A stretch of DNA of 64,000 nt from Azospirillaceae bacterium (GTDB lineage: Bacteria > Pseudomonadota > Alphaproteobacteria > Azospirillales > Azospirillaceae). The stretch covers positions 1-64,000 of the forward strand of contig JARLIO010000073.1 in NCBI GenBank assembly GCA_031291675.1, read 5' to 3'. This document shows, piece by piece, positions 1 to 64,000 of this stretch. The position numbers and the translations under genes are program-made. The notes under the pieces are model-generated. The model saw only the letters and a program-made list of their open reading frames with translations. It was not told the origin of the DNA and did no database searches. Position 1 is the stretch's first letter; every line of letters starts with the position of its first letter.

Positions 1-77
1 CAGCGAAGCGTCGCCAGATGTTCGATGCACACGTCTTCCGTGCTGAATTTGGCAACAAAATCGAGAAGTCCGGCCAT
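1..77 (-). CDS. IS1595-family transposase, N-terminus only (runs off the left edge)
   Basis: The minus strand reads from an ATG at 77 as MAGLLDFVAKFSTEDVCIEH, continuing through LATLR to the window edge. This is the typical opening of IS1595/ISXO2-type transposases, which begin with a short helical segment (F-x-x-x-F-x-T-E-x-x-C) before a zinc ribbon and the DDE-type catalytic domain. Only about 25 residues are in view, so the zinc ribbon and catalytic residues cannot be checked. A purine-rich stretch (tggggtgaagcg) lies just ahead of the ATG. The gene points away from the reverse transcriptase remnant to its right, and the element's end probably lies between about 110 and 170. The family call rests on recognition of the N-terminal pattern. 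Confidence 0.6.
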   Translation of the reverse strand, partial: MAGLLDFVAKFSTEDVCIEHLATLR

Positions 78-168
78 CGCTTCACCCCATCAGCAACAGA
101 CAGATTCTACTCCAAGGCGAGCCTAGCGCCTAGAACATTTCACGAACCTGCGCTACCCAGATAGGGAG
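1..168 (-). mobile_element. right-hand end of an IS1595-like insertion sequence
   Basis: The transposase start codon at 77 and the non-coding leader up to about 168 form the 5' end of an insertion sequence whose other end lies outside the window. The boundary is inferred. The reverse transcriptase frame becomes readable from about 168, and a stop (TAG, 162-164) closes that frame just to its left. The terminal inverted repeat and target duplication cannot be defined without the other end. Confidence 0.45.
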
Positions 169-830
169 ACTCCGACGATATCTTGATCGCCGTACCGGGT
201 GGCGCGGCCGAAGGAAAGCAATGGTTAACGTATGTACAGCGTCTCATTCGTGAATATGGCCAAAAATTGGTAATCAAGGAAGATAAGTCGGCCGTCTACG
301 TTTTTAGTAAAAATCGACGTGATCAGACATTTTCACACATCCTTGGCCAAAAAGGCACAAACGGTCTCGAATATCTTGGTTTTCGCTACGATGGTCGTCA
401 CGTCTACATTCGAAACAGTACTATTTCTGGGCTTTGGAGAAAGGTTACGTTTGCCGCTCGCCGTAATTCAATTAACTTCATACAAAAGCATCCGACCAGG
501 AGCGCAGATGAATTGAAAGAAATATTCAATTACGAACGTCTGATCAAAGAGTTCGGAAAAGTCGAGGATTTTGGTGAAAAACAAGAAGACTACCGAAGCT
601 GGACGTTTTTGACCTATGCGCATAGAGCCGCAATAACATTCGGACCACTCGGGAGAAACATACCCCGTCAGTTACGGCGACATTCATCATTCGTGCGTGA
701 AAGAGTTCGTCTGGAAATTGAACAAGCCGTTGAGAGACGAGACAACGCCAAAGTAATACGGTTCCTAAATTCCGGCGACACCGCATTTATTTTACCAGAA
801 CCTGTCAGCACGATAACTTTCGTCGATTAA
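168..830 (+). pseudogene. reverse transcriptase, 3' half only (truncated at the catalytic motif)
   Basis: From 168 the frame reads DSDDILIAVPGG. This matches the YxDD-I-L-I catalytic motif of bacterial reverse transcriptases, but Asp replaces the usual Tyr, exactly at the point where homology begins. About 80 residues later comes GLEYLGFRYDG followed by VYIRNSTISGLWRK. This resembles the F/Y-L-G-F-x-x-D-G and I-R-x-S-T/S-x-S block found after the palm in retron-like, Abi and DRT-type enzymes. No group II intron maturase or HNH region is visible. The palm and fingers upstream of the motif are absent, and an IS1595-like element abuts, so insertion most likely removed the 5' half. An internal TTG at 183 allows a 215-residue product, but it would have no complete active site. 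The segment is visibly more AT-rich than its surroundings, which suggests transfer. The exact RT class cannot be decided. Confidence 0.6.
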
Positions 831-1020
831 ATGGACGTTTGATAGATAGAGAGCGTCCCGCAAGGTAGGGCGACGACAAACTGCCGATTTCTTCGTCTCA
901 GAATTGCATCAATCATGATCTATGATTGCCACCCGGACACAAGCTTCTTGACCGTCCGGCCTCCGCTTTTCGTGCTGTCTTGGCGTCCACAGAGCGTAGT
1001 TTCGTAACTTCATCCTCATA

Positions 1021-1053
1021 AGGAAATGGCCGGTTGTGCACACCGGCCATTTC
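1021..1053 (-). terminator. perfect 13-bp stem-loop after the AlpA-like gene
   Basis: GGAAATGGCCGGT (1021-1033) pairs perfectly with ACCGGCCATTTCC (1041-1053) across a 7-nt loop. It lies 25 bp beyond the stop of the minus-strand AlpA-like gene, so it may terminate or stabilise that transcript. No T-run follows on either strand, so it is not a textbook intrinsic terminator. The rest of the 831-1077 gap shows nothing I recognise. Confidence 0.5.
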
Positions 1054-1077
1054 CCGCCTCAAAGAAAGAAAGCCTCG

Positions 1078-1287
1078 TCAAAAGGACGCATCGCGTAAGG
1101 CAATGCGCTCGTTCACCCACGCGTCGACCTCGCACAGCAGCCATGCGACCCGATTTGGACCAAGGCGGACCCGCTTGGGAAAATTGCCGGCCGCTTCGAG
1201 TCGTCCGATATGCTGAGGCGTATACGGGATGCCGCAGACGCTTTTAAGCTCCTTCTTCGTCACGAGCCGCTTTTCGTACTGAGTCAT
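1078..1287 (-). CDS. AlpA-family DNA-binding regulator
   Basis: This 69-residue protein starts MTQYEKRLVTKKEL. It has the compact winged-helix pattern of AlpA/excisionase-like proteins: an N-terminal strand-helix (L-V-T-K-K-E-L), a recognition region (YTPQHIGRLEAAGNFPKRVRL) and the closing W-L-x-x-E-V-D-A-W-V-x-E-R. These proteins are encoded on prophages and integrative elements, where they activate integrase genes or act as excisionases. The start at 1287 is chosen because AGGGAGAAATCCG precedes it; an upstream extension to 1341 has no such signal. The gene points away from tRNA-Lys and lies between it and the reverse transcriptase remnant, as expected for an element inserted at the tRNA 3' end. 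No integrase is in view. Confidence 0.75.
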   Translation of the reverse strand: MTQYEKRLVTKKELKSVCGIPYTPQHIGRLEAAGNFPKRVRLGPNRVAWLLCEVDAWVNERIALRDASF

Positions 1288-1418
1288 CGGATTTCTCCCT
1301 TTCAGGAGGCATCGCGATGCCTCGGTTCGAATATGCCGCACCGGATAGGCACAGCAAGCGTAACGCGGGCGGGGGATGGTGTCGAGAGGTCGGCCACTGC
1401 GGTAAGTGATTCGGTCCA

Positions 1419-1499
1419 GGTAACAGCGGCGAGGCCGTAGGTAACAGCCGCAAGTCGCTCTTCGGTAACGTCCGCGCGCCTGTTACCTATTTTGTTACC
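1419..1499. promoter_or_regulatory. cluster of five GGTAAC motifs between tRNA-Lys and the AlpA-like gene
   Basis: GGTAACAG occurs at 1419-1426 and 1440-1447, and GGTAACG at 1464-1470. The inverted form appears as CTGTTACC at 1480-1487 and TGTTACC at 1493-1499. The first three copies are direct and spaced 21 to 24 bp apart, about two helical turns; the last two are inverted. The cluster lies between the tRNA-Lys 3' end and the AlpA-like start. It could be recombinase arm-type sites, excisionase sites or an operator. The assignment is inferred; the repeats themselves are plainly visible. Confidence 0.55.
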
Positions 1500-1558
1500 T
1501 GTTTGCCTTTTCGAGGATGGGAAGTCGCCGCTGGCGCTTCCTAAGCCCTTGAAAAGAA

Positions 1559-1634
1559 TGGTGATCCCGCTGGGATTCGAACCCAGGGCCACTTGATTAA
1601 AAGTCAAGTGCTCTACCAGCTGAGCTACGGGATC
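1559..1634 (-). tRNA. tRNA-Lys (anticodon TTT)
   Basis: The minus strand reads GATCCCG as the acceptor arm, then GTAGCTCAGCTGGTAGAGC as the D arm. The anticodon stem CACTTGA encloses a TTT anticodon, followed by the T arm GGTTCGAATCC and the matching CGGGATC acceptor. Discriminator A and an encoded CCA (1559-1561) follow. All four stems pair. The 3' end faces the accessory segment at 1-1500, which is the usual integration side for tRNA-targeting elements. Confidence 0.97.
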
Positions 1635-1751
1635 ATTCCGGCCCGCTTGCGGTGCCACATTCGGTCACTACAGCGGCGAAGGTCGCGCACCATAAGCAAA
1701 ACCGCACAGCCGGTCAAGTCGCGATGCCGAAAAATCTCTTCATCCGCCCCG

Positions 1752-2297
1752 TCATTCCATCGTCTGGACCCGCTTCTGGACATCGCCGTTCTGGCGCTCC
1801 TGCGCGAAGCGTTGCTGCAGACATATCGCCGTATGCGCCGACACGAACAGCGTCACGTCACCGCCCAGGCGACCGATCTCCTTGACGAAGCGCGAACTGA
1901 TGAACTGATTGCGATCCGACGCCATCAGAAAAATGGTTTCAACCGTGGGATCCAGCCGCGCGTTCATTCCCGCCATCTGGAATTCATATTCGAAGTCCGA
2001 AACGGCCCGCAGACCGCGAATGATCACACCGGCCCCAACATCGACGGCAAAATGCATCAGCAAATTGTCAAACGCCCGGACCTCGATATTGGTACCGTTC
2101 GCGCTCCGTCCCTCGAGGTCGGCCTTGACCATCGCCACCCGCTCGTCGGCGGTGAACAGCGGTCCCTTGCCGGCGTTGCGGGCAACCCCGACGATCAGAT
2201 GATCAACCAGACGGCTTGCGCGCTGGATGATGTCCAGATGGCCGTTGGTGATCGGATCAAAGGTACCCGGATAGACGCCAATTCGGAACTTGGCCAT
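1752..2297 (-). CDS. coaD: phosphopantetheine adenylyltransferase
   Basis: CoaD transfers AMP from ATP to 4'-phosphopantetheine to give dephospho-CoA, the penultimate step of coenzyme A synthesis, in the cytosol. The N-terminus MAKFRIGVYPGTFDPITNGH carries the class I nucleotidyltransferase motif T-x-x-H within G-T-F-D-P-I-T-N-G-H. GLRAVSDFEYE and the distal I-S-S-R-F-V-K-E (the ISSTxxR-like signature) complete the active site. The length of 181 residues is slightly above the typical 160-170. The start at 2297 is preferred over a GTG seven codons upstream because GGGGTGAG precedes it and the family starts at this point. It lies 45 bp downstream of gyrA on the same strand, so the two may be cotranscribed. 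Confidence 0.95.
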   Translation of the reverse strand: MAKFRIGVYPGTFDPITNGHLDIIQRASRLVDHLIVGVARNAGKGPLFTADERVAMVKADLEGRSANGTNIEVRAFDNLLMHFAVDVGAGVIIRGLRAVSDFEYEFQMAGMNARLDPTVETIFLMASDRNQFISSRFVKEIGRLGGDVTLFVSAHTAICLQQRFAQERQNGDVQKRVQTME

Positions 2298-2342
2298 GCT
2301 CACCCCAACCTCTCGCACGTCAGTCTCATCGGTCAGCCCGCA

Positions 2343-5237
<2,895 letters not shown>

Positions 5238-5440
5238 ATACCGACCGACTTGTGCCCCGTTGCGCGATTCTTAGCAGCTTTCGCGCTTGCAAACAATGTT
5301 ACCTGACCAGCGACGTTGCGCGACGGTGGCACCCGTGCCGCCGCGATCGGGCGACCGCCGTGACCACAAAAGCCGGCGGACCACAAACCGCCGCGCTGTC
5401 CGCCACCAGAAACCACGCGGGCCCCTCGGTGAGGACCATA

Positions 5441-5671
5441 TCAGCGGTCGCGGTGCTCCTCATGGAGCAGTTCACGCCCCAGGCGCCGCGGCCGTTTGAT
5501 CGTTAGGGCCCGGACCACCGCGAGTTCCTCGACGAGATCGTCGGTCTTTTCCGCCGCATCGACCAGAACATCGCGCAATTCCTGTTCCAACGAGCAACCG
5601 TGGGCCAGCGCACGCGCCCGCAAACGCTCGAGAACCGTATCGTCGAGATTTCGGATGATGATCTGAACCAA
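5441..5671 (-). CDS. FitA-like ribbon-helix-helix antitoxin, no toxin partner visible
   Basis: This 76-residue protein begins MVQIIIRNLDDTVLERLRAR and continues ALAHGCSLEQELRDVLVDAA. That is the ribbon-helix-helix pattern of FitA/VapB-type antitoxins, which bind their own promoter and neutralise a PIN-domain RNase. The TTG at 5671 is chosen because CGAGGAAATTCAG sits at the right spacing and the RHH strand begins immediately after it. In most such operons a PIN toxin follows at once; here the 203 bp to gyrA code for nothing PIN-like. It is therefore an orphan antitoxin or the remnant of a decayed module. The C-terminal Arg-rich tail (KRPRRLGREL) is the part that would normally contact a toxin. 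Confidence 0.7.
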   Translation of the reverse strand: MVQIIIRNLDDTVLERLRARALAHGCSLEQELRDVLVDAAEKTDDLVEELAVVRALTIKRPRRLGRELLHEEHRDR

Positions 5672-5788
5672 CTGAATTTCCTCGGGCTGAGATTTCGCCG
5701 TCAGGATGGCAGGCACGTCGTTCCCGCGCCAATCCTGCAACGTCGGTGAAGCGAAACACGAATTCGACCGTTGACGCCGTTTTGGCAC

Positions 5789-6768
5789 TCAACCCGTCGG
5801 CCAGGTACTTGAAGGGGCCCTGTTATCTGAGCCCCGGGGCTCCGCGTCTGGAACAAAAACACGACCACGAAACCACAATAGCCAAAAATTTAAACAGAAC
5901 TGATGGTACAGATGCTCAGCACACAATCAAAAACATACAGTCCTCAGGAGCGACAATGCCGACTTCAACGGCAGCCCGATCGTGGCCCTTGCTTTCGACG
6001 GATCGCGACCGCTGAGTCCTCATTTCAACTCCGCCAAAAAACTAGCATTCCGACTGGGAGCCGTCCATCGACATCACAGCGGGGTTTCGTCTATTTGTCC
6101 GACTTGAGTTCTTCCCGCAACAGTGCGTTATAAGCTATTGTTTCTATTTATAAAAACTCCCATGCCTCCTGAATTGATACCGGGTCCGAAACGTTCCGGC
6201 CACCGCGCCTTGCGCCGGTGTCACTATTGCGTCGCAACAACGAGACCGCGGGACGCGCTGTCTGCGCTGGCACACCCGGGGCGACAAAAGCTCGCCGCGG
6301 TCAACGCGATCGATGCTACGATCGCGATCCACGCCAGAAATCGCCGCACCACCCGTTTTGTCATCAATTTGTTAACGAGATGACGTTTATAAGCGAGTGC
6401 GTCTGGCGAATGCGAAGGACGAATTTTGTTAAATCCTTCGATGCCTGATCCCTCTTTTCTATTTCAGCACGGATTGTTCATGTCCCGCTGCCGGATATTC
6501 TATGACCCGCCGCCTTTCCGCACTGAATACCGCAGACGACGTTTTGCGCCGGTCAATGATGGTCGCGTCAGCGGTCCCGCAATGATGTTTTTCGTTCCCA
6601 ATCCACCAACGAAAAATCGACGACCCCGTCGCATGGAAGCGACTGCGTTTTTGCCGATCCGCGTGGGCGTTTAGAGTCCGGCGCCAGGGATCGCCTTTCG
6701 ACCGCTGCAGAGGGTGCCAGGCACCGGACCCCAAGAAGCGGAAACCTCATGTGCTATCGGAGACCATG
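5789..6768. other. long gene-free stretch ahead of the poly-HAMP receptor
   Basis: About 1 kb without a convincing gene on either strand. It is less GC-rich than its surroundings, and its short open frames lack codon bias, recognisable domains and ribosome sites. A weak 7-bp inverted repeat (CGAAGGA 6413-6419, TCCTTCG 6434-6440, 14-nt loop) is the only structure I see. I find no promoter for the receptor at 6769 that I would defend, and no RNA gene. Confidence 0.4.
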
Positions 6769-8928
6769 ATGACATTCATGAACCTGCACCGGAACAGTGC
6801 GCCGTCCGCCGAATTGCTGGAGGTCCAGCGCCTGACGCGAGCGATCAGCGCCGGGACGCTCACTGCCCGGGCCGATGTCGAGGGCGCGAAAGATAAAGCC
6901 AAACCCCTCCTGGCCGCGGTGAACGCTCTTCTCGACAGCGCCTTGCTACCGATCGGCGAGGGTAATCGCATCCTTGACCAGATTGCCCACGGCAAGGTCG
7001 ACGAAATGATCACCCAAACCTGCCAAGGGGATCACGAGAAGATGAAGCAGAATGTCAACGGCATCGCCCTCGTTCTGCAGAAATTCCAGGCCGAACTCGC
7101 CAAGCTGACCGAATTCAGCCGACAGGGCCAACTGCAAAAGCGCGGCGAGGCCGCAGCGTTCCAGGGCGCCTATGGCGATATCATCAAAGGCGTCAACGAC
7201 ATGCTCGACGCCATCCTGGTCCCGATCGATGAGGGCAACCGGATCCTCGAGCAGGTCGCCCACGGCAAAATCGACGAGTTGATCGCCCAGACCTACAAGG
7301 GCGATCATGAAAAAATGAAGCAAAACATCAACGATATCGCTCTCGTTCTACAGAAATTCCAGGCAGAACTCGCCAAACTGACAGCATACAGCCACCAGGG
7401 CGAACTGGACAAACGCGGTGATGTCAGCGCCTTCCACGGTGCCTATGCCGAGATCCTGCATGGCATCAATCAGATGCTTGACGCCATCCTGCAGCCGATC
7501 AATGAAGGTAACCGGATTCTTCGGTTGATCAGTGGTGGCAACCTGCGCGAGCAGGTCAGAATCGAGTGCAAAGGCGACCATCAGCGCATGAAGGATGCCG
7601 TCAATGGCGTCCATGTCTGGTTGACGGGGTTGATCGCTTACGTCACCGCAATCGCCAACGGCAACATGACCGCGAAGATGGACAAGGCCTCCGCCGACGA
7701 TCAGATCCATGAGTGGCTGATGTTGCTGAAGGCAAACATCAGCAACGTCGTCCACGACGCCGACACCCTGGTCCAGGCCGCGCTCAGCGGCCAATTATCG
7801 GTTCGCGCAGATCCGGCCCGGCACCAGGGCGACTATCGGCGGATCGTCGAAGGGCTCAACAACACCCTTGAAGCCGTGGTCGCGCCGCTCAATGTCGCGT
7901 CCCGCTATGTCGAGAGCATCTCCAAAGGCGATCTTACCGCCCGGATCACTGACAGCTACGCCGGCGACTACAACACCCTGATGGCCAGCATCAACACGCT
8001 GGTCGACAATCTGACGCATTTCGCCTCCGATGTGCATGAGGCGGCGTTCCAGGTCGCGCGGGGGGCCGAACAATCCAACGAGACCGCGCAATCGATGGCC
8101 CAGGGGGCCAGCGAACAGGCGTCCTCAACCGAAGAGGCTTCGGCATCGATGGAAGAGATGGCCGCCACCATTAAACAGAACGCGGAAAACGCGGCGCAGA
8201 CCGAGAAGATCGCCCACCAATCATCGCTGGACGCGCAATCGTCCGGCGTCGCGGTCAGCGATGCTGTCAAGGCGATGCAGATCATCGCCGAGAAGATCAC
8301 GATCGTCCAGGAAATCGCGCGGCAAACCGACCTTCTGGCCCTGAACGCCGCGATCGAGGCCGCGCGCGCCGGCGAACATGGCAAGGGTTTCGCCGTGGTG
8401 GCGTCCGAGGTTCGCAAACTGGCCGAGCGCAGCCAGCACGCCGCCGCCGAGATCAGCACCCTGTCGGCCGGCACGGTCAAGGCGGCTCAGGATGCCGGAC
8501 AGATGCTGACCAAGCTGGTGCCCGATATCAAGCGAACCGCGGAACTGGTGGAAGAAATCACGGCGGCGTGCCGGGAACAGGATGTCGGCGCCAGCCAGAT
8601 CAACCAGGCGATCCAGCAACTCGACAAGGTGACCCAGCAGAACTCTGCCGCAGCGGAACAGATGTCGGCAACCGCGGAGGAGTTGTCGGCGCAGGCCGAT
8701 CAGATGCAATCCACCATCGCGTTCTTCCGCCTCGCCGCCGCGGCCAACCCGGTGACGGTGCACCGTCTGGCCGAGGCGGCAGCGCCGGGCCGCGTGAACC
8801 CGCAGCACCGCGGGAGCACCGCGAAACCGGCCCCGAAGACCAAAGGGAAAGTGACTCCCCTTGGCGGTGGCTTCCGCTTGAACATGGCGACCGCCGACGA
8901 GTCCGACAGCGAGTTCGAGAAGTACTGA
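6769..8928 (+). CDS. soluble methyl-accepting chemotaxis protein with tandem HAMP repeats
   Basis: This 719-residue protein has no hydrophobic segment, so it should be cytoplasmic. Residues about 20-430 are a series of HAMP-like modules with the recurring pattern P-I-x-E-G-N-R-I-L followed by A-H-G-K and K-G-D-H-x-K-M-K. Two units are exactly 91 codons long and nearly identical. The C-terminal part is a chemoreceptor signalling hairpin with tip sequence [20 protein letters not shown] near residues 520-540, which binds CheA and CheW. The protein ends in EFEKY rather than a typical CheR-docking pentapeptide. No ligand-binding domain (PAS, globin, Cache) is evident, so the HAMP chain or a partner protein must provide input. 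The start at 6769 is chosen from GGAG at 6759-6762; an ATG at 6766 and a GTG at 6751 are alternatives. No che genes are adjacent. Confidence 0.9.
6952..7497 (+). repeat. two 273-bp tandem in-frame repeats coding HAMP units
   Basis: The codons for I-G-E-G-N-R-I-L begin at 6952, for I-D-E-G-N-R-I-L at 7225 and for I-N-E-G-N-R-I-L at 7498. The period is thus exactly 273 bp (91 codons) twice. Units 6952-7224 and 7225-7497 share almost every residue, including D-H-E-K-M-K-Q-N and [15 protein letters not shown]. The third unit has diverged. This points to recent internal duplication. Confidence 0.85.
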
Positions 8929-9259
8929 GCGCGAACCGGGGCCCCGCCCCCCGCACCCGTCGCGACAAACGCTGGTGCAGGTGCCGGCTCCGACCGCGGC
9001 GCATAACGCAAAATCGCTCGGCCGTTCCTGTTGGCCGGGATCGGTTTCATCCCGCGACGGCGCGCTTTGGCAGGGGCGCGCGGCGGGCTGCGGTTCTTTC
9101 CGGCCCTCGCCGCGGTTGATGATTTGCAAGCCGAAACCCGATCGTCACACAACAGACCATGGTTGTACCGCCCGGCACTCCCTATCTCTAGAACCGACGG
9201 CCGTCGGTGCCCTGTTTCAATCGCACCGCCACGACCACGTCGCAAAGGAGACGCTTGGC
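8929..9259. other. gap between receptor and acylase genes
   Basis: 331 bp with no supported gene. A frame open to the acylase runs through much of it but lacks a ribosome site until 9246-9250. I see no clear terminator for the receptor or promoter for the acylase. Confidence 0.35.
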
Positions 9260-11671
9260 ATGGCATGGGTTCGACGGCACGTGGGTTGGCTGCTGTTCCA
9301 TGCGGCCCTGGTTCCCGCGGTTGCCATCGCGGCAACGGTGGTGTGGTTGCGCAGCGGCCTGCCTTCGCCCCGCGGCACGATCGCTGTCGCCGGCATCGAC
9401 GCGCCGGTCCGGATCATCCGTGACCGCCACGCCGTCCCCCATATCTTCGCCCGTTCGGAAGAGGATGCGTTTTTCGCCCTCGGCTTCGTCCACGCCCAGG
9501 ACCGGCTGTGGCAGATGGATATGATGCGCCGGTTGGGGGCCGGGCGCCTGGCCGAGATTCTGGGCCCGCAGGCCTTGCGTTTCGACCGGCTCAGTCGGAC
9601 GCTCGGCTTTTACGCTCGGGCACAGGCCAGCGAAGCCGCGCTGACGCCTGAGGTCAGGGCCGCCCTCGATGCCTATGCCAAGGGCGTCAATGCCTGGCTT
9701 CACAGCCCTCACGGCCCGTTGCCGTTGGAATTCCAGATCCTGAATTATCGGCCGGAGCCCTGGCAACCCGCCGACAGCCTGGTCTGGGCCCGCTTGATGG
9801 CTTTCCAACTCAGCGGAAACTACCGCGACGCGTTGATGCGAGCCCGGATGCTGCAACGGCTGCCCCCCGATCAGGTCGATGCGCTGATGCCGCGTGACCG
9901 CTATGACGGCGCGGTAACCCTGGCCGCGGCGCTCGCGCCCTTGTCGCAACAGGGCATCGATCTGGCAGCGCTTAATCTCGATCATCTGTGGCACGCCTTG
10001 CCGCAATTGGGGCCCGCGCAGGCCAGCAACGAGTGGGTCCTGGCCGGCAGCGCGACCGCCACGGGCAAGCCGATCCTCGTCAACGATCCCCATCTCGCCC
10101 TGAACGCCCCGATTCTCTGGTACCTGGCCCGGATCGAAACCCCGACACTGACCCTGACCGGCGCAACCGTTCCCGGTGTGCCATTCCCGATCCTGGGTCA
10201 TAACGGACGCATCGCCTGGGGATTCACGACTACCGGTAGCAATGTCCAGGATCTGTTCATCGAGCGGACCGACGCCCAGGACCCGACGCGCTATCTGGTT
10301 CCCGGCGGCAGTGAACCCTTCATGCGCCATGTGGAGACCATCCATGTTCGCGGCGCCGCCGACGAAGTGCTGACGGTCCGCGAGACCCGGCACGGCCCGG
10401 TGCTGTCAGACATCGATCCGGCGATCCAGGGCCTGTCCGCACCGGGCGACGTCATCGCCCTGGCCTTCACCGGACTGGCGACCGACGATACGACGACCGA
10501 CGCTCTGTACCGGATCAATCACGCCGCGAACTGGGCCGAGTTCCGCGCCGCGCTGCAACTCTATCAATCGCCGCCCCAGAATATGGTCTATGCCGACACC
10601 GATGGGCATATCGGGTTCATGGCACCGGGCCGGGTTCCGGTTCGCCGGTCCGGCGACGGCAGCCTGCCGGTGCCCGGCTGGACCGGCGCCTTTGACTGGA
10701 CCGGGATGATCCCGTTCGACGCCCTGCCCCAGGCCGTCGATCCGCCCTCCGGGCGTTTCGTCAATGCCAACAACGCCATTGTCGGCCCGCATTATCCCTA
10801 TTTCCTGACGACGCGCTGGGGCGAGCCGGCCCGGGCCGAGCGCATCGAACAAGTCCTGGCCACCAGCAATCGGCACAATGTCGAGAGTGCCGAGGATCTG
10901 CTGATGGATACCATGTCGTTGCCCGCGCTCAAGCTGCTGCCGACGCTCTTGCAGATTGCGCCGTCGACCCCGTTGCGCCGCGCCGCGCTGGTCCGGCTCA
11001 AGGTCTGGGATGGAAGGATGGAGCGCAACAGCCCGCAACCCTTGATCTTCGAGAGCTGGCTGCGGGAACTGAACCGGGTCCTGTTCGCTGAACGGTTGGG
11101 CCCCTTGTTCGATGATTACTGGAGCCTGAATGCGACGGTTGTCACGCAGACCCTGTCGAACGGCTGTGGCACCGTCCCCTGTGACGAAGCGGTGGCAAGC
11201 GCCTTCGATCGGGCCCTGGACGGGATCGCGGCGACAGAGGGCGACGATGTCGACGACTGGCGCTGGGGTGATGCGCATCGGGCACCCATGGCGCACCCGT
11301 TTCTGTCGCGTCTTCCGGTGCTCAACCGACTTTTCGATATCGGCATTGCGACCGATGGCGGCTTTTACACCATCAACCGCGGCGCCAGCCGGATCGAAGA
11401 TCCCAATCATCCCTTTGCTGACGACCATGGCGCGGGGTATCGTGCCGTCTATGATCTTTCCGACCTCGACAACAGTCAGTTTATGATCGCGACAGGCCAG
11501 TCCGGCAATCCGCTGTCGCCGCACTATGGCGATCTGGTCACGCCCTGGCGCGATGGCGCCCATTTCGCGATTGCCGGAAGCCCTGCTGCGATCGCCGCCA
11601 CCGGCCTGGGAACGCTCCTCCTCCAACCCCGCCCCGCCCCTCTCACCGACCACGCGCACCCCGCATCATGA
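9260..11671 (+). CDS. penicillin acylase family (Ntn-hydrolase) protein
   Basis: This 803-residue precursor belongs to the penicillin G acylase / AHL acylase / cephalosporin acylase superfamily, which hydrolyses amide bonds of acylated amines in the periplasm. Residues about 8-29 form a signal peptide or membrane anchor (LLFHAALVPAVAIAATVVWL). The alpha-chain motifs R-D-x-x-A-V-P-H-I-F-A and F-A-L-G-F-V-H-A-Q-D-R-L-W-Q-M-D-M-M-R-R are present. The autocatalytic site is A-S-N-E-W-V-L-A-G-S, with the nucleophilic Ser that becomes the beta-chain N-terminus at about residue 256, then K-P-I-L-V-N-D-P-H-L. The start at 9260 follows AAAGGAG. Substrate cannot be read from sequence; AHL quorum-quenching is one possibility. 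Its stop overlaps the start of the threonine ammonia-lyase (ATGA). Confidence 0.9.
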   Translation: MAWVRRHVGWLLFHAALVPAVAIAATVVWLRSGLPSPRGTIAVAGIDAPVRIIRDRHAVPHIFARSEEDAFFALGFVHAQDRLWQMDMMRRLGAGRLAEILGPQALRFDRLSRTLGFYARAQASEAALTPEVRAALDAYAKGVNAWLHSPHGPLPLEFQILNYRPEPWQPADSLVWARLMAFQLSGNYRDALMRARMLQRLPPDQVDALMPRDRYDGAVTLAAALAPLSQQGIDLAALNLDHLWHALPQLGPAQASNEWVLAGSATATGKPILVNDPHLALNAPILWYLARIETPTLTLTGATVPGVPFPILGHNGRIAWGFTTTGSNVQDLFIERTDAQDPTRYLVPGGSEPFMRHVETIHVRGAADEVLTVRETRHGPVLSDIDPAIQGLSAPGDVIALAFTGLATDDTTTDALYRINHAANWAEFRAALQLYQSPPQNMVYADTDGHIGFMAPGRVPVRRSGDGSLPVPGWTGAFDWTGMIPFDALPQAVDPPSGRFVNANNAIVGPHYPYFLTTRWGEPARAERIEQVLATSNRHNVESAEDLLMDTMSLPALKLLPTLLQIAPSTPLRRAALVRLKVWDGRMERNSPQPLIFESWLRELNRVLFAERLGPLFDDYWSLNATVVTQTLSNGCGTVPCDEAVASAFDRALDGIAATEGDDVDDWRWGDAHRAPMAHPFLSRLPVLNRLFDIGIATDGGFYTINRGASRIEDPNHPFADDHGAGYRAVYDLSDLDNSQFMIATGQSGNPLSPHYGDLVTPWRDGAHFAIAGSPAAIAATGLGTLLLQPRPAPLTDHAHPAS

Positions 11672-12915
11672 ATTGTGTCACGCCAGCCCCCGTGCCAACA
11701 CCCGTGCCAGCCCTGGACGATATTCGCCGTGCGGCGGCGACAATGGCGGGAACGGTACCGATCACGCCGCTGGTCGAAGCGCCCACACTATCCGAACTCC
11801 TGGGCTGTCGGATCCTGCTCAAGCTGGAAAACATGCAGCGCACCGGCTCGTTCAAGGAACGCGGCGCGTTGACCCGGCTGCAAAGCCTGACACCGAAGCA
11901 GCGGCGGATCGGCGTCATCGCGATGTCCGCCGGCAATCATGCCCAGGGCGTCGCCTGTCATGCCGGGCGGCTCGGGATTCCGGCAACCATCGTCATGCCC
12001 GAAGGAACCCCGTTCACCAAGGTCGCCCGGACCGAAGCCTATGGCGCCCAGGTCGTCCTGCACGGCGCGACGCTGGCGGAAGCCGCCGCCCATGCCCATG
12101 AGCGCGCCGCCGCCGACGGGCTGCTGTTCGTTCACCCCTATGACGATTTCGATGTCATCCGCGGCCAGGGGACCATCGGCCTGGAAATGCTGCAACAAGC
12201 CCCCGACCTGGACGTTCTGGTGGTCCCGATCGGCGGTGGCGGCCTGATCTCCGGTATTGCAATCGCCGCCAAGGGCATCAAGTCGGACATCCGGGTGTTC
12301 GGGGTCCAGAGCGAACTCTATCCGTCAATGCGTCAGGCCCTGGCCGGTGTTCCGATCATCTGTGGCGGGGCCACGATCGCCGAGGGCATCGCGGTTGCCG
12401 CACCCGGCACCATCGCGCAGTCGGTCGCCCGGGATCTGGTTGAGGATATCATCCTGGTCAGCGAGACGACGCTGGAACAGGCAATCTTCCAATTGCTGAC
12501 GGTCCAGAAAATCGTCGCCGAAGGGGCCGGTGCCGCCGGATTGGCGGCGATCATGTCCCGCCCGGCGGCATTCCGCGGCGCCACGGTCGGCCTCGTGGTG
12601 TGCGGCGGCAATATCGATGCCCGGCTGCTGGCTTCGGTGCTGATGCGCGGACTGGTCCGCGACGGCAGGCTGGTGCGCTTGCGCATCAAGATCGCCGACG
12701 CGCCGGGCGAATTGGCCCGCGTCACCCAGGTGGTCGGCGAGTCGGGCGGAAACATCGTTGAAGTTTTCCACCAGCGACTGTTTCACAACGTGCCGATCAA
12801 ACTGGCCGATCTCGACATCATGATCGAAACCCGCGACGCCAGCCACGTCCAGACCATCCTGAAGCGATTGGGGGAGGAACGCTTCCAAGCCCAGTTGATG
12901 ACAGACATTTCGTGA
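11668..12915 (+). CDS. threonine ammonia-lyase with C-terminal ACT domain
   Basis: This PLP enzyme deaminates L-threonine to 2-oxobutanoate and ammonia. Fold type II landmarks are visible: G-S-F-K-E-R-G-A with the PLP-binding lysine at residue 63, S-A-G-N-H-A-Q-G-V-A that holds the cofactor, and the glycine-rich phosphate cup G-G-G-G-L-I-S-G. A single ACT domain occupies residues about 330-410 (L-R-I-K-I-A-D-A-P-G-E-L-A-R-V), as in the one-ACT class common in alphaproteobacteria, rather than the two-ACT biosynthetic enzyme of E. coli. The role (isoleucine synthesis or catabolism) cannot be decided here. The start overlaps the acylase stop by four bases, suggesting translational coupling. No isoleucine genes lie nearby. 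Confidence 0.93.
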   Translation: MNCVTPAPVPTPVPALDDIRRAAATMAGTVPITPLVEAPTLSELLGCRILLKLENMQRTGSFKERGALTRLQSLTPKQRRIGVIAMSAGNHAQGVACHAGRLGIPATIVMPEGTPFTKVARTEAYGAQVVLHGATLAEAAAHAHERAAADGLLFVHPYDDFDVIRGQGTIGLEMLQQAPDLDVLVVPIGGGGLISGIAIAAKGIKSDIRVFGVQSELYPSMRQALAGVPIICGGATIAEGIAVAAPGTIAQSVARDLVEDIILVSETTLEQAIFQLLTVQKIVAEGAGAAGLAAIMSRPAAFRGATVGLVVCGGNIDARLLASVLMRGLVRDGRLVRLRIKIADAPGELARVTQVVGESGGNIVEVFHQRLFHNVPIKLADLDIMIETRDASHVQTILKRLGEERFQAQLMTDIS

Positions 12916-12927
12916 GCCGGGTCAAGA

Positions 12928-12945
12928 ATCCCTTCTGCGAGGGAT
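12928..12945. terminator. short hairpin between convergent genes
   Basis: ATCCCT (12928-12933) pairs with AGGGAT (12940-12945) over a 6-nt loop, in the 44 bp between the convergent threonine ammonia-lyase and flavin reductase genes. It is short and without a T-run, so it is a weak bidirectional terminator candidate. Confidence 0.35.
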
Positions 12946-12959
12946 GCCTATAGCAACCG

Positions 12960-13451
12960 TTACGAGGAAGCCGGGTCCGGCAGCGCCGCATAGGACCCGC
13001 GGAAATACAGCAGCGGGCGGCCCCGCGACTCGAAACTCAGTTTTCGCACCCGGCCAACCTCGATGACATGGTCGCCACCATCGAGACGGGCGTGACTGTC
13101 GCATTCGAGCACCGCGAGACAACCCGGAATCACCGGGGCGCCGGTGTCCCAAATCGCGGTCGCCAACCCGGCCCAACGATCGTCGCGGGTGCCGGCAAAG
13201 CGGTTGGAAAGCTCCTGCTGATCGGCGCTCAGCACATTGACGACAAAGCCGCGGGCGCCGGCAAAGGCGTCAAAGCTCTGTGCCGTTCGGGCGATCGAGA
13301 ACAGGACCAGGGGCGGATCCAGCGACAGGGACGCGAAGCTGTTGACGGTAAGGCCGACCCGCGAACCGTCGGCGGCCAGCGTCGTCACGATGGCGATGCC
13401 GGTGGCAAAGCAGCCCGCGGCTTGGCGGAAACGAAGGGACTCGACAGTCAT
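12960..13451 (-). CDS. flavin reductase-like FMN-binding protein
   Basis: This 163-residue protein matches the flavin reductase-like split-barrel family, which reduces FMN or FAD with NAD(P)H for partner monooxygenases. Visible features are F-R-Q-A-A-G-C-F-A-T-G-I-A-I-V-T-T at the N-terminus, G-L-T-V-N-S-F-A-S-L-S-L-D-P-P-L-V-L (the flavin-contacting strand-loop) and the late G-G-D-H-V-I-E-V-G-R-V histidine motif. The start at 13451 (MTVESLRF) is where family members begin; an upstream ATG at 13511 would add 20 atypical residues. No monooxygenase is adjacent, so the client is unknown. It is transcribed towards, and ends 45 bp from, the threonine ammonia-lyase. Confidence 0.88.
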   Translation of the reverse strand: MTVESLRFRQAAGCFATGIAIVTTLAADGSRVGLTVNSFASLSLDPPLVLFSIARTAQSFDAFAGARGFVVNVLSADQQELSNRFAGTRDDRWAGLATAIWDTGAPVIPGCLAVLECDSHARLDGGDHVIEVGRVRKLSFESRGRPLLYFRGSYAALPDPASS

Positions 13452-13760
13452 GCTCGCAACAATCTCCGGGGCGGACGGGTTCGAGTACCAAGCCGGACGC
13501 GGTGGGCGCAAGCAGTTTCATCCCGGCGAGCCGCGGGGCGGGGACAACCGTCCCGTCGCATCCCTTTGGTAGTCCGGTTCAACCGCTTGATTCAGACCAT
13601 CTTAAACCTGTAGGTACAAGGTTCCGGGCGGCACCGTCCGTGGCGCCGCGGCGACGTCCTGAAAGTGATGACGCCCGAGGATCACGGGCGGCAACATCCA
13701 GCGTTTATTGCGGGGGCCAACGCTCCCCGTCGTGTCGTGATCAGGTAACGGGGAACCAGC
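13452..13760. other. divergent intergenic region, flavin reductase / motB
   Basis: 309 bp between divergently transcribed genes that must hold both promoters. I cannot identify a convincing -35/-10 pair or operator in it. Confidence 0.35.
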
Positions 13761-15104
13761 GTGGCAGCAAACGCCTCACAGCAGGGCAATCAACCGGCAC
13801 CGATTATTATCAAGAAGGTCAAGAAGTACGCTGCCGGCCATCACGGCGGCGCCTGGAAAGTGGCCTATGCCGATTTTGTCACAGCGATGATGGCATTTTT
13901 TCTGCTGCTTTGGCTGTTGAACGTGACGACCAGCGAACAGCGCAAAGGGATCGCCGACTATTTCAGTCCGGCCAGCGTCTCCAAAAGCACCAGCGGTTCC
14001 GGCGGTGTGCTCGGCGGAACCACGATCACGACAACCGGCGTCATGACATCGGACAAACAGCCCCTGACCGTCACGGCCTCGGTCCCCTCCAAACCAAGTT
14101 CCGAGGACAGCAACCAGGATATCCAGAAGGGCGCGAAAAATCCCAAGGGCCCGGCCGACGAGAGCGGCGGCGACAGCCAACCCATCAGCGGCAAGCCCGA
14201 TGCCAAGACCCCGCCCACCGACCAGGCCGGCGGGCAAAGCCCAAGCGGCACCCAGGATCAGGCCGGGAGAATCGGGGATAAAGCCCTTGAGGAGGCCCTG
14301 GCGCGCCGCGAGAAGGAACAGTTCGAAAAGGCGCGTCGCGATTTGATGGAGGCGATCCAGTCGGTTCCGGAGTTGGCGCAGCTCGCCAACAATATCGTCA
14401 TCGACGAGACGCCGGAGGGCCTGAGGATCCAGATCGTCGATCAGGCGAATTATTCGATGTTCCCGCTGGGAAGCTCCCAGATGTTTCCGCAGACCCGCGA
14501 TTTGATGGCGTTGGTCGCCAAGGTGGTCGGCAAGCTTCCCAACAAGCTCTCGATCAGCGGCCACACTGACAGCATGAAGTTCGCCAATGCCAGTAGCGGT
14601 TATGGCAACTGGGAGCTTTCAACCGATCGCGCCAATGCCAGTCGCCGCGCCCTGGTCAACGCCGGCGTTGACGAGGCGCGCATTGCCACCGTGGTCGGAC
14701 GCGCCGATCGCGACCCCTTTGTCCCGGACGATCCCGGCAATCCGCGCAACCGGCGCATCAGCCTGGTCCTGCTGACCGGCGTCCATCATGGCACCGCCAA
14801 TCCCGGGGACAGCAACGCGACGCCCGGCCCGGCCGCCCCCGCGGCGCCGGCGCTCCGCAGCACACCCCCGGCGCCGGTGATCCCGGTTATGCCCCCGCCG
14901 CCGGCGATCCCGGCTGCGCCGCCAGCAGCGGCAATTCCCGTGGCACCGCCGGCGCCGGCCATTCCCGTGACGCCGTCGATCCCCGCGGCACCACCGCCGC
15001 TCACACCCCCCGCCGCGGCGCCGGCGCTGGTCCCGCCGACGGCGAGAGCCGTCCCGGTGCGGCTCGCCACACCCCGGGAAATCCCGGTGGCAACGCAGAA
15101 CTGA
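13761..15104 (+). CDS. motB: flagellar stator protein MotB with proline-rich tail
   Basis: MotB anchors the stator to peptidoglycan and, with MotA, couples proton flow to flagellar rotation. Residues about 30-54 form the single membrane helix, and Y-A-D-F-V-T-A-M-M-A-F-F contains the proton-carrying Asp (D38). After a low-complexity periplasmic linker (about 75-180) comes the OmpA-like peptidoglycan-binding domain, with S-G-H-T-D-S and the R-A-N-A-S-R-R-A-L and N-R-R-I-S-L landmarks. The last 100 residues are an unusual Pro/Ala-rich tail with repeats such as P-A-P-V-I-P-V and P-A-I-P-V. The GTG start at 13761 follows ACGGGGAACCAGC. motA is not adjacent. A strong stem-loop follows the stop. 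Confidence 0.93.
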   Translation: MAANASQQGNQPAPIIIKKVKKYAAGHHGGAWKVAYADFVTAMMAFFLLLWLLNVTTSEQRKGIADYFSPASVSKSTSGSGGVLGGTTITTTGVMTSDKQPLTVTASVPSKPSSEDSNQDIQKGAKNPKGPADESGGDSQPISGKPDAKTPPTDQAGGQSPSGTQDQAGRIGDKALEEALARREKEQFEKARRDLMEAIQSVPELAQLANNIVIDETPEGLRIQIVDQANYSMFPLGSSQMFPQTRDLMALVAKVVGKLPNKLSISGHTDSMKFANASSGYGNWELSTDRANASRRALVNAGVDEARIATVVGRADRDPFVPDDPGNPRNRRISLVLLTGVHHGTANPGDSNATPGPAAPAAPALRSTPPAPVIPVMPPPPAIPAAPPAAAIPVAPPAPAIPVTPSIPAAPPPLTPPAAAPALVPPTARAVPVRLATPREIPVATQN

Positions 15105-15133
15105 CCCTGGCGGGCATGACCGTCCCGCCAGGG
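15105..15133 (+). terminator. 10-bp perfect stem-loop after motB
   Basis: CCCTGGCGGG (15105-15114) pairs with CCCGCCAGGG (15124-15133) across a 9-nt loop, starting directly after the motB stop. The stem is very GC-rich but no T-run follows. Confidence 0.6.
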
Positions 15134-15322
15134 CATGCCCCCGGGGCGACAGCAGAGCCATATTAATTGACTGTACAAAATGCTGTTCGACCTCGGTAGG
15201 AGAAATTTGCGCGGACCGTGAATAAGCCTTTTGCTTTTACTCGACAGCGGTCATATCCTTTTCCTTGAGACATTGGTGGTTTTGACACGTCCGTTCGTGC
15301 GGCGAATAACCGAGGTAAGCGC

Positions 15323-16774
15323 GTGAGCATTCCCAGCGCCAACCAGACCGATCTCCTGGCACATTACGATCCGGGAGGGTATTATGATGAACTGTTCGGT
15401 AGTCCGAGCCACCCGGCCGCTTTTACACAAGCGATTCGGGATCGTTTGCAGCGATTCGATTTCACCGATATGCGCCGCCGTGCTCTTGATGCGGAGCGTG
15501 AGCTCTACAATCTTGGCATCACCTTCCTGGTTTATTCAGAACAGGAAGCGATAGATCGGATTCTTCCGTTCGATGTCATTCCGCGGATCCTGTCCGCCAC
15601 CGAATGGGCGACGCTCGAACGGGGCGTCGTGCAGCGGGTTACCGCCCTCAACCTGTTTCTGCACGACATCTATCATGACCAGAAGATCCTCAAGGACGGG
15701 GTTATCCCGGCGGATCTGGTGCTGGGCAATCATAATTATCATGCCCAGATGGCCGGGATCGACGTCCCCTTCAACACCTATATCCATATCATGGGTATCG
15801 ATCTGGTGCGCGATGGCGACGGCGTTTTCCGCGTCCTCGAAGACAATGCCCGGGTGCCGTCCGGGGTGTCCTACGTCGTTGAAAACCGGCATATGATGCA
15901 GCGGGCGTTCCCTGATCTTCTGTCGAATGTCGCGATCCGGCCGGTTGATAATTATGGCATGAAGCTGCACGAGGCGATGACCCAGATCGCAGCGGTCGGC
16001 GATCCCCAGGTCGTGCTGTTGTCCCCGGGAACCTATAATTCCGCCTATTTCGAGCATATCTTCCTGGCCCGTGAGATGGGCGTCCCGCTGGTCGAAGGCC
16101 GCGACCTGGTCGTCGAGAACGACCGTGTCTATATGAAGACTACGACCGGCCTGGCCCGGGTCGACAGCATCTATCGCCGTGTCGGCGACGAGTTCATTGA
16201 TCCTCTGGCCTTCAACCCCGACAGCCTGCTTGGCGTGCCCGGGATCCTGGAGGCCTATCGCAAAGGCAATGTCGCGCTGGCCAACGCGATCGGCACCGGC
16301 GTCGCCGACGACAAGGCGATTTACTGCTATGTGCCGCGGATGATCCGCTATTATCTCGACCAGGATGCGATCATCCCCAATGTCGAGACCAATATCTGCC
16401 GGGAACCCGAGGCCTTGTCCTATACCCTGGCCAATCTGGACAAGCTGGTGGTCAAGCCGGTCGGCGAGGCCGGCGGTTACGGTATCACGATCGGCCCGCG
16501 GGCGAGCCGGGCCGAGCTCGAGGACTGCCGCGCCAAGCTGCTCGCCGATCCGGCCAATTATATCAGCCAGCCGGTCGTTCCCTTGTCCGTATGCCCGACT
16601 CTGGTCGAGAATGGCATCGAACCGCGTCACGTCGATCTGCGCCCCTTCGCGATCACCGGCAAGAGCACCTGGGTCCTGCCCGGCGGGCTGACCCGCGTCG
16701 CCCTGCGCAAAGGCACCTTGATCGTCAATTCCTCACAGGGGGGCGGGTCGAAAGACACGTGGGTCCTTGAATAA
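15323..16774 (+). CDS. circularly permuted ATP-grasp type 2 family protein (DUF404/DUF407)
   Basis: This 483-residue protein matches the circularly permuted ATP-grasp family, predicted to form amide or peptide-like bonds using ATP. It opens Y-D-P-G-G-Y-Y-D-E-L-F and contains G-I-T-F-L-V-Y-S, L-N-L-F-L-H-D-I-Y-H, the V-L-E-D-N-A-R-V-P-S-G-V-S-Y segment and V-V-K-P-V-G-E-A-G-G-Y-G near residue 375 (the nucleotide-binding part). It ends in S-S-Q-G-G-G-S-K-D-T-W-V-L, the standard family terminus. The GTG start follows GAGGTAAGCGC. The next gene, the alpha-E protein, overlaps by 8 bp, the usual pairing. The family commonly co-occurs with transglutaminase-like proteins and the Anbu protease. No transglutaminase is adjacent, but Anbu lies at 47287. 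The substrate is unknown. Confidence 0.9.
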   Translation: MSIPSANQTDLLAHYDPGGYYDELFGSPSHPAAFTQAIRDRLQRFDFTDMRRRALDAERELYNLGITFLVYSEQEAIDRILPFDVIPRILSATEWATLERGVVQRVTALNLFLHDIYHDQKILKDGVIPADLVLGNHNYHAQMAGIDVPFNTYIHIMGIDLVRDGDGVFRVLEDNARVPSGVSYVVENRHMMQRAFPDLLSNVAIRPVDNYGMKLHEAMTQIAAVGDPQVVLLSPGTYNSAYFEHIFLAREMGVPLVEGRDLVVENDRVYMKTTTGLARVDSIYRRVGDEFIDPLAFNPDSLLGVPGILEAYRKGNVALANAIGTGVADDKAIYCYVPRMIRYYLDQDAIIPNVETNICREPEALSYTLANLDKLVVKPVGEAGGYGITIGPRASRAELEDCRAKLLADPANYISQPVVPLSVCPTLVENGIEPRHVDLRPFAITGKSTWVLPGGLTRVALRKGTLIVNSSQGGGSKDTWVLE

Positions 16775-17747
16775 TCTCCTTGCCCGCTATGCCGAGTGTA
16801 TTTTCTGGATGGCGCGCTACATGGAGCGCGCCGAAAATCTCGCCCGGATCATCGACGTCCACGAGACCTTTTCCCGCGATCGATTCGGGGGTCAGAACTG
16901 GCAGTCGATCATCCAGCTCAATGCCGACGAGCGACGCTTCTTCTCGCGCTACGATGCGGTAACCGCCGAGAATGTCGTTAATTTCTATGTGCTGGACAGC
17001 GAGAATCCGACATCGATCGTCTCCGCCGTCCGCGCGGCACGGGAGAACGCCCGGACCCTGCGCCCGCTGATCAGCACCGAGATGTGGTCGCAGATCAATG
17101 TGTTCTACAACTGGCTGCTCGATCTGGGTCCCGAGGATTGCGCCCTGCCCAACGTGACCCGCCTGTGCACCGCCGTCAAAGAAAACAGCCAGACCCATAC
17201 CGGCATCATCGAGGGAACATTCTACCGGGACGAAGGCTGGTTCTTCTATCAGCTTGGCAAATATATCGAGCGCACCGATCAGACGACGCGGCTTCTTGAC
17301 ATCAAATATCACATCCTGCAGCCCTTCGGTGAGGAACCGGGCTCGGCGCTTGATGTCAGCCAATGGAATTCGTTGCTGCGCTCGGCGGCCGGTTACCATG
17401 CTTTCCGCCGCGTGCATCCCAGCGGCATGAGCCCGGCGGCCGTGGCCAGTTTCATGCTGCACAATGAGAGTTTTCCGCGATCGGTCGCCTTCGGCGTGCG
17501 GCAAATCGATAGCTTGCTCGGTCGTTTGCATTCCCGCTATAGTTTGCTGGCGGCCTCCGGCGCGCTTGAAAAGGTCGACGAAATCCAGGCCGCCCTGGTA
17601 TCAAGAACGGTTGAACAAGTCATTGTCAGCGGCCTGCACGAGCATCTCGACTGGTTGCAACTGCGGCTCAGCGATGTGACAACGGAAATCAGCCGGGCAT
17701 TTTTCGGCTTGGCACCCAGGGTTCAGACGCAACAACAGGGGTCATAG
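16767..17747 (+). CDS. alpha-E domain protein (DUF403)
   Basis: This 326-residue helical protein belongs to the alpha-E family, whose members pair with circularly permuted ATP-grasp enzymes and have no established biochemical activity. Family signatures are L-A-R-Y-A-E-C-I-F-W-M-A-R-Y-M-E-R-A-E-N at the start, Y-R-D-E-G-W-F-F-Y-Q-L-G-K-Y-I-E-R-T-D-Q-T-T-R-L-L-D in the middle and F-P-R-S-V-A-F-G-V near residue 240. The TTG start lies inside the last codons of the ATP-grasp gene, implying translational coupling. bpt follows after 13 bp, so the three genes may form one operon. Confidence 0.9.
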   Translation: MNNLLARYAECIFWMARYMERAENLARIIDVHETFSRDRFGGQNWQSIIQLNADERRFFSRYDAVTAENVVNFYVLDSENPTSIVSAVRAARENARTLRPLISTEMWSQINVFYNWLLDLGPEDCALPNVTRLCTAVKENSQTHTGIIEGTFYRDEGWFFYQLGKYIERTDQTTRLLDIKYHILQPFGEEPGSALDVSQWNSLLRSAAGYHAFRRVHPSGMSPAAVASFMLHNESFPRSVAFGVRQIDSLLGRLHSRYSLLAASGALEKVDEIQAALVSRTVEQVIVSGLHEHLDWLQLRLSDVTTEISRAFFGLAPRVQTQQQGS

Positions 17748-17760
17748 GGCACCGCAACCA

Positions 17761-18528
17761 ATGTCAGTCATCCCGCCGCCGCACCGACCGTTGCAGCAGT
17801 TCTTCCGTTCCGGGCCGATGCCGTGCCCTTATCTACCCGGACGAATCGAACGCAAGCTGTTTACGCGCCTGAGCGGCAGTTTTGCCCCCGAGGTCAATTC
17901 ATCGCTATCGCGGGCGGGATTCCGGCGCAGCCACGACATCGTCTACCGCCCGGTCTGTCCGGGATGTTCGGCTTGTGTTCCGGTTCGCATCCCGGTCGAC
18001 GACTTCGTTCCGGCGCGATCAATGCGACGGATCCTGAGAACCAACGCCGATCTGACCGTGAGCGAAGCGCCAAGCCGGGCGACGCTTGAGCAATATCGCC
18101 TGTTTGCCGCCTATCAGGCCAGCCGCCATAGCGACAGTGACATGGCGCGCATGACCCTGGCCGATTATACCGCCATGATCGACGAAGGGCGCAGCGACAC
18201 CAGCGTGTTCGAGGTCCGCGACCCGGGGGGCGGCCTGGTTGGCGCCATTCTGATCGACCAGCTCAACGACGGTCTATCAGCGGTCTATAGTTTCTTTGAC
18301 GCCCGCCAGGACCGCCGCAGCCTGGGCACCTTCATGGTGCTGTCGCTGATCACCCAGGCGCGACGCCAGCAACTGAAATATGTCTATCTCGGTTATTGGA
18401 TCCGCGACAGCCGCAAGATGGCCTACAAGACCCGCTTCCAGCCCATCGAAGGACTGAGCCCCGAGGGCTGGCGCCGCCTGCCGGATGATGGTCCCGCTCA
18501 CGCGGCGCCGCCCCTGCGCGGCCTGTAA
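17761..18528 (+). CDS. bpt: aspartate/glutamate leucyltransferase (N-degron tagging enzyme)
   Basis: Bpt transfers leucine from Leu-tRNA to proteins with N-terminal Asp or Glu, making them ClpS/ClpAP substrates. The 255-residue length is normal. The family motifs are C-P-Y-L-P-G-R near residue 22, S-R-A-G-F-R-R-S-H-D-I-V-Y-R-P and C-P-G-C-S-A-C-V-P-V-R-I-P (the cysteine cluster). The GNAT-like C-terminal half has S-A-V-Y-S-F-F-D, L-G-T-F-M-V-L-S-L-I and Y-V-Y-L-G-Y-W-I near residues 215-222. It follows the alpha-E gene closely. Its downstream partners clpS and clpA are in this window at 43432-46062, transcribed separately. Confidence 0.94.
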   Translation: MSVIPPPHRPLQQFFRSGPMPCPYLPGRIERKLFTRLSGSFAPEVNSSLSRAGFRRSHDIVYRPVCPGCSACVPVRIPVDDFVPARSMRRILRTNADLTVSEAPSRATLEQYRLFAAYQASRHSDSDMARMTLADYTAMIDEGRSDTSVFEVRDPGGGLVGAILIDQLNDGLSAVYSFFDARQDRRSLGTFMVLSLITQARRQQLKYVYLGYWIRDSRKMAYKTRFQPIEGLSPEGWRRLPDDGPAHAAPPLRGL

Positions 18529-19094
18529 CCGGCCCCGCGCTGATCACGGCGGCACGTCCCTCCCCTCCGCCCGGCGACTGATCGAGAGAACAGCGGCGGT
18601 CTCCGCCACCGCGGCCCGCCGGCGCCGAAACCTGCGTGGCCTGTCAACGCGATGGTCACGTCTGACCGCCACGGGTGTCATCCGACGCTAGAGCTGTTTC
18701 CGATCACGTTGGATCGAAAAGCTCTAGGTCTTTGTTTTGTCGCATTTTCTACGCCCAGCCGGAACCCACTTGGTCGGAAAATGCTCCAGGGCCCTCACAC
18801 AGGGGGCCAATCGGCACGTGGTCGGCTGCGATGTCGCCATGGTCGAACGGATCGGCATCGGACATTCTTGATCTGCTACTCTGTTTTATCATTACGGTGA
18901 TATTATAATACTATGCCGACATTTTTCATCATCACCGCCATTCCACGGGTATTGGCAACGCAATGCGGGCGTTTTAATGATATTTCAATATTTTAAACGC
19001 TATCGTTGCTATTGACATCTTGACGACCGAGCCATCTTCAGGTTCCGCGTGCCCGGCGTAGTTTCTAGACATTTCCGCAAGGGATAGAAATCAA
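18529..19094. other. intergenic region containing one dispersed repeat
   Basis: This 566-bp gap holds repeat copy A (18689-18788). From about 18870 to 19040 it becomes AT-rich, as expected for the promoter zone of the chemoreceptor at 19095. A TTGACA lies at about 19013, but no good -10 sits at 16-18 bp, so I do not call a promoter. Confidence 0.4.
18689..18788 (+). repeat. dispersed about 100-bp repeat, copy A
   Basis: This copy begins TAGAGCTGTTTCCGATCACG, continues through TTTGTTTTGTCGCATTTTCT and ends near GTCGGAAAATGCTC. Compared with copy D it has lost bases in the right arm of the first palindrome (GATCGAAAAGCTC instead of GATCGGAAACAGCTC), so the stem is imperfect. It lies between bpt and a chemoreceptor. 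Confidence 0.9.
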
Positions 19095-21194
19095 ATGTCG
19101 ATCATGCCGAGAATCACGATTCGTACCACCCTTTCCCTGCTGCTGGGCCTCATGGGGACGCTGCTTGTTGTCGTGAGTCTGCTCGTCCTCGGCCAGATGG
19201 TGCAGAACTGGCGATCGGCTGAACGCGTAACCGCGCTGGCCACGGTCAGCCGCGACCTGTTCAGCACGCTGATCGGCATGCGTATCGAACGCGGCTCGGA
19301 AACCACGGCGGTATTGAGCGAGGCCGCCGCGGATGACGTGACGCTGAACCGTATCGCAGAAAACCGGAAGATATCAGAAGACGGCTACGCAAAAAGCACG
19401 ACGGCGCTCGACAGCCTCGACATTCCCGGGCTGGCGCCGGTTGTCGAACGGCTGAAGGCCACCCACGACGCTGTCGCCGCGATCAGGACGAAAGTCGACG
19501 CCGAAATCGGCAAACCCAAAACGGCACGCCCCCCCGAGCTGGCGCGTGATCTGCCCACCGTGCTCGGCGCCTACTTTTCCGCGATCACGACGACCAGCGA
19601 TTTGCTCGAAGCCACCCTCAAACTCAATGATCCCGTCGTGGACCAGATCCTCGCTGTCAAGCAGTCGGCATGGGCGATCCGCGATTTCGGTGGCATGATT
19701 GCGGTGCGCATCGAAAGCGCCGCCGCTGCGGGCCGAAGCTGGACCCAGAGCGAGATCCTCGCGGCCGCGCAGGATGCTGGACGCGCCGCCTATGCGTGGA
19801 AGCTCATCAGCGACGCCGCGGCCCGCGCCGATACGCCGACGGCACTGGTCACGGCCATCAATGACACCCGTCAATATTTCGTCGGCCCGATGACCGACGA
19901 GCGCCAAGCGTTGATCGAGACCCTGAGCAGCAACGGTACCATCTCGATGCCGATGAGCGAGTTGCAAAAGCGCGATACTGCTGAACTCAGTTTCAGCGTC
20001 GGCGTCGTCAGGACCGCGCTGGCCGAAATGATCATCCATGCGGAACAACAGCAGGCACAAGCCCTGAAAATTCTGACGGGGAGCATGATCCTGCTGATCG
20101 TCGCCATCAGCCTGACCGTCCTGGGTTTCCTGATTGCGGCCAGCCGCATCAGCACGCCGATCCGGACCATGACCGAGGCCATGCGACGTCTGGCCGCTGG
20201 CGATCTGGCGGTCGCGGTCCCGGCGCCGCGCCGTCAGGATGAAATCGCCAGCATGGCCGCCGCCGTCGCGGTTTTTCGGGAGAATGCATTGCGCGCCAAC
20301 CGCCTGACCGCGGAACAGGCGGCTGCGGCCGCTATGCGCGAGGCCCACGCCAGTGCCATCGAAAATCTTGCGATCCATTTTGACCAGGCGGTCGCGTCGG
20401 TCGTCGAGATTGTGGCTGGAGCGTCAACCGAGATCGAGGCCTCGGCACAGACCATGTCGACCAACACCGATCAGACCCATGACCTCGCCATCGCTGTCGC
20501 CGCGGCCGCTGAGGAAACCTCGGCCAATGTCGATAATGTCGCCCATGCCACCGCGGAGTTGTCCAAAGCCATCGCCGAGATCGCCCACCGGGTTGAACAA
20601 TCTTCGGCCGTGTCGCAGATGGCCTCCGACGAGGCCATCCATACCAACAACACGGTCGAGGGACTGGCTGAAAGTTCGACAAGGATTGGCGACGTCGTCA
20701 AATTGATCAACGGCATCGCGGCGCAAACCAACCTGCTGGCCCTCAATGCCACGATCGAAGCCGCTCGCGCCGGTGATGCCGGCAAGGGCTTTGCCGTGGT
20801 GGCGAGCGAGGTCAAACATCTCGCCAATCAAACGGCGGTCGCAACCGAGGAAATTGGCGCCCAGATCGGTGCTGTTCAAGCCGCCACGCGGGACGTCGTC
20901 GCGGCAATTGGCGGTATCGCCAGCCGGATCGATGAGATCAACCATATCGTCACCACGATCGCTGCCGCCGTTGAAGAGCAATCAGCGGCCACAACGGAGA
21001 TCTCGCGCAACATCCAGCAGGCGGCCTCCGGAACCCGCGACGTTTCGGCAAATATCGGTGCGGTCCGCTCCGCCGTCTCCGAAAACGGAACGATTGCCGG
21101 CAATGTCCTGATCGCGGCGCGGTCCTTGTCCCAGGAGGCCACGGTCCTCAAGGATCTGGTCGTCAAGTTCTTGACAGAAGTCCGCGCCGCATAA
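19095..21194 (+). CDS. transmembrane methyl-accepting chemotaxis protein (first of a tandem pair)
   Basis: This 699-residue receptor has a membrane helix at about residues 9-31 ([20 protein letters not shown]). A roughly 290-residue mostly helical periplasmic region follows, with the motif M-R-I-E-R-G-S-E. A second helix lies at about 325-348 ([17 protein letters not shown]), then a HAMP domain ([16 protein letters not shown]). The signalling hairpin tip [18 protein letters not shown] lies near residues 543-560. The R-x-E-R-G motif recalls NIT-type sensor helices, but the ligand cannot be read. The ATG follows AAGGGATAGAAATCAA. The next gene is a close paralogue of the same length. No CheR pentapeptide is present; the protein ends F-L-T-E-V-R-A-A. 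Confidence 0.93.
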
Positions 21195-21430
21195 TCTTGG
21201 GCCCGGGCGATCGGGGGTCTTCGACATCCGATCGCGCGACCGGCGCGGCAGGTCCGCGCGACCGGGATGTCTGCGGTCTCGCCCGGAATGATGCACAATC
21301 TGTCGCATGCAATCTGTCACATTTTCGTCACTCCCGATCGCTTCTGGTATATTAATACATTAGCTGTGGTCGACGCCCGAGGGGACAGCGGTCGCATTAG
21401 CCCGTCGTTCCGGGGAGGGAACATCGTTCG

Positions 21431-23530
21431 ATGCCTTTCTTTTCAAAGACCACGATCCGTACCACCCTGATGCTGGTGGTCGGGATCATGAGTATCCTGC
21501 TGATTTCGCTGACTGTACGGGACCTGAGCCAGGCGACCAGCCGCTGGCATGAGGCCAACCGCTTGACCGTGCTGAGCACGATTGACCGCCACCTGTTCCA
21601 GGCGCTGCTGCAGACGCGGTTGGAGCGCGGCAGCGAGGTCGCGACGGTGCTGGCCGACGCCCCCGCCGACGACGCCGCGATCAACCGGATTGCAGACTAT
21701 CGCAGAATTTCCGAAGACGGTTTCGCTCAAAGCCTGGCGGCCCTGACCGCCTTGCGAACCGACGGCCTGCCGCCCCTTGTCGCGCATCTGACGTCGACCC
21801 ATGACGCGGTGATCGCACTGCGCGCAAAAATCGACACCGCTTTCCACCAGCCCAAATCCAATCGTGTTGCGGATCTGGCGCCGGAGATCATGAGTGTCGA
21901 AGGGGCCTTCCTGGACGCGGTCAGTCGCGTCAGTGATCTGCTGGAGTCCACGTTAAAAATGAGCGATCCGACGGTCGATCAGATCCTGTCGGTCAAACGG
22001 TCGGCCTGGGCGATGCGGAGCTTCGGCGGGCTGATCGCGGTTCGCATTGAAAATGCCGCGGCCACCGGCCAGAACTGGACCGTGGCGGACATGGTTGGTG
22101 CCGGCGAAGACGCCGGTCGTGTCGCCTATGCCTGGACCCTGGTGAGCGAAGCCGGCACCCGTTCCGATACCCCGAAAGCACTGGCGGAGGCCATTCGCCA
22201 GGCCGGACGATATTTCGTCGGCCCCATGGCCGACCAGCGGAAATCCCTGATCGCGACCTTGAGTTCGCCGGAAAAACTGGCGATGTCGGTGGCAGAACTG
22301 CAAAAGCGGAATACCGAAGAGCTGACACTGAGCGTCACGGTCGTCAACGAGGCCCTGACCGCGATGATCGATCGCGCCGCCAGCCAGCAGTTCAAAGCGC
22401 TGCGCACCTTGGCCATCAGTGCGGTTCTGCTGGCATTTACCGTCCTGCTGACCGCCTTTGTCCTCACCATCGTATCCCGACGCATCGCCTTCCCGCTGCG
22501 CCGCATGACCACGGCCATGCAGCGCCTTGCCGACGGCGACATGGCGATCGACATCCCCGATCGCAGCCGACAGGATGAAATCGGCTGCATGGCCAAGGCC
22601 GTCCAGGTCTTCAAAGAGAACGCCATTCAGGCACACCGGCTGGCTGATGAGCGCGCGGCAACGGCCGTGATCCGCGAGGCGCACGCGATGACGCTTGAGT
22701 CCCTGGCCCTTGGCTTTGACCAGGCGGTTTCCTCGGTCGTTGATATCGTCGCGGGGGCTTCCAGCGCGATCGCGACCTCGGCGCACACGATGTCGAACGG
22801 CGCCGAACAGGCCAACGGGCTGGCGATGACCGCCGCGGCGGCCGCGCAACAGACCGCGGCCAGCGTGCATCACGTTTCCAGCGCCGCCGAGGAACTGTCG
22901 CATTCCATCGCCGAAATCGCCCATCAGGTTGAACAGTCAAGCCGGGTGTCGCAAATGGCGGCTCAGGAGGCCGTCCATACCAATGCCACGGTCAAGGGCC
23001 TGGCCGAGAGTTCCACGAAAATCGGCGATGTCATCAAATTGATCAACGACATCGCCGCGCAAACCAATCTGTTGGCGCTGAATGCCACGATTGAGGCGGC
23101 CCGGGCCGGCGATGCCGGCAAGGGCTTTGCTGTCGTCGCCGGCGAGGTCAAGCATCTGGCCAATCAAACGGCCCTCGCGACGGACCAGATCGGGATCCAG
23201 ATCAACGCGGTCCAGAGCGCGACCCAGGAGGCGGTTGCCGCGATCGGCGTCATCGTCTCGCGGATCGACGAACTGGACCACATCGTCGCCACCATCGCAG
23301 CGGCGGTCGAGGAACAATCCGCGGCCACCGCCGAAATTGCCCGCAACGTGCAGCAGGCGGCCTCGGGAACCCGCGAGATCTCAGGTCATATCGGCAGCGT
23401 CCGTTCGGCGGTTGGCGACAATGGCATACGGGCGGACGACGTCCTGTCCTCCGCCCGGTCCCTGTCCCGGGAAGCCGCCGGCCTCAAGGACCTGGTGATC
23501 CGCTTCCTGAGCGATGTCCGCGCGGCGTAA
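21431..23530 (+). CDS. transmembrane methyl-accepting chemotaxis protein (second of a tandem pair)
   Basis: This paralogue of the preceding receptor has the same length (699 residues) and layout: helix 1 at about 9-29, a helical sensor region containing T-R-L-E-R-G-S-E, helix 2 at about 330-352, HAMP, and a signalling tip near 543-560. The signalling domains are almost identical. The sensor regions differ at many positions while keeping blocks such as [17 protein letters not shown] and Y-F-V-G-P-M-A-D-Q. This indicates duplication followed by divergence of ligand response. It starts 236 bp after the first receptor, behind GGGGAGGGA. Two copies of the dispersed repeat follow the stop. Confidence 0.93.
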
Positions 23531-23548
23531 TCGCGAGGGCCGGGCCTC

Positions 23549-23749
23549 TAGAGCCTTTTCCGACCAAATGGGTTCCGGTTGGGCGTAGAAAACGCGACAA
23601 AACAAAGATCCAGAGCTGTTTTCGATCCAACGTGATCGGAAACAGCTCCGGAGCATTTTCCGACCAAGTGGGTTCTGGTTGGGCGTAGAAAATGCGACAA
23701 AACGAAGATCCAGAGCTGTTTCCGATCCGACGTGATCGGAAACAGCTCT
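23549..23749 (-). repeat. dispersed about 100-bp repeat, copies B1 and B2 in tandem
   Basis: Two copies lie head to tail in inverted orientation relative to copy A: B1 at 23549-23648 and B2 at 23649-23749. Each reads from TTTTCCGACCAA(A/G)TGGG through GGGCGTAGAAAA to a palindrome ending CGTGATCGGAAACAGCTC. They fill most of the gap between the convergent chemoreceptor and diguanylate cyclase genes. B1 has small changes (AACGCG for AATGCG, TTTTCGATCCAACG) relative to B2. Confidence 0.92.
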
Positions 23750-23775
23750 GGCAACCCGGCGTCGCGGACGCGCCG

Positions 23776-24735
23776 TCACAACGCCGGCGCCGCCGACAGT
23801 GCGCCGGCCAAAGACGGGGTCTCCCGAAACGCCAGCCGATTCCGCCCGGCCGTCTTCGCCTGGTACAGGCGGGAATCCGCCACCGAAATCATCGACCCGG
23901 CCGGCGTATCCCGGTTTGGAACCATCGCCGCGACACCGGCACTGACGGTGACCATGGGCGCACAGCTCGATCGCGCGTGCGGGATCATCAGGGCGCGCAC
24001 ATGCTCAAGAATGTTCTCGGCAACCGCCCTGGCTCCGTCGATGTCCTCCTGCGGCAAGAGCACGACGAACTCCTCGCCGCCGTATCGCGCGACCAGGTCG
24101 GCGGCCCGATGCACGCATTCACCGAGCGCGGTCGCCACTTTGATCAGGCAGCCGTCACCGCTCTGATGTCCGTAATGGTCGTTGAAGGTCTTGAAACAAT
24201 CGATGTCGATCAGGATCAGTGCGATCGAAAGGCCCGCGCGTTCGCAGCGCCGCCATTCGCGATCGAGCGCGACATCGAAACCGCGCCGATTTGCGATCCC
24301 GGTCAATCCATCGCTAAACGCCATTTTCCGCAACAGATCGCTTTGGCGTTTGAGTGTCAACTGGGTGCGGACCCGGGCCCGCACCACCGCCTCGTTGATC
24401 GGCTTTGAAATGAAATCGACAGCACCTGCTTCAAGCGCTCGCGCTTCGTCCTCCGGTCCGTTGAGCACGGTGACAAAGATGATCGGCAGATCCCAGGTTT
24501 GGGCCGTGGACTTCAGTTCCGCGCACACGGCATAGCCGTCCATGTCCGGCATCACCGCGTCCAGCAGCACGAGATCGATGGCCTGGGTCCGCGATATCTC
24601 CAGCGCTTTTTCGCCATTCAGGGCAAAAACAACCTCATGCTCATCCTTGAGGGCATGATGCAGGACCCTGACATTCTCGGCGGCGTCATCGACGATCAGG
24701 ATGCGCCCTGGTCTCGCGATTTCGGCCCAACTCAT
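23776..24735 (-). CDS. response-regulator diguanylate cyclase (REC-GGDEF)
   Basis: This 319-residue PleD-like protein joins a receiver domain (residues 8-125) to a GGDEF domain (140-305) that makes c-di-GMP from two GTP. In the receiver, D16/D17, the phosphoacceptor D59 in L-V-L-L-D-A-V-M-P-D-M-D-G and the S-K-P lysine are present. The catalytic motif is intact as R-Y-G-G-E-E-F (219-223), and an R-x-x-D product-inhibition site (R210-A-A-D213) sits five residues before it. It should therefore be active and self-limiting. Its ATG overlaps the stop of the large hybrid kinase by four bases, so that kinase, through its HPt domain, is the likely phosphodonor. Confidence 0.95.
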   Translation of the reverse strand: MSWAEIARPGRILIVDDAAENVRVLHHALKDEHEVVFALNGEKALEISRTQAIDLVLLDAVMPDMDGYAVCAELKSTAQTWDLPIIFVTVLNGPEDEARALEAGAVDFISKPINEAVVRARVRTQLTLKRQSDLLRKMAFSDGLTGIANRRGFDVALDREWRRCERAGLSIALILIDIDCFKTFNDHYGHQSGDGCLIKVATALGECVHRAADLVARYGGEEFVVLLPQEDIDGARAVAENILEHVRALMIPHARSSCAPMVTVSAGVAAMVPNRDTPAGSMISVADSRLYQAKTAGRNRLAFRETPSLAGALSAAPAL

Positions 24736-27700
24736 ACATCACCGTCGGGTTCCAGTTCGTTCCTCGCGGCCAGAGCATATTTCTTTGCGGTCGCAAAATC
24801 CAGGCGATCAATGGCACTTGTGATTTTCCGGATGTCGACGCCGCGCCGCACGGATTCAAGCATCGGGACTAGGCGTTGAAACGCATCGATGGCCTTGAGA
24901 TCGCACAGGTCCAGCAGCGCCAAGAGCGCGTTCAGGTCCGCGCGCAGCGCGGCGACGTCCCCGGTCGCGGCCGCCGGCTCGGGATCCGCCACCCCCGGGA
25001 TGCCCCGCGCGGTCGCCACCACGACGGCAACCGCCGCCTCAAGATCGGCGACGAGCGCCGCAGCCTCGGGGCCACGCCCCGACGTCAACGCGGCTTCGGC
25101 ATCGAAGGCCAGGCGGGCAATCTCGACGGCGCCCAGATTGGCCGCGGCGCCGCGCAGTCGATGCAGGCCACGGGCGGCATCCTCCCGCTTTCCCTGGGCC
25201 AGGAGAGCGGCGACTTCGGCCGCGGCCCCCGCCTGCTGGTCCGCGAACATCACCAGCAGCGCCTCCAGCAGGTTCCGGTCGCCGTCCAGGCGGAGCAACG
25301 CCGACGCCACATCAATTCCGGGCAGGTCGGGGATCGGATCGACCGGCGGCTCCGGTGGCGCGGCTGGCGCGGGATTGAGAGGGGGGGGCTCGGGCTCCCC
25401 TTTCTGTCGCGCCCGGAGCACCTGCACACTCAATGTCGTGATCATCTCCTCGACATCGATCGGTTTGGCGATATGGGCATTCATGCCCGCCTGCAGCGAT
25501 CGTTGACGATCAGGGCCCATGGCGTTGGCGGTCATCGCGATGATCGGCAATGCGGTCAACCCCAGGCCGGAACGAATGATCCGGGTGGCCTCGTATCCGT
25601 CCATCCCCGGCATCTGGACATCCATCAGCACGGCATCGAAACGGCCGGCCTGGCTTTGCAGGGCCTCAACGGCCGCGCGGCCATCGGTGGCGATCTCAAC
25701 CGTGGCGCCGGCGCGCATCAGCAGTTCGCGAGCGACCTGCTGATTGATCTCATTGTCCTCGACCAGCAGGAAATGCCGGCCGGCCAAACGCCCGGCCAGG
25801 GGCAGAAAACCGGATGCCGGTTTGGGCATGACGTCCCCTTTGCGCGCCCGGGCCACAGCGTTGAAAACGGTTGAGGGCGTCGTCGGTTTTGCCAGCACCG
25901 CATCGATCGGCAGGTTCTTCGCGGCGGCAATGACATCGCCGCGACCGAATGCGGTCACCATCACGATCGCCCCCGGGAGCTGGATCGCCGGATCGGCACA
26001 AGCGCGCTCCAGCATCACCACCCCGTCCATTTCCGGCATCCGCCAATCGAGCAGCAACACGTCACAAACCCGGCATTCCGCGGTCTGTTGTCGCAGCTGG
26101 TCGAGAGCCTCGGCCCCAGAGGCCGCCTCCGCGACATGCCACCGGAATGATTCGCAGGCATGGACCAGAACCGCGCGCGCCGTTTCATTATCATCGACAA
26201 CCAGGACGTCGAGATCGTCCAAATCAGGATAGCGGGGTGCCGAGGACAAGGCCTCGTTCGACAGGCCGAACCGGGCGGTGAAGTGGAATTCACTGCCCTG
26301 CCCTTCCCGGCTGACAAAATCGATGGTCCCCCCCATCAAGCCGACAAGGCGGCTGCAGATCGCCAGGCCGAGTCCGGTGCCGCCATAGCGCCGGCTGGTC
26401 GAGCTGTCCGCCTGCGAAAATGCCGAGAACAGGTTGGCCTGCTTTTCCAGCGGAATACCGATGCCGCTATCCTTGACAGAGAATTCCAGGGTCACCTCGG
26501 TCGGGTCTTCGGCGGCCTTGGTGATCGCGAGAACGACTTCGCCCTTTTCCGTGAATTTGACCGCGTTGCCGGTCAGATTCAACAGCACCTGCTGCAGGCG
26601 GAGCGGGTCGCCGACCAGGCCCGCCGGCACGTCGGGCGCCACCGAGATGATCGTCTCGATCCCTTTTTCCCGCGCATTGATCGAGAAAATCACAGCGATG
26701 CTGTGCAACACCTCGTCGAGCGAAAACGGCGTCTTTTCGAGCTCGAGTCGCCCGGCTTCGACCTTGGAGAAATCCAGAATGTCATTGAGGATACCGAGCA
26801 GCGACTGGGCCGAGAGCTTGATCTTGGCCACATAGTCGCGTTCGCGCTCCCCGAGCGTCGAATCCTCCAGCAATCGGGACAACCCCATGATGGCGTTCAT
26901 TGGTGTCCGGATTTCGTGGCTCATATTGGCGACGAACTCGCTCTTGGCCCGGCTCGCGGCCTCGGCGGTGTCGCGCGCGGACGTCAACTGTTCGTTGAGC
27001 TCCTGCAGGCGCAGCTCAGCCGCCTTGAGCGCCGTGACATCGGTGACCAGAACAAAGAAGCCATTCACCTGACCGTTGTCGTCGATGTCCGGAATATAGT
27101 TGGCCCAGGTATGGCCGATCTCCCCGGATGCCTTGACCAGCGACCGCTCGAAATTCTGGGGTTCGCCGCGCAGCACCGCCCGGATATGGGGGTCATTGCG
27201 GGCGTACAGTTCGTCGCCGAGCAACTCGCGCAATGTGCGACCGATAATTTCATCCCAATCCTTGCCGAACCACTCGATATATTTCTTGTTGACGAAGCGA
27301 TTGCGCTCCTGCGCGTCCCAATAGGCCATCATCCCCGGGATATTGTCCGTGACCATCCGCAGGAATCGTTCACGCTCCAGCAGGGCCCGCCGGGCTCCGG
27401 TCTCCTCGGTAATGTCGTTGATGATGCACAGCAGGTGGGATTCATCACTGCTGGTGAAGGGCACGAGGAACGCATCGGCCCAGACCTCGCGCCCAGACGC
27501 CGTGACATGGTGAACATTGACCTGCCGCGCCTCTCCCGCCGCCAGGGCCTCATGCGCCGTTTCGAGAAGATCGGTATCGGTCCAGGCGTCCAGGGTGAGG
27601 AAGCTGCCGACACCGACATCGCCGAGGGTTTGCCCCATGATCTCCGCATAGGCGGCGTTGGCCAGGACGCACGTCCCCGTCGCCTTGTAGGCGACGATGC

Positions 27701-29258
27701 CGACAGGACATTTGGAAATGATTTTCTGATTGAGGTCGAGCAGGTCATTGAGACGCTGTTCGATCCATTTGCGATCGGTGATGTCGTCGTGACTGACGAC
27801 GGCGCATCCCCTCTCACCTTTGAGCGGCGTGACCTGAAGGTGAAACCAGCTCTTGCCGTCGGCGAGCCGGCAGGGATATTCGGCGGCGAACTCGCGGCGC
27901 CGGCCGGCCATGACGTCCTCGATCCCCTCGACAATTTCGGCCTGAGCCAATCCGTCGCTGCCGAAACCGCCCCCCATCGTCAGAAAATTCGTCCCGATGC
28001 CCGGCGTTGCCCCGGGTTCGCCCCATGGCACACCGCCATGTTGATTGAATTCCCGCCACGGCCGGTTGACCTCGAGAATGGTGCCGTCGGCATCGAGAAT
28101 CGCGATGCGGGATGCGACGGAATCCAGAACGGCACCGATGAAATCGTTATTCGCCGTGAGGTGCTCGGAGGACGCCTTCAACGCTGCGTTGGAGCGGCTC
28201 AGCAAGGTCGTCTTTTCCGCCAGTGCGGCCGTGGCGTGCCGCCAGTCGGTGATACGGCGCTGCAAAATAGCCATCCCCAGGATCACCAGGGCCATCATCA
28301 ACGCGCCGAAAACCATGAAATGCTGGCTTTCACGACGCCAGTCCGCCAGATAGTCGCCCTCGGACAGCCCGACCACCAGGTAGTAGGGCTGGCCCACGAT
28401 CCGACGGATCGACGCGATCCTTTGAACCCGGTCCATCCCGGAAACAAACCGGAACTGGCCGACGCTCTGGCCAGAGGCAATGATCGACCGGACATCGTCC
28501 GATTGGGAGAAAATCCCTTCCGGTGTGCGCAGTCCGGGGAGATCCGGAATCCGGGCCACAACCCTGAAATTGTTATGGAGCAGGGTGACGATACCGCCCG
28601 GTCCCAGATCGACAACGGAAAATGCGTGCGTCAACGCCCGGGTCGAGATTCCCGTCAGCACGGCACCGCCAAAGGATCCGTCAGCGTTCGCGATCCGCCG
28701 TCCCAGCGCGATCGCCCATTGGTTTGTCATCGGATCGATGACCGGTTCATCGACCGCCAGACCGCCGCGGGGATTGTCACGCAACGCCGTGAAGGCGCCT
28801 TGGCGCGAAAAATCAAACTGCCGCGCGTCCCCTTGATCCTCGCTGTAACGGAGACGCCCATCAGCACCGACGATCCGGAACCCCAGAAGATCGCCCTGGC
28901 GCACATTCTGCCGCACGATCGCGGCATTGATGGCGTCATCGTCCCAATGACCCGATTGCTGTTGTCGACCGACCGCGTCCACAACCGTTTGCAGGCCCAG
29001 ATCGGCTTCACGCAGCAGACTTTGAAAATTTTCGATCAGGGCCTGGGAAATATTGCGCGTGGTCGCCTCGGCGGTACGCTGCGCGTCGGCCCGGCCTTGC
29101 ACAATGGCCCAGCCGATCACCACAACGATCACCACGATGATAACCGCGCCGCTGCCAAGCAGCGGGAAGAGACCGGATTGCCATCCAATCTTCGGCCGCT
29201 CGGTCGGATCCGCTGTCATCGAATCAAGCTGCGCTTCCGGGGCATCGATCCTGTTCAA
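24732..29258 (-). CDS. multidomain hybrid sensor histidine kinase (Cache-PAS-HisKA-HATPase-REC-REC-HPt)
   Basis: This 1508-residue membrane kinase contains a complete phosphorelay. Order: TM1 about 30-52, a double-Cache-type periplasmic domain about 55-320 (with Y-Y-L-V-V-G-L-S), and TM2 about 322-345. Then come a short coiled coil, three PAS domains (about 365-760) and HisKA with [10 protein letters not shown] near 778. HATPase follows (G-T-G-L-G-L-A-I-C), then REC1 ([10 protein letters not shown] near 1069), REC2 ([10 protein letters not shown] near 1209) and an HPt domain ([12 protein letters not shown] near 1364). It is translationally coupled to the diguanylate cyclase downstream. The start is uncertain: TTG at 29258, or ATG at 29219 thirteen codons in. 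Confidence 0.94.
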
Positions 29259-29479
29259 TCCGACACATTTCGGTTCAATCGGGACGCCGGCTGGAGCTCT
29301 CCGGATGAACCGTGCTCCTTCAGCGGTTTCATGCGATATCCTAGCCGAATTCCGCCATCACCGCGAGCACAGGAATGCGGCCAAGGCGCACGACACGGTG
29401 ATCACCGCGCTTGACCCCACGGGGCGCGCGCGCATTGTTGGGACACAAGCACACGTCAACATCATGCGGGAGACGAGCG

Positions 29480-30274
29480 ATGAACATCGATCTTGGCGGA
29501 AAGAGTGCCATTGTCACCGGTTCAACCGGCGGCATCGGCTTTGCGATCGCCACCGGCCTGGCGCAGGCCGGGGCCGCCGTTGTGCTGAACGGCCGCACGG
29601 CTGAAGCCGTGACCCAGGCGGTCGCCCGGCTTCAGGCCATCGTGCCGACGGCAACGCTGCGCGGCGTCGCCGCGGACCTCGGAACGGCGACGGGGTGTGC
29701 CGCGCTGGTTGCCGCAGAGCCGTCGACCGACATTCTTGTCAACAATGTCGGAATTTTCGGCCTTATGGACTTCTTCGAGACCCCCGACGCGGAATGGGAT
29801 CGCTTCATGGCGGTCAATGTCATGAGCGGTGTGCGCCTGTCCCGCGCCTATCTGCCGGCGATGGCGCAACGCGGTTGGGGCCGCGTGATTTTCCTGTCAT
29901 CGGAATCGGGCCTCAATATTCCGGCGGACATGATCCATTACGGCGTCACCAAGACGGCCGATCTGGCGCTATCGCGCGGGCTGGCCAAGCGGATGGCGGG
30001 AACCGGGGTCACGGTCAACGCCATTCTGCCCGGCCCCACCCTTTCCGACGGGGTTCGCGCGATGTTGCACGACGCCTCGGTCCAATCGGGAGAGCCCATC
30101 GACGCGGTGGCGACGGATTTCGTCCGAACCCACCGCCCCACCTCGATCATCGGTCGCGCCGCCACGGTCGAGGAGGTCGCCAATCTGGTCGTCTATGTCG
30201 CGTCGCCCCTGTCCTCGGCAACCACCGGTGCCGGGCTTCGCGTTGACGGCGGCGTCGTCGACAGCATCGCCTGA
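29480..30274 (+). CDS. short-chain dehydrogenase/reductase
   Basis: This 264-residue classical SDR is an NAD(P)-dependent oxidoreductase. The Rossmann motif is T-G-S-T-G-G-I-G (TGxxxGxG), N-N-V-G follows as the adenine-ring motif, and the catalytic Ser-Tyr-Lys are in L-S-S-E-S-G and Y-G-V-T-K. The start at 29480 (MNIDLGGKSAIVTG) follows GCGGGAGACGAGCG; an open frame from 29411 adds an atypical N-terminus. It is transcribed alone between two minus-strand signalling operons, so context gives no substrate. L-P-G-P-T replaces the usual P-G-x-x-x-T region after the active site, normal for this class. Confidence 0.88.
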   Translation: MNIDLGGKSAIVTGSTGGIGFAIATGLAQAGAAVVLNGRTAEAVTQAVARLQAIVPTATLRGVAADLGTATGCAALVAAEPSTDILVNNVGIFGLMDFFETPDAEWDRFMAVNVMSGVRLSRAYLPAMAQRGWGRVIFLSSESGLNIPADMIHYGVTKTADLALSRGLAKRMAGTGVTVNAILPGPTLSDGVRAMLHDASVQSGEPIDAVATDFVRTHRPTSIIGRAATVEEVANLVVYVASPLSSATTGAGLRVDGGVVDSIA

Positions 30275-30324
30275 TGTGCCACGCCGGGGCGTGATCGCCG
30301 CCGGATCCGGCCCCCGCCCGGGGC

Positions 30325-31326
30325 TCACGGTATCGCGTGGATCTTGCCGTAGAGCGCCCCGGACCAGGCGTAATTCGTGCTGGATGCCAGGGGCGCGATC
30401 CGGGCCGCCAGGGCATCGCGATCCACCGGAAAGAACGTGACGCCGCGTTGTTCCAGCATGGTCCGGCTGTCGAGTTCCCGCTGCCGGATCCGCTCACTCA
30501 AGCGCTCACTGAGCCTGGTGAACACGGCGCGGACCAGATCGCGTTGGCGCGCCGGCAGCGCCGCCAGGCGCGCGGCATTGACCAGGAACAGCGCGGTGTC
30601 AAGCATGTGGCCGGTCAGCGTGATATTGGGCGCGCGCTCGTAGAATTTCTCATCGTCGATCGTCGCCAGGGTCTTCTCAACGGCATCAAAACGACCGCCA
30701 TCAAACCCGTCATTGATCGTCGAAAACGGCCAGGGTGTTGGCACCGCGCCCAGGGCCTGGAAAAATTGAAAATAGATCGGGACACTGGGGACGCGAATGC
30801 GAAGGCCGGTCAGGTCGCCAATGCCGCGAACCGGCATCCTGCTGATGACATGGCGAAATCCACTATAGTAAAAGCCGAGCACAATCGTCCCGCCGCCTGA
30901 CGCGTCGTAACCGCCAATGAGATCCCGGGCCAGAGTGCTGTCCTTGAAATGCGACCAATGCATGTAGTCGCGAAAGACGAAGGGCGCCGACAGGACGGAA
31001 AGGGACGCGAAGTCACGCGCCGCGGCCGACGCTCCGATGATGGCAATGTCGCTCCTGCCGAAAATGACCGAGTCCAGCAGCCGCGAATCCTGATCGCCCA
31101 GCAGACCGTTGGGCTTGATTTCCAGTCCAATCCCGCCATTGCTCCCGGCCAGCAATTCCTGGTTCGCTTCCAGCAAGCCCTGATGCTGGATCGACGCCTC
31201 GCTATAGAGGTGAGCGACGATCAGGATTTCGCGGGCCTCAACCGGCCCGCCGAAGCCCAGCGCCAGGGCGATCACGCCCAACGCGAAGGTCTTGCGAACC
31301 GGTCGGCGCCAAAGGGCGGCCGTCAT
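30325..31326 (-). CDS. TRAP-type (DctP-like) periplasmic solute-binding protein encoded in a signalling operon
   Basis: This 333-residue protein has a signal peptide (residues 1-32, cleavage after P-V-E-A-R-or nearby). It shows the DctP fold pattern: N-Q-E-L-L-A-G-S-N-G-G-I-G-L-E-I-K-P-N-G-L-L-G-D, F-G-R-S-D-I-A-I-I-G, D-L-T-G-L-R-I-R-V-P-S-V-P and F-S-T-I-N-D-G-F-D-G-G. The family normally delivers organic acids to a TRAP permease, but none is encoded here. Its ATG overlaps the stop of a histidine kinase gene by four bases, and an EAL-domain regulator lies upstream of that. The inferred role is as a ligand sensor for the kinase rather than a transporter part. Overall similarity to transport DctPs is visible but moderate. 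Confidence 0.82.
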   Translation of the reverse strand: MTAALWRRPVRKTFALGVIALALGFGGPVEAREILIVAHLYSEASIQHQGLLEANQELLAGSNGGIGLEIKPNGLLGDQDSRLLDSVIFGRSDIAIIGASAAARDFASLSVLSAPFVFRDYMHWSHFKDSTLARDLIGGYDASGGGTIVLGFYYSGFRHVISRMPVRGIGDLTGLRIRVPSVPIYFQFFQALGAVPTPWPFSTINDGFDGGRFDAVEKTLATIDDEKFYERAPNITLTGHMLDTALFLVNAARLAALPARQRDLVRAVFTRLSERLSERIRQRELDSRTMLEQRGVTFFPVDRDALAARIAPLASSTNYAWSGALYGKIHAIP

Positions 31327-32999
31327 GACACACCGCTTATCGGGGCCACATCGCCAGGCTCCACAACCGTCGGCGCGGCATCCTCGTCCTGTTGCGGCGC
31401 GACAAACGGAAGACAAAGGATGAAGAAGGAGCCCTCCCCCGGGCTGCTGATGACGTCGACCGAACCGCCCAGGACGCGGGTGACAATCGCATGCACGATA
31501 TTGAGGCCAAGCCCGCTGCCGCCCTGGCCAAACCGTGTCGTAAAAAACGGTTCAAACAGATGCGCCCGATGTTCCGGCAGAATGCCCGCGCCGTTGTCGG
31601 CGACGCAGAGCGTGAGGAACGTGTCGTCGAGCGGCGTTGCCTCGATCGTCACCGTGCCCCCGTCACGCCCGTCCAGACCATGGATGACCGCATTCTGCAA
31701 CAGATTGCTCAGCACCTGACCCAGCGGCCCCGGGAAACTATCCATCGTGATCGCGTCATCGACGATGATGTTGAGATCGACGGGGCGGTGTTTGAACAAG
31801 GGCATCGTGGTGACAACAACCTGGTGGATGATCTCGGCCACAGTAAATTGCCGGCGCAGGCTGCTGGTTCGATCAACGGCGACCTGTTTGAAGGTTCGGA
31901 TCAGTTCACTCGCTTTTTGCAAGGTCGTCGAAATCAGGCCGCTGGCGCGCCCGACCCGGTCGACGAAGGCAACCAGATCCGATTTCCGGATCCGATTTTC
32001 TTCGAGCAGCACGGCGAACGCATCATGCTCTTCGAGCAATGTTGTCGCGACGGTGTAGGCCGACCCCAACGGGGTGTTGATCTCATGCGAGACCCCGGCC
32101 ACCATGCGGCCCAATGCTGCCAGACGCTCGGAATCCCGCAATTCGCGTTCCGCGCTTTGCAGCCTGTTCAGGTTGCGCTTTTCCTCCTCGATGAGTTGCC
32201 GCCGTTCCAGCAGACGCTGGTGCAACTCATGCAGGGCGGTGGCCATGACGCCGATTTCGTCACGCCGCGAACCCGTTTCGATCGGTACGCTGAGATCATC
32301 CTCGGCCATGCGGCGCATGGCCTGCGTCAGGGTGTCAATCGGCGTCGTGATCCCCCGGACCAACAAAACCCCCAGCAACCATGACAGCAGGATCATCACC
32401 ACGGTGCCGAAGCGAATCGAAGAAACCGTCGAGGTGTAGATGCGCCTGCTGTGGTCGGCGGCCTGGCGCCCCTGATCCGCGATCTGGTCCCGGACCGCGA
32501 TCAGACAATCCCGTGTTCTCCGAAAACCGGCCTCGCCCGCTTCATTGTAGACGGTGCGGGCGCGCTCGATGCCATCCATCGGTTCAAACAGATGCCAGAC
32601 CATTTCACGGCTGGCATTCTGGTAACCGCGCCAAGCCTCATCAAACGCGGCGATCAAGCGATCATCATCATCACGCTGCGGCCGAAACTTGTCATAGTCG
32701 CGGCGCAGCAGATAAAGGGAATCACGGGCACTCCACAGCCGCTCCTCGCTGCTCAGCCGTTCCACCATGTCCCGGGTCAGCAAGGAACGGCCCTCGATGA
32801 TCCGGTAATCCTCGATGCCGGACATCAGATCCCCGACAACGGCCAGGGCGGGAAGCCACCGGTCGCGAATCGCTGCCGCCTCGGCATTGACCTTGTTCAG
32901 ACTGTCGGTCGCGATGAGGCCGATCAGCATGTCGAGCAGCAAAATGATGGCGAAGGCACCATAAATCTTGGTCCGCAATTTTAGATTGCGCGTGCGCAT
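31323..32999 (-). CDS. sensor histidine kinase (helical-bundle sensor, HAMP, HisKA, HATPase)
   Basis: This 558-residue membrane kinase has TM1 at about 12-30, a roughly 160-residue periplasmic four-helix-bundle-like domain and TM2 at about 195-215. HAMP follows (I-D-T-L-T-Q-A-M-R-R-M-A-E-D-D-L), then a coiled coil and the phospho-acceptor motif G-V-S-H-E-I-N-T-P-L-G with His near residue 305. The ATPase domain has N-L-L-Q-N-A-V-I-H (N box), D-N-G-A-G-I (G1) and G-S-G-L-G-L-N (G2). It has no receiver of its own. It lies 13 bp downstream of an EAL response regulator and overlaps the DctP-like gene, so the three should act together. The ATG at 32999 is taken as the start. Confidence 0.93.
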   Translation of the reverse strand: MRTRNLKLRTKIYGAFAIILLLDMLIGLIATDSLNKVNAEAAAIRDRWLPALAVVGDLMSGIEDYRIIEGRSLLTRDMVERLSSEERLWSARDSLYLLRRDYDKFRPQRDDDDRLIAAFDEAWRGYQNASREMVWHLFEPMDGIERARTVYNEAGEAGFRRTRDCLIAVRDQIADQGRQAADHSRRIYTSTVSSIRFGTVVMILLSWLLGVLLVRGITTPIDTLTQAMRRMAEDDLSVPIETGSRRDEIGVMATALHELHQRLLERRQLIEEEKRNLNRLQSAERELRDSERLAALGRMVAGVSHEINTPLGSAYTVATTLLEEHDAFAVLLEENRIRKSDLVAFVDRVGRASGLISTTLQKASELIRTFKQVAVDRTSSLRRQFTVAEIIHQVVVTTMPLFKHRPVDLNIIVDDAITMDSFPGPLGQVLSNLLQNAVIHGLDGRDGGTVTIEATPLDDTFLTLCVADNGAGILPEHRAHLFEPFFTTRFGQGGSGLGLNIVHAIVTRVLGGSVDVISSPGEGSFFILCLPFVAPQQDEDAAPTVVEPGDVAPISGVS

Positions 33000-33012
33000 C
33001 GCCCCGCCCCTC

Positions 33013-35202
33013 TCATCCGCGACGCTGATCGATCCACCGTTCCAATTCGTTCAATTCCTGGGGGTAGGCATAGAAGAAACCCTGAACATTGGCGATCTGG
33101 ACGGCACGAACGGCATTGAGCTGTTCCTTGGTCTCCACACCTTCCACGAGGGTCTCCAGGCCGAGTTCAGAACAGATGTCGACGATCGATTGCAGCAGAA
33201 CGCGCGCCCGTCGATCGACCGACACTTCCTGCAGGAACGACCGGTCGATCTTGACCATGTCGAGCGGCATCGAGCGCAGCATCGACAGTGAGGAATGGCC
33301 CGTGCCGAAATCGTCGAGCGCGATCTTGTAGCCCAGGCGGCCGGCCTCGCGCAGTTGGGCAATTGCCGCCTCGCTGTCGAGCAGCGCCGTCTCGGTGATT
33401 TCCCATTCGACAAACTGAGGACGCAGCCCTTCGCTTTCGACGATGGCATGAAGGCTGGCAAGACAGGAAGGGTTGCGAAGCTGGACCGGCGACAGATTGA
33501 TCGCGACCCGATCCATGCGTCCGGCCAACAGCAGCGGACGCATGTCGCGGCACGCGCGCCGCGTCACCCATTTACCCAGATCGGAAATCAACCCGGTGGC
33601 CTCGGCCAGCGGGATGAACTGAGCCGGCGAGATGAAGCCACGCTGCGGGTGACGCCAGCGCAGCAGGGCCTCGACGGCGATGACCCGGCCGCTCTCGATC
33701 TCGATCTGGGGCTGATAGCACAGGAAAACCTGATCGCCGTCCAGGGCCTCGCGCAACTCATGGGCCAACAGGATCCGCCCCTTTTGGCCTTCCTCAATGT
33801 CGGGAGTATAGACCGTCAGCGTCCCGGCCCTTGTCTGTTGCGCCTTGTGCAGCGCCATCTCACCGCAGCGCAGCAGATGGCGGGCGGTAATCTCCCCGGA
33901 CGGCGCCGGCGCATAGCCGAACAACAGGCTGACCCACAAGGTCCGCCCGGCGATCACCAGCGGTCGTCCGATCGACTCAAGCACCGCCGCCTGATCGGCG
34001 AAAACATCGGCATCAAGGATCACGGCAAAGACGTTGCCAAACAGGCACCCGACATAATCCGGGCGCCGCGAGACCTCCATCAGCCTTTCCGAGAAGGCCC
34101 GCAACAGGTTTTCGCCAAATTCACCACCCAGCAGTGTGCTGTAGTCGGTGAAGCGGTCGATCGCGACAATGAGAACGCCAAACTGCCGGCCCTGGGCCAG
34201 CAGATGGTCGATCGTCTGCTCCAGGCGGGCGCGCGTGGGCAAACGGGTGACCCGATCGATGAAGGCGGCCTCGGAGACCGCTTCAAACAGCCGGACATTC
34301 TCAAAACCAAGCGACACGTTATGACAATAAAGCTGCAACAGCTCCCGATCAAAGGGATGTACCGCGGCGCAGCTACGCATATAGATGACGCCACACCAAT
34401 CGCCGCCCGCGATGAACAGCGCGATGTCACGGGGACCGGCAATGTCGTGTCGTTGTTCGAGAGCCCGTGTGATGACTGCAACGACCTCGTCATCGCGAAT
34501 ACTGCTGAGAGAGCAATTGACGGCTTCACGGAATTTTCCGGCACCACCGACAATGACGGCATCGGAACGGTCCGACAACTTGCTGACGCAGAGCAGACCA
34601 TCGGGCGGCAGGCCCAGGTGAGCCGCGATCTGCGTCACGACGCCACTGGCGAATTCATTGATCCCATGCTGCCGCATCAGGTTTGATGAGGCCTCGATCA
34701 CCATGCGCAGTCCCTGACGGTTCTTTTGCAGGGCGACGATCTGTTGGTAGGCGCGCAAGGCACAAACCACCGCGGTCCACAGGCGGAGCTGCGTGAGTTC
34801 CGATTTCTCCTTGTAGTCATCAATGTCATAGCGCCGGATCACGTCCATTGTCGGTGCGTAACCCGGCTGTCCGGTCCTGAGAATGATGCGCACCGCGGTG
34901 TTGCCCATGGTCTCCCGGATCTCGCGGACCAGGTCGAGACCGGCATGCGCGGTCTCCATCACGACATCGAGAAGAACACAAGCGATGTCCGGCGTGCTTT
35001 CCAACAGGTGGCGCCCCTGGGCTGCCGAGCCGGCATACAGAATGGTGAGCGAACGCCCCTCGAACTGCGTGTTTTCCAGCGCGATCCGGGTCGCCTCGAA
35101 AACCACCGGTTCATCGTCGATCACCGCGATCTTCCACGACGGCAGCGGGGCGATCGGACCATGACCCTGGTCCTCGGCCAGAAATTCGAGAAATTCACTC
35201 AT
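33013..35202 (-). CDS. response regulator with degenerate GGDEF and intact EAL (c-di-GMP phosphodiesterase)
   Basis: This 729-residue protein has a receiver domain at about 22-150 (I-D-D at 28-30, phosphoacceptor D79 in C-V-L-L-D-V-V). A DUF3369-like domain follows at about 160-310, then a GGDEF-like domain at about 320-470 and an EAL domain at about 480-725. The GGDEF signature is lost (F-G-N-V-F where G-G-D-E-F is expected), so no cyclase activity is predicted. The EAL domain keeps V-E-A-L-L-R-W, N-L-S-P, E-I-T-E, D-D-F-G-T-G, K-I-D and L-V-E-G-V-E-T, all needed for c-di-GMP hydrolysis. It is first in an operon with a kinase and a DctP-like protein; the kinase is the likely phosphodonor. 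Confidence 0.94.
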   Translation of the reverse strand: MSEFLEFLAEDQGHGPIAPLPSWKIAVIDDEPVVFEATRIALENTQFEGRSLTILYAGSAAQGRHLLESTPDIACVLLDVVMETAHAGLDLVREIRETMGNTAVRIILRTGQPGYAPTMDVIRRYDIDDYKEKSELTQLRLWTAVVCALRAYQQIVALQKNRQGLRMVIEASSNLMRQHGINEFASGVVTQIAAHLGLPPDGLLCVSKLSDRSDAVIVGGAGKFREAVNCSLSSIRDDEVVAVITRALEQRHDIAGPRDIALFIAGGDWCGVIYMRSCAAVHPFDRELLQLYCHNVSLGFENVRLFEAVSEAAFIDRVTRLPTRARLEQTIDHLLAQGRQFGVLIVAIDRFTDYSTLLGGEFGENLLRAFSERLMEVSRRPDYVGCLFGNVFAVILDADVFADQAAVLESIGRPLVIAGRTLWVSLLFGYAPAPSGEITARHLLRCGEMALHKAQQTRAGTLTVYTPDIEEGQKGRILLAHELREALDGDQVFLCYQPQIEIESGRVIAVEALLRWRHPQRGFISPAQFIPLAEATGLISDLGKWVTRRACRDMRPLLLAGRMDRVAINLSPVQLRNPSCLASLHAIVESEGLRPQFVEWEITETALLDSEAAIAQLREAGRLGYKIALDDFGTGHSSLSMLRSMPLDMVKIDRSFLQEVSVDRRARVLLQSIVDICSELGLETLVEGVETKEQLNAVRAVQIANVQGFFYAYPQELNELERWIDQRRG

Positions 35203-35808
35203 CGCTCAATCGTCCAATCCCGTGGAGCTGGCTCCTGGTGGCAATGCGTCCGCTGCAACCCTGGCTTCCCGTGGTTCCCGTTTCACGATTTCTCAATAAC
35301 GGGATTTCGTTAACAACATTCTACCCTTCGCAGAATCAACTCCATTCAATACCAAATCTCACCGCCCCGCAATGAGACCCTTTTCGGAGTCTGACAGGAC
35401 GAGGGATATGTCGCTGTATTTCACCACGTCTTAAAACATTACTAAAGATATGACGAGCGATCGCGGGGATTTACGAGAGGGAGTACCCGCTTCCAACATC
35501 GCAACAGGCCTTGATTATTCATTAATAATAATAATACGAAGCAACCCGCACTGCTGCGACCCACTCGTTGGCCCGGGGCCATATTCCCGTCATGGTCGCC
35601 ACGGCAATCCCTCACGTATTTTCAAGTCGCCACACTAACACCGCAACCAACCTGCTGGGGTGATGTCAAAAGTATGTATCGGGCGATTGATCGATTCCCG
35701 CCACGATCCCACCCCCGGTAATCCGGATGTCCCAACGGTCGCGGGGGTGGAGACCATGACAGGAAGCGGAGCCGACGGCTGACGGGACGGCAGCGTGCCC
35801 GGCGCCGC
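35203..35808. other. intergenic region with one GC-rich hairpin
   Basis: 606 bp between two minus-strand operons. The stretch near 35290-35560 is AT-rich, suiting the promoter of the EAL-kinase-DctP operon, but I identify no elements. CCACCCCCG (35709-35717) pairs with CGGGGGTGG (35742-35750), about 60 bp beyond the kinase gene stop. It may be a terminator, although no T-run follows. Confidence 0.4.
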
Positions 35809-37386
35809 TCAATGGTCCGATCGTGCCGCCAGCGGCAGGACAATCCGCATCCGCAGCCCGCCGGCCGGGCGATTCTCGGCCGCGACCGTGCCGCCCATGG
35901 CCTCGACGTTGCGACGGACAATCCACAGGCCGATCCCGAAATGCGGACCATCACCCGAGCCCTCGGTGCCACCCTCGGCAGGGCTTTCCGGGCGCTGCGA
36001 GTAGTAGCGCTCGAACAACAGCGGCAACGCCGCGGCATCGACACCCGGACCCTCATCATCGATGGTCAATTCGGCACTGGTCCCGGCACGGGCCAGGGTG
36101 ACGACGATGCGACGCCCGGCGGCGGTCAGGCTGATCGCGTTGTCCATGATGTTCTCGATCACCGTCTCCAGCATCTCCTCACCACCGCGTACCGTCACGG
36201 CCGGCGCGATCTGGCGATGCAGGGTCAACTGCCGTTCCGTCATCAGGTGGCCATAGCCGTCCAGCACCCGGTCGAGCAATCCGGACAGGGCGATGCGCTG
36301 CCCCGGTGCCCGCTCCAGCAGGTCGGCCGAAGCCCGATCGAGCGTACGGGCAAACGAGACCAGCCCGTCAAGGCGATCAACCGACCGTTCGATCATGTCG
36401 ATCGCCCGGTGCGCCCGCGACTCCGGCGCGCCACCGACCGTCCGCTTCAAGGGCTCGATCGACTGGCGGATCACCGCGATCGGAGTCTTCAGGGCATGGG
36501 CATTGTCCTCGGCGGCCCGGCGCAGCGATTCCGCCGAATGATTGAGCGTCGCCACCAGGCGATCGAAATCCTCGGCGACACCCCCCAGTTCGGGGACGGT
36601 ATTGTGCTCCTGGAAGGATCCGGCGAGGCGATGCTCCCGCTCGCAGATCCGGCGCGCCAAAGCGCCAAAACGGCGGAGATTGCGCCAGACATCAAGAAAC
36701 AACGCCAGCACCGACAACACCAGCGCGAAATAGACCAGCGCCGCCGCCTCAACCTCCGGCGTTTCCCAATAGGGTCGGCCATAGGACTCCCCCATCAGCG
36801 CCTTCGCCGAATGCGACGTCACCACAGCCCAGCAGCCGAAGTCGGTGGCCAGCGGGGTGATCGAGGTCAGGATTTCGTCGTCGCCCTTCTCCGCCGGAAG
36901 CCGGATCGCCAGCGACTGTTCGTTGCTGCATTGGGGACCGAGCCGGTCGAAGACCCCCTCATCGAGCAGACGGCGCCGTTCGAGATCCATGTTGGCGTCG
37001 GGAATCGCCGGTGCCGCCGCAACATAGTAGAAGCCTTGGTTGCCCGGCAGGTTCCGGGGTCGCACCAGCAGCTTCAGCCCGGTATGGCTGTCGGCGAACC
37101 GCGCCAGCGGCGCGCTCAGCCCCGCCAGCGCGGCACCGTCGGCCTTTTCCAGAACCGGCAACAGCGCGCCGGCGATCAACCGCCCCTCCTCCTGGGCGAT
37201 CTGCAACAACAGGTTCTGGCGTTGCAGATCGACCGCCTCAAACTGGCGATAGACCAGCACCGGCACCACAATCGAGATCAGCATCAGCCCGATCAGCCGC
37301 GTCGCCAGCGACCGGAACAACCAGCGCCACCGGCTGCGCCGTGTCACCGGGGGCATCGCGTTATCGGGCAGCGCGGTGGTTGTCAT
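35809..37386 (-). CDS. ChvG-like sensor histidine kinase
   Basis: This 525-residue membrane kinase has TM1 at about 25-45, a roughly 170-residue periplasmic domain, TM2 at about 213-233, then HAMP-like, HisKA and HATPase domains. The phospho-acceptor sits in D-N-A-H-A-L-K-T-P-I-A-V (His near 296). This deviates from the common S-H-E-L-R-T-P and is typical of kinases related to ChvG/ExoS and PhoQ. The ATPase boxes are N-I-M-D-N-A, D-D-E-G-P-G and G-I-G-L-W-I. The gene overlaps its upstream response regulator by 26 bp. ChvGI-type systems sense acid or envelope stress in other alphaproteobacteria; that role is transferred by family. Confidence 0.88.
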   Translation of the reverse strand: MTTTALPDNAMPPVTRRSRWRWLFRSLATRLIGLMLISIVVPVLVYRQFEAVDLQRQNLLLQIAQEEGRLIAGALLPVLEKADGAALAGLSAPLARFADSHTGLKLLVRPRNLPGNQGFYYVAAAPAIPDANMDLERRRLLDEGVFDRLGPQCSNEQSLAIRLPAEKGDDEILTSITPLATDFGCWAVVTSHSAKALMGESYGRPYWETPEVEAAALVYFALVLSVLALFLDVWRNLRRFGALARRICEREHRLAGSFQEHNTVPELGGVAEDFDRLVATLNHSAESLRRAAEDNAHALKTPIAVIRQSIEPLKRTVGGAPESRAHRAIDMIERSVDRLDGLVSFARTLDRASADLLERAPGQRIALSGLLDRVLDGYGHLMTERQLTLHRQIAPAVTVRGGEEMLETVIENIMDNAISLTAAGRRIVVTLARAGTSAELTIDDEGPGVDAAALPLLFERYYSQRPESPAEGGTEGSGDGPHFGIGLWIVRRNVEAMGGTVAAENRPAGGLRMRIVLPLAARSDH

Positions 37387-38230
37387 CGGATTGAATGTCG
37401 CTCTCTTCGCCCCAGCGATAGCCGAAACCGGGATAATTCTCGATCAGGTCAAAATCCGGATCGACCATCCGGAATTTCTGACGGATCCGCTTGATGAAAG
37501 CCCGAACATTGGCCCGGTAACCAACCGGGCCATAGCCGGCGACAAATCCCTTGCTGTGAACCAGGTCATAGATCTCACGGTACGAGACATCCTCAGCAAT
37601 CCGGGTCGCCATCGTCCGGACAATATTGAATTCAGTCAGGGTCAGGTCCACCTGGACGCCGCGCCACAGGGCACGCCCCCCTTCGATGCGCAAATCCAGC
37701 GATCCGCGTTGAAACGTCCCGCCGTCAGCGCCATTACCGCCGGGCCCGACCTCGCCCGCCACCGCCTTGCGACCGTCAAGGATCAGGTTGATCCGCTTCA
37801 ACAGGATCGGCAAGCGACGCGATTTCTCGACAAAATCGACCGCACCACCGACCAGCGCCGCTTCTTCATACATCTGGTCGGACAACACGGTCAGGAAAAT
37901 CACCGGAACATCGAGGTCCTGAGCCCGGATCCGGCGCAGGACCTCGATGCCGTCCATTTTGGGCATCCGCCAATCGAGCAGAACCAGATCGACGCGGCCA
38001 CCCTCGCCCAGGAACGCCAGCACGGCATCACCACCGGCGAAGGCGACAACGTCGAATCCCTCATCGATCAGATTGAGACCCAGCGACTCGCGGAACAACG
38101 CGTCATCATCGACGAGCGCGACCCGTCGCGGCGCCTCGGAAACCAGCGACTGGTCCCCAGCCGTCGTTTCACCCCCGGCCGTGGCGGGCGAGGAGTTCGG
38201 CAAAACATCGTTGGTCGGAATCAGGGTCAT
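37361..38230 (-). CDS. ChvI-like response regulator (REC plus winged helix)
   Basis: This 289-residue OmpR-family regulator has a receiver (residues 36-150) with phosphoacceptor D86 in V-L-L-D-W-R-M-P-K-M-D-G and the K of V-E-K-S. The DNA-binding winged helix lies at about 180-275 (L-T-L-T-E-F-N-I-V and N-Y-P-G-F-G-Y-R-W). The receiver is preceded by an unusual extension of about 35 residues whose coding region overlaps the upstream lipoprotein gene by 62 bp in another frame. A later start would shorten the overlap, but no good ribosome site is visible. The kinase gene overlaps downstream, so the pair is translationally coupled. Confidence 0.9.
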   Translation of the reverse strand: MTLIPTNDVLPNSSPATAGGETTAGDQSLVSEAPRRVALVDDDALFRESLGLNLIDEGFDVVAFAGGDAVLAFLGEGGRVDLVLLDWRMPKMDGIEVLRRIRAQDLDVPVIFLTVLSDQMYEEAALVGGAVDFVEKSRRLPILLKRINLILDGRKAVAGEVGPGGNGADGGTFQRGSLDLRIEGGRALWRGVQVDLTLTEFNIVRTMATRIAEDVSYREIYDLVHSKGFVAGYGPVGYRANVRAFIKRIRQKFRMVDPDFDLIENYPGFGYRWGEESDIQSDDNHRAAR

Positions 38231-38903
38231 GCGTACGACTCGATAGTTGATATGACAACGCGCGATAATCCTGACTTGCAACTTCCATGAAAAATGTCAG
38301 AGTCAGGTTGCAATCTTGGCTGGCATAGCGCCAATAGCGCACCGGAGGCTGATCCTGCACCTGTTCCGGCGGCCCCAACAGGCCGGTGGCCGCCCGCTCG
38401 TCAAGCCCGACCAGGCTGGCGGGATCGACCGGCGGCTGCGGCCGGACAGATCGCGCAACCGGCGGCGCAATCGACGCTACCAAAGGCTGCGACGTCACGG
38501 CGCCGCCCGGCGCTTCACCCGGCGGCACGGCGACGGTGCCGTTCCCGCCCCCGGGCGGCGCCAGGGCGATCGGAGGACCACCGGCCAGCGCGTCGGGTTC
38601 CGTCGCGGGCGCCAGCTTGGCACCAGCGGGGTGCCATCGCGGCTTGGGCTTCGGCACGGGCACCAGCATCGGCACGGCGGCCTCGGCAACCGGCACCGTC
38701 GTGTCCGGCTTCACGCCAACAGCCGTGCCGCTGCACGCCGCGATCAGCGCCGTCGCAACCGCCATCAGGGCAAAACGCGGGGTCGCGGCGATCCATCGGA
38801 ACCCGCCCTTGTCCCCCCGACCCTGAAATCCCCGGTGCCATGCGCCGAAGACCATAAGAACCAGACACATCACTGCACGACGCCGCCAAACGTTACTCAT
38901 CAT
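38169..38903 (-). CDS. lipoprotein-like, proline-rich hypothetical protein
   Basis: This protein of about 244 residues contains a lipobox-like stretch (M-A-V-A-T-A-L-I-A-A-C-S-G) that would place a lipidated Cys at the mature N-terminus, then a Pro/Ala-rich linker. A conserved C-terminal segment follows: L-V-G-L-D-E-R-A-A-T-G-L-L-G-P-P-E, R-Y-W-R-Y-A-S-Q-D-C-N-L-T-L-T-F-F. That segment recalls the small SmpA/BamE-like lipoprotein fold, though this is inference. The start is unclear: the double ATG at 38900-38903 gives a long leader before the lipobox, while the ATG closest to the lipobox lacks positive charges. Any start further upstream would lie inside dispersed repeat copy C. The stop lies inside the ChvI-like reading frame. 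Confidence 0.6.
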   Translation of the reverse strand: MMSNVWRRRAVMCLVLMVFGAWHRGFQGRGDKGGFRWIAATPRFALMAVATALIAACSGTAVGVKPDTTVPVAEAAVPMLVPVPKPKPRWHPAGAKLAPATEPDALAGGPPIALAPPGGGNGTVAVPPGEAPGGAVTSQPLVASIAPPVARSVRPQPPVDPASLVGLDERAATGLLGPPEQVQDQPPVRYWRYASQDCNLTLTFFMEVASQDYRALSYQLSSRTHDPDSDQRCFAELLARHGRG

Positions 38904-38932
38904 CCGGTGATCGCATCCCCCGCCCCGACCTT

Positions 38933-39032
38933 GAGCATCTTCCGGCCAAGTGGGTTCCGGTTGGGCGTAGAAAATGCGACAAAACAAAGACCTAGAGCTG
39001 TTTCCGATCCGACGTGATCGGAAACAGCTCTA
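38933..39032 (-). repeat. dispersed about 100-bp repeat, copy C
   Basis: This copy runs in the same orientation as B1/B2, from GAGCATCTTCCGGCCAAGTG to a palindrome ending GATCGGAAACAGCTCTA. Its last bases (CTA at 39030-39032) give the TAG stop codon of the patatin-like gene. The left end is 30 bp ahead of the lipoprotein start. Confidence 0.92.
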
Positions 39033-39953
39033 GCGCCGCAGCACGATCTCGATCGCTGGCAACAGGGCCTGGGCAGCGGCACGGCCGATCGCGATCACCT
39101 CGCCGACCCGCTCGAACTCCAGAATCCCGACATGGCCGAGCCGTGGCGAGATCAGGACCTCCGGCGGCTCTCCCGCCAGCCGTGACCGTGTAATGCGGTC
39201 CTGCATGATATCAACCGAGCGGGCGACAATGTCGAGAACACTTGGTGACGGATCGCGATCCGCAGTGTGCGTCAGGTCCGAAAACCGGGCCCTGATCTGT
39301 TGCGCCCATTGCGAAGTCATCTGGATCAGCGGATTATCGGCTTCCGGCCGACCAACCGCCGCCGGCCCCCGGCGGTGACGGAGCGGTCGGCGACGTGCCG
39401 GCATGTGACTGTTGAGATTGACGGCAATCACGATATCGGCCCCCATGGCCCGGCACAGAGAGACCGGGACCGGATTGACCAGCGCCCCATCGACCAGCCA
39501 TTGCTCGCCGCGGCGCACCGCGGGGAACAGGCCGGGCATCGCGACCGACGCCTGCACCGCATCCAGCAGCGATCCGTCACGCAGCCAGATCTCACGGCCC
39601 GAGGCCAGATCCGTCGCGACCGCGCCAAAGGCATCGGGCAGATTTTCGATCAGGATCTCGGTCTGCACATTCCGAAAACGATCAAAGGCCTTCTGAGTCG
39701 CGACGAGGCCACCCCGCGAAAAGGTCAGATCGAGCATCCCGAGAATGCCAAACAGCCCCATCTTGTCCGACCATGCCAGCAACGGGTCAATCTGATCCGT
39801 CAGAAACGCGGCCCCGACCAGAGCCCCGACCGAGGTCCCGCAAATGATGTCGGGCTTGATTCCGGCCTCAGCCAGCACCTGCAGAACCCCGATATGGGCC
39901 CAGCCACGCGCCGCCCCGGATCCCAGGGCAAGTCCAAGCTTCGGGTCAGCCAT
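39030..39953 (-). CDS. patatin-like phospholipase
   Basis: This 307-residue protein belongs to the bacterial patatin/RssA-type family of serine acyl hydrolases acting on phospholipids. The oxyanion-hole motif G-S-G-A-A-R-G-W-A-H-I-G is at residues 11-22. The nucleophile elbow is G-T-S-V-G with Ser41, and the dyad aspartate is D155 in D-G-A-L-V-N-P-V-P-V. No signal peptide or membrane helix is seen. The start at 39953 (MADPKLGLALGSG) follows GCGGGGGGTTG; an in-frame extension to 40001 lacks support. The stop codon and final bases fall within the edge of dispersed repeat copy C. Confidence 0.92.
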   Translation of the reverse strand: MADPKLGLALGSGAARGWAHIGVLQVLAEAGIKPDIICGTSVGALVGAAFLTDQIDPLLAWSDKMGLFGILGMLDLTFSRGGLVATQKAFDRFRNVQTEILIENLPDAFGAVATDLASGREIWLRDGSLLDAVQASVAMPGLFPAVRRGEQWLVDGALVNPVPVSLCRAMGADIVIAVNLNSHMPARRRPLRHRRGPAAVGRPEADNPLIQMTSQWAQQIRARFSDLTHTADRDPSPSVLDIVARSVDIMQDRITRSRLAGEPPEVLISPRLGHVGILEFERVGEVIAIGRAAAQALLPAIEIVLRR

Positions 39954-40356
39954 CAACCCCCCGCTCTGACGTTCAAAATGACGCGCCGGCGCCGAGACCA
40001 CGAGAATACCATGGCCGCACTATGCCACAGCTTGGCCGGCGATGCGACACAACGCCGGGTTTCTGGAGCCCGCTTTGTACGCGAGCGGCGGCGCTCACGC
40101 GCCGACGTGCCGCCAACGGGCGACCGTCTCTGCAATCGCGCAAGGCGCCCGATCTCCAACCGGAATCGCGGCAATCTTTGCCTCCGGTGCGGCCCAACGG
40201 ACTTGAACCGGGCGGGGCGAAGACACATCATCAGGCAGGACGGGATCGCGGACGCCGGCAATCCGGCGGCTGGCGTCAACGATGGCGGCAGTCCCGGTCG
40301 GCAAAAGCGGGTGGCGACGGTGCCACAAGCGTATTTCCAATTCTTTGGGAGAGCCC
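39954..40356. other. divergent intergenic region, patatin / GNAT-like gene
   Basis: 403 bp between divergently transcribed genes. Short frames exist on both strands but none has a domain or a ribosome site. I see no readable promoter or operator. Confidence 0.35.
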
Positions 40357-41526
40357 ATGGCGGTTCACGAATCCCTGACGATCAAGGTCGTCCCTACGAT
40401 CGACGATATCGACGCCGCGGGTTGGGACGCGTGTGCCGGACCGGAGAATCCGTTCCTCAGTCATGCCTTCCTGGCGGCGCTCGAACGCAGCGGCTCCGCC
40501 GTGGCCGCGGCGGGTTGGCAAGCGCAGCATCTTGTCCTCCAGGACGCCCAGGCTGCGGTGCTGGCAGTCGTGCCGATGTATCTCAAGAGCCACTCCTACG
40601 GTGAATACGTCTTTGACCATGCCTGGGCGCAAGCCTTCGAGCGCGCCGGCGGGCGCTATTATCCCAAGCTGCAGATCGCCGTGCCCTTCACCCCGGTCTC
40701 CGGGCCCCGCTTGCTGATCAACCCGGTGCTCGACGCCGACCGGGCCGCCCCCCTGCTGATCGGTGCGATCGAGCGCGTCGCACGCCAGCATCAGGTGTCA
40801 TCGGTTCACGCGACCTTTCCGACCCGCGGCGATTGGGACCGCCTGGGCCGCGTCGGCTGGCTGCAGCGGATCGGCCATCAATATCATTGGCATAACCAGG
40901 ACTATGGCGCCTTCGGTGACTTCCTCGAGGCGCTGAATTCGCGGAAACGCAAATCGATCCGCAAGGAACGGCGCGAAGTCGCCGACAGTGGTGTCGAGCT
41001 GGTGACCCTGACGGGCGGCGATTTGAAACCCGAACATTGGCAGGCCTTTTACGGTTTCTATCTGGATACCAGCGATCGCAAATGGGGCCAAGCCTACCTG
41101 ACCGAGCGCTTTTTTCATCTTCTGGGGCAGAGCATGCCGGATCGCGTGGTCCTGATCCTCGCCCGCCACCATGGCGACTGGGTCGCCGGTGCCCTCAATC
41201 TCCTCGGCAATGACACGCTCTATGGTCGCAACTGGGGCAGCAACGGTGCCTACAAATTCCTGCATTTCGAGGCGTGCTACTACCGGGCCATCGATTTCGC
41301 CATCGAACGCGGGATCAAGCATGTCGAGGCCGGAGCCCAGGGACAACACAAGATCCAGCGCGGCTATCTGCCAACCCCAACCTACAGCGCCCATTGGATC
41401 GGCCATCCGGGGCTGAAGCAGGCCGTCGCCGATTATCTTGAACAGGAACGCCTGGCTGTCGCGGAAGAGATCGCCGCGCTGGCGGGCGAATCGCCGTTCC
41501 GCCAATGCGCCACCGACCCCGGCTGA
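40357..41526 (+). CDS. GNAT-fold / FemAB-like protein (DUF482)
   Basis: This 389-residue protein matches the family annotated as DUF482 or peptidoglycan biosynthesis/recognition, with a GNAT/FemAB-type acyltransferase fold. Signatures include E-N-P-F-L-S-H-A-F-L-A-A-L-E near residue 27, M-Y-L-K-S-H-S-Y-G-E-Y-V-F-D, R-K-R-K-S-I-R-K-E-R, L-Y-G-R-N-W-G and V-E-A-G-A-Q-G-Q-H-K. The reaction is not established for this family. The start at 40357 follows TTTGGGAGAGCCC; an open frame upstream to 40282 is not needed. It converges on the CoA transferase gene after 4 bp. Confidence 0.85.
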   Translation: MAVHESLTIKVVPTIDDIDAAGWDACAGPENPFLSHAFLAALERSGSAVAAAGWQAQHLVLQDAQAAVLAVVPMYLKSHSYGEYVFDHAWAQAFERAGGRYYPKLQIAVPFTPVSGPRLLINPVLDADRAAPLLIGAIERVARQHQVSSVHATFPTRGDWDRLGRVGWLQRIGHQYHWHNQDYGAFGDFLEALNSRKRKSIRKERREVADSGVELVTLTGGDLKPEHWQAFYGFYLDTSDRKWGQAYLTERFFHLLGQSMPDRVVLILARHHGDWVAGALNLLGNDTLYGRNWGSNGAYKFLHFEACYYRAIDFAIERGIKHVEAGAQGQHKIQRGYLPTPTYSAHWIGHPGLKQAVADYLEQERLAVAEEIAALAGESPFRQCATDPG

Positions 41527-41530
41527 ACCG

Positions 41531-42661
41531 TCAAGGCGCCGTGGCCCACCGCGCCGCAACCTGTTCGATCGTGCTCTCCTGCAGCGGCGCGCGGTGCGGA
41601 GGTTGGCCGCGATCAACCCGCAGCCCGAACAGGCTGTGAACCAGGCCGTCCTGGCGCAAGATCTGGCCCCGCGCCGCGACCTGGGGATGCGACGCCAGCA
41701 CCGTGGTCTCGACGACCGGTTCCAGGCAGCAATCGACGCCGGCGAAGCGCTGATCCCAATCCGAGAGCGGGGCGGTGGCAAAGGTTGCGGCGATCTCCGC
41801 CGCCAGGGCATCCTGGGGCAACGGCTCGTCATGGCGCCCAATCCAGTCGAGCCGGCCCATGCCCCGGCAGAAGGCCTGCCAGAACTTCGCCTCGATCGCC
41901 GCCAAGGCCAGGAAACCGCCATCGGCACAGCGGTAGACCCGGTAGTAGGCGGCGCCGCCGGTCAGCAAGGTCTGTCCCCGGTCGCCGACGGCCTGGTCCG
42001 GGGTGGTGCGCGCCGCCTCGGTCAGCGCCGCCCCTTGCCATCCCAGAACCGTCTCCATCAGGCTGACATCGAGATAGGCGCCACGACCCGGATGACGGAA
42101 CCGGCGCAACAACGCGGCGACCACCGCCAGGGCCGCCTGAATCGCTGCGGCATGATCGGCAACCGGTGGGAACGCCGGGATCGGTGTCGCCACCACGCCC
42201 GAGCCGATCAGGCCACCGCCGACCGCCATATAAGTCAGATCATGCCCGGCACGCAGCCGATAGGGCCCGTCCTGGCCCCAGCCCGACAAGGCCAGGTGGA
42301 TCAGGCTGGAATTCAGCGCGCGCAACCGTTCCGTGTCAAAACCCAGGCGCCTCAGGGTTCCCGGTCGGAAACTTTCGACCAGGATATCGGCCTGGGCAAT
42401 CAGCGGCGCCAGCCGCGCCTGGGCCGCCGGATCCTTCAAATCCAGCCGCACCACGGTTTTCCCGGCATTCAATAATTTATAATGCGCCGTCGTGCCATCG
42501 CTCTCGACCGCGCCCAGGCACCGCATCGGATCACCATCCGGGGGCTCGATCTTGACCACCGCGGCGCCCAGGTCACCCAGGATCTGGCTCGCATAAGGGC
42601 CCGGAACATATTGGCTGAGATCCAGAACGCGAATTCCCGCGAGCAGATCGAGCACCATCAT
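41531..42661 (-). CDS. CaiB/BaiF CoA transferase family protein, alpha-methylacyl-CoA racemase-like
   Basis: This class III CoA transferase fold protein has about 376 residues. The N-terminus G-I-R-V-L-D-L-S-Q-Y-V-P-G-P-Y-A, then V-V-K-I-E-P-P-D-G-D and L-L-N-A-G-K, are family hallmarks. S-G-W-G-Q-D-G-P and A-G-H-D-L-T-Y place the conserved Asp at D141 after His140, the arrangement seen in alpha-methylacyl-CoA racemases. Either racemisation of 2-methylacyl-CoA or CoA transfer is possible. The start is an ATG within TGATG that overlaps the stop of the upstream hypothetical gene; a GTG one codon earlier is an alternative. Confidence 0.88.
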   Translation of the reverse strand: MMVLDLLAGIRVLDLSQYVPGPYASQILGDLGAAVVKIEPPDGDPMRCLGAVESDGTTAHYKLLNAGKTVVRLDLKDPAAQARLAPLIAQADILVESFRPGTLRRLGFDTERLRALNSSLIHLALSGWGQDGPYRLRAGHDLTYMAVGGGLIGSGVVATPIPAFPPVADHAAAIQAALAVVAALLRRFRHPGRGAYLDVSLMETVLGWQGAALTEAARTTPDQAVGDRGQTLLTGGAAYYRVYRCADGGFLALAAIEAKFWQAFCRGMGRLDWIGRHDEPLPQDALAAEIAATFATAPLSDWDQRFAGVDCCLEPVVETTVLASHPQVAARGQILRQDGLVHSLFGLRVDRGQPPHRAPLQESTIEQVAARWATAP

Positions 42662-43170
42662 CACATTCCGAATTGCAGCAGGCTGGGCGCCTTGTCGATG
42701 ATTTCTTCCAGAATCGCCTCGGCGGTTTGCAAGTCGCTCTCAAGTGAGGCGTCAAGGCGTCCGACATAGGCCGGTCGGCTCAGTTTCTCATGAGCCTCAT
42801 ACAAACTACGCAACTCGGCGACGAATATCTCGCGCGCCCCCAGCGGAAGGACCGTGTTCGCCGACAAAACAAAGAAGAACTTCATGCTGGCACGGACCAG
42901 CAAGGCCATCATCAGCGTATCGAGACGTTCGAACTGTTGTTGGAGATCATCGGCCTTGCCATCAACAATATTCTTAAGCCGCCCTTCGATCAAAATCACA
43001 AGAGCCTTGAACTCGCCGATCTTGTCGCGGAATTCACGGTAGGCAAGAAAGCTGTTGCGGCTGGCATCCTGCTGCGCGACGGCAGCCAGTTTCGCGGCCT
43101 CACGCGCCTGACGCTCCAGCGCCACCAGCAATCCCTCGACATCACTGCGTTTATAAGCTCTCGGCGGCAC
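42661..43170 (-). CDS. hypothetical helical protein coupled to the CoA transferase gene
   Basis: I do not recognise this 169-residue protein. It is predicted to be mostly helical and charged: the start has R-S-D-V-E-G-L-L-V-A-L-E-R-Q-A-R-E-A-A-K, the middle F-R-D-K-I-G-E-F-K-A-L-V-I-L-I-E-G-R-L-K. A moderately hydrophobic segment follows (M-A-L-L-V-R-A-S-M-K-F-F-F-V-L-S-A) that may be buried or membrane-touching. It ends in E-E-I-I-D-K-A-P-S-L-L. There is no signal peptide. Its stop overlaps the CoA transferase start (TGATG), so the two are coexpressed. Function unknown. Confidence 0.75.
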   Translation of the reverse strand: MPPRAYKRSDVEGLLVALERQAREAAKLAAVAQQDASRNSFLAYREFRDKIGEFKALVILIEGRLKNIVDGKADDLQQQFERLDTLMMALLVRASMKFFFVLSANTVLPLGAREIFVAELRSLYEAHEKLSRPAYVGRLDASLESDLQTAEAILEEIIDKAPSLLQFGM

Positions 43171-43431
43171 GGTCCCGTTGCCTCTCGGTTGATCGATTCC
43201 GGTGACGAACCGACCTCACAACCCGCGCGGGACACCCCCCTGGTCGCAGGCCTCGTCGCCGGGCGACCAATGACGGCCCGCCCGCAGCGTGTCTCGGGTC
43301 GCCACAGCCGTGTGATACCATGGCAATGGAATTGGAGCAATCGTCCCTTCTCGCCACAGGCGAATCGGAACGCCCCGAAGACACGGGTGCCCCGGCCGGT
43401 CATACCGCCCCGGGGATCCCGTGTAACCGGC

Positions 43432-45729
43432 CTATTCGACGAGTTCGGGGACTTTTTCCTCTTCGCTGCTGGCCGGCGGGTCGGGATATTCAAACACCAA
43501 CCCGTCGCCCTTGGCATCGACCCGAACCGTGCCCCCTTTGGCCAGCCGACCGAACAGCAACTCCTCGGCCAGCGGCTTCTTGATATATTCCTGAATCGTC
43601 CGCGCCAACGGCCGGGCCCCGAACAATGGATCATAGCCCTTCTTGGCCAGCCACTCCCGGGCACTGTTGCTCAGCTCGATCGACACCCCGCGATCGGTGA
43701 GCTGGGCTTCCAACTGGATCACGAACTTGTCGACAACCTGGGCGATCACCTGGAGGCTCAGGCTGGAGAACGGAATGATCGCGTCAAGGCGGTTGCGGAA
43801 TTCCGGCGTGAACAGCCGTTTGATCGCCTCTTCATCATCACCGATCCGGGCCTCGCGTTCGAACCCGATGCTCGGCTTGGCCATGTCCGCGGCCCCGGCA
43901 TTGGTGGTCATGATCAGGATGACATTGCGGAAATCGACCGTCTTGCCGTTATGGTCGGTCAGTTTGCCGTGGTCCATCACCTGGAGCAGGATATTGAACA
44001 GATCCGGGTGAGCCTTCTCGATTTCGTCGAGCAGCAACACGCAATGCGGATGCTGATCGATCGCATCGGTCAACAACCCGCCTTGATCGAAGCCGACATA
44101 GCCCGGCGGCGCCCCGATCAGACGCGACACCGTATGCCGTTCCATATATTCCGACATATCGAACCGCGTCAGTTCGATCCCCAGGGTCATCGCCAACTGC
44201 CGTGCGACCTCGGTTTTGCCGACGCCGGTCGGGCCGGAAAACAGATAGTTGCCGATCGGCTTTTCCGGTTCGCGCAGTCCAGCGCGGGCGAGCTTGATCG
44301 CCGACGACAGGGCATCAATCGCCCGGTCCTGGCCGAAGACCAGGGTGCGTAGGTCGCGCTCCAGATTCTTGAGCACCTCGCGGTCATCGCGACTGATGCT
44401 CTTGGGCGGAATCCGGGCGATCTTGGCGACCACCGCCTCGATATCCTTGACCGCGATCGTCTTCTTGCGCCGCGATTCGGGCAGCAACATCTGCGCGGCG
44501 CCAACCTCGTCGATCAGATCAATCGCCTTGTCGGGCAATTTGCGATCGCCGATATAGCGCGCCGACAATTCGACCGCGGCCCGGATCGCCTCGTTGGTGT
44601 AGCGAACGTGATGGTATTTCTCGTAATAGGGCTTCAGGCCACGCAGGATCTTGATCGCATCCTCAACCGACGGCTCGTTGACGTCGATCTTCTGGAACCG
44701 GCGCACCAGCGCCCGATCCTTTTCGAAATAGTTGCGGTATTCCTTGTAGGTCGTCGATCCGATGCAGCGCAGCGCCCCTGAGGCCAAGGCCGGCTTGAGC
44801 AGGTTGGAGGCGTCCATCGCCCCGCCCGAGGTGGCCCCGGCGCCAATCACCGTGTGGATTTCGTCGATGAACAGGATCGAACCCGGGAACGCCTCCATTT
44901 CGGACAGCACCGCCTTCAGTCGTTCCTCGAAGTCGCCCCGATACCGGGTTCCCGCCAGCAGAGCCCCCATGTCCAGGGAAAAGATCGTGGCGCTTTCCAG
45001 CACCTCAGGCACCTGACCCAGCACGATGCGTCGCGCCAGCCCTTCGGCGATCGCGGTCTTGCCGACGCCGGGATCCCCGACATAGAGCGGATTGTTCTTG
45101 GAGCGGCGACACAGGATCTGAATGGTTCGTTCAACCTCCTGCTCGCGACCGATCAACGGATCGATCTTGCCGCCTGCGGCTTTCTTATTGAGGTTGACGC
45201 AATATGCCTCGAGGGCTTCAGTGCCTTTCTTCACGACTTTCTCCGCCGCTACGTCGTCGTCGGCACCCGCGACCCGTTTCGTATCCGACCGGCCCGGCGC
45301 CTTGGCGATCCCATGAGAGATGTAGTTCACCGCGTCGAACCGCGTCATTTCCTGCTCCTGCAAGAAATAGACCGCATGGCTCTCGCGCTCGGAGAACAGC
45401 GCAACAAGCACATTGGCTCCCGTGACTTCCTCACGCCCGGACGATTGCACATGAATCGCGGCGCGCTGCAGAACCCGCTGGAACCCCGCCGTCGGCTTGG
45501 CGTCTTCCGTACGGCTAGTAACGAGATTGGCAAGTTCGTTTTTGAGATATTCGGAAAGATCGGTCCGCAGCTTCTCCAGATCGACACCGCAGGCGCGAAG
45601 CACCGCAATGGCATCCTGGTCCTCGGTCAACGCGAGCAAAAGATGCTCCAAAGTGGCGTACTCGTGACGTCTTTCATTTGCGTGGGCCAAGGCTCTATGC
45701 AGCGACTGCTCGAGATTACGCGACAGCAT
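43432..45729 (-). CDS. clpA: ATP-dependent Clp protease ATP-binding subunit ClpA
   Basis: ClpA unfolds substrates and feeds them to ClpP; with ClpS it degrades N-degron proteins. The 765-residue protein has the Clp N-domain ([11 protein letters not shown] near residue 27). D1 follows with Walker A G-D-P-G-V-G-K-T and Walker B I-L-F-I-D-E-I-H, then D2 with G-P-T-G-V-G-K-T and L-L-L-D-E-I-E-K. An I-G-F-type ClpP-contact loop is suggested by P-S-I-G-F-E-R in D2. The lack of a long middle domain separates it from ClpB and ClpC. clpS lies 6 bp upstream on the same strand. No clpP is in view. Confidence 0.96.
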
Positions 45730-45735
45730 TCCCGG

Positions 45736-46062
45736 CTAATCCTTCTCCAAAGTACATTGTAAAGGATGCTGGTGCTGGCGGGCAAAGTCCATCACCTGCG
45801 TCACCTTCGTTTCGGCCACTTCGTACGTAAACACGCCACAGATGCCGACACCCCGTCGATGAACATGCAGCATGATCTGCGTAGCCTCATCGCGGTTCTT
45901 GCTGAAGAATCGCTCCAGAACGTGGACGACGAACTCCATCGGCGTGTAGTCGTCATTCAACATGAGCACTTTGTACATGGATGGCTTCTTGGTCTTTGGC
46001 GCGGTCTTTACCACCACGCCGGTACCCGAACCGTCATCGCCTTGTTTATCGGAGTCGGCCAT
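45736..46062 (-). CDS. clpS: ClpS adaptor protein
   Basis: ClpS recognises N-terminal Leu, Phe, Tyr and Trp and delivers the proteins to ClpA. This 108-residue copy has a flexible N-terminal extension, then [16 protein letters not shown] (the N-degron pocket strand and the conserved N-D-D-Y-T). H-V-H-R-R-G-V-G and the A-R-Q-H-Q-H-P-L end follow. The start at 46062 ([10 protein letters not shown]) is chosen as the family start; an in-frame extension to 46101 is possible. It is separated from clpA by 6 bp and should be cotranscribed with it. Bpt, which creates its substrates, is encoded at 17761. Confidence 0.96.
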
Positions 46063-46206
46063 AGGGGATCTTGGGACTCTCTCTGGAAGCGCTACCCTCA
46101 ATCATATTGGATTTTTTGCCGAGGTTGGAAGCCCCCTTGTGCGCCTCCCGACGATCCTATCGACCGATTTTCCCAAGAACGTCCCGGGCGATCCCCGCAT
46201 CGCCGC

Positions 46207-46244
46207 CAAAACGAACAGGGCCATGCCAGAGGCACAGCCCTGTT
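46207..46244 (-). terminator. hairpin with T-run after the phasin gene
   Basis: AACAGGGC (46214-46221) pairs with GCCCTGTT (46237-46244), with an inner TGCC/GGCA stem inside the loop. On the minus strand the hairpin is followed by CGTTTTGG (46205-46212), giving a short T-run. It lies 70 bp beyond the phasin stop and ahead of clpS, so it probably separates the two transcripts. Confidence 0.6.
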
Positions 46245-46313
46245 CCTACCAGAGATTGGCAAATCCGATGCCACCACACGGTCGCATTGGCTCCGGTTTA
46301 TGCCGGTTCGCGT

Positions 46314-46832
46314 TCAGGCGGCAATCGGCTTGGCAATCTTTTCGACGGCGGCGTTGACCCGGGCGTTGATCGGCGCCAGCGACTCGTTGGCAACCTTGAT
46401 CGACAGTTCGGACAGCTTCGTCGTCTCGGACATCAGGGCATCGAACGAGGTCCGGGCAAAGGTATGGTTGAGTTCGACCAGTTCCTTCAACGACTTGGCC
46501 GTCAGCAACGCCTTGCTGTTGGCGACATTGGCCTCGACCGAAGACCGGGTGAAGGCGGCGACCGCCTTGCCGATATCCTCAAAGCCCTTGACAAGAACGC
46601 CACTCGAAGCGACCAGGGCATCGACATTGGCCTTGCTGAAGCTGGTCAGTTCCTCGTAGCCGCGCAGCAGATGCTGGCTGGTCTTCTCGGCCTGTTCCTT
46701 GGTCGTGCTCAGGGCTTGCTCATATTGCTTGTGAACCGTTTCCTGACCAACCTTGACGAAATTCTCGACGGTGTCCTTGGCCTGGGCCACAACGGTTTCG
46801 AGCGGATTGACGGTATTTTGTTGCACAGTCAT
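46314..46832 (-). CDS. phaP: phasin (polyhydroxyalkanoate granule-associated protein)
   Basis: Phasins coat polyhydroxyalkanoate granules and control their number and size. This 172-residue protein has the phasin_2-type pattern: an amphipathic helical start (N-T-V-N-P-L-E-T-V-V-A-Q-A-K-D-T-V-E), long heptad-like helices, F-E-D-I-G-K-A-V-A-A-F-T and a final A-V-E-K-I-A-K-P-I-A-A. It contains no Cys. The start at 46832 follows GAGGAGACATCGT, an excellent ribosome site; an extension to 46964 would run back over the leader. Its promoter carries a TTGACA box and a CTGC-N3-GCAG site, described separately. No pha synthase is in the window. Confidence 0.9.
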   Translation of the reverse strand: MTVQQNTVNPLETVVAQAKDTVENFVKVGQETVHKQYEQALSTTKEQAEKTSQHLLRGYEELTSFSKANVDALVASSGVLVKGFEDIGKAVAAFTRSSVEANVANSKALLTAKSLKELVELNHTFARTSFDALMSETTKLSELSIKVANESLAPINARVNAAVEKIAKPIAA

Positions 46833-46955
46833 ACGATGTCTCCTCGGATCGGGCTGGCCGCACGATTGGCAGTTCGCGGCGCATCGGTGGACAAGGGTAG
46901 CATCCGGCCGGGCTCGATCACCCGCACTCAGCCCCAACCGGCCTGCCAGAGGTCT

Positions 46956-47008
46956 ATGCTGCACCGCAGCATGACGCTTGTGATAGGGCGGAGCATGCCC
47001 GTTGTCAA
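46956..47008 (-). promoter_or_regulatory. phasin promoter with PhaR-type operator
   Basis: On the minus strand the -35 box TTGACA (47003-47008) and the -10 box TATCAC (46980-46985) are 17 bp apart. Just downstream, ATGCTGC (46956-46962) and GCAGCAT (46966-46972) form a perfect 7-bp inverted repeat around a 3-bp spacer. It contains CTGC-N3-GCAG, the sequence reported as the PhaR repressor site in Rhodobacter. It covers the expected transcription start, a fitting position for repression relieved when PhaR binds polymer. The leader to the ATG would be about 140 nt. The remainder of 46833-47286 shows nothing else. Confidence 0.7.
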
Positions 47009-47286
47009 GGGTTTATAACGCACCGCAACAACAGCGTCCGAAATCTTCATGAGCGTGAGACACACGTAAACCGCGACCCGACCGGCGCGCCGCCCGTCCC
47101 TTGGCAAAATGGCTTGTGGAGCGCGCTGCACCAATGGGTTACACCCGATACAGCAACCGGCGCCGCCCGCAGGACCAGACCCCTCTCCGCGGGGCCGAAC
47201 CCTGCGGCCGTCGGTACGCGGATGGAACCCGGGGCGCCATCGACCGGCGTCCTTTCCGATGTCCCCCTGGCGCCTACGAGGATTTC

Positions 47287-48042
47287 ATGACCTACTGTCT
47301 TGGTATCAAGATCCGCGACGGCCTGATCGGCCTGGCCGATGGCCGCATCACCAGCGGTTCGCAACTCTCCGCGGCCCGCAAGGTGACCGTGCTGGGCGAC
47401 GGTGCCCATCGTTTCTTCATCATGAATTCCGGCTTGCGCAGCGTCCGCGACAAGACGCTGGCCTATCTCCGGCGCGACATGAGCAAACGCGACGATGGCT
47501 ATTCGACGATGCTCGACGCCCTGGGCGCCTTCACCGAGTCATTGCGCCGCGTCGCGGCGGAAGATCGCGAAGCCCTGGAATCCTCCAATCTGAGCTTCAA
47601 CCTTCATGCCATCATCGCCGGGCAATTGCCGGGTGACAGTGAACCCTATATGTTCCTGGTCTATCCTGAGGGCAACTGGATCGAGGTCGACGAACGCACG
47701 CCACATCTTGCGATCGGGGCGACGGCTTATGGCAAACCGATCCTGGATCGTGCGCTCAATTTCGAGACGCCGATGCGAACCGCACTCAAGATCGCCTATC
47801 TGTCGTTTGACAGCACCCGCTTCAGCTCCACGGATGTCGGTTTTCCGATCGACATGGTGACGTTTCACCGCGGCGACCGGCAGTGGCGACAGTCGAATTA
47901 CGACTATGACGACCTGCGCGATCAGCGCCTCTGGTGGAACCGCAACATCACCGACCTGGCCCGACGCATGCCCGACGGCCCCTGGGTCGAAACGCTGCTG
48001 TCGCCCGCGACCGCGGAAGAAAGCAAGGCCACCGATATCTGA
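47287..48042 (+). CDS. Anbu proteasome-like peptidase
   Basis: This 251-residue protein is the ancestral beta-subunit (Anbu/BPH) member of the Ntn-hydrolase proteasome family. It begins M-T-Y-C-L-G, so removal of Met exposes the nucleophilic Thr1. G-L-A-D-G-R-I-T-S-G carries the Asp at position 17 of the mature protein, and a Lys follows in A-A-R-K-V. F-F-I-M-N-S-G-L-R-S-V-R-D and A-I-G-A-T-A-Y-G-K-P are further family blocks. The start at 47287 follows GAGGATTTC; open sequence upstream has no family similarity. Anbu genes usually sit beside the ATP-grasp, alpha-E and transglutaminase genes, whereas here those partners lie 30 kb to the left. Confidence 0.93.
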   Translation: MTYCLGIKIRDGLIGLADGRITSGSQLSAARKVTVLGDGAHRFFIMNSGLRSVRDKTLAYLRRDMSKRDDGYSTMLDALGAFTESLRRVAAEDREALESSNLSFNLHAIIAGQLPGDSEPYMFLVYPEGNWIEVDERTPHLAIGATAYGKPILDRALNFETPMRTALKIAYLSFDSTRFSSTDVGFPIDMVTFHRGDRQWRQSNYDYDDLRDQRLWWNRNITDLARRMPDGPWVETLLSPATAEESKATDI

Positions 48043-48374
48043 GAGAGAACGGCGCGCCCGGGGCATTCGGGACGAACCCGGATGCCCGCGTCTAAAACAC
48101 GCCGTCCCTGAGTTCGCGACTATTTCCGGTGGTTTCATTCCCGATGACGGCCGTCAACGTCGATGCCACCGATCGTCTTGCCGATCCTGAACGCCGTGTG
48201 TACGACGTAAGAGGCGGATCGCCTGTCCCTGACCCGGCCGGCGGAACCACCGTTGGCAAACCTCGGACCTGTGGCGGTGGACTGCAACGGACCGAGTTTG
48301 GATGTCGCCCGCTGTTGCAGCATTGCCACCTTTGCGGACGTACGCCGTGTTACTATCTTCACCAGAGGGTGGAC
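48043..48374. other. gap between Anbu and the Panacea module
   Basis: 332 bp with no supported gene. It contains GGCGCGCCC (48051-48059), which recurs at the tRNA-Arg 3' end (49572-49580). The promoter of the Panacea module must lie here but I cannot point to it. Confidence 0.35.
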
Positions 48375-48929
48375 ATGGCCATGTTTGACGATCGCAAAGC
48401 CGGACAAGTCGCGGCGTTCTTCGTGAATGCGGGGGGCGGGCAATTGGACGTGCTCAAGCTGGTAAAGCTGATCTATCTCGCCGATCGTGAATTCATGAAT
48501 CGGTGTGGCCTGCCAATCATCTTTGATCGGTTGGTGGCGATGCCGCATGGCCCGGTGAACTCCAGGACCTATGAATGTATCCAGGGTGCCGTCCACTGTG
48601 ACGGCTGGGAAGAATGGATTGCCGACCGTCAAGGGCACGCTGTCACGCTGCGAAAGCAGGTGTCGCGCGAGGCGCTTGACGAGCTGAGCAACGCGGAGAT
48701 TGAGACGCTTCAATCTGTATGGCAGCAATTCGGCGCCATGGGGAAATGGGAAATCCGCGACTGGACCCATGACCATTGCGCGGAATGGCATGATCCCGAC
48801 GGATCGTCTCGCCCCATTCCCTACGCCGACGTGTTCCGCGCCCTGGGACGCGACGATGCCACTGCGGAAGAGTCGGCAGAAGGTATCGAGGCTTTTCGTC
48901 GTATCGACAGGTTGTTCGCCTCGCTGTGA
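48375..48929 (+). CDS. Panacea (SocA/GepA-like, DUF4065) domain protein, probable antitoxin
   Basis: This 184-residue protein carries the Panacea domain, the neutralising domain that pairs with many unrelated toxins in toxin-antitoxin systems and acts as the ClpXP adaptor SocA in Caulobacter. Signatures are L-K-L-V-K-L-I-Y-L-A-D-R-E (27-39), A-M-P-H-G-P-V (55-61), the central S-x-x-x-x-Y-E region, and W-T-H-D-H-C-A-E-W (130-138). The ATG at 48375 follows AGAGGGTGGAC; an ATG two codons later is possible. Its stop overlaps the GTG of a 133-codon gene by four bases (GTGA). That tight coupling with an unrelated short gene is the layout expected of a toxin-antitoxin operon. Confidence 0.85.
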   Translation: MAMFDDRKAGQVAAFFVNAGGGQLDVLKLVKLIYLADREFMNRCGLPIIFDRLVAMPHGPVNSRTYECIQGAVHCDGWEEWIADRQGHAVTLRKQVSREALDELSNAEIETLQSVWQQFGAMGKWEIRDWTHDHCAEWHDPDGSSRPIPYADVFRALGRDDATAEESAEGIEAFRRIDRLFASL

Positions 48930-49327
48930 TCTGGCAGATCCCTTATCGACGCGCCACGATCCTGATTCCGTCGGGACCGACGCACGATCCCGACCGAAAG
49001 CACCTGTTCATCATCCTGACGGACCCATGTCCAACCGCCGGGGATGTCTTGATGGTCAACGTCTCGACCGTGCGTCCCGGGCACGATCCCGCGTGCCGGC
49101 TGTTTGTCGGAGATCATGCCTTCATCCGGCGGGAAAGCTTCGTCGAATACGCGATGGCCCGAGTCGAGTTGGCCCAAAAGATCAGCGATAGCGTCGCCAA
49201 CCGCGTCCTGGTGCCCTGCGCTGATTTGGACAGCGCCATTTTCGCTCGCGTTTGCCACGGCTTGACGATCTCCCAATTCATCAAGCCGCGTTTCCTGACC
49301 TACTATCACGATCATACCGGGCTGTAA
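48926..49327 (+). CDS. unrecognised 133-residue partner of the Panacea protein, candidate toxin
   Basis: I cannot assign this protein to a named family. It is rich in beta-type segments: A-T-I-L-I-P-S-G, H-L-F-I-I-L-T-D-P-C, D-V-L-M-V-N-V-S-T-V-R-P-G, then L-F-V-G-D-H-A-F-I-R-R-E-S-F-V-E-Y and a short helical C-terminus with F-I-K-P-R-F-L-T-Y-Y. The succession of short strands with a conserved P-C and a late G-D-H-x-F-I-x-x-x-S resembles a PemK/SH3-like barrel. RNase activity is therefore a hypothesis only. It is translated from a GTG inside the stop of the Panacea gene. No membrane segment or signal peptide is present. Its role as a toxin is inferred from context. Confidence 0.7.
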   Translation: MIWQIPYRRATILIPSGPTHDPDRKHLFIILTDPCPTAGDVLMVNVSTVRPGHDPACRLFVGDHAFIRRESFVEYAMARVELAQKISDSVANRVLVPCADLDSAIFARVCHGLTISQFIKPRFLTYYHDHTGL

Positions 49328-49570
49328 TCCTGGCCGGCCGCCCGAGGACGCCCATCCAGGGACCCAAACCAGCGAGGCCAAACAAAGCCTCGGGAGACTT
49401 GTCATCGCCTTGGTCTCGCAGCTGCCCCCGAAGAGGTCTTCCCGGCCCAAGGCTTCCAGAAAGCGGGCGCATCATCAATATGAGCCGACGGGGGTCACAG
49501 ACCCACCAACCGAAGGGCGCACTCAATGCAAACCTGGATAGCAACCCTATCGATATCGGGCATCTGAAAA

Positions 49571-49647
49571 TGGCGCGCCCTACTGGACTCGAACCAGTGA
49601 CCGCCCGCTTAGAAGGCGGGTGCTCTATCCATCTGAGCTAAGGGCGC
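49571..49647 (-). tRNA. tRNA-Arg (anticodon TCT)
   Basis: The minus strand reads GCGCCCT, TAGCTCAGATGGATAGAGCA, the anticodon arm CCGCC-TTCTAAG-CGGG with TCT, the T arm GGTTCGAGTCC, then AGGGCGC. Discriminator G and an encoded CCA (49571-49573) follow. All stems pair. The 3' end faces the Panacea module 243 bp away. Confidence 0.96.
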
Positions 49648-49660
49648 CTATGCCGGCGTC

Positions 49661-49954
49661 TTATCGCACGCGATCGGGCCGGAAATTGTCGGCGTAGTTC
49701 CGCGGCCGGATCCGGCGTTCCGGCGCCTCCTGCACGCTATAAACCCAGCCCTCGCGCTCGGCGAAGGCCACGGCCTCTTCCTGGGTCTCGAACAGCATCT
49801 TGACCTGGTTGAGTGTGTCACCGGAGCTGATCCAGCCCATCAGCGGCTCGGGCTGACGCGGCGTTTCCAGCTCATATTCCAGCAGCCACTCGCGCGTCCT
49901 GGCCCGTCCGGATTGCATCGCGGTCTTGCTGGGCTTGTAGATCCGGACATTCAT
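49661..49954 (-). CDS. NDUFS4-like NADH dehydrogenase accessory subunit
   Basis: This 97-residue protein matches the ETC complex I subunit family (mitochondrial NDUFS4/18 kDa homologue) found in alphaproteobacteria, a supernumerary subunit that stabilises the N-module of complex I. Visible are V-R-I-Y-K-P-S-K-T-A-M-Q-S-G (start), W-L-L-E-Y-E, L-M-G-W-I-S-S-G-D-T-L-N-Q-V, F-E-T-Q-E-E-A-V-A-F-A-E-R-E-G-W and the end P-R-N-Y-A-D-N-F. The ATG at 49954 begins at the family start; a long in-frame extension upstream runs through tRNA-Pro and is not coding. It lies between two tRNA genes on the same strand. Other complex I genes are not here. Confidence 0.92.
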   Translation of the reverse strand: MNVRIYKPSKTAMQSGRARTREWLLEYELETPRQPEPLMGWISSGDTLNQVKMLFETQEEAVAFAEREGWVYSVQEAPERRIRPRNYADNFRPDRVR

Positions 49955-50058
49955 GATCACCAGGCTCCCACCACCACACGGACAAGACATAAGGGCCGAA
50001 ACAACAAAAACAGGACAGATCGCCGGCCCCGGCGATCGCATCGCTGACAACATTTCCA

Positions 50059-50136
50059 TGGTCGGGGCGCCCGGATTCGAACCGGGGGCCTCCAGTACCC
50101 AAAACTGGCGCGCTGACCAGGCTGCGCTACGCCCCG
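50059..50136 (-). tRNA. tRNA-Pro (anticodon TGG)
   Basis: The minus strand reads CGGGGCG, a D arm TAGCGCAGCCTGGTCAGCG, the anticodon stem CCAGT/ACTGG around TTTGGGT (anticodon TGG), the T arm GGTTCGAATCC and CGCCCCG. Discriminator A and an encoded CCA (50059-50061) complete it. Confidence 0.96.
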
Positions 50137-50204
50137 ACGTCGGGTTGACATACACGAACCGCGAGCCCAGGGCAAGGGACCGTAACGACCGGCACACCCT
50201 CGAT

Positions 50205-50756
50205 TCAACGCGCCGTCGTCGCAGCCAGTGACGGGGTAACGACATGGTCGCCGGCCCGGATCCCCAGTCGCGCCGCTGTGCCGCCATTGAGTTCCAGCAC
50301 CGCGATGACGGGACCCGCCGACGGGATCGTGTCCTGTGACAGCGGCGTGGCCCGTTCGGCAATATTCACGATCTGTCCCTGCCGGTCGATGAACAGCATG
50401 TCGAGCGGAATCAACGTGTTTTCCATCCACATCGTCATGGTGCGCGGAAACTGCTCAACAAACAGCATTCCGGCATCGGTCGCCAGCGTGCGGCGAAACA
50501 TCAGGCCCCGCGCCTGCTGCGCCATCGTTGTCGCCACTTCGACGGTGAACCGGTAACGCCCGCCCGCCCGGGTTCCGATCGACAACAGCTCGCGCGGTAA
50601 TGTGACCTCCGGGGCCGTATCCGCGGTGGTATCCTGGGCGAAGGCATCGGGCGCACCCACGGCCCCTTCCACCACGAGGCCAATCAAGACCGCCACCGAA
50701 ACCCCGGCCAGGCACCGCGTCAAACCCGGCGTGATCCATCGTGATGCAAGGCGCAT
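50205..50756 (-). CDS. DUF192 family exported protein
   Basis: This 183-residue protein has an N-terminal signal sequence (helix about 10-35, then A-F-A-Q-D as a likely cleavage area) and a C-terminal DUF192 domain with G-L-M-F-R-R-T-L, M-L-F-V-E-Q-F-P, M-W-M-E-N-T-L-I-P-L-D-M-L-F-I-D and V-L-E-L-N-G-G. DUF192 proteins are widespread and conserved, often periplasmic, with no proven biochemical role. The start at 50756 gives a normal signal peptide; nine further codons are open upstream. It is transcribed toward tRNA-Pro and has no obvious partner. Confidence 0.88.
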   Translation of the reverse strand: MRLASRWITPGLTRCLAGVSVAVLIGLVVEGAVGAPDAFAQDTTADTAPEVTLPRELLSIGTRAGGRYRFTVEVATTMAQQARGLMFRRTLATDAGMLFVEQFPRTMTMWMENTLIPLDMLFIDRQGQIVNIAERATPLSQDTIPSAGPVIAVLELNGGTAARLGIRAGDHVVTPSLAATTAR

Positions 50757-50889
50757 GAACAACCCCGTCCGCTCCGCTGTCAAACGGTCCCGGATCCCAC
50801 GATCGGAATGCCGACACCGAACCCGGACGCACAGTGCCTAAAGCCGCCGCGCATCGCAATCGATCCGTGGCCGGGCAACAAGGGCGGGG

Positions 50890-51405
50890 TCAGCGATTGG
50901 CGTTGTTTGCGGCCGCCAGGCCGGCCGCGATCAGCACGTTCGGCGGTTGGACAGCCTTGACAATCGCCAGATCGGGTTTGTGATCATGGATCCGGCGCGC
51001 GGCCTGCTCCGCCACCGCTTTGCCGATCTCGATCAGCCGACGGCGCGCCGCCGCCGAGGCATCCTTGACGCAAAGACAGTCGGTGACAACGATATGGACG
51101 ATCCGACGCACTGTAGGACCGTGCAATTCCACCTCGACAAAACCGATGCGCTTGCCTGGTTCCTGATTGAGGACAACCTTGCGCAGATTCAAATTGTTGC
51201 CATGGACCGCCTGCTCGATCCCCATCGCAAACCCCAGCAGGTATAGCGCGGTACACAACTCCGCATGATCGAGACGATCGATGCCATTGAAAGCCAGGGT
51301 CTCCTGGATTTCTGTCTGCTCACTCAGGATGCGGACCTCGACATCAATCTTGCAGGCATGGCCCTCGGTGAAGGTCAGGACGTAGGTTTCAACAACCTCG
51401 GTCAT
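50890..51405 (-). CDS. hypothetical protein, conserved-looking, function unknown
   Basis: I do not recognise this 171-residue protein. It opens with M-T-E-V-V-E-T-Y-V-L-T-F-T-E-G-H, alternates strands and helices, and has an alanine-rich end (V-L-I-A-A-G-L-A-A-A-N-N-A-N-R). A segment Q-A-V-H-G-N-N-L-N-L and C-L-C-V-K-D-A-S-A-A-A-R-R-R may be functional sites. There is no signal peptide or membrane helix. The codon use and clean ATG start suggest a real gene. An inverted repeat (51452-51475) lies in its AT-rich upstream region, which also separates it from the divergent thiamine transporter operon. Confidence 0.75.
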   Translation of the reverse strand: MTEVVETYVLTFTEGHACKIDVEVRILSEQTEIQETLAFNGIDRLDHAELCTALYLLGFAMGIEQAVHGNNLNLRKVVLNQEPGKRIGFVEVELHGPTVRRIVHIVVTDCLCVKDASAAARRRLIEIGKAVAEQAARRIHDHKPDLAIVKAVQPPNVLIAAGLAAANNANR

Positions 51406-51451
51406 GGTGGCGCTCCCGGCTATCCCGATAGAAACTCATAACATCATCAAA

Positions 51452-51475
51452 GCATTAATAATTCCTGTTTAATGC
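51452..51475. promoter_or_regulatory. inverted repeat upstream of the hypothetical gene at 50890
   Basis: GCATTAA (51452-51458) and TTAATGC (51469-51475) form a perfect 7-bp inverted repeat with a 10-bp spacer in an AT-rich stretch about 50 bp ahead of the ATG at 51405. It could be an operator for that gene. The factor is unknown. Confidence 0.4.
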
Positions 51476-51658
51476 AACAATCTCCGGTCACATCCGGATA
51501 TTTTGTCGCCATGGTACGAAGGAATGACTTCGGCCCAACGGGCTCGGCCGGCGCAGCCGGATGAATTGCATTTTCAAGATGCACCCCGAGACAGTCCGCC
51601 ACGCGCACGGTGTCGCCGTGTCACATCGAAATGCCGCGGCACCCGCAGGATTTTAACC

Positions 51659-51687
51659 TTGCCAGGGCGACTCCGGGTTGCCATACA
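51659..51687 (+). promoter_or_regulatory. candidate promoter of the thiamine-precursor operon
   Basis: TTGCCA (51659-51664) and CATACA (51682-51687) are separated by 17 bp. Transcription would start at about 51694, directly at the beginning of the TPP aptamer. The match to consensus is moderate; the spacing and position are what support it. Confidence 0.45.
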
Positions 51688-51695
51688 TGACGGAT

Positions 51696-51786
51696 TCACT
51701 GGGGGGAGCCGACCGTCGGCTGAGAGGTCCCACAGCGGGACGACCCCTGGAACCTGATCCGGATCACGCCGGCGTAGGGACAGTGA
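51696..51786 (+). ncRNA. TPP riboswitch (THI element)
   Basis: The conserved core is present in order: a GGGG-rich P1/P2 strand (51701-51706), GGCTGAGA (51718-51725), CCCTGGAACCTGATCC (51745-51760) and GCCGGCGTAGGGA (51768-51780). P1 closes as TCACT (51696-51700) with AGTGA (51782-51786). The 3' strand ends five bases before the ATG at 51791 and the AGGGA core overlaps the probable ribosome site, so thiamine pyrophosphate binding should block translation of thiZ. Confidence 0.93.
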
Positions 51787-51790
51787 CCTG

Positions 51791-52582
51791 ATGATGCGTC
51801 CGCTTTTTTCCCGCCGGGAAAACCTTTCTCCCATTGCCTCTGTCAGCGATTTGGTGCCGGTCGCGGTCACCGTCCGGGACGCACGCCTGACCTATGGTGG
51901 CATTCCGGTGTTTCAGGATCTTGATCTCCGGCTGGCGGCGGGACGCTGGACCTGCCTGCTTGGCCCCAGCGGGGTCGGCAAGACCACCCTGCTGCGCCTG
52001 ATCGCCGGCCTCAGTCCAGCCGAACCGCCGACCCTGATCCGCGCCGACGATGGTCTGCCCCTGGACGGGCGGATGGCCTATATGGCGCAACAGGATCTGC
52101 TGCTGCCCTGGCTGAGCGTTCTCGACAATGCCGTCCTGGGCGATCAGCTGCGGCATGGCACCGTCAACGCGGCACGGCGCGAGCGGGCGCGAACGCTGCT
52201 TACCGCGGTTGGCCTGGGCGATCGCCTCGGCGACCGGCCCGATGCGCTGTCCGGTGGCATGCGCCAGCGGGTGGCGCTGGTCCGAACCCTGATCGAGGAC
52301 CGGCCGCTGGTTCTGATGGACGAGCCGTTTTCGGCTCTTGATGCCGTAACGCGCCTGCGCTTGCAGGGACTGGCCCGTCACTTGTTGAATGGGCGGACCG
52401 TCTTGCTGGTGACCCATGATCCGCTTGAGGCGTTGCGCCTGGGCGACGCGGTCCATGTCCTGGCCGGGGAGCCGGCGCGCCTGTCACCGCCGATCGTGCC
52501 GCCCGGAGCCCCACCACGGGACCCCTCCAACCCGGTACTGCTGGCACTTCAGGCCGATCTGCTGCAGCGGCTGGCGGAATGA
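51791..52582 (+). CDS. thiZ: ABC transporter ATP-binding protein, thiamine precursor (HMP) uptake
   Basis: This 263-residue ABC ATPase has Walker A G-P-S-G-V-G-K-T-T-L near residue 60, Q-loop M-A-Q-Q-D-L-L-L-P-W, signature L-S-G-G-M-R-Q-R and Walker B L-V-L-M-D-E-P-F, followed by the H-loop V-T-H-D. It energises the permease encoded next. A TPP riboswitch directly upstream and a THI5/NMT1-type binding protein two genes later identify the set as the ThiXYZ transporter for hydroxymethylpyrimidine-type precursors. ThiZ overlaps thiX by four bases (ATGA). Confidence 0.93.
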   Translation: MMRPLFSRRENLSPIASVSDLVPVAVTVRDARLTYGGIPVFQDLDLRLAAGRWTCLLGPSGVGKTTLLRLIAGLSPAEPPTLIRADDGLPLDGRMAYMAQQDLLLPWLSVLDNAVLGDQLRHGTVNAARRERARTLLTAVGLGDRLGDRPDALSGGMRQRVALVRTLIEDRPLVLMDEPFSALDAVTRLRLQGLARHLLNGRTVLLVTHDPLEALRLGDAVHVLAGEPARLSPPIVPPGAPPRDPSNPVLLALQADLLQRLAE

Positions 52583-53340
52583 ACGTGCTGCGCCCGGCGC
52601 TGGTCGCGGGCATCCTGTTGCTGGCCTGGGCCGTCCTGGTCCGCGTGACCGGGATCCCACCGTATATCCTGCCCAGCCCCGAGGCGGTCCTGGTGACACT
52701 GGTGCAACAGGCCCCGCTGCTGGCCTTCCACGGCGTCCGCACCCTGTTGGAAATGGTTCTGGGTTTCGCGCTGGGCGCCGTCCTGGGCATGGGTGCCGCG
52801 TTGATCCTGGCCGGTTTCCGCACGGCGCGGCGCTGGCTGCTGCCCTTGCTGGTGATCAGCCAGGCCGTTCCGGTTTTCGCCCTGGCCCCGGTTCTGGTGC
52901 TGTGGTTCGGCTATGGCATGGCCTCGAAGGTTGTCATGGCCGGTATCGTGATCTTCTTCCCGGTCACCGCCAGTTTCTATGACGGCCTGCGTCGCACGAC
53001 GCCGGGCTGGCTCGACCTGGCCCGGGTGATGGGCGGCTCGCCCTGGTCGCAACTGCGCCGTATCCGGCTGCCGGCCGCATTGCCCTCGTTGGCATCGGGG
53101 CTGCGGGTTGCGGCGGCGGTGGCACCGATCGGCGCGGTATTGGGCGAATGGGTCGGGGCTTCGGCCGGGCTGGGCTATTTGATGCTTCACGCCAATGCCC
53201 GGGTCCAGACGGCGCTGATGTTCGCTGCTTTGACGGTGCTGTCGCTGCTGTCGGTGACTTTGTATTTCGTGGTCGATGCGGTCGCCCGCCGTCTGTTGCC
53301 CTGGCAACCCGACCAGTTTCCCCCTGACGAAAGGACCTGA
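52579..53340 (+). CDS. thiX: ABC transporter permease, thiamine precursor (HMP) uptake
   Basis: This 253-residue inner-membrane permease has about six hydrophobic segments and the EAA loop (D-L-A-R-V-M-G-G-S-P-W-S-Q-L-R-R-I-R-L-P-A-A-L-P near residues 150-175) that docks to the ATPase. It belongs to the SsuC/TauC-like BPD_transp_1 class that serves NMT1/THI5-type binding proteins. It starts within the thiZ stop and ends 2 bp before thiY. Confidence 0.92.
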   Translation: MNVLRPALVAGILLLAWAVLVRVTGIPPYILPSPEAVLVTLVQQAPLLAFHGVRTLLEMVLGFALGAVLGMGAALILAGFRTARRWLLPLLVISQAVPVFALAPVLVLWFGYGMASKVVMAGIVIFFPVTASFYDGLRRTTPGWLDLARVMGGSPWSQLRRIRLPAALPSLASGLRVAAAVAPIGAVLGEWVGASAGLGYLMLHANARVQTALMFAALTVLSLLSVTLYFVVDAVARRLLPWQPDQFPPDERT

Positions 53341-53342
53341 AC

Positions 53343-54290
53343 ATGATGTCGAGACGCCTACCGGCCATCGCCGCCTGCGCGGTCAGCCTGCTTATCTGCT
53401 CGCCGTCATTTGCCGCCGACAAGATGACGATCTGGCTCGACTGGTTTCTCAATCCCGACCACACGCCGCTGGTCGTGGCCCAGGAGCAGGGCTTCTTCCG
53501 CGACGCCGAACTCGACGTCACCCTGACGGCACCTGCCGACCCCAACGACCCACCCAAACTGCTGGCGGCGGGCGAAGCGGATCTGGCCCTATCCTATCAG
53601 CCGCAACTTTATCTCCAGGTTGCCGCCGGTCTGCCGCTGGTGCGGATCGCCACGCTGGTCTCGACCCCGCTCAACACCGTGATGGCGCTCAAGGACGGGC
53701 CGATCAAGACCCTGGCCGATCTCAAGGGGCGCAAGGTCGGTTATTCGGTCGGCGGCTTCGAGGACGCGGTGCTGTCGACAATGCTGGGCACCGCCGGACT
53801 GACCCTCAAGGATGTCGAACTGATCAATGTCAACTTCTCCCTGGTGCCGCCCTTGCTGAGCGGCCAGGTCGATGCCGTGATCGGTGGATTCCGCAATGTC
53901 GAAGCCCAGCAGATGACGCTGGAAGGCAAGCCGGCACAGCTGTTCTTTCCCGAGGAAAACGGCGTGCCGCCCTATGACGAGTTGATCGTCCTGGCCCGCA
54001 GCAACGAGCTCGCCGACCCGCGCCTGCCGCGTTTCCTGGCGGCGCTGGAGGCAGCAACGCTGTGGACCCTCAATCATCCCGACGAAGCCCGCGCCCTGCT
54101 GATCAAGGGTCGGCCCGAGCTGGATGACGAATTGAACCGCCGCGCCTATGCAGCGACGCTGCCCCGCTTCGCCCATGACCCCGCGGCCCTGGACCGGGGA
54201 CGTTACGAACGATTTGCCGCCTATCTCAAGGCCCACGACCTGATCGCGACAGTACCACCGCTCGACAGCTACGCCCGCGCCCTTCGCTGA
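53343..54290 (+). CDS. thiY: periplasmic HMP-binding protein (NMT1/THI5-like)
   Basis: This 315-residue protein has a signal peptide ending near S-F-A-A-D (residue 25). The mature NMT1/THI5 family pattern follows: I-W-L-D-W-F-L-N-P-D-H-T-P-L-V-V-A-Q-E, L-A-A-G-E-A-D-L-A-L-S-Y-Q-P, L-K-G-R-K-V-G-Y-S and G-Q-V-D-A-V-I-G-G. The W-F-x-N-P-D-H motif is typical of ThiY pyrimidine-binding proteins. It is the last gene of the riboswitch-controlled operon and is followed by a strong terminator. Confidence 0.93.
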   Translation: MMSRRLPAIAACAVSLLICSPSFAADKMTIWLDWFLNPDHTPLVVAQEQGFFRDAELDVTLTAPADPNDPPKLLAAGEADLALSYQPQLYLQVAAGLPLVRIATLVSTPLNTVMALKDGPIKTLADLKGRKVGYSVGGFEDAVLSTMLGTAGLTLKDVELINVNFSLVPPLLSGQVDAVIGGFRNVEAQQMTLEGKPAQLFFPEENGVPPYDELIVLARSNELADPRLPRFLAALEAATLWTLNHPDEARALLIKGRPELDDELNRRAYAATLPRFAHDPAALDRGRYERFAAYLKAHDLIATVPPLDSYARALR

Positions 54291-54323
54291 GCGGGCCCTC
54301 AGCAGTCTGGCCGGGAAAAGCGC

Positions 54324-54368
54324 CCGCGCCAGCCCGCCATGAGCAAAGATCACGGCGGGCTGGCGCGG
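54324..54368. terminator. 15-bp perfect hairpin between thiY and the TRAP permease gene
   Basis: CCGCGCCAGCCCGCC (54324-54338) pairs perfectly with GGCGGGCTGGCGCGG (54354-54368) across a 15-nt loop. It lies in the 95 bp between two convergent operons and would serve both strands. The stem is almost entirely G:C; no T-run is seen. Confidence 0.75.
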
Positions 54369-54385
54369 CAACACGAACCGTCCGA

Positions 54386-55666
54386 TTACTGGAACAGGTC
54401 GTGGACAAACATCGAAGTCTCGGGCACCAGGGTCACCAGAATCAGGGTCAGCCACAAGGCCAGCATGAACGGCCAGATCGACTTGACAACCTTGGCAACC
54501 GATACTTCGCCGATCGCGCAACCGAGATAGAAAGCGGCACCAACCGGCGGCGTGTTAAGGCCAATCGTGGAGTTCAGCAGCACGATGATGCCGAACTGGA
54601 CCGGGCTCATGCCGTAATGGACCACGATCGGCAGGAAAATCGGCGTGCACACCAGGATATGCGCTGCCATGTCGAGGAAGATCCCGAAAATGAACAGGGC
54701 GATATCGACCAGGATGAAAATCACCCAGGGCGTGGAGCTGATATCGCCCAGAGCATCCCCGACCGTCTCCGCGACGCCGTAGAGGCTCAACAGATAACCG
54801 AACATCGTCGAGATGCCGATCAGCAACAGCACGACACCGGTGGTTTTGCAGGCCTTCGCCGCGGCCTTCAGGAAATTCTCCCAGGTCAGGCTGCGATAGA
54901 CCAGGGTCGTCAGCAACAGCGCGTAGAGGACCGCGACGGCACCGGCTTCCGAGGCGGTGAAGGTGCCCGACAGGATGCCGCCGACGATGATCACCATGAT
55001 GAACAGGCCGGGCACCGAGGTCGCGAGGCTGCGCCCCACTTCGGACCATCCCGGGAACTTCCCCGCCGGATAGCCGCGGGCGATCGCGACCAGATAAGCG
55101 GTCAGGACGTTGGCAACGGTCAGCATCGCGGCCGGCACGGCACCGGCCATGATCAGCGAGTTCATCGAGACCACGCCGCCGGCGGCCAACGAATAGATGA
55201 TCATGTTATGACTGGTCGGCATCAACGCCCCGACAAGCGAGGAATAGGTCGTGACATTGACCGCGTAATCGGCGTCGATCCCCTCGCGCTTCATCAGCGG
55301 GATCAGGGCCGACCCCATCGCCGAAACGTCCGCCACCGGTGAACCGGACACACCACCGAACATGGTGCAGGCCACCACGTTGGTCATGCCGAGCCCGCCG
55401 CGGACGTGGCCAACCATTGCTTTGGAGCACCGAATCAGGCGGTCGGCAATCCCGCCATACATCATCAGCTCGCCGGTGAAGATGAAGAACGGGATCGTCA
55501 GAAATGAGAAAACATTCATGCCCGCGGCCATGCGCTGGAACACGACGGCAACCGGAAGACCTTCGAAGAGGACGGTAGCAAGAGACGACAGGCCGATGGC
55601 GAACACCACAGGCATACCGAGCAACAACCCAAGGACGAAGGTCACGCAGAGAATGGTTAGTGCCAC
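54386..55666 (-). CDS. TRAP transporter large permease (DctM-like)
   Basis: This 426-residue membrane protein has about 12 hydrophobic segments and the DctM pattern: G-M-P-V-V-F-A-I-G-L-S-S, F-F-I-F-T-G-E-L-M-M-Y-G-G-I-A-D-R-L-I, G-G-V-S-G-S-P-V-A-D and S-T-I-G-L-N-T-P-P-V-G. It drives sodium- or proton-coupled uptake of the substrate captured by the DctP protein. The GTG start at 55666 overlaps the dctQ stop by 10 bp and follows TGGAGGTCACACC. A frame open to 55843 is a shadow of dctQ. The neighbouring kduI/kduD genes suggest uronates as cargo. Confidence 0.93.
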   Translation of the reverse strand: MALTILCVTFVLGLLLGMPVVFAIGLSSLATVLFEGLPVAVVFQRMAAGMNVFSFLTIPFFIFTGELMMYGGIADRLIRCSKAMVGHVRGGLGMTNVVACTMFGGVSGSPVADVSAMGSALIPLMKREGIDADYAVNVTTYSSLVGALMPTSHNMIIYSLAAGGVVSMNSLIMAGAVPAAMLTVANVLTAYLVAIARGYPAGKFPGWSEVGRSLATSVPGLFIMVIIVGGILSGTFTASEAGAVAVLYALLLTTLVYRSLTWENFLKAAAKACKTTGVVLLLIGISTMFGYLLSLYGVAETVGDALGDISSTPWVIFILVDIALFIFGIFLDMAAHILVCTPIFLPIVVHYGMSPVQFGIIVLLNSTIGLNTPPVGAAFYLGCAIGEVSVAKVVKSIWPFMLALWLTLILVTLVPETSMFVHDLFQ

Positions 55667-56217
55667 GACGGTGTGACCTCCACTTTCAGAAAACGCGCAA
55701 CGATCTGTTCGATCGCAAACAGGGAAATCAGGATGCCGCCAATGGCCAGGGGCAGATAGCTCCACCCCTGTGAGATCGGCAGCCCGGGATTGAGGTACGG
55801 CATCATCGCGATGCCGAGAACCGCACCGCCCCAGGACATGCACAAACCAAAGACGATCATGCAGAGAAAGACGAAGATCTCAATCCAACGCCGGATCGAG
55901 GGAAACAGGTATGACACCAGCGATTCCATCCCGATGTGCCGACCGTCACGAACACCAACCGCAGCCGCAAAACACGCGACGTAGAGAACGACCACCAGCG
56001 CCAGGATCTCCGTCCAGGTCGGCGAATTGTTCAGCACGTAACGTCCGAAGATCTGGGTCAGCACGGCTCCCAGGATGACAATGAGCCCAAAGACCGCCAG
56101 TTTGAGGCAGAGCCGGGAAAGCCAGGCGTGGAAGCCGAAATAGTAAGAAAGAAACCCCGTGGTAATGGACGTGGTCGGGGTGTGTAAAGGCGCTGAAGCC
56201 AGCGGCTGCGCAGCCAT
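55657..56217 (-). CDS. TRAP transporter small permease (DctQ-like)
   Basis: This 186-residue protein has four predicted membrane helices and the DctQ hallmarks R-Y-V-L-N-N-S-P-T-W-T-E-I and G-V-R-D-G-R-H-I-G-M. It links the binding protein to the large permease. An unusually long soluble N-terminus (about 25 residues) precedes the first helix. It is 323 bp downstream of dctP, a gap with stem-loops, and overlaps dctM by 10 bp. Confidence 0.9.
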   Translation of the reverse strand: MAAQPLASAPLHTPTTSITTGFLSYYFGFHAWLSRLCLKLAVFGLIVILGAVLTQIFGRYVLNNSPTWTEILALVVVLYVACFAAAVGVRDGRHIGMESLVSYLFPSIRRWIEIFVFLCMIVFGLCMSWGGAVLGIAMMPYLNPGLPISQGWSYLPLAIGGILISLFAIEQIVARFLKVEVTPSWH

Positions 56218-56378
56218 CCGTGTGTCTCCTCATAGGCCGTCAGGGTTCGGTGACCGTCGCGTTGCGCTGTGACACGCCACGGCGCCGATCGCACGCGTTG
56301 AACAGGACAGTCGGAAACCCGCCATTCGACGGCCACCGCGCACGCCTTCCGCCAAGAGGGCAATCCGGCGAGAGGGCC

Positions 56379-56485
56379 ACCGGGAACCGATCCCGGTCCG
56401 CCCTCTTCTGGTGCCACCGGGCCGGAACAGAGTCCGGCCGGGGCCATCCGGTCGCTCGCCCGCGGGTCACCGATGGCGACCCGCG
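56379..56485 (-). terminator. two intercistronic stem-loops between dctP and dctQ
   Basis: CGCGGGTC/GACCCGCG (56461-56468 with 56478-56485) and ACCGGGA/TCCCGGT (56379-56385 with 56391-56397) lie in the 323-bp gap 56218-56540 between the binding-protein gene and the permease genes. Such structures could attenuate transcription or protect the upstream message, giving more DctP than permease. No T-runs follow. Nothing else is seen in the gap. Confidence 0.5.
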
Positions 56486-56540
56486 ATCCCTTTGATGACG
56501 GCGCGACGGGGCCGGGAATCCGGATCCCGCCCCTCCGCAC

Positions 56541-57515
56541 TCACTTCGTGTCTTGGATGCGAACCAACAGGGCTTTCAGCTTGGGATCGGTGATGAACTG
56601 GTCATAAACCGGCTTCATCGCGGCCTGGAACGGGGCCTTGTCGATGGTGATGACTTCACTACCGGCCTTCTCAACCGTAGCACGCGACGAAATTTCCATA
56701 TCGTCCCACAGCTTGCGCATATAGGGCACGGAATCCTTCGCCGCCTTCCGGACGAGCTTCTGTTCGTCGGGGGTGAAGGCGTCATACACCTTTTTCGACA
56801 TCAACAGCACTTCAGGCGCCATCGAATGCTCGGTCAAGGTAAAGTATTTGGCGACTTCATACTGGTGAGACGACTGGTAGGTCGGCCAGTTGTTCTCGGC
56901 GCCATCGATCAGGCCGGTTTTAAGGCCGGTGAAGACCTCGCCCATCGGCATCGGCGTCGCATTCGCACCGAGGGCGCGCATCACGGCAACCCAAATGTCG
57001 GACTGCTGAACGCGGATCTTCAGGCCTTTGAGATCGGTGATGCTGCGAATTGGTTTGATGGAATAGAATGACCGTGACCCTGAGTCGTAAAAGGCCAGGC
57101 CGACCATGCCTTGCGCGTCACAATCGGAGAGGAGCTCGTCACCGATCGGACCGTCAAGAACCGCACGCATATGGTCTTTGTCGCGGAACACGAAGGGCAT
57201 GACCGGAACCATCATCGCCGGGCAGATCGTGTTGAGCGTACCGGTATTGACCCGCAGGAAGTCAATCGCGCCGAGCTTGACCTGCTCGATCGTATCCTTC
57301 TCGCTTCCCAGCGTGGAGTTCGCGAAAACCTTGACCGAATATTTGCCGTCGGTCAGCTTGCTGAGCTCGTCGCTCATGAACTGCACCGCCTTGACCGTGG
57401 GATAGTCGGCCGGCTGAACGTCGGCCGACCGGAACACCCGCGCCTGCGCCTGAGACGCCCCGAGCGCGACCCCCCCGACCAGTGCCGCCATGGCTATTTT
57501 CTTGGCAAACTTCAT
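56541..57515 (-). CDS. TRAP transporter solute-binding protein (DctP-like), probable uronate binder
   Basis: This 324-residue periplasmic protein has a signal peptide (K-K-I-A-M-A-A-L-V-G-G-V-A-L-G-A, cleavage near A-Q-A-R) and the DctP features: L-T-D-G-K-Y-S-V-K-V-F, T-L-G-S-E-K-D-T-I-E-Q-V, L-K-G-L-K-I-R-V-Q-Q-S (the conserved Arg contacts substrate carboxylate) and L-K-T-G-L-I-D-G-A-E-N-N. The start at 57515 follows ATGGAGGAAATAACG. Known DctPs with this K-I-R-V-Q arrangement often bind uronic acids, which fits the kdu genes nearby, but the ligand is inferred. An inverted repeat lies 20-42 bp upstream of the start. Confidence 0.92.
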   Translation of the reverse strand: MKFAKKIAMAALVGGVALGASQAQARVFRSADVQPADYPTVKAVQFMSDELSKLTDGKYSVKVFANSTLGSEKDTIEQVKLGAIDFLRVNTGTLNTICPAMMVPVMPFVFRDKDHMRAVLDGPIGDELLSDCDAQGMVGLAFYDSGSRSFYSIKPIRSITDLKGLKIRVQQSDIWVAVMRALGANATPMPMGEVFTGLKTGLIDGAENNWPTYQSSHQYEVAKYFTLTEHSMAPEVLLMSKKVYDAFTPDEQKLVRKAAKDSVPYMRKLWDDMEISSRATVEKAGSEVITIDKAPFQAAMKPVYDQFITDPKLKALLVRIQDTK

Positions 57516-57534
57516 CGTTATTTCCTCCATTTGC

Positions 57535-57557
57535 GTTTCACACGAACTGCGTGAAAC
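57535..57557 (-). promoter_or_regulatory. inverted repeat in the dctP leader
   Basis: GTTTCAC (57535-57541) and GTGAAAC (57551-57557) form a perfect 7-bp inverted repeat with a 9-bp spacer, 20 bp from the dctP start codon. It may be an operator or a leader hairpin. It does not resemble the TGGTATGG sites near the GntR gene. Confidence 0.45.
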
Positions 57558-57658
57558 CGTTTCTTCACGTTACGCGCGTTCCGCTACCAACCTCTGGTTC
57601 CCGCCACCCGTTTGATGCCCGAAGGCTTGGCCAAAGAACCAGTCCGTCAAGAGTTTCC

Positions 57659-58492
57659 TCACAAAGCTGTCGCAACCGCCGCAGTGACGTCGATCGTGCA
57701 ATCGGCGGCACCGGAGAACAGGATGCGGCCCTGCACGCCCGGGACAACCGGGTGAACCCCCGTCGTCGCCCCGGTCAGAACGATGTCCCCCGGGTTCAAA
57801 CGCCGGCCGCGCGCCGCAAGATGATCGGCAAGAAACACCAGCGCCGCGATCGGACTGCCCGGAACGCCGGCGGCCGTTCCTTCGCCGACGGTCTTGCCGT
57901 CGATCACCATGCGCGACGTCAACCGCTCCGGCGGCGTGTCACGCCAGCCGGTCAGTTCCGGACCGACGACCGCGCCGGCATTATTACCGTGATCGCAAAC
58001 CACCGCCAACGGGCCGATCTGGTTGAGCGTCGCCAACGGGCTGGAGGCGATCTCGGCGCCCGCATGAAGCGAGGCCAGCGCCGCCAGAATTCCCGCCACG
58101 GTGAAGCCGTCGGCGCCGGCTTCGGGGCTGCGCGCGAAGCGCGCCACAAATTCGGCCTCCAGAGCCGCGAACCCGCCGACGAACACCGGGGCCAAAACGG
58201 AACCACCATCCGGCCGATCGTGAATGGCATCCGCGAAGATTGGTCCGGCAAGCCGATCGGCCCCCAGCGAAGCGCGCAGATCCGGGTGGATCATCGCGAC
58301 CTTCCAGCCCGCGACCGGCCGGCTGGTCAAGGCCAGGCAGCGTTCCTGAACGGCGTAGGCGTCTGCAAGCGTCGTCGGAAGGGTTCCGGGAAAAGCATCA
58401 AGCGGCAGGGCGCGACGCCGCGCGGTCACAAAAGCTTGGGCGGTGACTTCGGTCGTCTTTTCCACTTCCAGGTTTACCTTCCCCATGTTCAT
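57659..58492 (-). CDS. 2-keto-4-pentenoate hydratase-like (FAH superfamily) protein
   Basis: This protein of about 277 residues belongs to the MhpD/hydratase branch of the fumarylacetoacetate hydrolase superfamily. The metal site is suggested by A-L-E-A-E-F-V-A-R-F (E-x-E) near residue 113, with W-K-V-A-M earlier and L-V-F-L-A-D-H-L-A-A-R-G-R-R-L-N-P-G-D-I-V-L-T-G-A near the C-terminus. Between the TRAP genes and GntR it probably acts on a catabolic intermediate, but the known kdu pathway has no step for it, so its substrate is open. Starts at 58492, 58486 or 58519 are possible; none has a strong ribosome site. It may be cotranscribed with dctP 143 bp downstream. Confidence 0.82.
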   Translation of the reverse strand: MNMGKVNLEVEKTTEVTAQAFVTARRRALPLDAFPGTLPTTLADAYAVQERCLALTSRPVAGWKVAMIHPDLRASLGADRLAGPIFADAIHDRPDGGSVLAPVFVGGFAALEAEFVARFARSPEAGADGFTVAGILAALASLHAGAEIASSPLATLNQIGPLAVVCDHGNNAGAVVGPELTGWRDTPPERLTSRMVIDGKTVGEGTAAGVPGSPIAALVFLADHLAARGRRLNPGDIVLTGATTGVHPVVPGVQGRILFSGAADCTIDVTAAVATAL

Positions 58493-58543
58493 GCCACTTT
58501 TTGTTACCACAGGCGGCATCTCTTGGCGATCACCGGTCGGGGC

Positions 58544-58588
58544 TTGGTATGGTACGCCATTCCCTTCGCCCGGCGTTCTGTGGTATGG
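58544..58588. promoter_or_regulatory. two TGGTATGG sites in the divergent GntR / hydratase region
   Basis: TGGTATGG occurs at 58545-58552 and again at 58581-58588. The first lies in TTGGTATGGTACGCCA, a near-palindrome like the TTGGTATACCAA-type operators bound by FCD-class GntR regulators of uronate genes (UxuR/ExuR). The sites lie between the divergent hydratase and regulator genes, where an autoregulated repressor would act. Confidence 0.5.
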
Positions 58589-58693
58589 CAGCTCATATAT
58601 CAGATTTTCCGTGGATTGACCATGACCGGAATCGTCGCAGATCGCGGTCAAAATCATCACCCCACGGTCTTGGAGACGGAGAGGCGGAACCGC

Positions 58694-59410
58694 ATGACAG
58701 GATCGGCAAACGACATGATCACCGGGAGCCCCGTCATTGAACTGGGCACGGAACCGGGAGAAACCGCGGCGCGGCGCGTCGAACGGGCGATTCGCAAGGC
58801 GATTGTCACCCTTGAACTGCCGCCGGGGTGCGCGCTTTCGGAAAAGGATCTTGCCGATCGCTGCGGCATTTCGCGCCAGCCGGTGCGCGAGGCCTTCATC
58901 GCCCTGGCCCGCGCCGGACTGGTCACGATCCAGCCGCGCCGCGGCACCTTCGTTACCAAAATTTCAACCGAGCATCTGCGCCAGGGCCGATTCATCCGCG
59001 AGTCGCTTGAGATCGCCGTCGTCCGTGCCGCCTGCGCCGCCTTCGATTCGGGTGTGCGCTGCGAAATCGACGCGATCCTGGCACGGCAGGCAGTCCACGC
59101 CGACGCTCAGGACCATATCGCCTTCCAGCGCGAAGACGACCAGTTTCATGCCGCCCTGGCCGAGGGCTCGGGGTTTCGCACCGCCTGGGTCGTGATCGAG
59201 GACATCAAGGCGCACATGGACCGCGTCTGCTACCTCACCCTGCGCCCTCACGAGGCCGCACCGTCTTTGATTGCCCAGCACCACGAGATCGTCGCAGCGA
59301 TCGACGCGCGGAACCCCGATGCGGCGGAACGGGCGATACGCCGCCATCTCGCCGAGATCCTGAAGGCGATGCCACAGGTTGAGAGAATGTACAGCGATCT
59401 CTTCGCCTGA
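58694..59410 (+). CDS. GntR-family regulator, FCD subclass
   Basis: This 238-residue regulator has an N-terminal winged helix (R-V-E-R-A-I-R-K-A-I-V-T-L-E-L-P-P-G then L-A-D-R-C-G-I-S-R-Q-P-V-R-E-A-F) and a C-terminal FCD ligand domain. The metal-binding residues are in D-D-Q-F-H-A-A-L, Q-H-H-E-I-V-A-A-I and R-R-H-L-A-E-I. FCD regulators respond to small organic acids such as uronates. The ATG at 58694 follows GGAGAGGCGGAACCGC; an ATG at 58622 is an alternative. It is divergent from the hydratase/TRAP genes and codirectional with kduI-kduD 60 bp downstream, so it probably controls both arms. Confidence 0.92.
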   Translation: MTGSANDMITGSPVIELGTEPGETAARRVERAIRKAIVTLELPPGCALSEKDLADRCGISRQPVREAFIALARAGLVTIQPRRGTFVTKISTEHLRQGRFIRESLEIAVVRAACAAFDSGVRCEIDAILARQAVHADAQDHIAFQREDDQFHAALAEGSGFRTAWVVIEDIKAHMDRVCYLTLRPHEAAPSLIAQHHEIVAAIDARNPDAAERAIRRHLAEILKAMPQVERMYSDLFA

Positions 59411-59470
59411 ACCACAACCGATGCGGCCGCGGCCAAACGCCACAGCCGCCGATAACCGGAGAAGAAGAAC

Positions 59471-60313
59471 ATGACCGTTGATATCCGCCACGCGCTTCAT
59501 TTCACGCAGGTCGAGACGTTCGGAACCGCGGAACTCCGCAATCACTTCCTGATCGAGACACTGTTTGAGCCCGGGCGCATCACGGCGACCCTGACCCATT
59601 ACGACCGGATGCTGATTCTGGGCATCGCACCGACCGATGCCCCGCTGGCCTTTGGTCCGGAGCTGGCGGGGGCCGTCGGCACCAGCTTCGTGCTGGAGCG
59701 CCGCGAGATCGGCATCATCAATATCGGCGGGCCGGCGACGATCACCGCCGACGGCACCGTGTACCCGATTGAGTTTCAGGAAGCGGTCTATCTCGGCCAG
59801 GGCACGCGCGACGTAACCTTCGCCAGCCGCGATCCGGCACAGCCGGCCCGGCTCTACGCCGTGTCGGCGCCGGCCCACCAGCGCCATCCGGGGCGCAAGA
59901 TCGCCATTGCCGATGCGTCCCCGGCACCGCTGGGATCACAGGACAGCGCCAATGCGCGCACCATCTACAAATATATCCATCCCGGCCTGATGCCGAGCTG
60001 CCAACTGGTGATGGGCTTGACCCGCCTGGCCCCTGGCAGCATCTGGAACACAATGCCGGCCCATACCCACGACCGCCGGATGGAGGCCTACCTCTATTTC
60101 GAACTGCCGGCGGATGCCGCCGTCGTCCATCTGATGGGCCGGCCCGAAGCGACGCGCCACCTGATCGTACGCAATGAGCAGGCCGTGATCTCCCCGCCCT
60201 GGTCGATCCATTCCGGAGCCGGCACCGCGGCCTATGCCTTCATCTGGGCCATGGGCGGCGACAACCAGTCCTTCGCCGACATGGACTTTGTCGCCATGGG
60301 CGACCTGAAATGA
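59471..60313 (+). CDS. kduI: 5-dehydro-4-deoxy-D-glucuronate isomerase
   Basis: KduI isomerises 5-keto-4-deoxyuronate, produced from unsaturated uronates, to 2,5-diketo-3-deoxygluconate. The 280-residue length is standard. The cupin zinc site is visible as A-H-T-H-D-R-R-M-E-A-Y (two His and Glu) near residue 195 and W-S-I-H-S-G near 240. Y-K-Y-I-H-P and S-C-Q-L-V-M-G-L-T lie before it. The start follows GGAGAAGAAGAAC. It overlaps kduD by four bases. Confidence 0.96.
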   Translation: MTVDIRHALHFTQVETFGTAELRNHFLIETLFEPGRITATLTHYDRMLILGIAPTDAPLAFGPELAGAVGTSFVLERREIGIINIGGPATITADGTVYPIEFQEAVYLGQGTRDVTFASRDPAQPARLYAVSAPAHQRHPGRKIAIADASPAPLGSQDSANARTIYKYIHPGLMPSCQLVMGLTRLAPGSIWNTMPAHTHDRRMEAYLYFELPADAAVVHLMGRPEATRHLIVRNEQAVISPPWSIHSGAGTAAYAFIWAMGGDNQSFADMDFVAMGDLK

Positions 60314-61074
60314 GCGCCGGCACGCTATTCGATCTGTCGGGCCGCGTCGCCCTGGTCACCGGCGCGCGAACCGGGCTGGGCCAAGGCGTGGCGCGAGCCC
60401 TGGCCGGCGCCGGCGCCGATATCGTCGGCCTGGGATCGTCGCCGATGCCCGAAACCGCGGCGATCGTGACCGGTCTCGGACGACGATTCCGTCAGGCCCT
60501 TGTCGATCTGGGCGCGCGCCATGACTTCGCGGCCGTGATTACGGACATCGAGACCGGCTTTGGCCCGATCGACATCCTGGTCAACAATGCCGGGATCATC
60601 CGCCGCGCCGACGTGCTCGATTTCAGTGAGGAAGACTGGGACGCGGTGATGACGGTCAATCTGAAGAGTTTGTTCTTCCTGACCCAGGCGGTGGCGCGGT
60701 CGATGGCGGCACGCGGTGCCGCCGGACGGATCATCTCGATTGCTTCCCTGCTGTCGTTCCAGGGGGGGATCCGGGTGCCGTCCTACACGGCGGCCAAACA
60801 TGGCGTCGTCGGTCTGACCAAGCTGCTCGCCAATGAACTGGCACCCAAGGGCATCACGGTCAACGCGATCGCCCCCGGCTACATGGTAACCGACAATACC
60901 GCGGCGCTCCGCGCCGATCCGGTGCGCGAACGGCAGATCCTGGAGCGGATCCCCGCCGGCCGCTGGGGTGCGATCGACGACCTGGCCACCGCGGTGCTGT
61001 TCCTGGCCGCGCCGGCATCAGGCTATGTCACCGGCATCACACTGCCGGTCGATGGCGGCTGGCTGGCCCGCTGA
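60310..61074 (+). CDS. kduD: 2-dehydro-3-deoxy-D-gluconate 5-dehydrogenase
   Basis: KduD is a classical SDR that reduces 2,5-diketo-3-deoxygluconate to 2-keto-3-deoxygluconate with NADH. The 254 residues hold T-G-A-R-T-G-L-G-Q-G (cofactor), N-N-A-G, the catalytic S-I-A-S-L and Y-T-A-A-K, and the final P-V-D-G-G-W. Its position directly after kduI (ATGA overlap) makes the assignment firm. KDG kinase and aldolase are not in the window. Tandem hairpins follow. Confidence 0.95.
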   Translation: MSAGTLFDLSGRVALVTGARTGLGQGVARALAGAGADIVGLGSSPMPETAAIVTGLGRRFRQALVDLGARHDFAAVITDIETGFGPIDILVNNAGIIRRADVLDFSEEDWDAVMTVNLKSLFFLTQAVARSMAARGAAGRIISIASLLSFQGGIRVPSYTAAKHGVVGLTKLLANELAPKGITVNAIAPGYMVTDNTAALRADPVRERQILERIPAGRWGAIDDLATAVLFLAAPASGYVTGITLPVDGGWLAR

Positions 61075-61079
61075 CAGCC

Positions 61080-61138
61080 GCATCCCCTGGCAGCCGCCCC
61101 GGTTGCCAGGGGATGCGCCGCGGCGGGTTTCGCCGCGG
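61080..61138. terminator. tandem hairpins between kduD and the CDC48-like gene
   Basis: GCATCCCCTGGCA (61080-61092) pairs perfectly with TGCCAGGGGATGC (61104-61116). A second stem CCGCGGCG (61118-61125) pairs with CGCCGCGG (61131-61138). Repeat copy D follows at once. The set lies between two convergent genes and should stop transcription from both sides. Confidence 0.75.
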
Positions 61139-61142
61139 ACCC

Positions 61143-61244
61143 TAGAGCTGTTTCCGATCACGTTGGATCGGAAACAGCTCTAGATCTTTGTTTTGTCGCA
61201 TTTTCTACGCCCAACCGGAACCCACTTGGTCGGAAAATGCTCTA
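61143..61244 (+). repeat. dispersed about 100-bp repeat, copy D (most regular copy)
   Basis: The first part is a perfect palindrome: AGAGCTGTTTCCGATC, 6-nt centre, GATCGGAAACAGCTCT. After the conserved spacer with TTTGTTTTGTCGCATTTTCT comes a second weak inverted segment ending GGAAAATGCTCTA. The last CTA (61242-61244) is the TAG stop of the CDC48-like gene on the minus strand. Confidence 0.93.
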
Positions 61245-63452
61245 AAGCGGCGTCACTTGCGGCAAGGCCGGTGCCGGTGATGCGGCCGTTCGCGCCGCCA
61301 GCGCGTCGTCGAAATCGCAGGGTTCGAGGCGCAACGCGACGGCATCGACCGATCCGCCGTTCGGCGAAGGAAAGACCCGGCGGATGGCATTCATGGCGGC
61401 GCGATCACAAAAGAAACGGACATCGGCGGCCGACATGCCTTCCGTCCGCTCCGCCAGCGCCGCAAGATCGACCCGCCCGTCCATCGGCTTCTTGCGCAAA
61501 TGAACCTCCAGGATCGCCGCGCGCGCGGCACGGTCCGGCCGGCCGACCTCAAGGTGAAAATCGAGTCGCCCTGGCCGCAGCAGCGCTTCGTCGATCATGT
61601 CCAACCGATTGGTCGCGGCGATCACCCAAACATCTCTCAGGGTCTCGACACCGTCGAGCTCGGTGAGCAATTGACTGACGACCCGGTCGGTCACCGGCGA
61701 ACGGCCGTCAAATCCCCGTTTGGGCGCCAGAGCATCAACCTCATCCAGGAAAACAATGCACGGCGCCGCATGACGCGCGCGCGCGAAAAGTTCACGGACG
61801 CCCTGTTCCGACTCACCGACATATTTCGACAAAAGCTCCGGTCCCTTGACCGAAATGAAATTGATCTTGCTCTGCGAGGCCAGGGCTTTCGCCAGCAATG
61901 TCTTGCCATTTCCCGGGGGACCATAGAGCAGGATGCCGCGCGAGGGCTTCAAGCCGATCTGTTCAAAGAGAAGCGGCTGGCTCAGGGGCCAGGCGATCGC
62001 CTCTTTCAAGGCAGCCTTGATCGGTTCGAGCCCGCCCACATCCTCCCAGCGCACATTCGGGACTTCGATGGCCACTTCGCGCAGCCCCGAGGGCGCAACC
62101 TGGATCAGCGCCTCCCTGAAATCGGGGGCACGCACCTCCAGCGCCATCAGCGCCTGGTACGGGATCGGCCCCGTATCGAGCGACAACTCCGGAAGCTGGC
62201 GACGCAACGCTGCCAGCGCGGCTTCGCGACACAGGGCGTTCAGGTCGGCACCGGTAAAGCCATGCGTCGCCGCGGCCAGTTCGGCGAGATCGACATCGCC
62301 CGCAAGCGGCATGCCGCGCGCATAGATCTCCAGGATCTCGCGCCGGGCGCGCTCATTGGGAATGCCGATCGCGATCTCCCGGTCGAAACGGCCGGGCCGG
62401 CGTAACGCCGGATCGATGCTGTTGGGCCGGTTCGTCGCCGCCATGACGATCACGTCACCACGGCCCTTGAGGCCGTCCATCAGCGCCAGAAGTTGGGCGA
62501 CGACACGCTTCTCGACCTCGCCCTCGACCCGATCCCGCTTGGGGGCGATCGCATCGATCTCGTCAAAAAAGATGATGCAGGGTGCGCGCTTTTGGGCATC
62601 TTCGAAAATCTTGCGCAGCCGGGCTTCGCTCTCGCCATAAAATTTCTGGATGATCTCCGGCCCGCTGACATAAATGAACGCCGTATCGCATTCGTGCGCC
62701 ACCGCGCGCGCCAACAATGTCTTGCCGCAACCGGGCAGCCCATGCATCAGGACCCCCTTGGGCGGCATCATGCCCAGGCGCTCGAAGATCTCGGGATGGG
62801 TCAGCGGCAACTCGATCATTTCGCGTATTTTCGCGACTTCGCGTTCCATGCCCCCAAGATCGTCATAGGTGACGATGTCCTCGCCCCCGCCTTCGGTCTT
62901 TGCGGCGGCGTTGCCGCGGGCGGGCTCGACCGCGAGCAAGGTATCGGCGTGGATCATCACCGGGCCATTGGGCTCGGTACCGACCACGTTAAAATCGCGA
63001 CGGCTGGCACCAAACAAGGCGATCTGAATGCGATCGCCGGTCTTCACGGCCAGCCCGTCCAGACGGCGTGCCGCGTACTCGATCTCGTCCTCACGCATGG
63101 CACCCGCCCCCAGCGGCGCGACGACGACACGACGCGCCGCCGCACAGGCGACGATGCCGATCGCCGCCTTCTGGCCAAGCGCCACGCCGGCATTGCTGCG
63201 GGCGACGCCATCGAGCTGGATGACCTGCTGGCCCCTGTGCTCCTTGAAGGTCGGCATCGCCTTGGCGACGGTCCGGGTCCGGCCCTCGATCTCCAACACA
63301 TCGCCCGGTGACGCGCCGATCTGCCGCAGCGTTTCCGGATCGATCCGGGCGATCCCGCGTCCGACGTCTTCGCGCCGCGCCTCGACAACGGTCAGTCGCA
63401 GCTTGCTGTCGTCTTCTTTTCGTGGTGCTTCGCGGACCATCGAATTCCCCAT
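61242..63452 (-). CDS. CDC48/VAT-like double AAA+ ATPase
   Basis: This 736-residue protein has the Cdc48/p97/VAT layout, common in archaea and eukaryotes but sporadic in bacteria. An N domain (residues about 15-190, double-psi barrel pattern L-R-L-T-V-V-E-A) precedes D1 and D2. D1 has G-L-P-G-C-G-K-T, F-F-D-E-I-D and A-A-T-N-R-P-N-S-I-D; D2 has G-P-P-G-N-G-K-T, F-L-D-E-V-D and a closing R-P-G-R-L-D arginine-finger region. Pore loops K-F-Y-G-E-S-E and K-Y-V-G-E-S-E are intact, so an active unfoldase is predicted. The start is ATG 63452 or 63440, the latter with GGGGAATTCG ahead. It lies 19 bp after an unknown gene. Confidence 0.94.
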   Translation of the reverse strand: MGNSMVREAPRKEDDSKLRLTVVEARREDVGRGIARIDPETLRQIGASPGDVLEIEGRTRTVAKAMPTFKEHRGQQVIQLDGVARSNAGVALGQKAAIGIVACAAARRVVVAPLGAGAMREDEIEYAARRLDGLAVKTGDRIQIALFGASRRDFNVVGTEPNGPVMIHADTLLAVEPARGNAAAKTEGGGEDIVTYDDLGGMEREVAKIREMIELPLTHPEIFERLGMMPPKGVLMHGLPGCGKTLLARAVAHECDTAFIYVSGPEIIQKFYGESEARLRKIFEDAQKRAPCIIFFDEIDAIAPKRDRVEGEVEKRVVAQLLALMDGLKGRGDVIVMAATNRPNSIDPALRRPGRFDREIAIGIPNERARREILEIYARGMPLAGDVDLAELAAATHGFTGADLNALCREAALAALRRQLPELSLDTGPIPYQALMALEVRAPDFREALIQVAPSGLREVAIEVPNVRWEDVGGLEPIKAALKEAIAWPLSQPLLFEQIGLKPSRGILLYGPPGNGKTLLAKALASQSKINFISVKGPELLSKYVGESEQGVRELFARARHAAPCIVFLDEVDALAPKRGFDGRSPVTDRVVSQLLTELDGVETLRDVWVIAATNRLDMIDEALLRPGRLDFHLEVGRPDRAARAAILEVHLRKKPMDGRVDLAALAERTEGMSAADVRFFCDRAAMNAIRRVFPSPNGGSVDAVALRLEPCDFDDALAARTAASPAPALPQVTPL

Positions 63453-63471
63453 CTTCTGCCGTTAAGGGTCG

Positions 63472-64000
63472 TCATTGGCTGCGAATTGCCAAATATTCGA
63501 CCTTGATGCGCCGCGGTAGATACGTCGCGACCTTGTGCAGGGCGCCCATGAAGAGGATCCCGTCCCTGCCTTCGCCAAGCGTTGCGTCGATTTGGCCGAC
63601 GATGAAACGGTCGCGCGCCTCGAGCAGGGCCGAAGCCTGCGCCTCGGTGCGCTCGGCCGATTGAAAAAGCTTGTATTCATCAAGAAGCAGGGCGAGCGAT
63701 TCCGTGCCGACCAACTGGGCGCCGCCTTGCATCAGACTTTCCAGAAGCTGATGATTTCGGCTGCCCTGGGCGGCCAGATCATGAACCAGCGCACTCTCGC
63801 GACCGCTGACGGGCAAACTGTCCTGGTACAGATTGACGCGCGTGAGATCGAGCTTGAGCGCCCCGATCGCATCGGCGATGCCACGCCAAATGGCGTCGAA
63901 CTCCGCCGATCGTTCCACCCATTTGCGCTCGCCATAGCGGGCGACGAACGCAACCTTATAGGCCGCCGCGGCGGAACCCATCTCCGCGGTGCTGTGAACG
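63472..64000 (-). CDS. unknown protein upstream of the CDC48-like ATPase, 5' end beyond the window
   Basis: I do not recognise this protein. The frame is open to the right edge, so the ATG at 63981 need not be the start (the residues before it read V-H-S-T-A-E). The visible 176 residues are helical and charged, with K-V-A-F-V-A-R-Y-G-E-R-K-W-V-E, V-N-L-Y-Q-D-S-L-P-V-S-G-R-E, L-L-E-S-L-M-Q-G-G-A-Q-L-V-G-T-E-S and a C-terminal G-I-L-F-M-G-A-L-H-K-V. No membrane helix is seen. It ends 19 bp before the ATPase gene on the same strand, so the two are probably cotranscribed and it may be an adaptor or substrate. Confidence 0.7.
   Translation of the reverse strand, partial: VHSTAEMGSAAAAYKVAFVARYGERKWVERSAEFDAIWRGIADAIGALKLDLTRVNLYQDSLPVSGRESALVHDLAAQGSRNHQLLESLMQGGAQLVGTESLALLLDEYKLFQSAERTEAQASALLEARDRFIVGQIDATLGEGRDGILFMGALHKVATYLPRRIKVEYLAIRSQ

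Follow-up and report, generated by a model that had tools for sequence, protein, structure and literature searches.

The 64,000-bp stretch of Azospirillaceae DNA analyzed here (the window) encodes a three-gene operon that is likely a solute-binding-protein (SBP)-assisted two-component system controlling c-di-GMP breakdown, in which a TRAP-type binding protein is probably the ligand-catching antenna of the kinase. The basis seen for this assignment is the gene order, intact motifs (kinase, receiver and output motifs were all found by motif scan), no local permease, the loss of permease-docking residues, and a recurrent pairing of such SBPs with receptors. The features of the operon, in order of transcription, are:

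33013..35202, minus strand: regulator gene, first of the operon; REC-DUF3369-degenerate GGDEF-EAL, 729 aa (Pfam and motifs)
33000..33012, minus strand: regulator-kinase intergenic gap, 13 bp
31323..32999, minus strand: sensor histidine kinase gene, 558 aa (Pfam, motifs and AlphaFold model)
31323..31326, minus strand: kinase stop/binding-protein start, ATGA overlap (read from the sequence)
30325..31326, minus strand: TRAP-type (DctP, PF03480) solute-binding protein gene, 333 aa (Pfam, alignment, AlphaFold and Foldseek)

The coordinates, the 4-bp overlap and the 13-bp spacing given in the original prediction were correct when re-checked on the sequence. The likely start of the binding-protein gene is the ATG at 31326, which overlaps the kinase stop codon (31323-31325); the TTG start of the ORF at 30325-31416 is a purely mechanical call. 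Judged from gene spacing, the regulator, kinase and binding-protein genes may form a single transcript in this order; promoter and terminator scans of the operon gave nothing decisive. The operon is flanked by a convergent SDR gene, which ends at 30274, and on the other side by a 606-bp gap followed by the next minus-strand gene, which ends at 35809.

The regulator had been described as a REC-EAL protein, and both domains were recovered (Response_reg 2.9e-6 with 27.8 bits, under the cut-off of 30.2; EAL 5e-68), together with DUF3369 (8.8e-44) and GGDEF (1.7e-14) domains that the description had omitted. The REC motifs are VIDDE at 27, LLDVVM at 77 (Asp79) and LRTGQPG at 108; the GGDEF signature site reads LFGNVF at 387 and is degenerate; and the catalytic EAL motifs of c-di-GMP phosphodiesterases are present (EALLRW 511, NLSP 569, DDFGTG 630, KIDRS 651, VEGVET 686). 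With the functional meaning that we take these motifs to have, the regulator is a predicted c-di-GMP phosphodiesterase. Its REC domain followed by DUF3369, and the adjoining kinase gene, are those of a REC-DUF3369 regulator; each of the three DUF3369 genes that this genome was found to carry has a kinase gene beside it.

For the kinase, Pfam identified 4HB_MCP_1 (2.9e-8), HAMP (6e-13), HATPase_c (2.9e-24) and, under its own cut-off, HisKA (2.7e-5), and the architecture comprises a periplasmic four-helix bundle (approximately residues 33-196, the membrane limits being set by eye), HAMP (212-264), HisKA with His305, and HATPase. A single-chain AlphaFold model of residues 1-265 (mean pLDDT 86.6) matched LytS of the XylFII-LytSN complex (Z 16.1, 122 aligned residues, 2.0 A) and TorS of TorS-TorT (Z 15.4, 121 aligned residues, 2.3 A), on a scale on which values up to about 14 are commonplace among helical bundles; the top structural matches also include the direct ligand binders MCP2201, PcaY (PcaY_PP) and Tsr. 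The kinase sensor is thus a predicted four-helix bundle resembling LytS and TorS, whose complexes with binding proteins have been solved, as well as direct ligand binders. The structural match to TorS has Z 15.4-15.5; the window kinase was not among the matches of the Pfam TorS_sensor_domain profile at E 0.01. Six SBP-linked MCPs matched this profile at E<=0.001, of which two exceeded the curated cut-off. HAMP starts at residue 212 in the window kinase and at residue 318 or later in the scanned receptor ORFs adjoining such binding proteins (positions that are inflated by the ORF starts), so that the window sensor appears shorter than those receptors.

Direct ligand sensing by the four-helix bundle, with a binding protein that merely concentrates the ligand or boosts sensitivity as for CuaD, is a rather unlikely alternative, to which the fold matches with MCP2201, PcaY_PP and Tsr nevertheless point. 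It is also favored by related kinase-regulator pairs without a binding protein: the nearest pairs found with both halves (L205, L206, L208, L223) have none within about 6-8 kb on either side (one side only being covered for L206), and the same holds for the other two DUF3369 pairs in this genome (L209, L210). The two- and three-component forms of CuaSR both sense cellobiose (PMC10384115), which likewise favors direct sensing. At 29 loci encoding related sensor domains, no binding-protein gene was found within 1.5 kb, a point against the antenna reading. Direct sensing leaves unexplained, however, the gene overlap with the kinase and the repeated receptor adjacency of permease-less TRAP binding proteins. 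That the nearest kinase-regulator pairs lack a binding protein marks the window triple as a local assembly.

A search for close orthologs of the entire triple, made with the N-terminal half of the regulator (best identities 36-42%), returned SBP-kinase-REC-DUF3369-kinase triples at 30 of the 80 loci of the best regulator relatives, mostly in Bradyrhizobium, but no second triple with EAL output and a binding protein among these best 80. DctM was found at none of the 80 loci. The binding proteins of the Bradyrhizobium-type triples belong to another TRAP lineage than that of the window, and a single origin of the two was rejected (p=5e-5). Genome G030 was also rejected as a carrier of the triple, because DctM adjoins its binding protein (L204).

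The binding protein was assigned to DctP (PF03480, 5.9e-43) and exceeds the cut-off of NF037995 (131.7 bits, cut-off 50) but not that of TIGR00787 (117.6, cut-off 175). Its single-chain AlphaFold model (mean pLDDT 89.7, low for residues 1-26 only) matched SiaP and other TRAP SBP structures in Foldseek, and a signal peptide was located by eye at approximately residues 1-31. Aligned to SiaP (chain 9bh3_A), the protein retains Arg127 and Arg147 as R158 and R178, the latter being Arg in all 107 binding proteins compared; Glu172 is replaced by T203, Asn187 by K218, and position 60 reads R91. The protein therefore has the PF03480/TRAP_S1 profile, the SBP fold and the ligand arginine of a DctP subunit, and lacks the linkage to DctQ/DctM and the docking glutamate; without importer-docking features, it is probably the antenna of the kinase. 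A search of the genome_contigs database with this protein as query yielded no relative, and a plasmid tblastn yielded 216 records, the 30 listed being all less than 32% identical and many annotated as SiaP.

Alternatively, the third gene might be in decay or unconnected to the other two, and play no part in signalling. This would fit the great length of its branch (2.77 changes per column), the Lys that replaces Asn187 at a position which hardly varies elsewhere, and the 98-aa remnants of such binding proteins in four Bradyrhizobium-type loci. The ORF is, however, full-length and has a signal peptide (by eye), both ligand arginines are retained, the model is confident and the gene overlaps that of the kinase; this is therefore the least probable of the explanations considered, and we regard it as highly unlikely.

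In SiaP, the exchange E172R reduces complex formation to background at normal ligand affinity, and S60R strongly lowers docking (PMC9352664). Glu at SiaP position 172, a column chosen post hoc from a column scan before the paper on docking mutants was consulted, is present in 62 of 67 DctM-linked binding proteins versus 1 of 46 kinase- or MCP-linked ones. The first set had Glu in 41/41 DctM-linked and 0/44 receptor-linked proteins, and the later set weakened both figures: five of the 67 DctM-linked proteins, all among the 26 added later, have Gln, so that the docking glutamate is not strictly defining for TRAP subunits, and one MCP-linked protein retains Glu. Two of two cyclase-linked binding proteins also read Glu in this column, in a motif too diverged for the alignment to be trusted, and two further proteins with Asp (loci L241 and L243) are excluded from the 46. 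Counted on the tree across branches with support, the difference comes down to only three independent comparisons (p=0.25). At position 60, Arg (R91 in the window protein) occurs in 0/41 DctM-linked binding proteins. Asp58 of HiSiaP is unconserved across DctM-linked proteins, hence F89 at this position in the window protein carries little meaning.

The absence of a permease stated in the original prediction applies to the operon and not to the window, which carries a complete DctP-DctQ-DctM set about 23 kb away, adjoining GntR, KduI and SDR genes (54386..57530):

54386-55843, minus strand: DctM, part of the only TRAP transporter found in the genome; outside the operon
55657-56217, minus strand: DctQ of the same TRAP transporter set
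56541-57530, minus strand: the set's own binding protein, docking Glu retained

With one DctQM present in the genome (54386-56217), the operon's binding protein might serve it as a second substrate receptor, its adjacency to the kinase reflecting co-regulation. This is very unlikely, since the only DctM found is already paired with a binding protein (56541-57530) that falls elsewhere on the tree than the operon's, and since T203 and R91 occupy the docking positions of the window protein. These data, together with the other two permease-less TRAP SBPs of this genome, which adjoin receptors (three of three PF03480 genes of this kind, the window's included), support a partnership of the SBP with the kinase instead of a permease more strongly than gene order does by itself; the nearest kinase-regulator pairs, which have no SBP, speak against it.

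In the related genus g6 (five genomes), 11 of 16 permease-less genes adjoin a receptor (nine an MCP, two a cyclase receptor), and no DctM was seen in four of the five genomes searched for it (G005, G015, G020, G024). A permease-less binding-protein gene lies directly before a PAS-GGDEF-EAL gene on the same strand in genome G009 (L243), and another adjoins a divergent hybrid kinase gene (L241); of six permease-less genes taken from other genomes, four have no adjoining signalling gene.

As in a three-component sensor, the SBP gene adjoins the genes for a membrane kinase with a predicted periplasmic sensor and for a regulator. The binding protein, a TRAP-type protein taken over from a transporter lineage and freed of its permease, would be secreted and capture a ligand in the periplasm, possibly of carboxylate type as suggested by the retained Arg147 equivalent, and may dock on the four-helix bundle that forms the sensor of the neighboring gene's kinase. 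The kinase would then alter, via HAMP and His305, the phosphorylation of Asp79 of the regulator, and the state of Asp79 might raise or lower EAL-catalyzed c-di-GMP breakdown.

TRAP binding proteins are usually taken as a sign of uptake. We consider it an evenly balanced question whether they have repeatedly become permease-free adaptors of chemoreceptors and kinases, and perhaps also of cyclases and GGDEF-EAL proteins, most of them marked by a retained ligand Arg and a lost Glu172, with some bacteria (genus g6) retaining TRAP binding proteins without any TRAP permease, and with the window operon as an independent recruitment onto c-di-GMP breakdown. If this class is real, many TRAP binding proteins would be receptor antennae rather than uptake components, checking just the residues at SiaP 172 and 147 would help to tell the two kinds apart, and screening SBPs for ligands would put names to the signals to which kinases, chemoreceptors and c-di-GMP enzymes respond. 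According to a review of c-di-GMP sensing (PMC8846402), only one of the 27 binding-protein-clan families had been investigated as a domain of c-di-GMP networks. Among titles and abstract openings in the literature, no description of a pairing between TRAP binding proteins and such receptors was found, and we claim no priority.

SBP-assisted kinase systems are already known, and a TRAP SBP with an EAL-output regulator is a variant of them. In TorT-TorS and XylFII-LytS, a partner of periplasmic-binding-protein fold reportedly docks on the helical-bundle sensor of the kinase; the TorS and LytS sensors are structurally similar to the window sensor model, that of TorS being longer, whereas TorT and XylFII are said not to be PF03480 proteins, unlike the window binding protein. 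In Vibrio cholerae NspS-MbaA, a periplasmic SBP reportedly steers a c-di-GMP enzyme, but this polyamine SBP is said to act directly on a GGDEF-EAL receptor, without kinase and regulator. The Bradyrhizobium-type triples share with the window a TRAP SBP, a HAMP kinase with related catalytic part, a REC-DUF3369 regulator and no DctM seen, and differ in gene order (SBP-kinase-regulator), a kinase-ended regulator, a longer sensor and the SBP lineage. DctB of Bacillus subtilis is reportedly a DctP-type protein. In DctB-DctS-DctR, it is described as co-receptor with the kinase for C4-dicarboxylates (PMC6978683); unlike in the window, the transporter DctA is also required, a comparison drawn from the literature. 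BctC-BctE of Bordetella pertussis is a carboxylate SBP signalling to a kinase (PMC5812351), but BctC is of the TTT family and serves its permease, too. In CuaD-CuaS-CuaR of Ruminiclostridium cellulolyticum, the SBP binds the kinase and, as in the window, its gene adjoins the kinase and regulator genes, but there the SBP is a sugar SBP (cellobiose) and the output is the expression of uptake genes, not c-di-GMP (PMC10384115).

The unit consists of three genes, which were assigned from their Pfam domains and lie in the following order:

35202-33013, minus strand: REC-DUF3369-GGDEF-EAL regulator (first)
32999-31323, minus strand: sensor histidine kinase (second)
31326-30325, minus strand: DctP-family (PF03480, TRAP-type) binding protein, SBP (third)

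As described in the original prediction, the kinase stop and the SBP start have an ATGA in common, and the regulator and kinase genes are 13 bp apart. The three genes probably form an operon, since a convergent SDR gene ending at 30274 bounds them on the SBP side and a gap of 606 bp separates the regulator from the next upstream gene. The regulator contains EAL motifs and has LFGNVF at the position of the GGDEF signature, from which c-di-GMP breakdown is predicted. In the kinase, a four-helix bundle in the periplasm is followed by HAMP and by catalytic motifs, among them His305; structure prediction gave a confident SBP-fold model for the SBP. Elsewhere in the window, a 1508-aa hybrid kinase (24732-29258; weak Cache match, PAS, receiver, Hpt) adjoins a REC-GGDEF gene (23776-24735), and two 699-aa chemoreceptors of identical architecture lie in tandem (19095-21194 and 21431-23530).

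As claimed, the operon is free of transporter genes. The window is not: it encodes the TRAP permease subunits DctQ and DctM together with their own SBP (56541-57530). They belong to a TRAP transporter cluster (54386-61074) that also holds GntR, KduI and SDR genes, which suggests sugar-acid uptake. In the whole assembly (5.87 Mb, 97.7% complete), profile searches found four PF03480 proteins and one DctM, i.e. that of the window.

The window SBP was aligned to the reference TRAP SBP, SiaP (chain 9bh3_A; SiaP number = window number minus 31), whereby R158 and R178 correspond to Arg127 and to the ligand-carboxylate Arg147, and T203, K218 and R91 to positions 172, 187 and 60, respectively. For Haemophilus influenzae SiaP, PMC9352664 gives permease binding at background for E172R and D58R and nearly so for S60R, with wild-type-like sialic acid affinity in all three; for Photobacterium profundum SiaP, PMC9971032 gives reduced transport for E170A, a replacement of a conserved Glu. 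Among 107 aligned SBPs, position 172, which was chosen post hoc after column inspection, is Glu in all 41 DctM-linked proteins, in 0/31 kinase-linked proteins (30 Gln; Thr in the window SBP), in 0/13 chemoreceptor (MCP)-linked proteins (Asp 5, Gln 3, Lys 2, Arg 2, Leu 1), in 15 of 20 with neither neighbour seen, and in both cyclase-linked proteins, which aligned poorly. The five non-Glu proteins of those 20 include L243 (GGDEF-EAL neighbour) and L241 (kinase neighbour), both with Asp. The Arg147 equivalent is kept in 107/107. In a later set of 30 loci, Glu172 was found in 21 of 26 DctM-linked SBPs (five Gln) and, minus two duplicates, in one of two MCP-linked SBPs; pooled, the two sets give 62/67 DctM-linked versus 1/46 kinase- or MCP-linked proteins. 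Independent contrasts numbered three on supported branches, all in the expected direction (p=0.25), and five on all branches. The docking Glu is not universal among DctM-linked SBPs: Gln replaces it in L263, L264, L269, L271 and L273 (DQLYNAL-like motif). One MCP-adjacent SBP (L274, genome G006) keeps the Glu and may serve both a permease and a receptor. Arg at position 60, as in the window SBP, occurs in none of the 41 DctM-linked SBPs. Position 187, where we take Asn to touch the ligand in SiaP, is Asn in 39 of these 41, and K218 at this position hints at a changed ligand.

A search of 385 genomes of the class (E<=1e-33; up to five candidates scored per genome) yielded 23 relatives of the window SBP in 22 other genomes (26 to 35% identity), 18 of which have DctM adjoining on the same strand. 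In a 69-row tree, with the 30 kinase-linked Bradyrhizobium-type proteins reduced to 10, the window SBP grouped on a long branch (2.77) with 23 DctM-linked and six unclassified rows (support 99/91), and the Bradyrhizobium kinase-linked clade with the SBP type containing 56541-57530. Single clades of all kinase-linked SBPs (p-AU 5e-5) and of all receptor-linked SBPs (2e-5) were rejected. The placement is unsure in view of the long branch, with weaker support (85) in a larger quick tree, and the AU test carries the same model bias.

Permease-less SBPs beside receptors recur in this family. At both C36:6950 and C73:41778 of the same genome, an MCP gene (MCPsignal by Pfam) follows the permease-less SBP gene after about 10 bp; with the window SBP, all three permease-less SBPs encoded there adjoin a receptor. 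In five genomes of a related genus (G005, G015, G020, G024, G029), PF03480 genes number 6, 2, 2, 3 and 4 (with two matches from a single G015 gene) and DctM genes 0, 0, 0, 0 and 1; one PF03480 gene adjoins DctM (G029 C153). Of the other 16, nine adjoin an MCP and two a dCache-HAMP-adenylate/guanylate cyclase receptor (G005 C13, L226:2462-4606; G024 C84, L231:6046-8190); beside five (G029 C276, two in G020, two in G015) neither was seen with the profiles used, the downstream neighbour of one (G020 C291) being unreadable at a contig end. Receptor linkage is thus found for 14/19 permease-less SBPs of these genomes and the window's own. Chemoreceptors are abundant in these genomes, with 68 MCPsignal matches in G000 and 37 to 84 in the five others; at one MCP per about 50 to 100 kb, chance adjacency to a given gene is roughly estimated at a few times per hundred. 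A further permease-less gene (L211, G012 C3) adjoins an MCP. Permease-less status alone does not imply receptor linkage, because no signalling gene was seen beside four of six such genes fetched from five further genomes. The remaining two are L241 (G004), which has a hybrid kinase gene as its divergent neighbour, and L243 (G009 C76, 1318-5803), which immediately precedes a PAS-GGDEF-EAL gene in the same orientation and has Asp at the docking position; the L243 pair is possibly a case of an SBP-steered c-di-GMP enzyme without a kinase.

Genome contigs scanned with the REC-DUF3369 half of the regulator gave 289 relatives, the best 80 of which (36-42% identity; mostly Bradyrhizobium, Tardiphaga and Rhodopseudomonas) were kept. 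A full-length TRAP SBP precedes the kinase in at least 30 of these best 80 loci, a lower bound as the upstream side of some is cut off, and DctM was found in 0/80. The regulators of all 30 SBP-bearing loci end in a kinase part by profile, not EAL (confirmed by Pfam for both loci scanned, L166 and L094), and a second SBP-kinase-REC-DUF3369-EAL locus was not found among the best 80 of 289. The 30 loci are close relatives and represent about one event. Four more of the best 80 contain a 98-aa SBP remnant; such remnants, near the kinase gene start in the Bradyrhizobium-type loci L128, L152, L157 and L171, suggest that the adaptor was lost repeatedly. No SBP was found within about 6 to 8 kb on each side of the pairs most window-like in both halves (L205, L206, L208, L223; L206 readable on one side only, at a contig end), in the surroundings read of the genome's two other DUF3369 pairs (L209, L210), or within 1.5 kb of any of 29 loci (nearly all of them chemoreceptors) whose sensor domains are related. 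As the nearest kinase-regulator pairs and the related-sensor loci are without an SBP, we concluded that the SBP is a later addition to a kind of two-component system that already existed.

Structure prediction gave a membrane-spanning bundle of four helices for kinase residues 1-265. When this model was realigned to 904 chains, the top rows included MCP2201 (Z 18.6, 141 aligned, 1.9 A), LytS of XylFII-LytSN (Z 16.1, 122 aligned, 2.0 A), R. palustris HK9 (Z 15.7, 126 aligned, 1.9 A), TorS (Z 15.5, 119 aligned, 2.1 A) and TorS of TorS-TorT (Z 15.4, 121 aligned, 2.3 A), where helical bundles commonly give Z up to about 14. LytS and TorS have periplasmic binding proteins as partners; ligand binding is direct in MCP2201, PcaY and Tsr. 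Because the matches include both kinds, the modelled fold would allow either SBP-bound or direct ligand sensing. At E 3e-7 to 7e-4, the Pfam TorS sensor domain matches six SBP-linked MCPs (L037, L227, L228, L232, L236, L237), of which L227 and L237 exceed the curated cut-off; the window kinase, whose sensor is shorter than theirs, gave no match to it.

In the most likely candidate mechanism, the ligand would be presented to the kinase by the SBP, and the kinase would control EAL activity through phosphorylation of the regulator. Systems of this kind are already known: PMC9602780 describes several kinds of receptors that are stimulated by SBPs, kinases and c-di-GMP enzymes among them, and CuaDSR (PMC10384115) is a close parallel. 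Distinctive here are the TRAP origin of the SBP, the loss of its permease-docking residues and the predicted c-di-GMP output.
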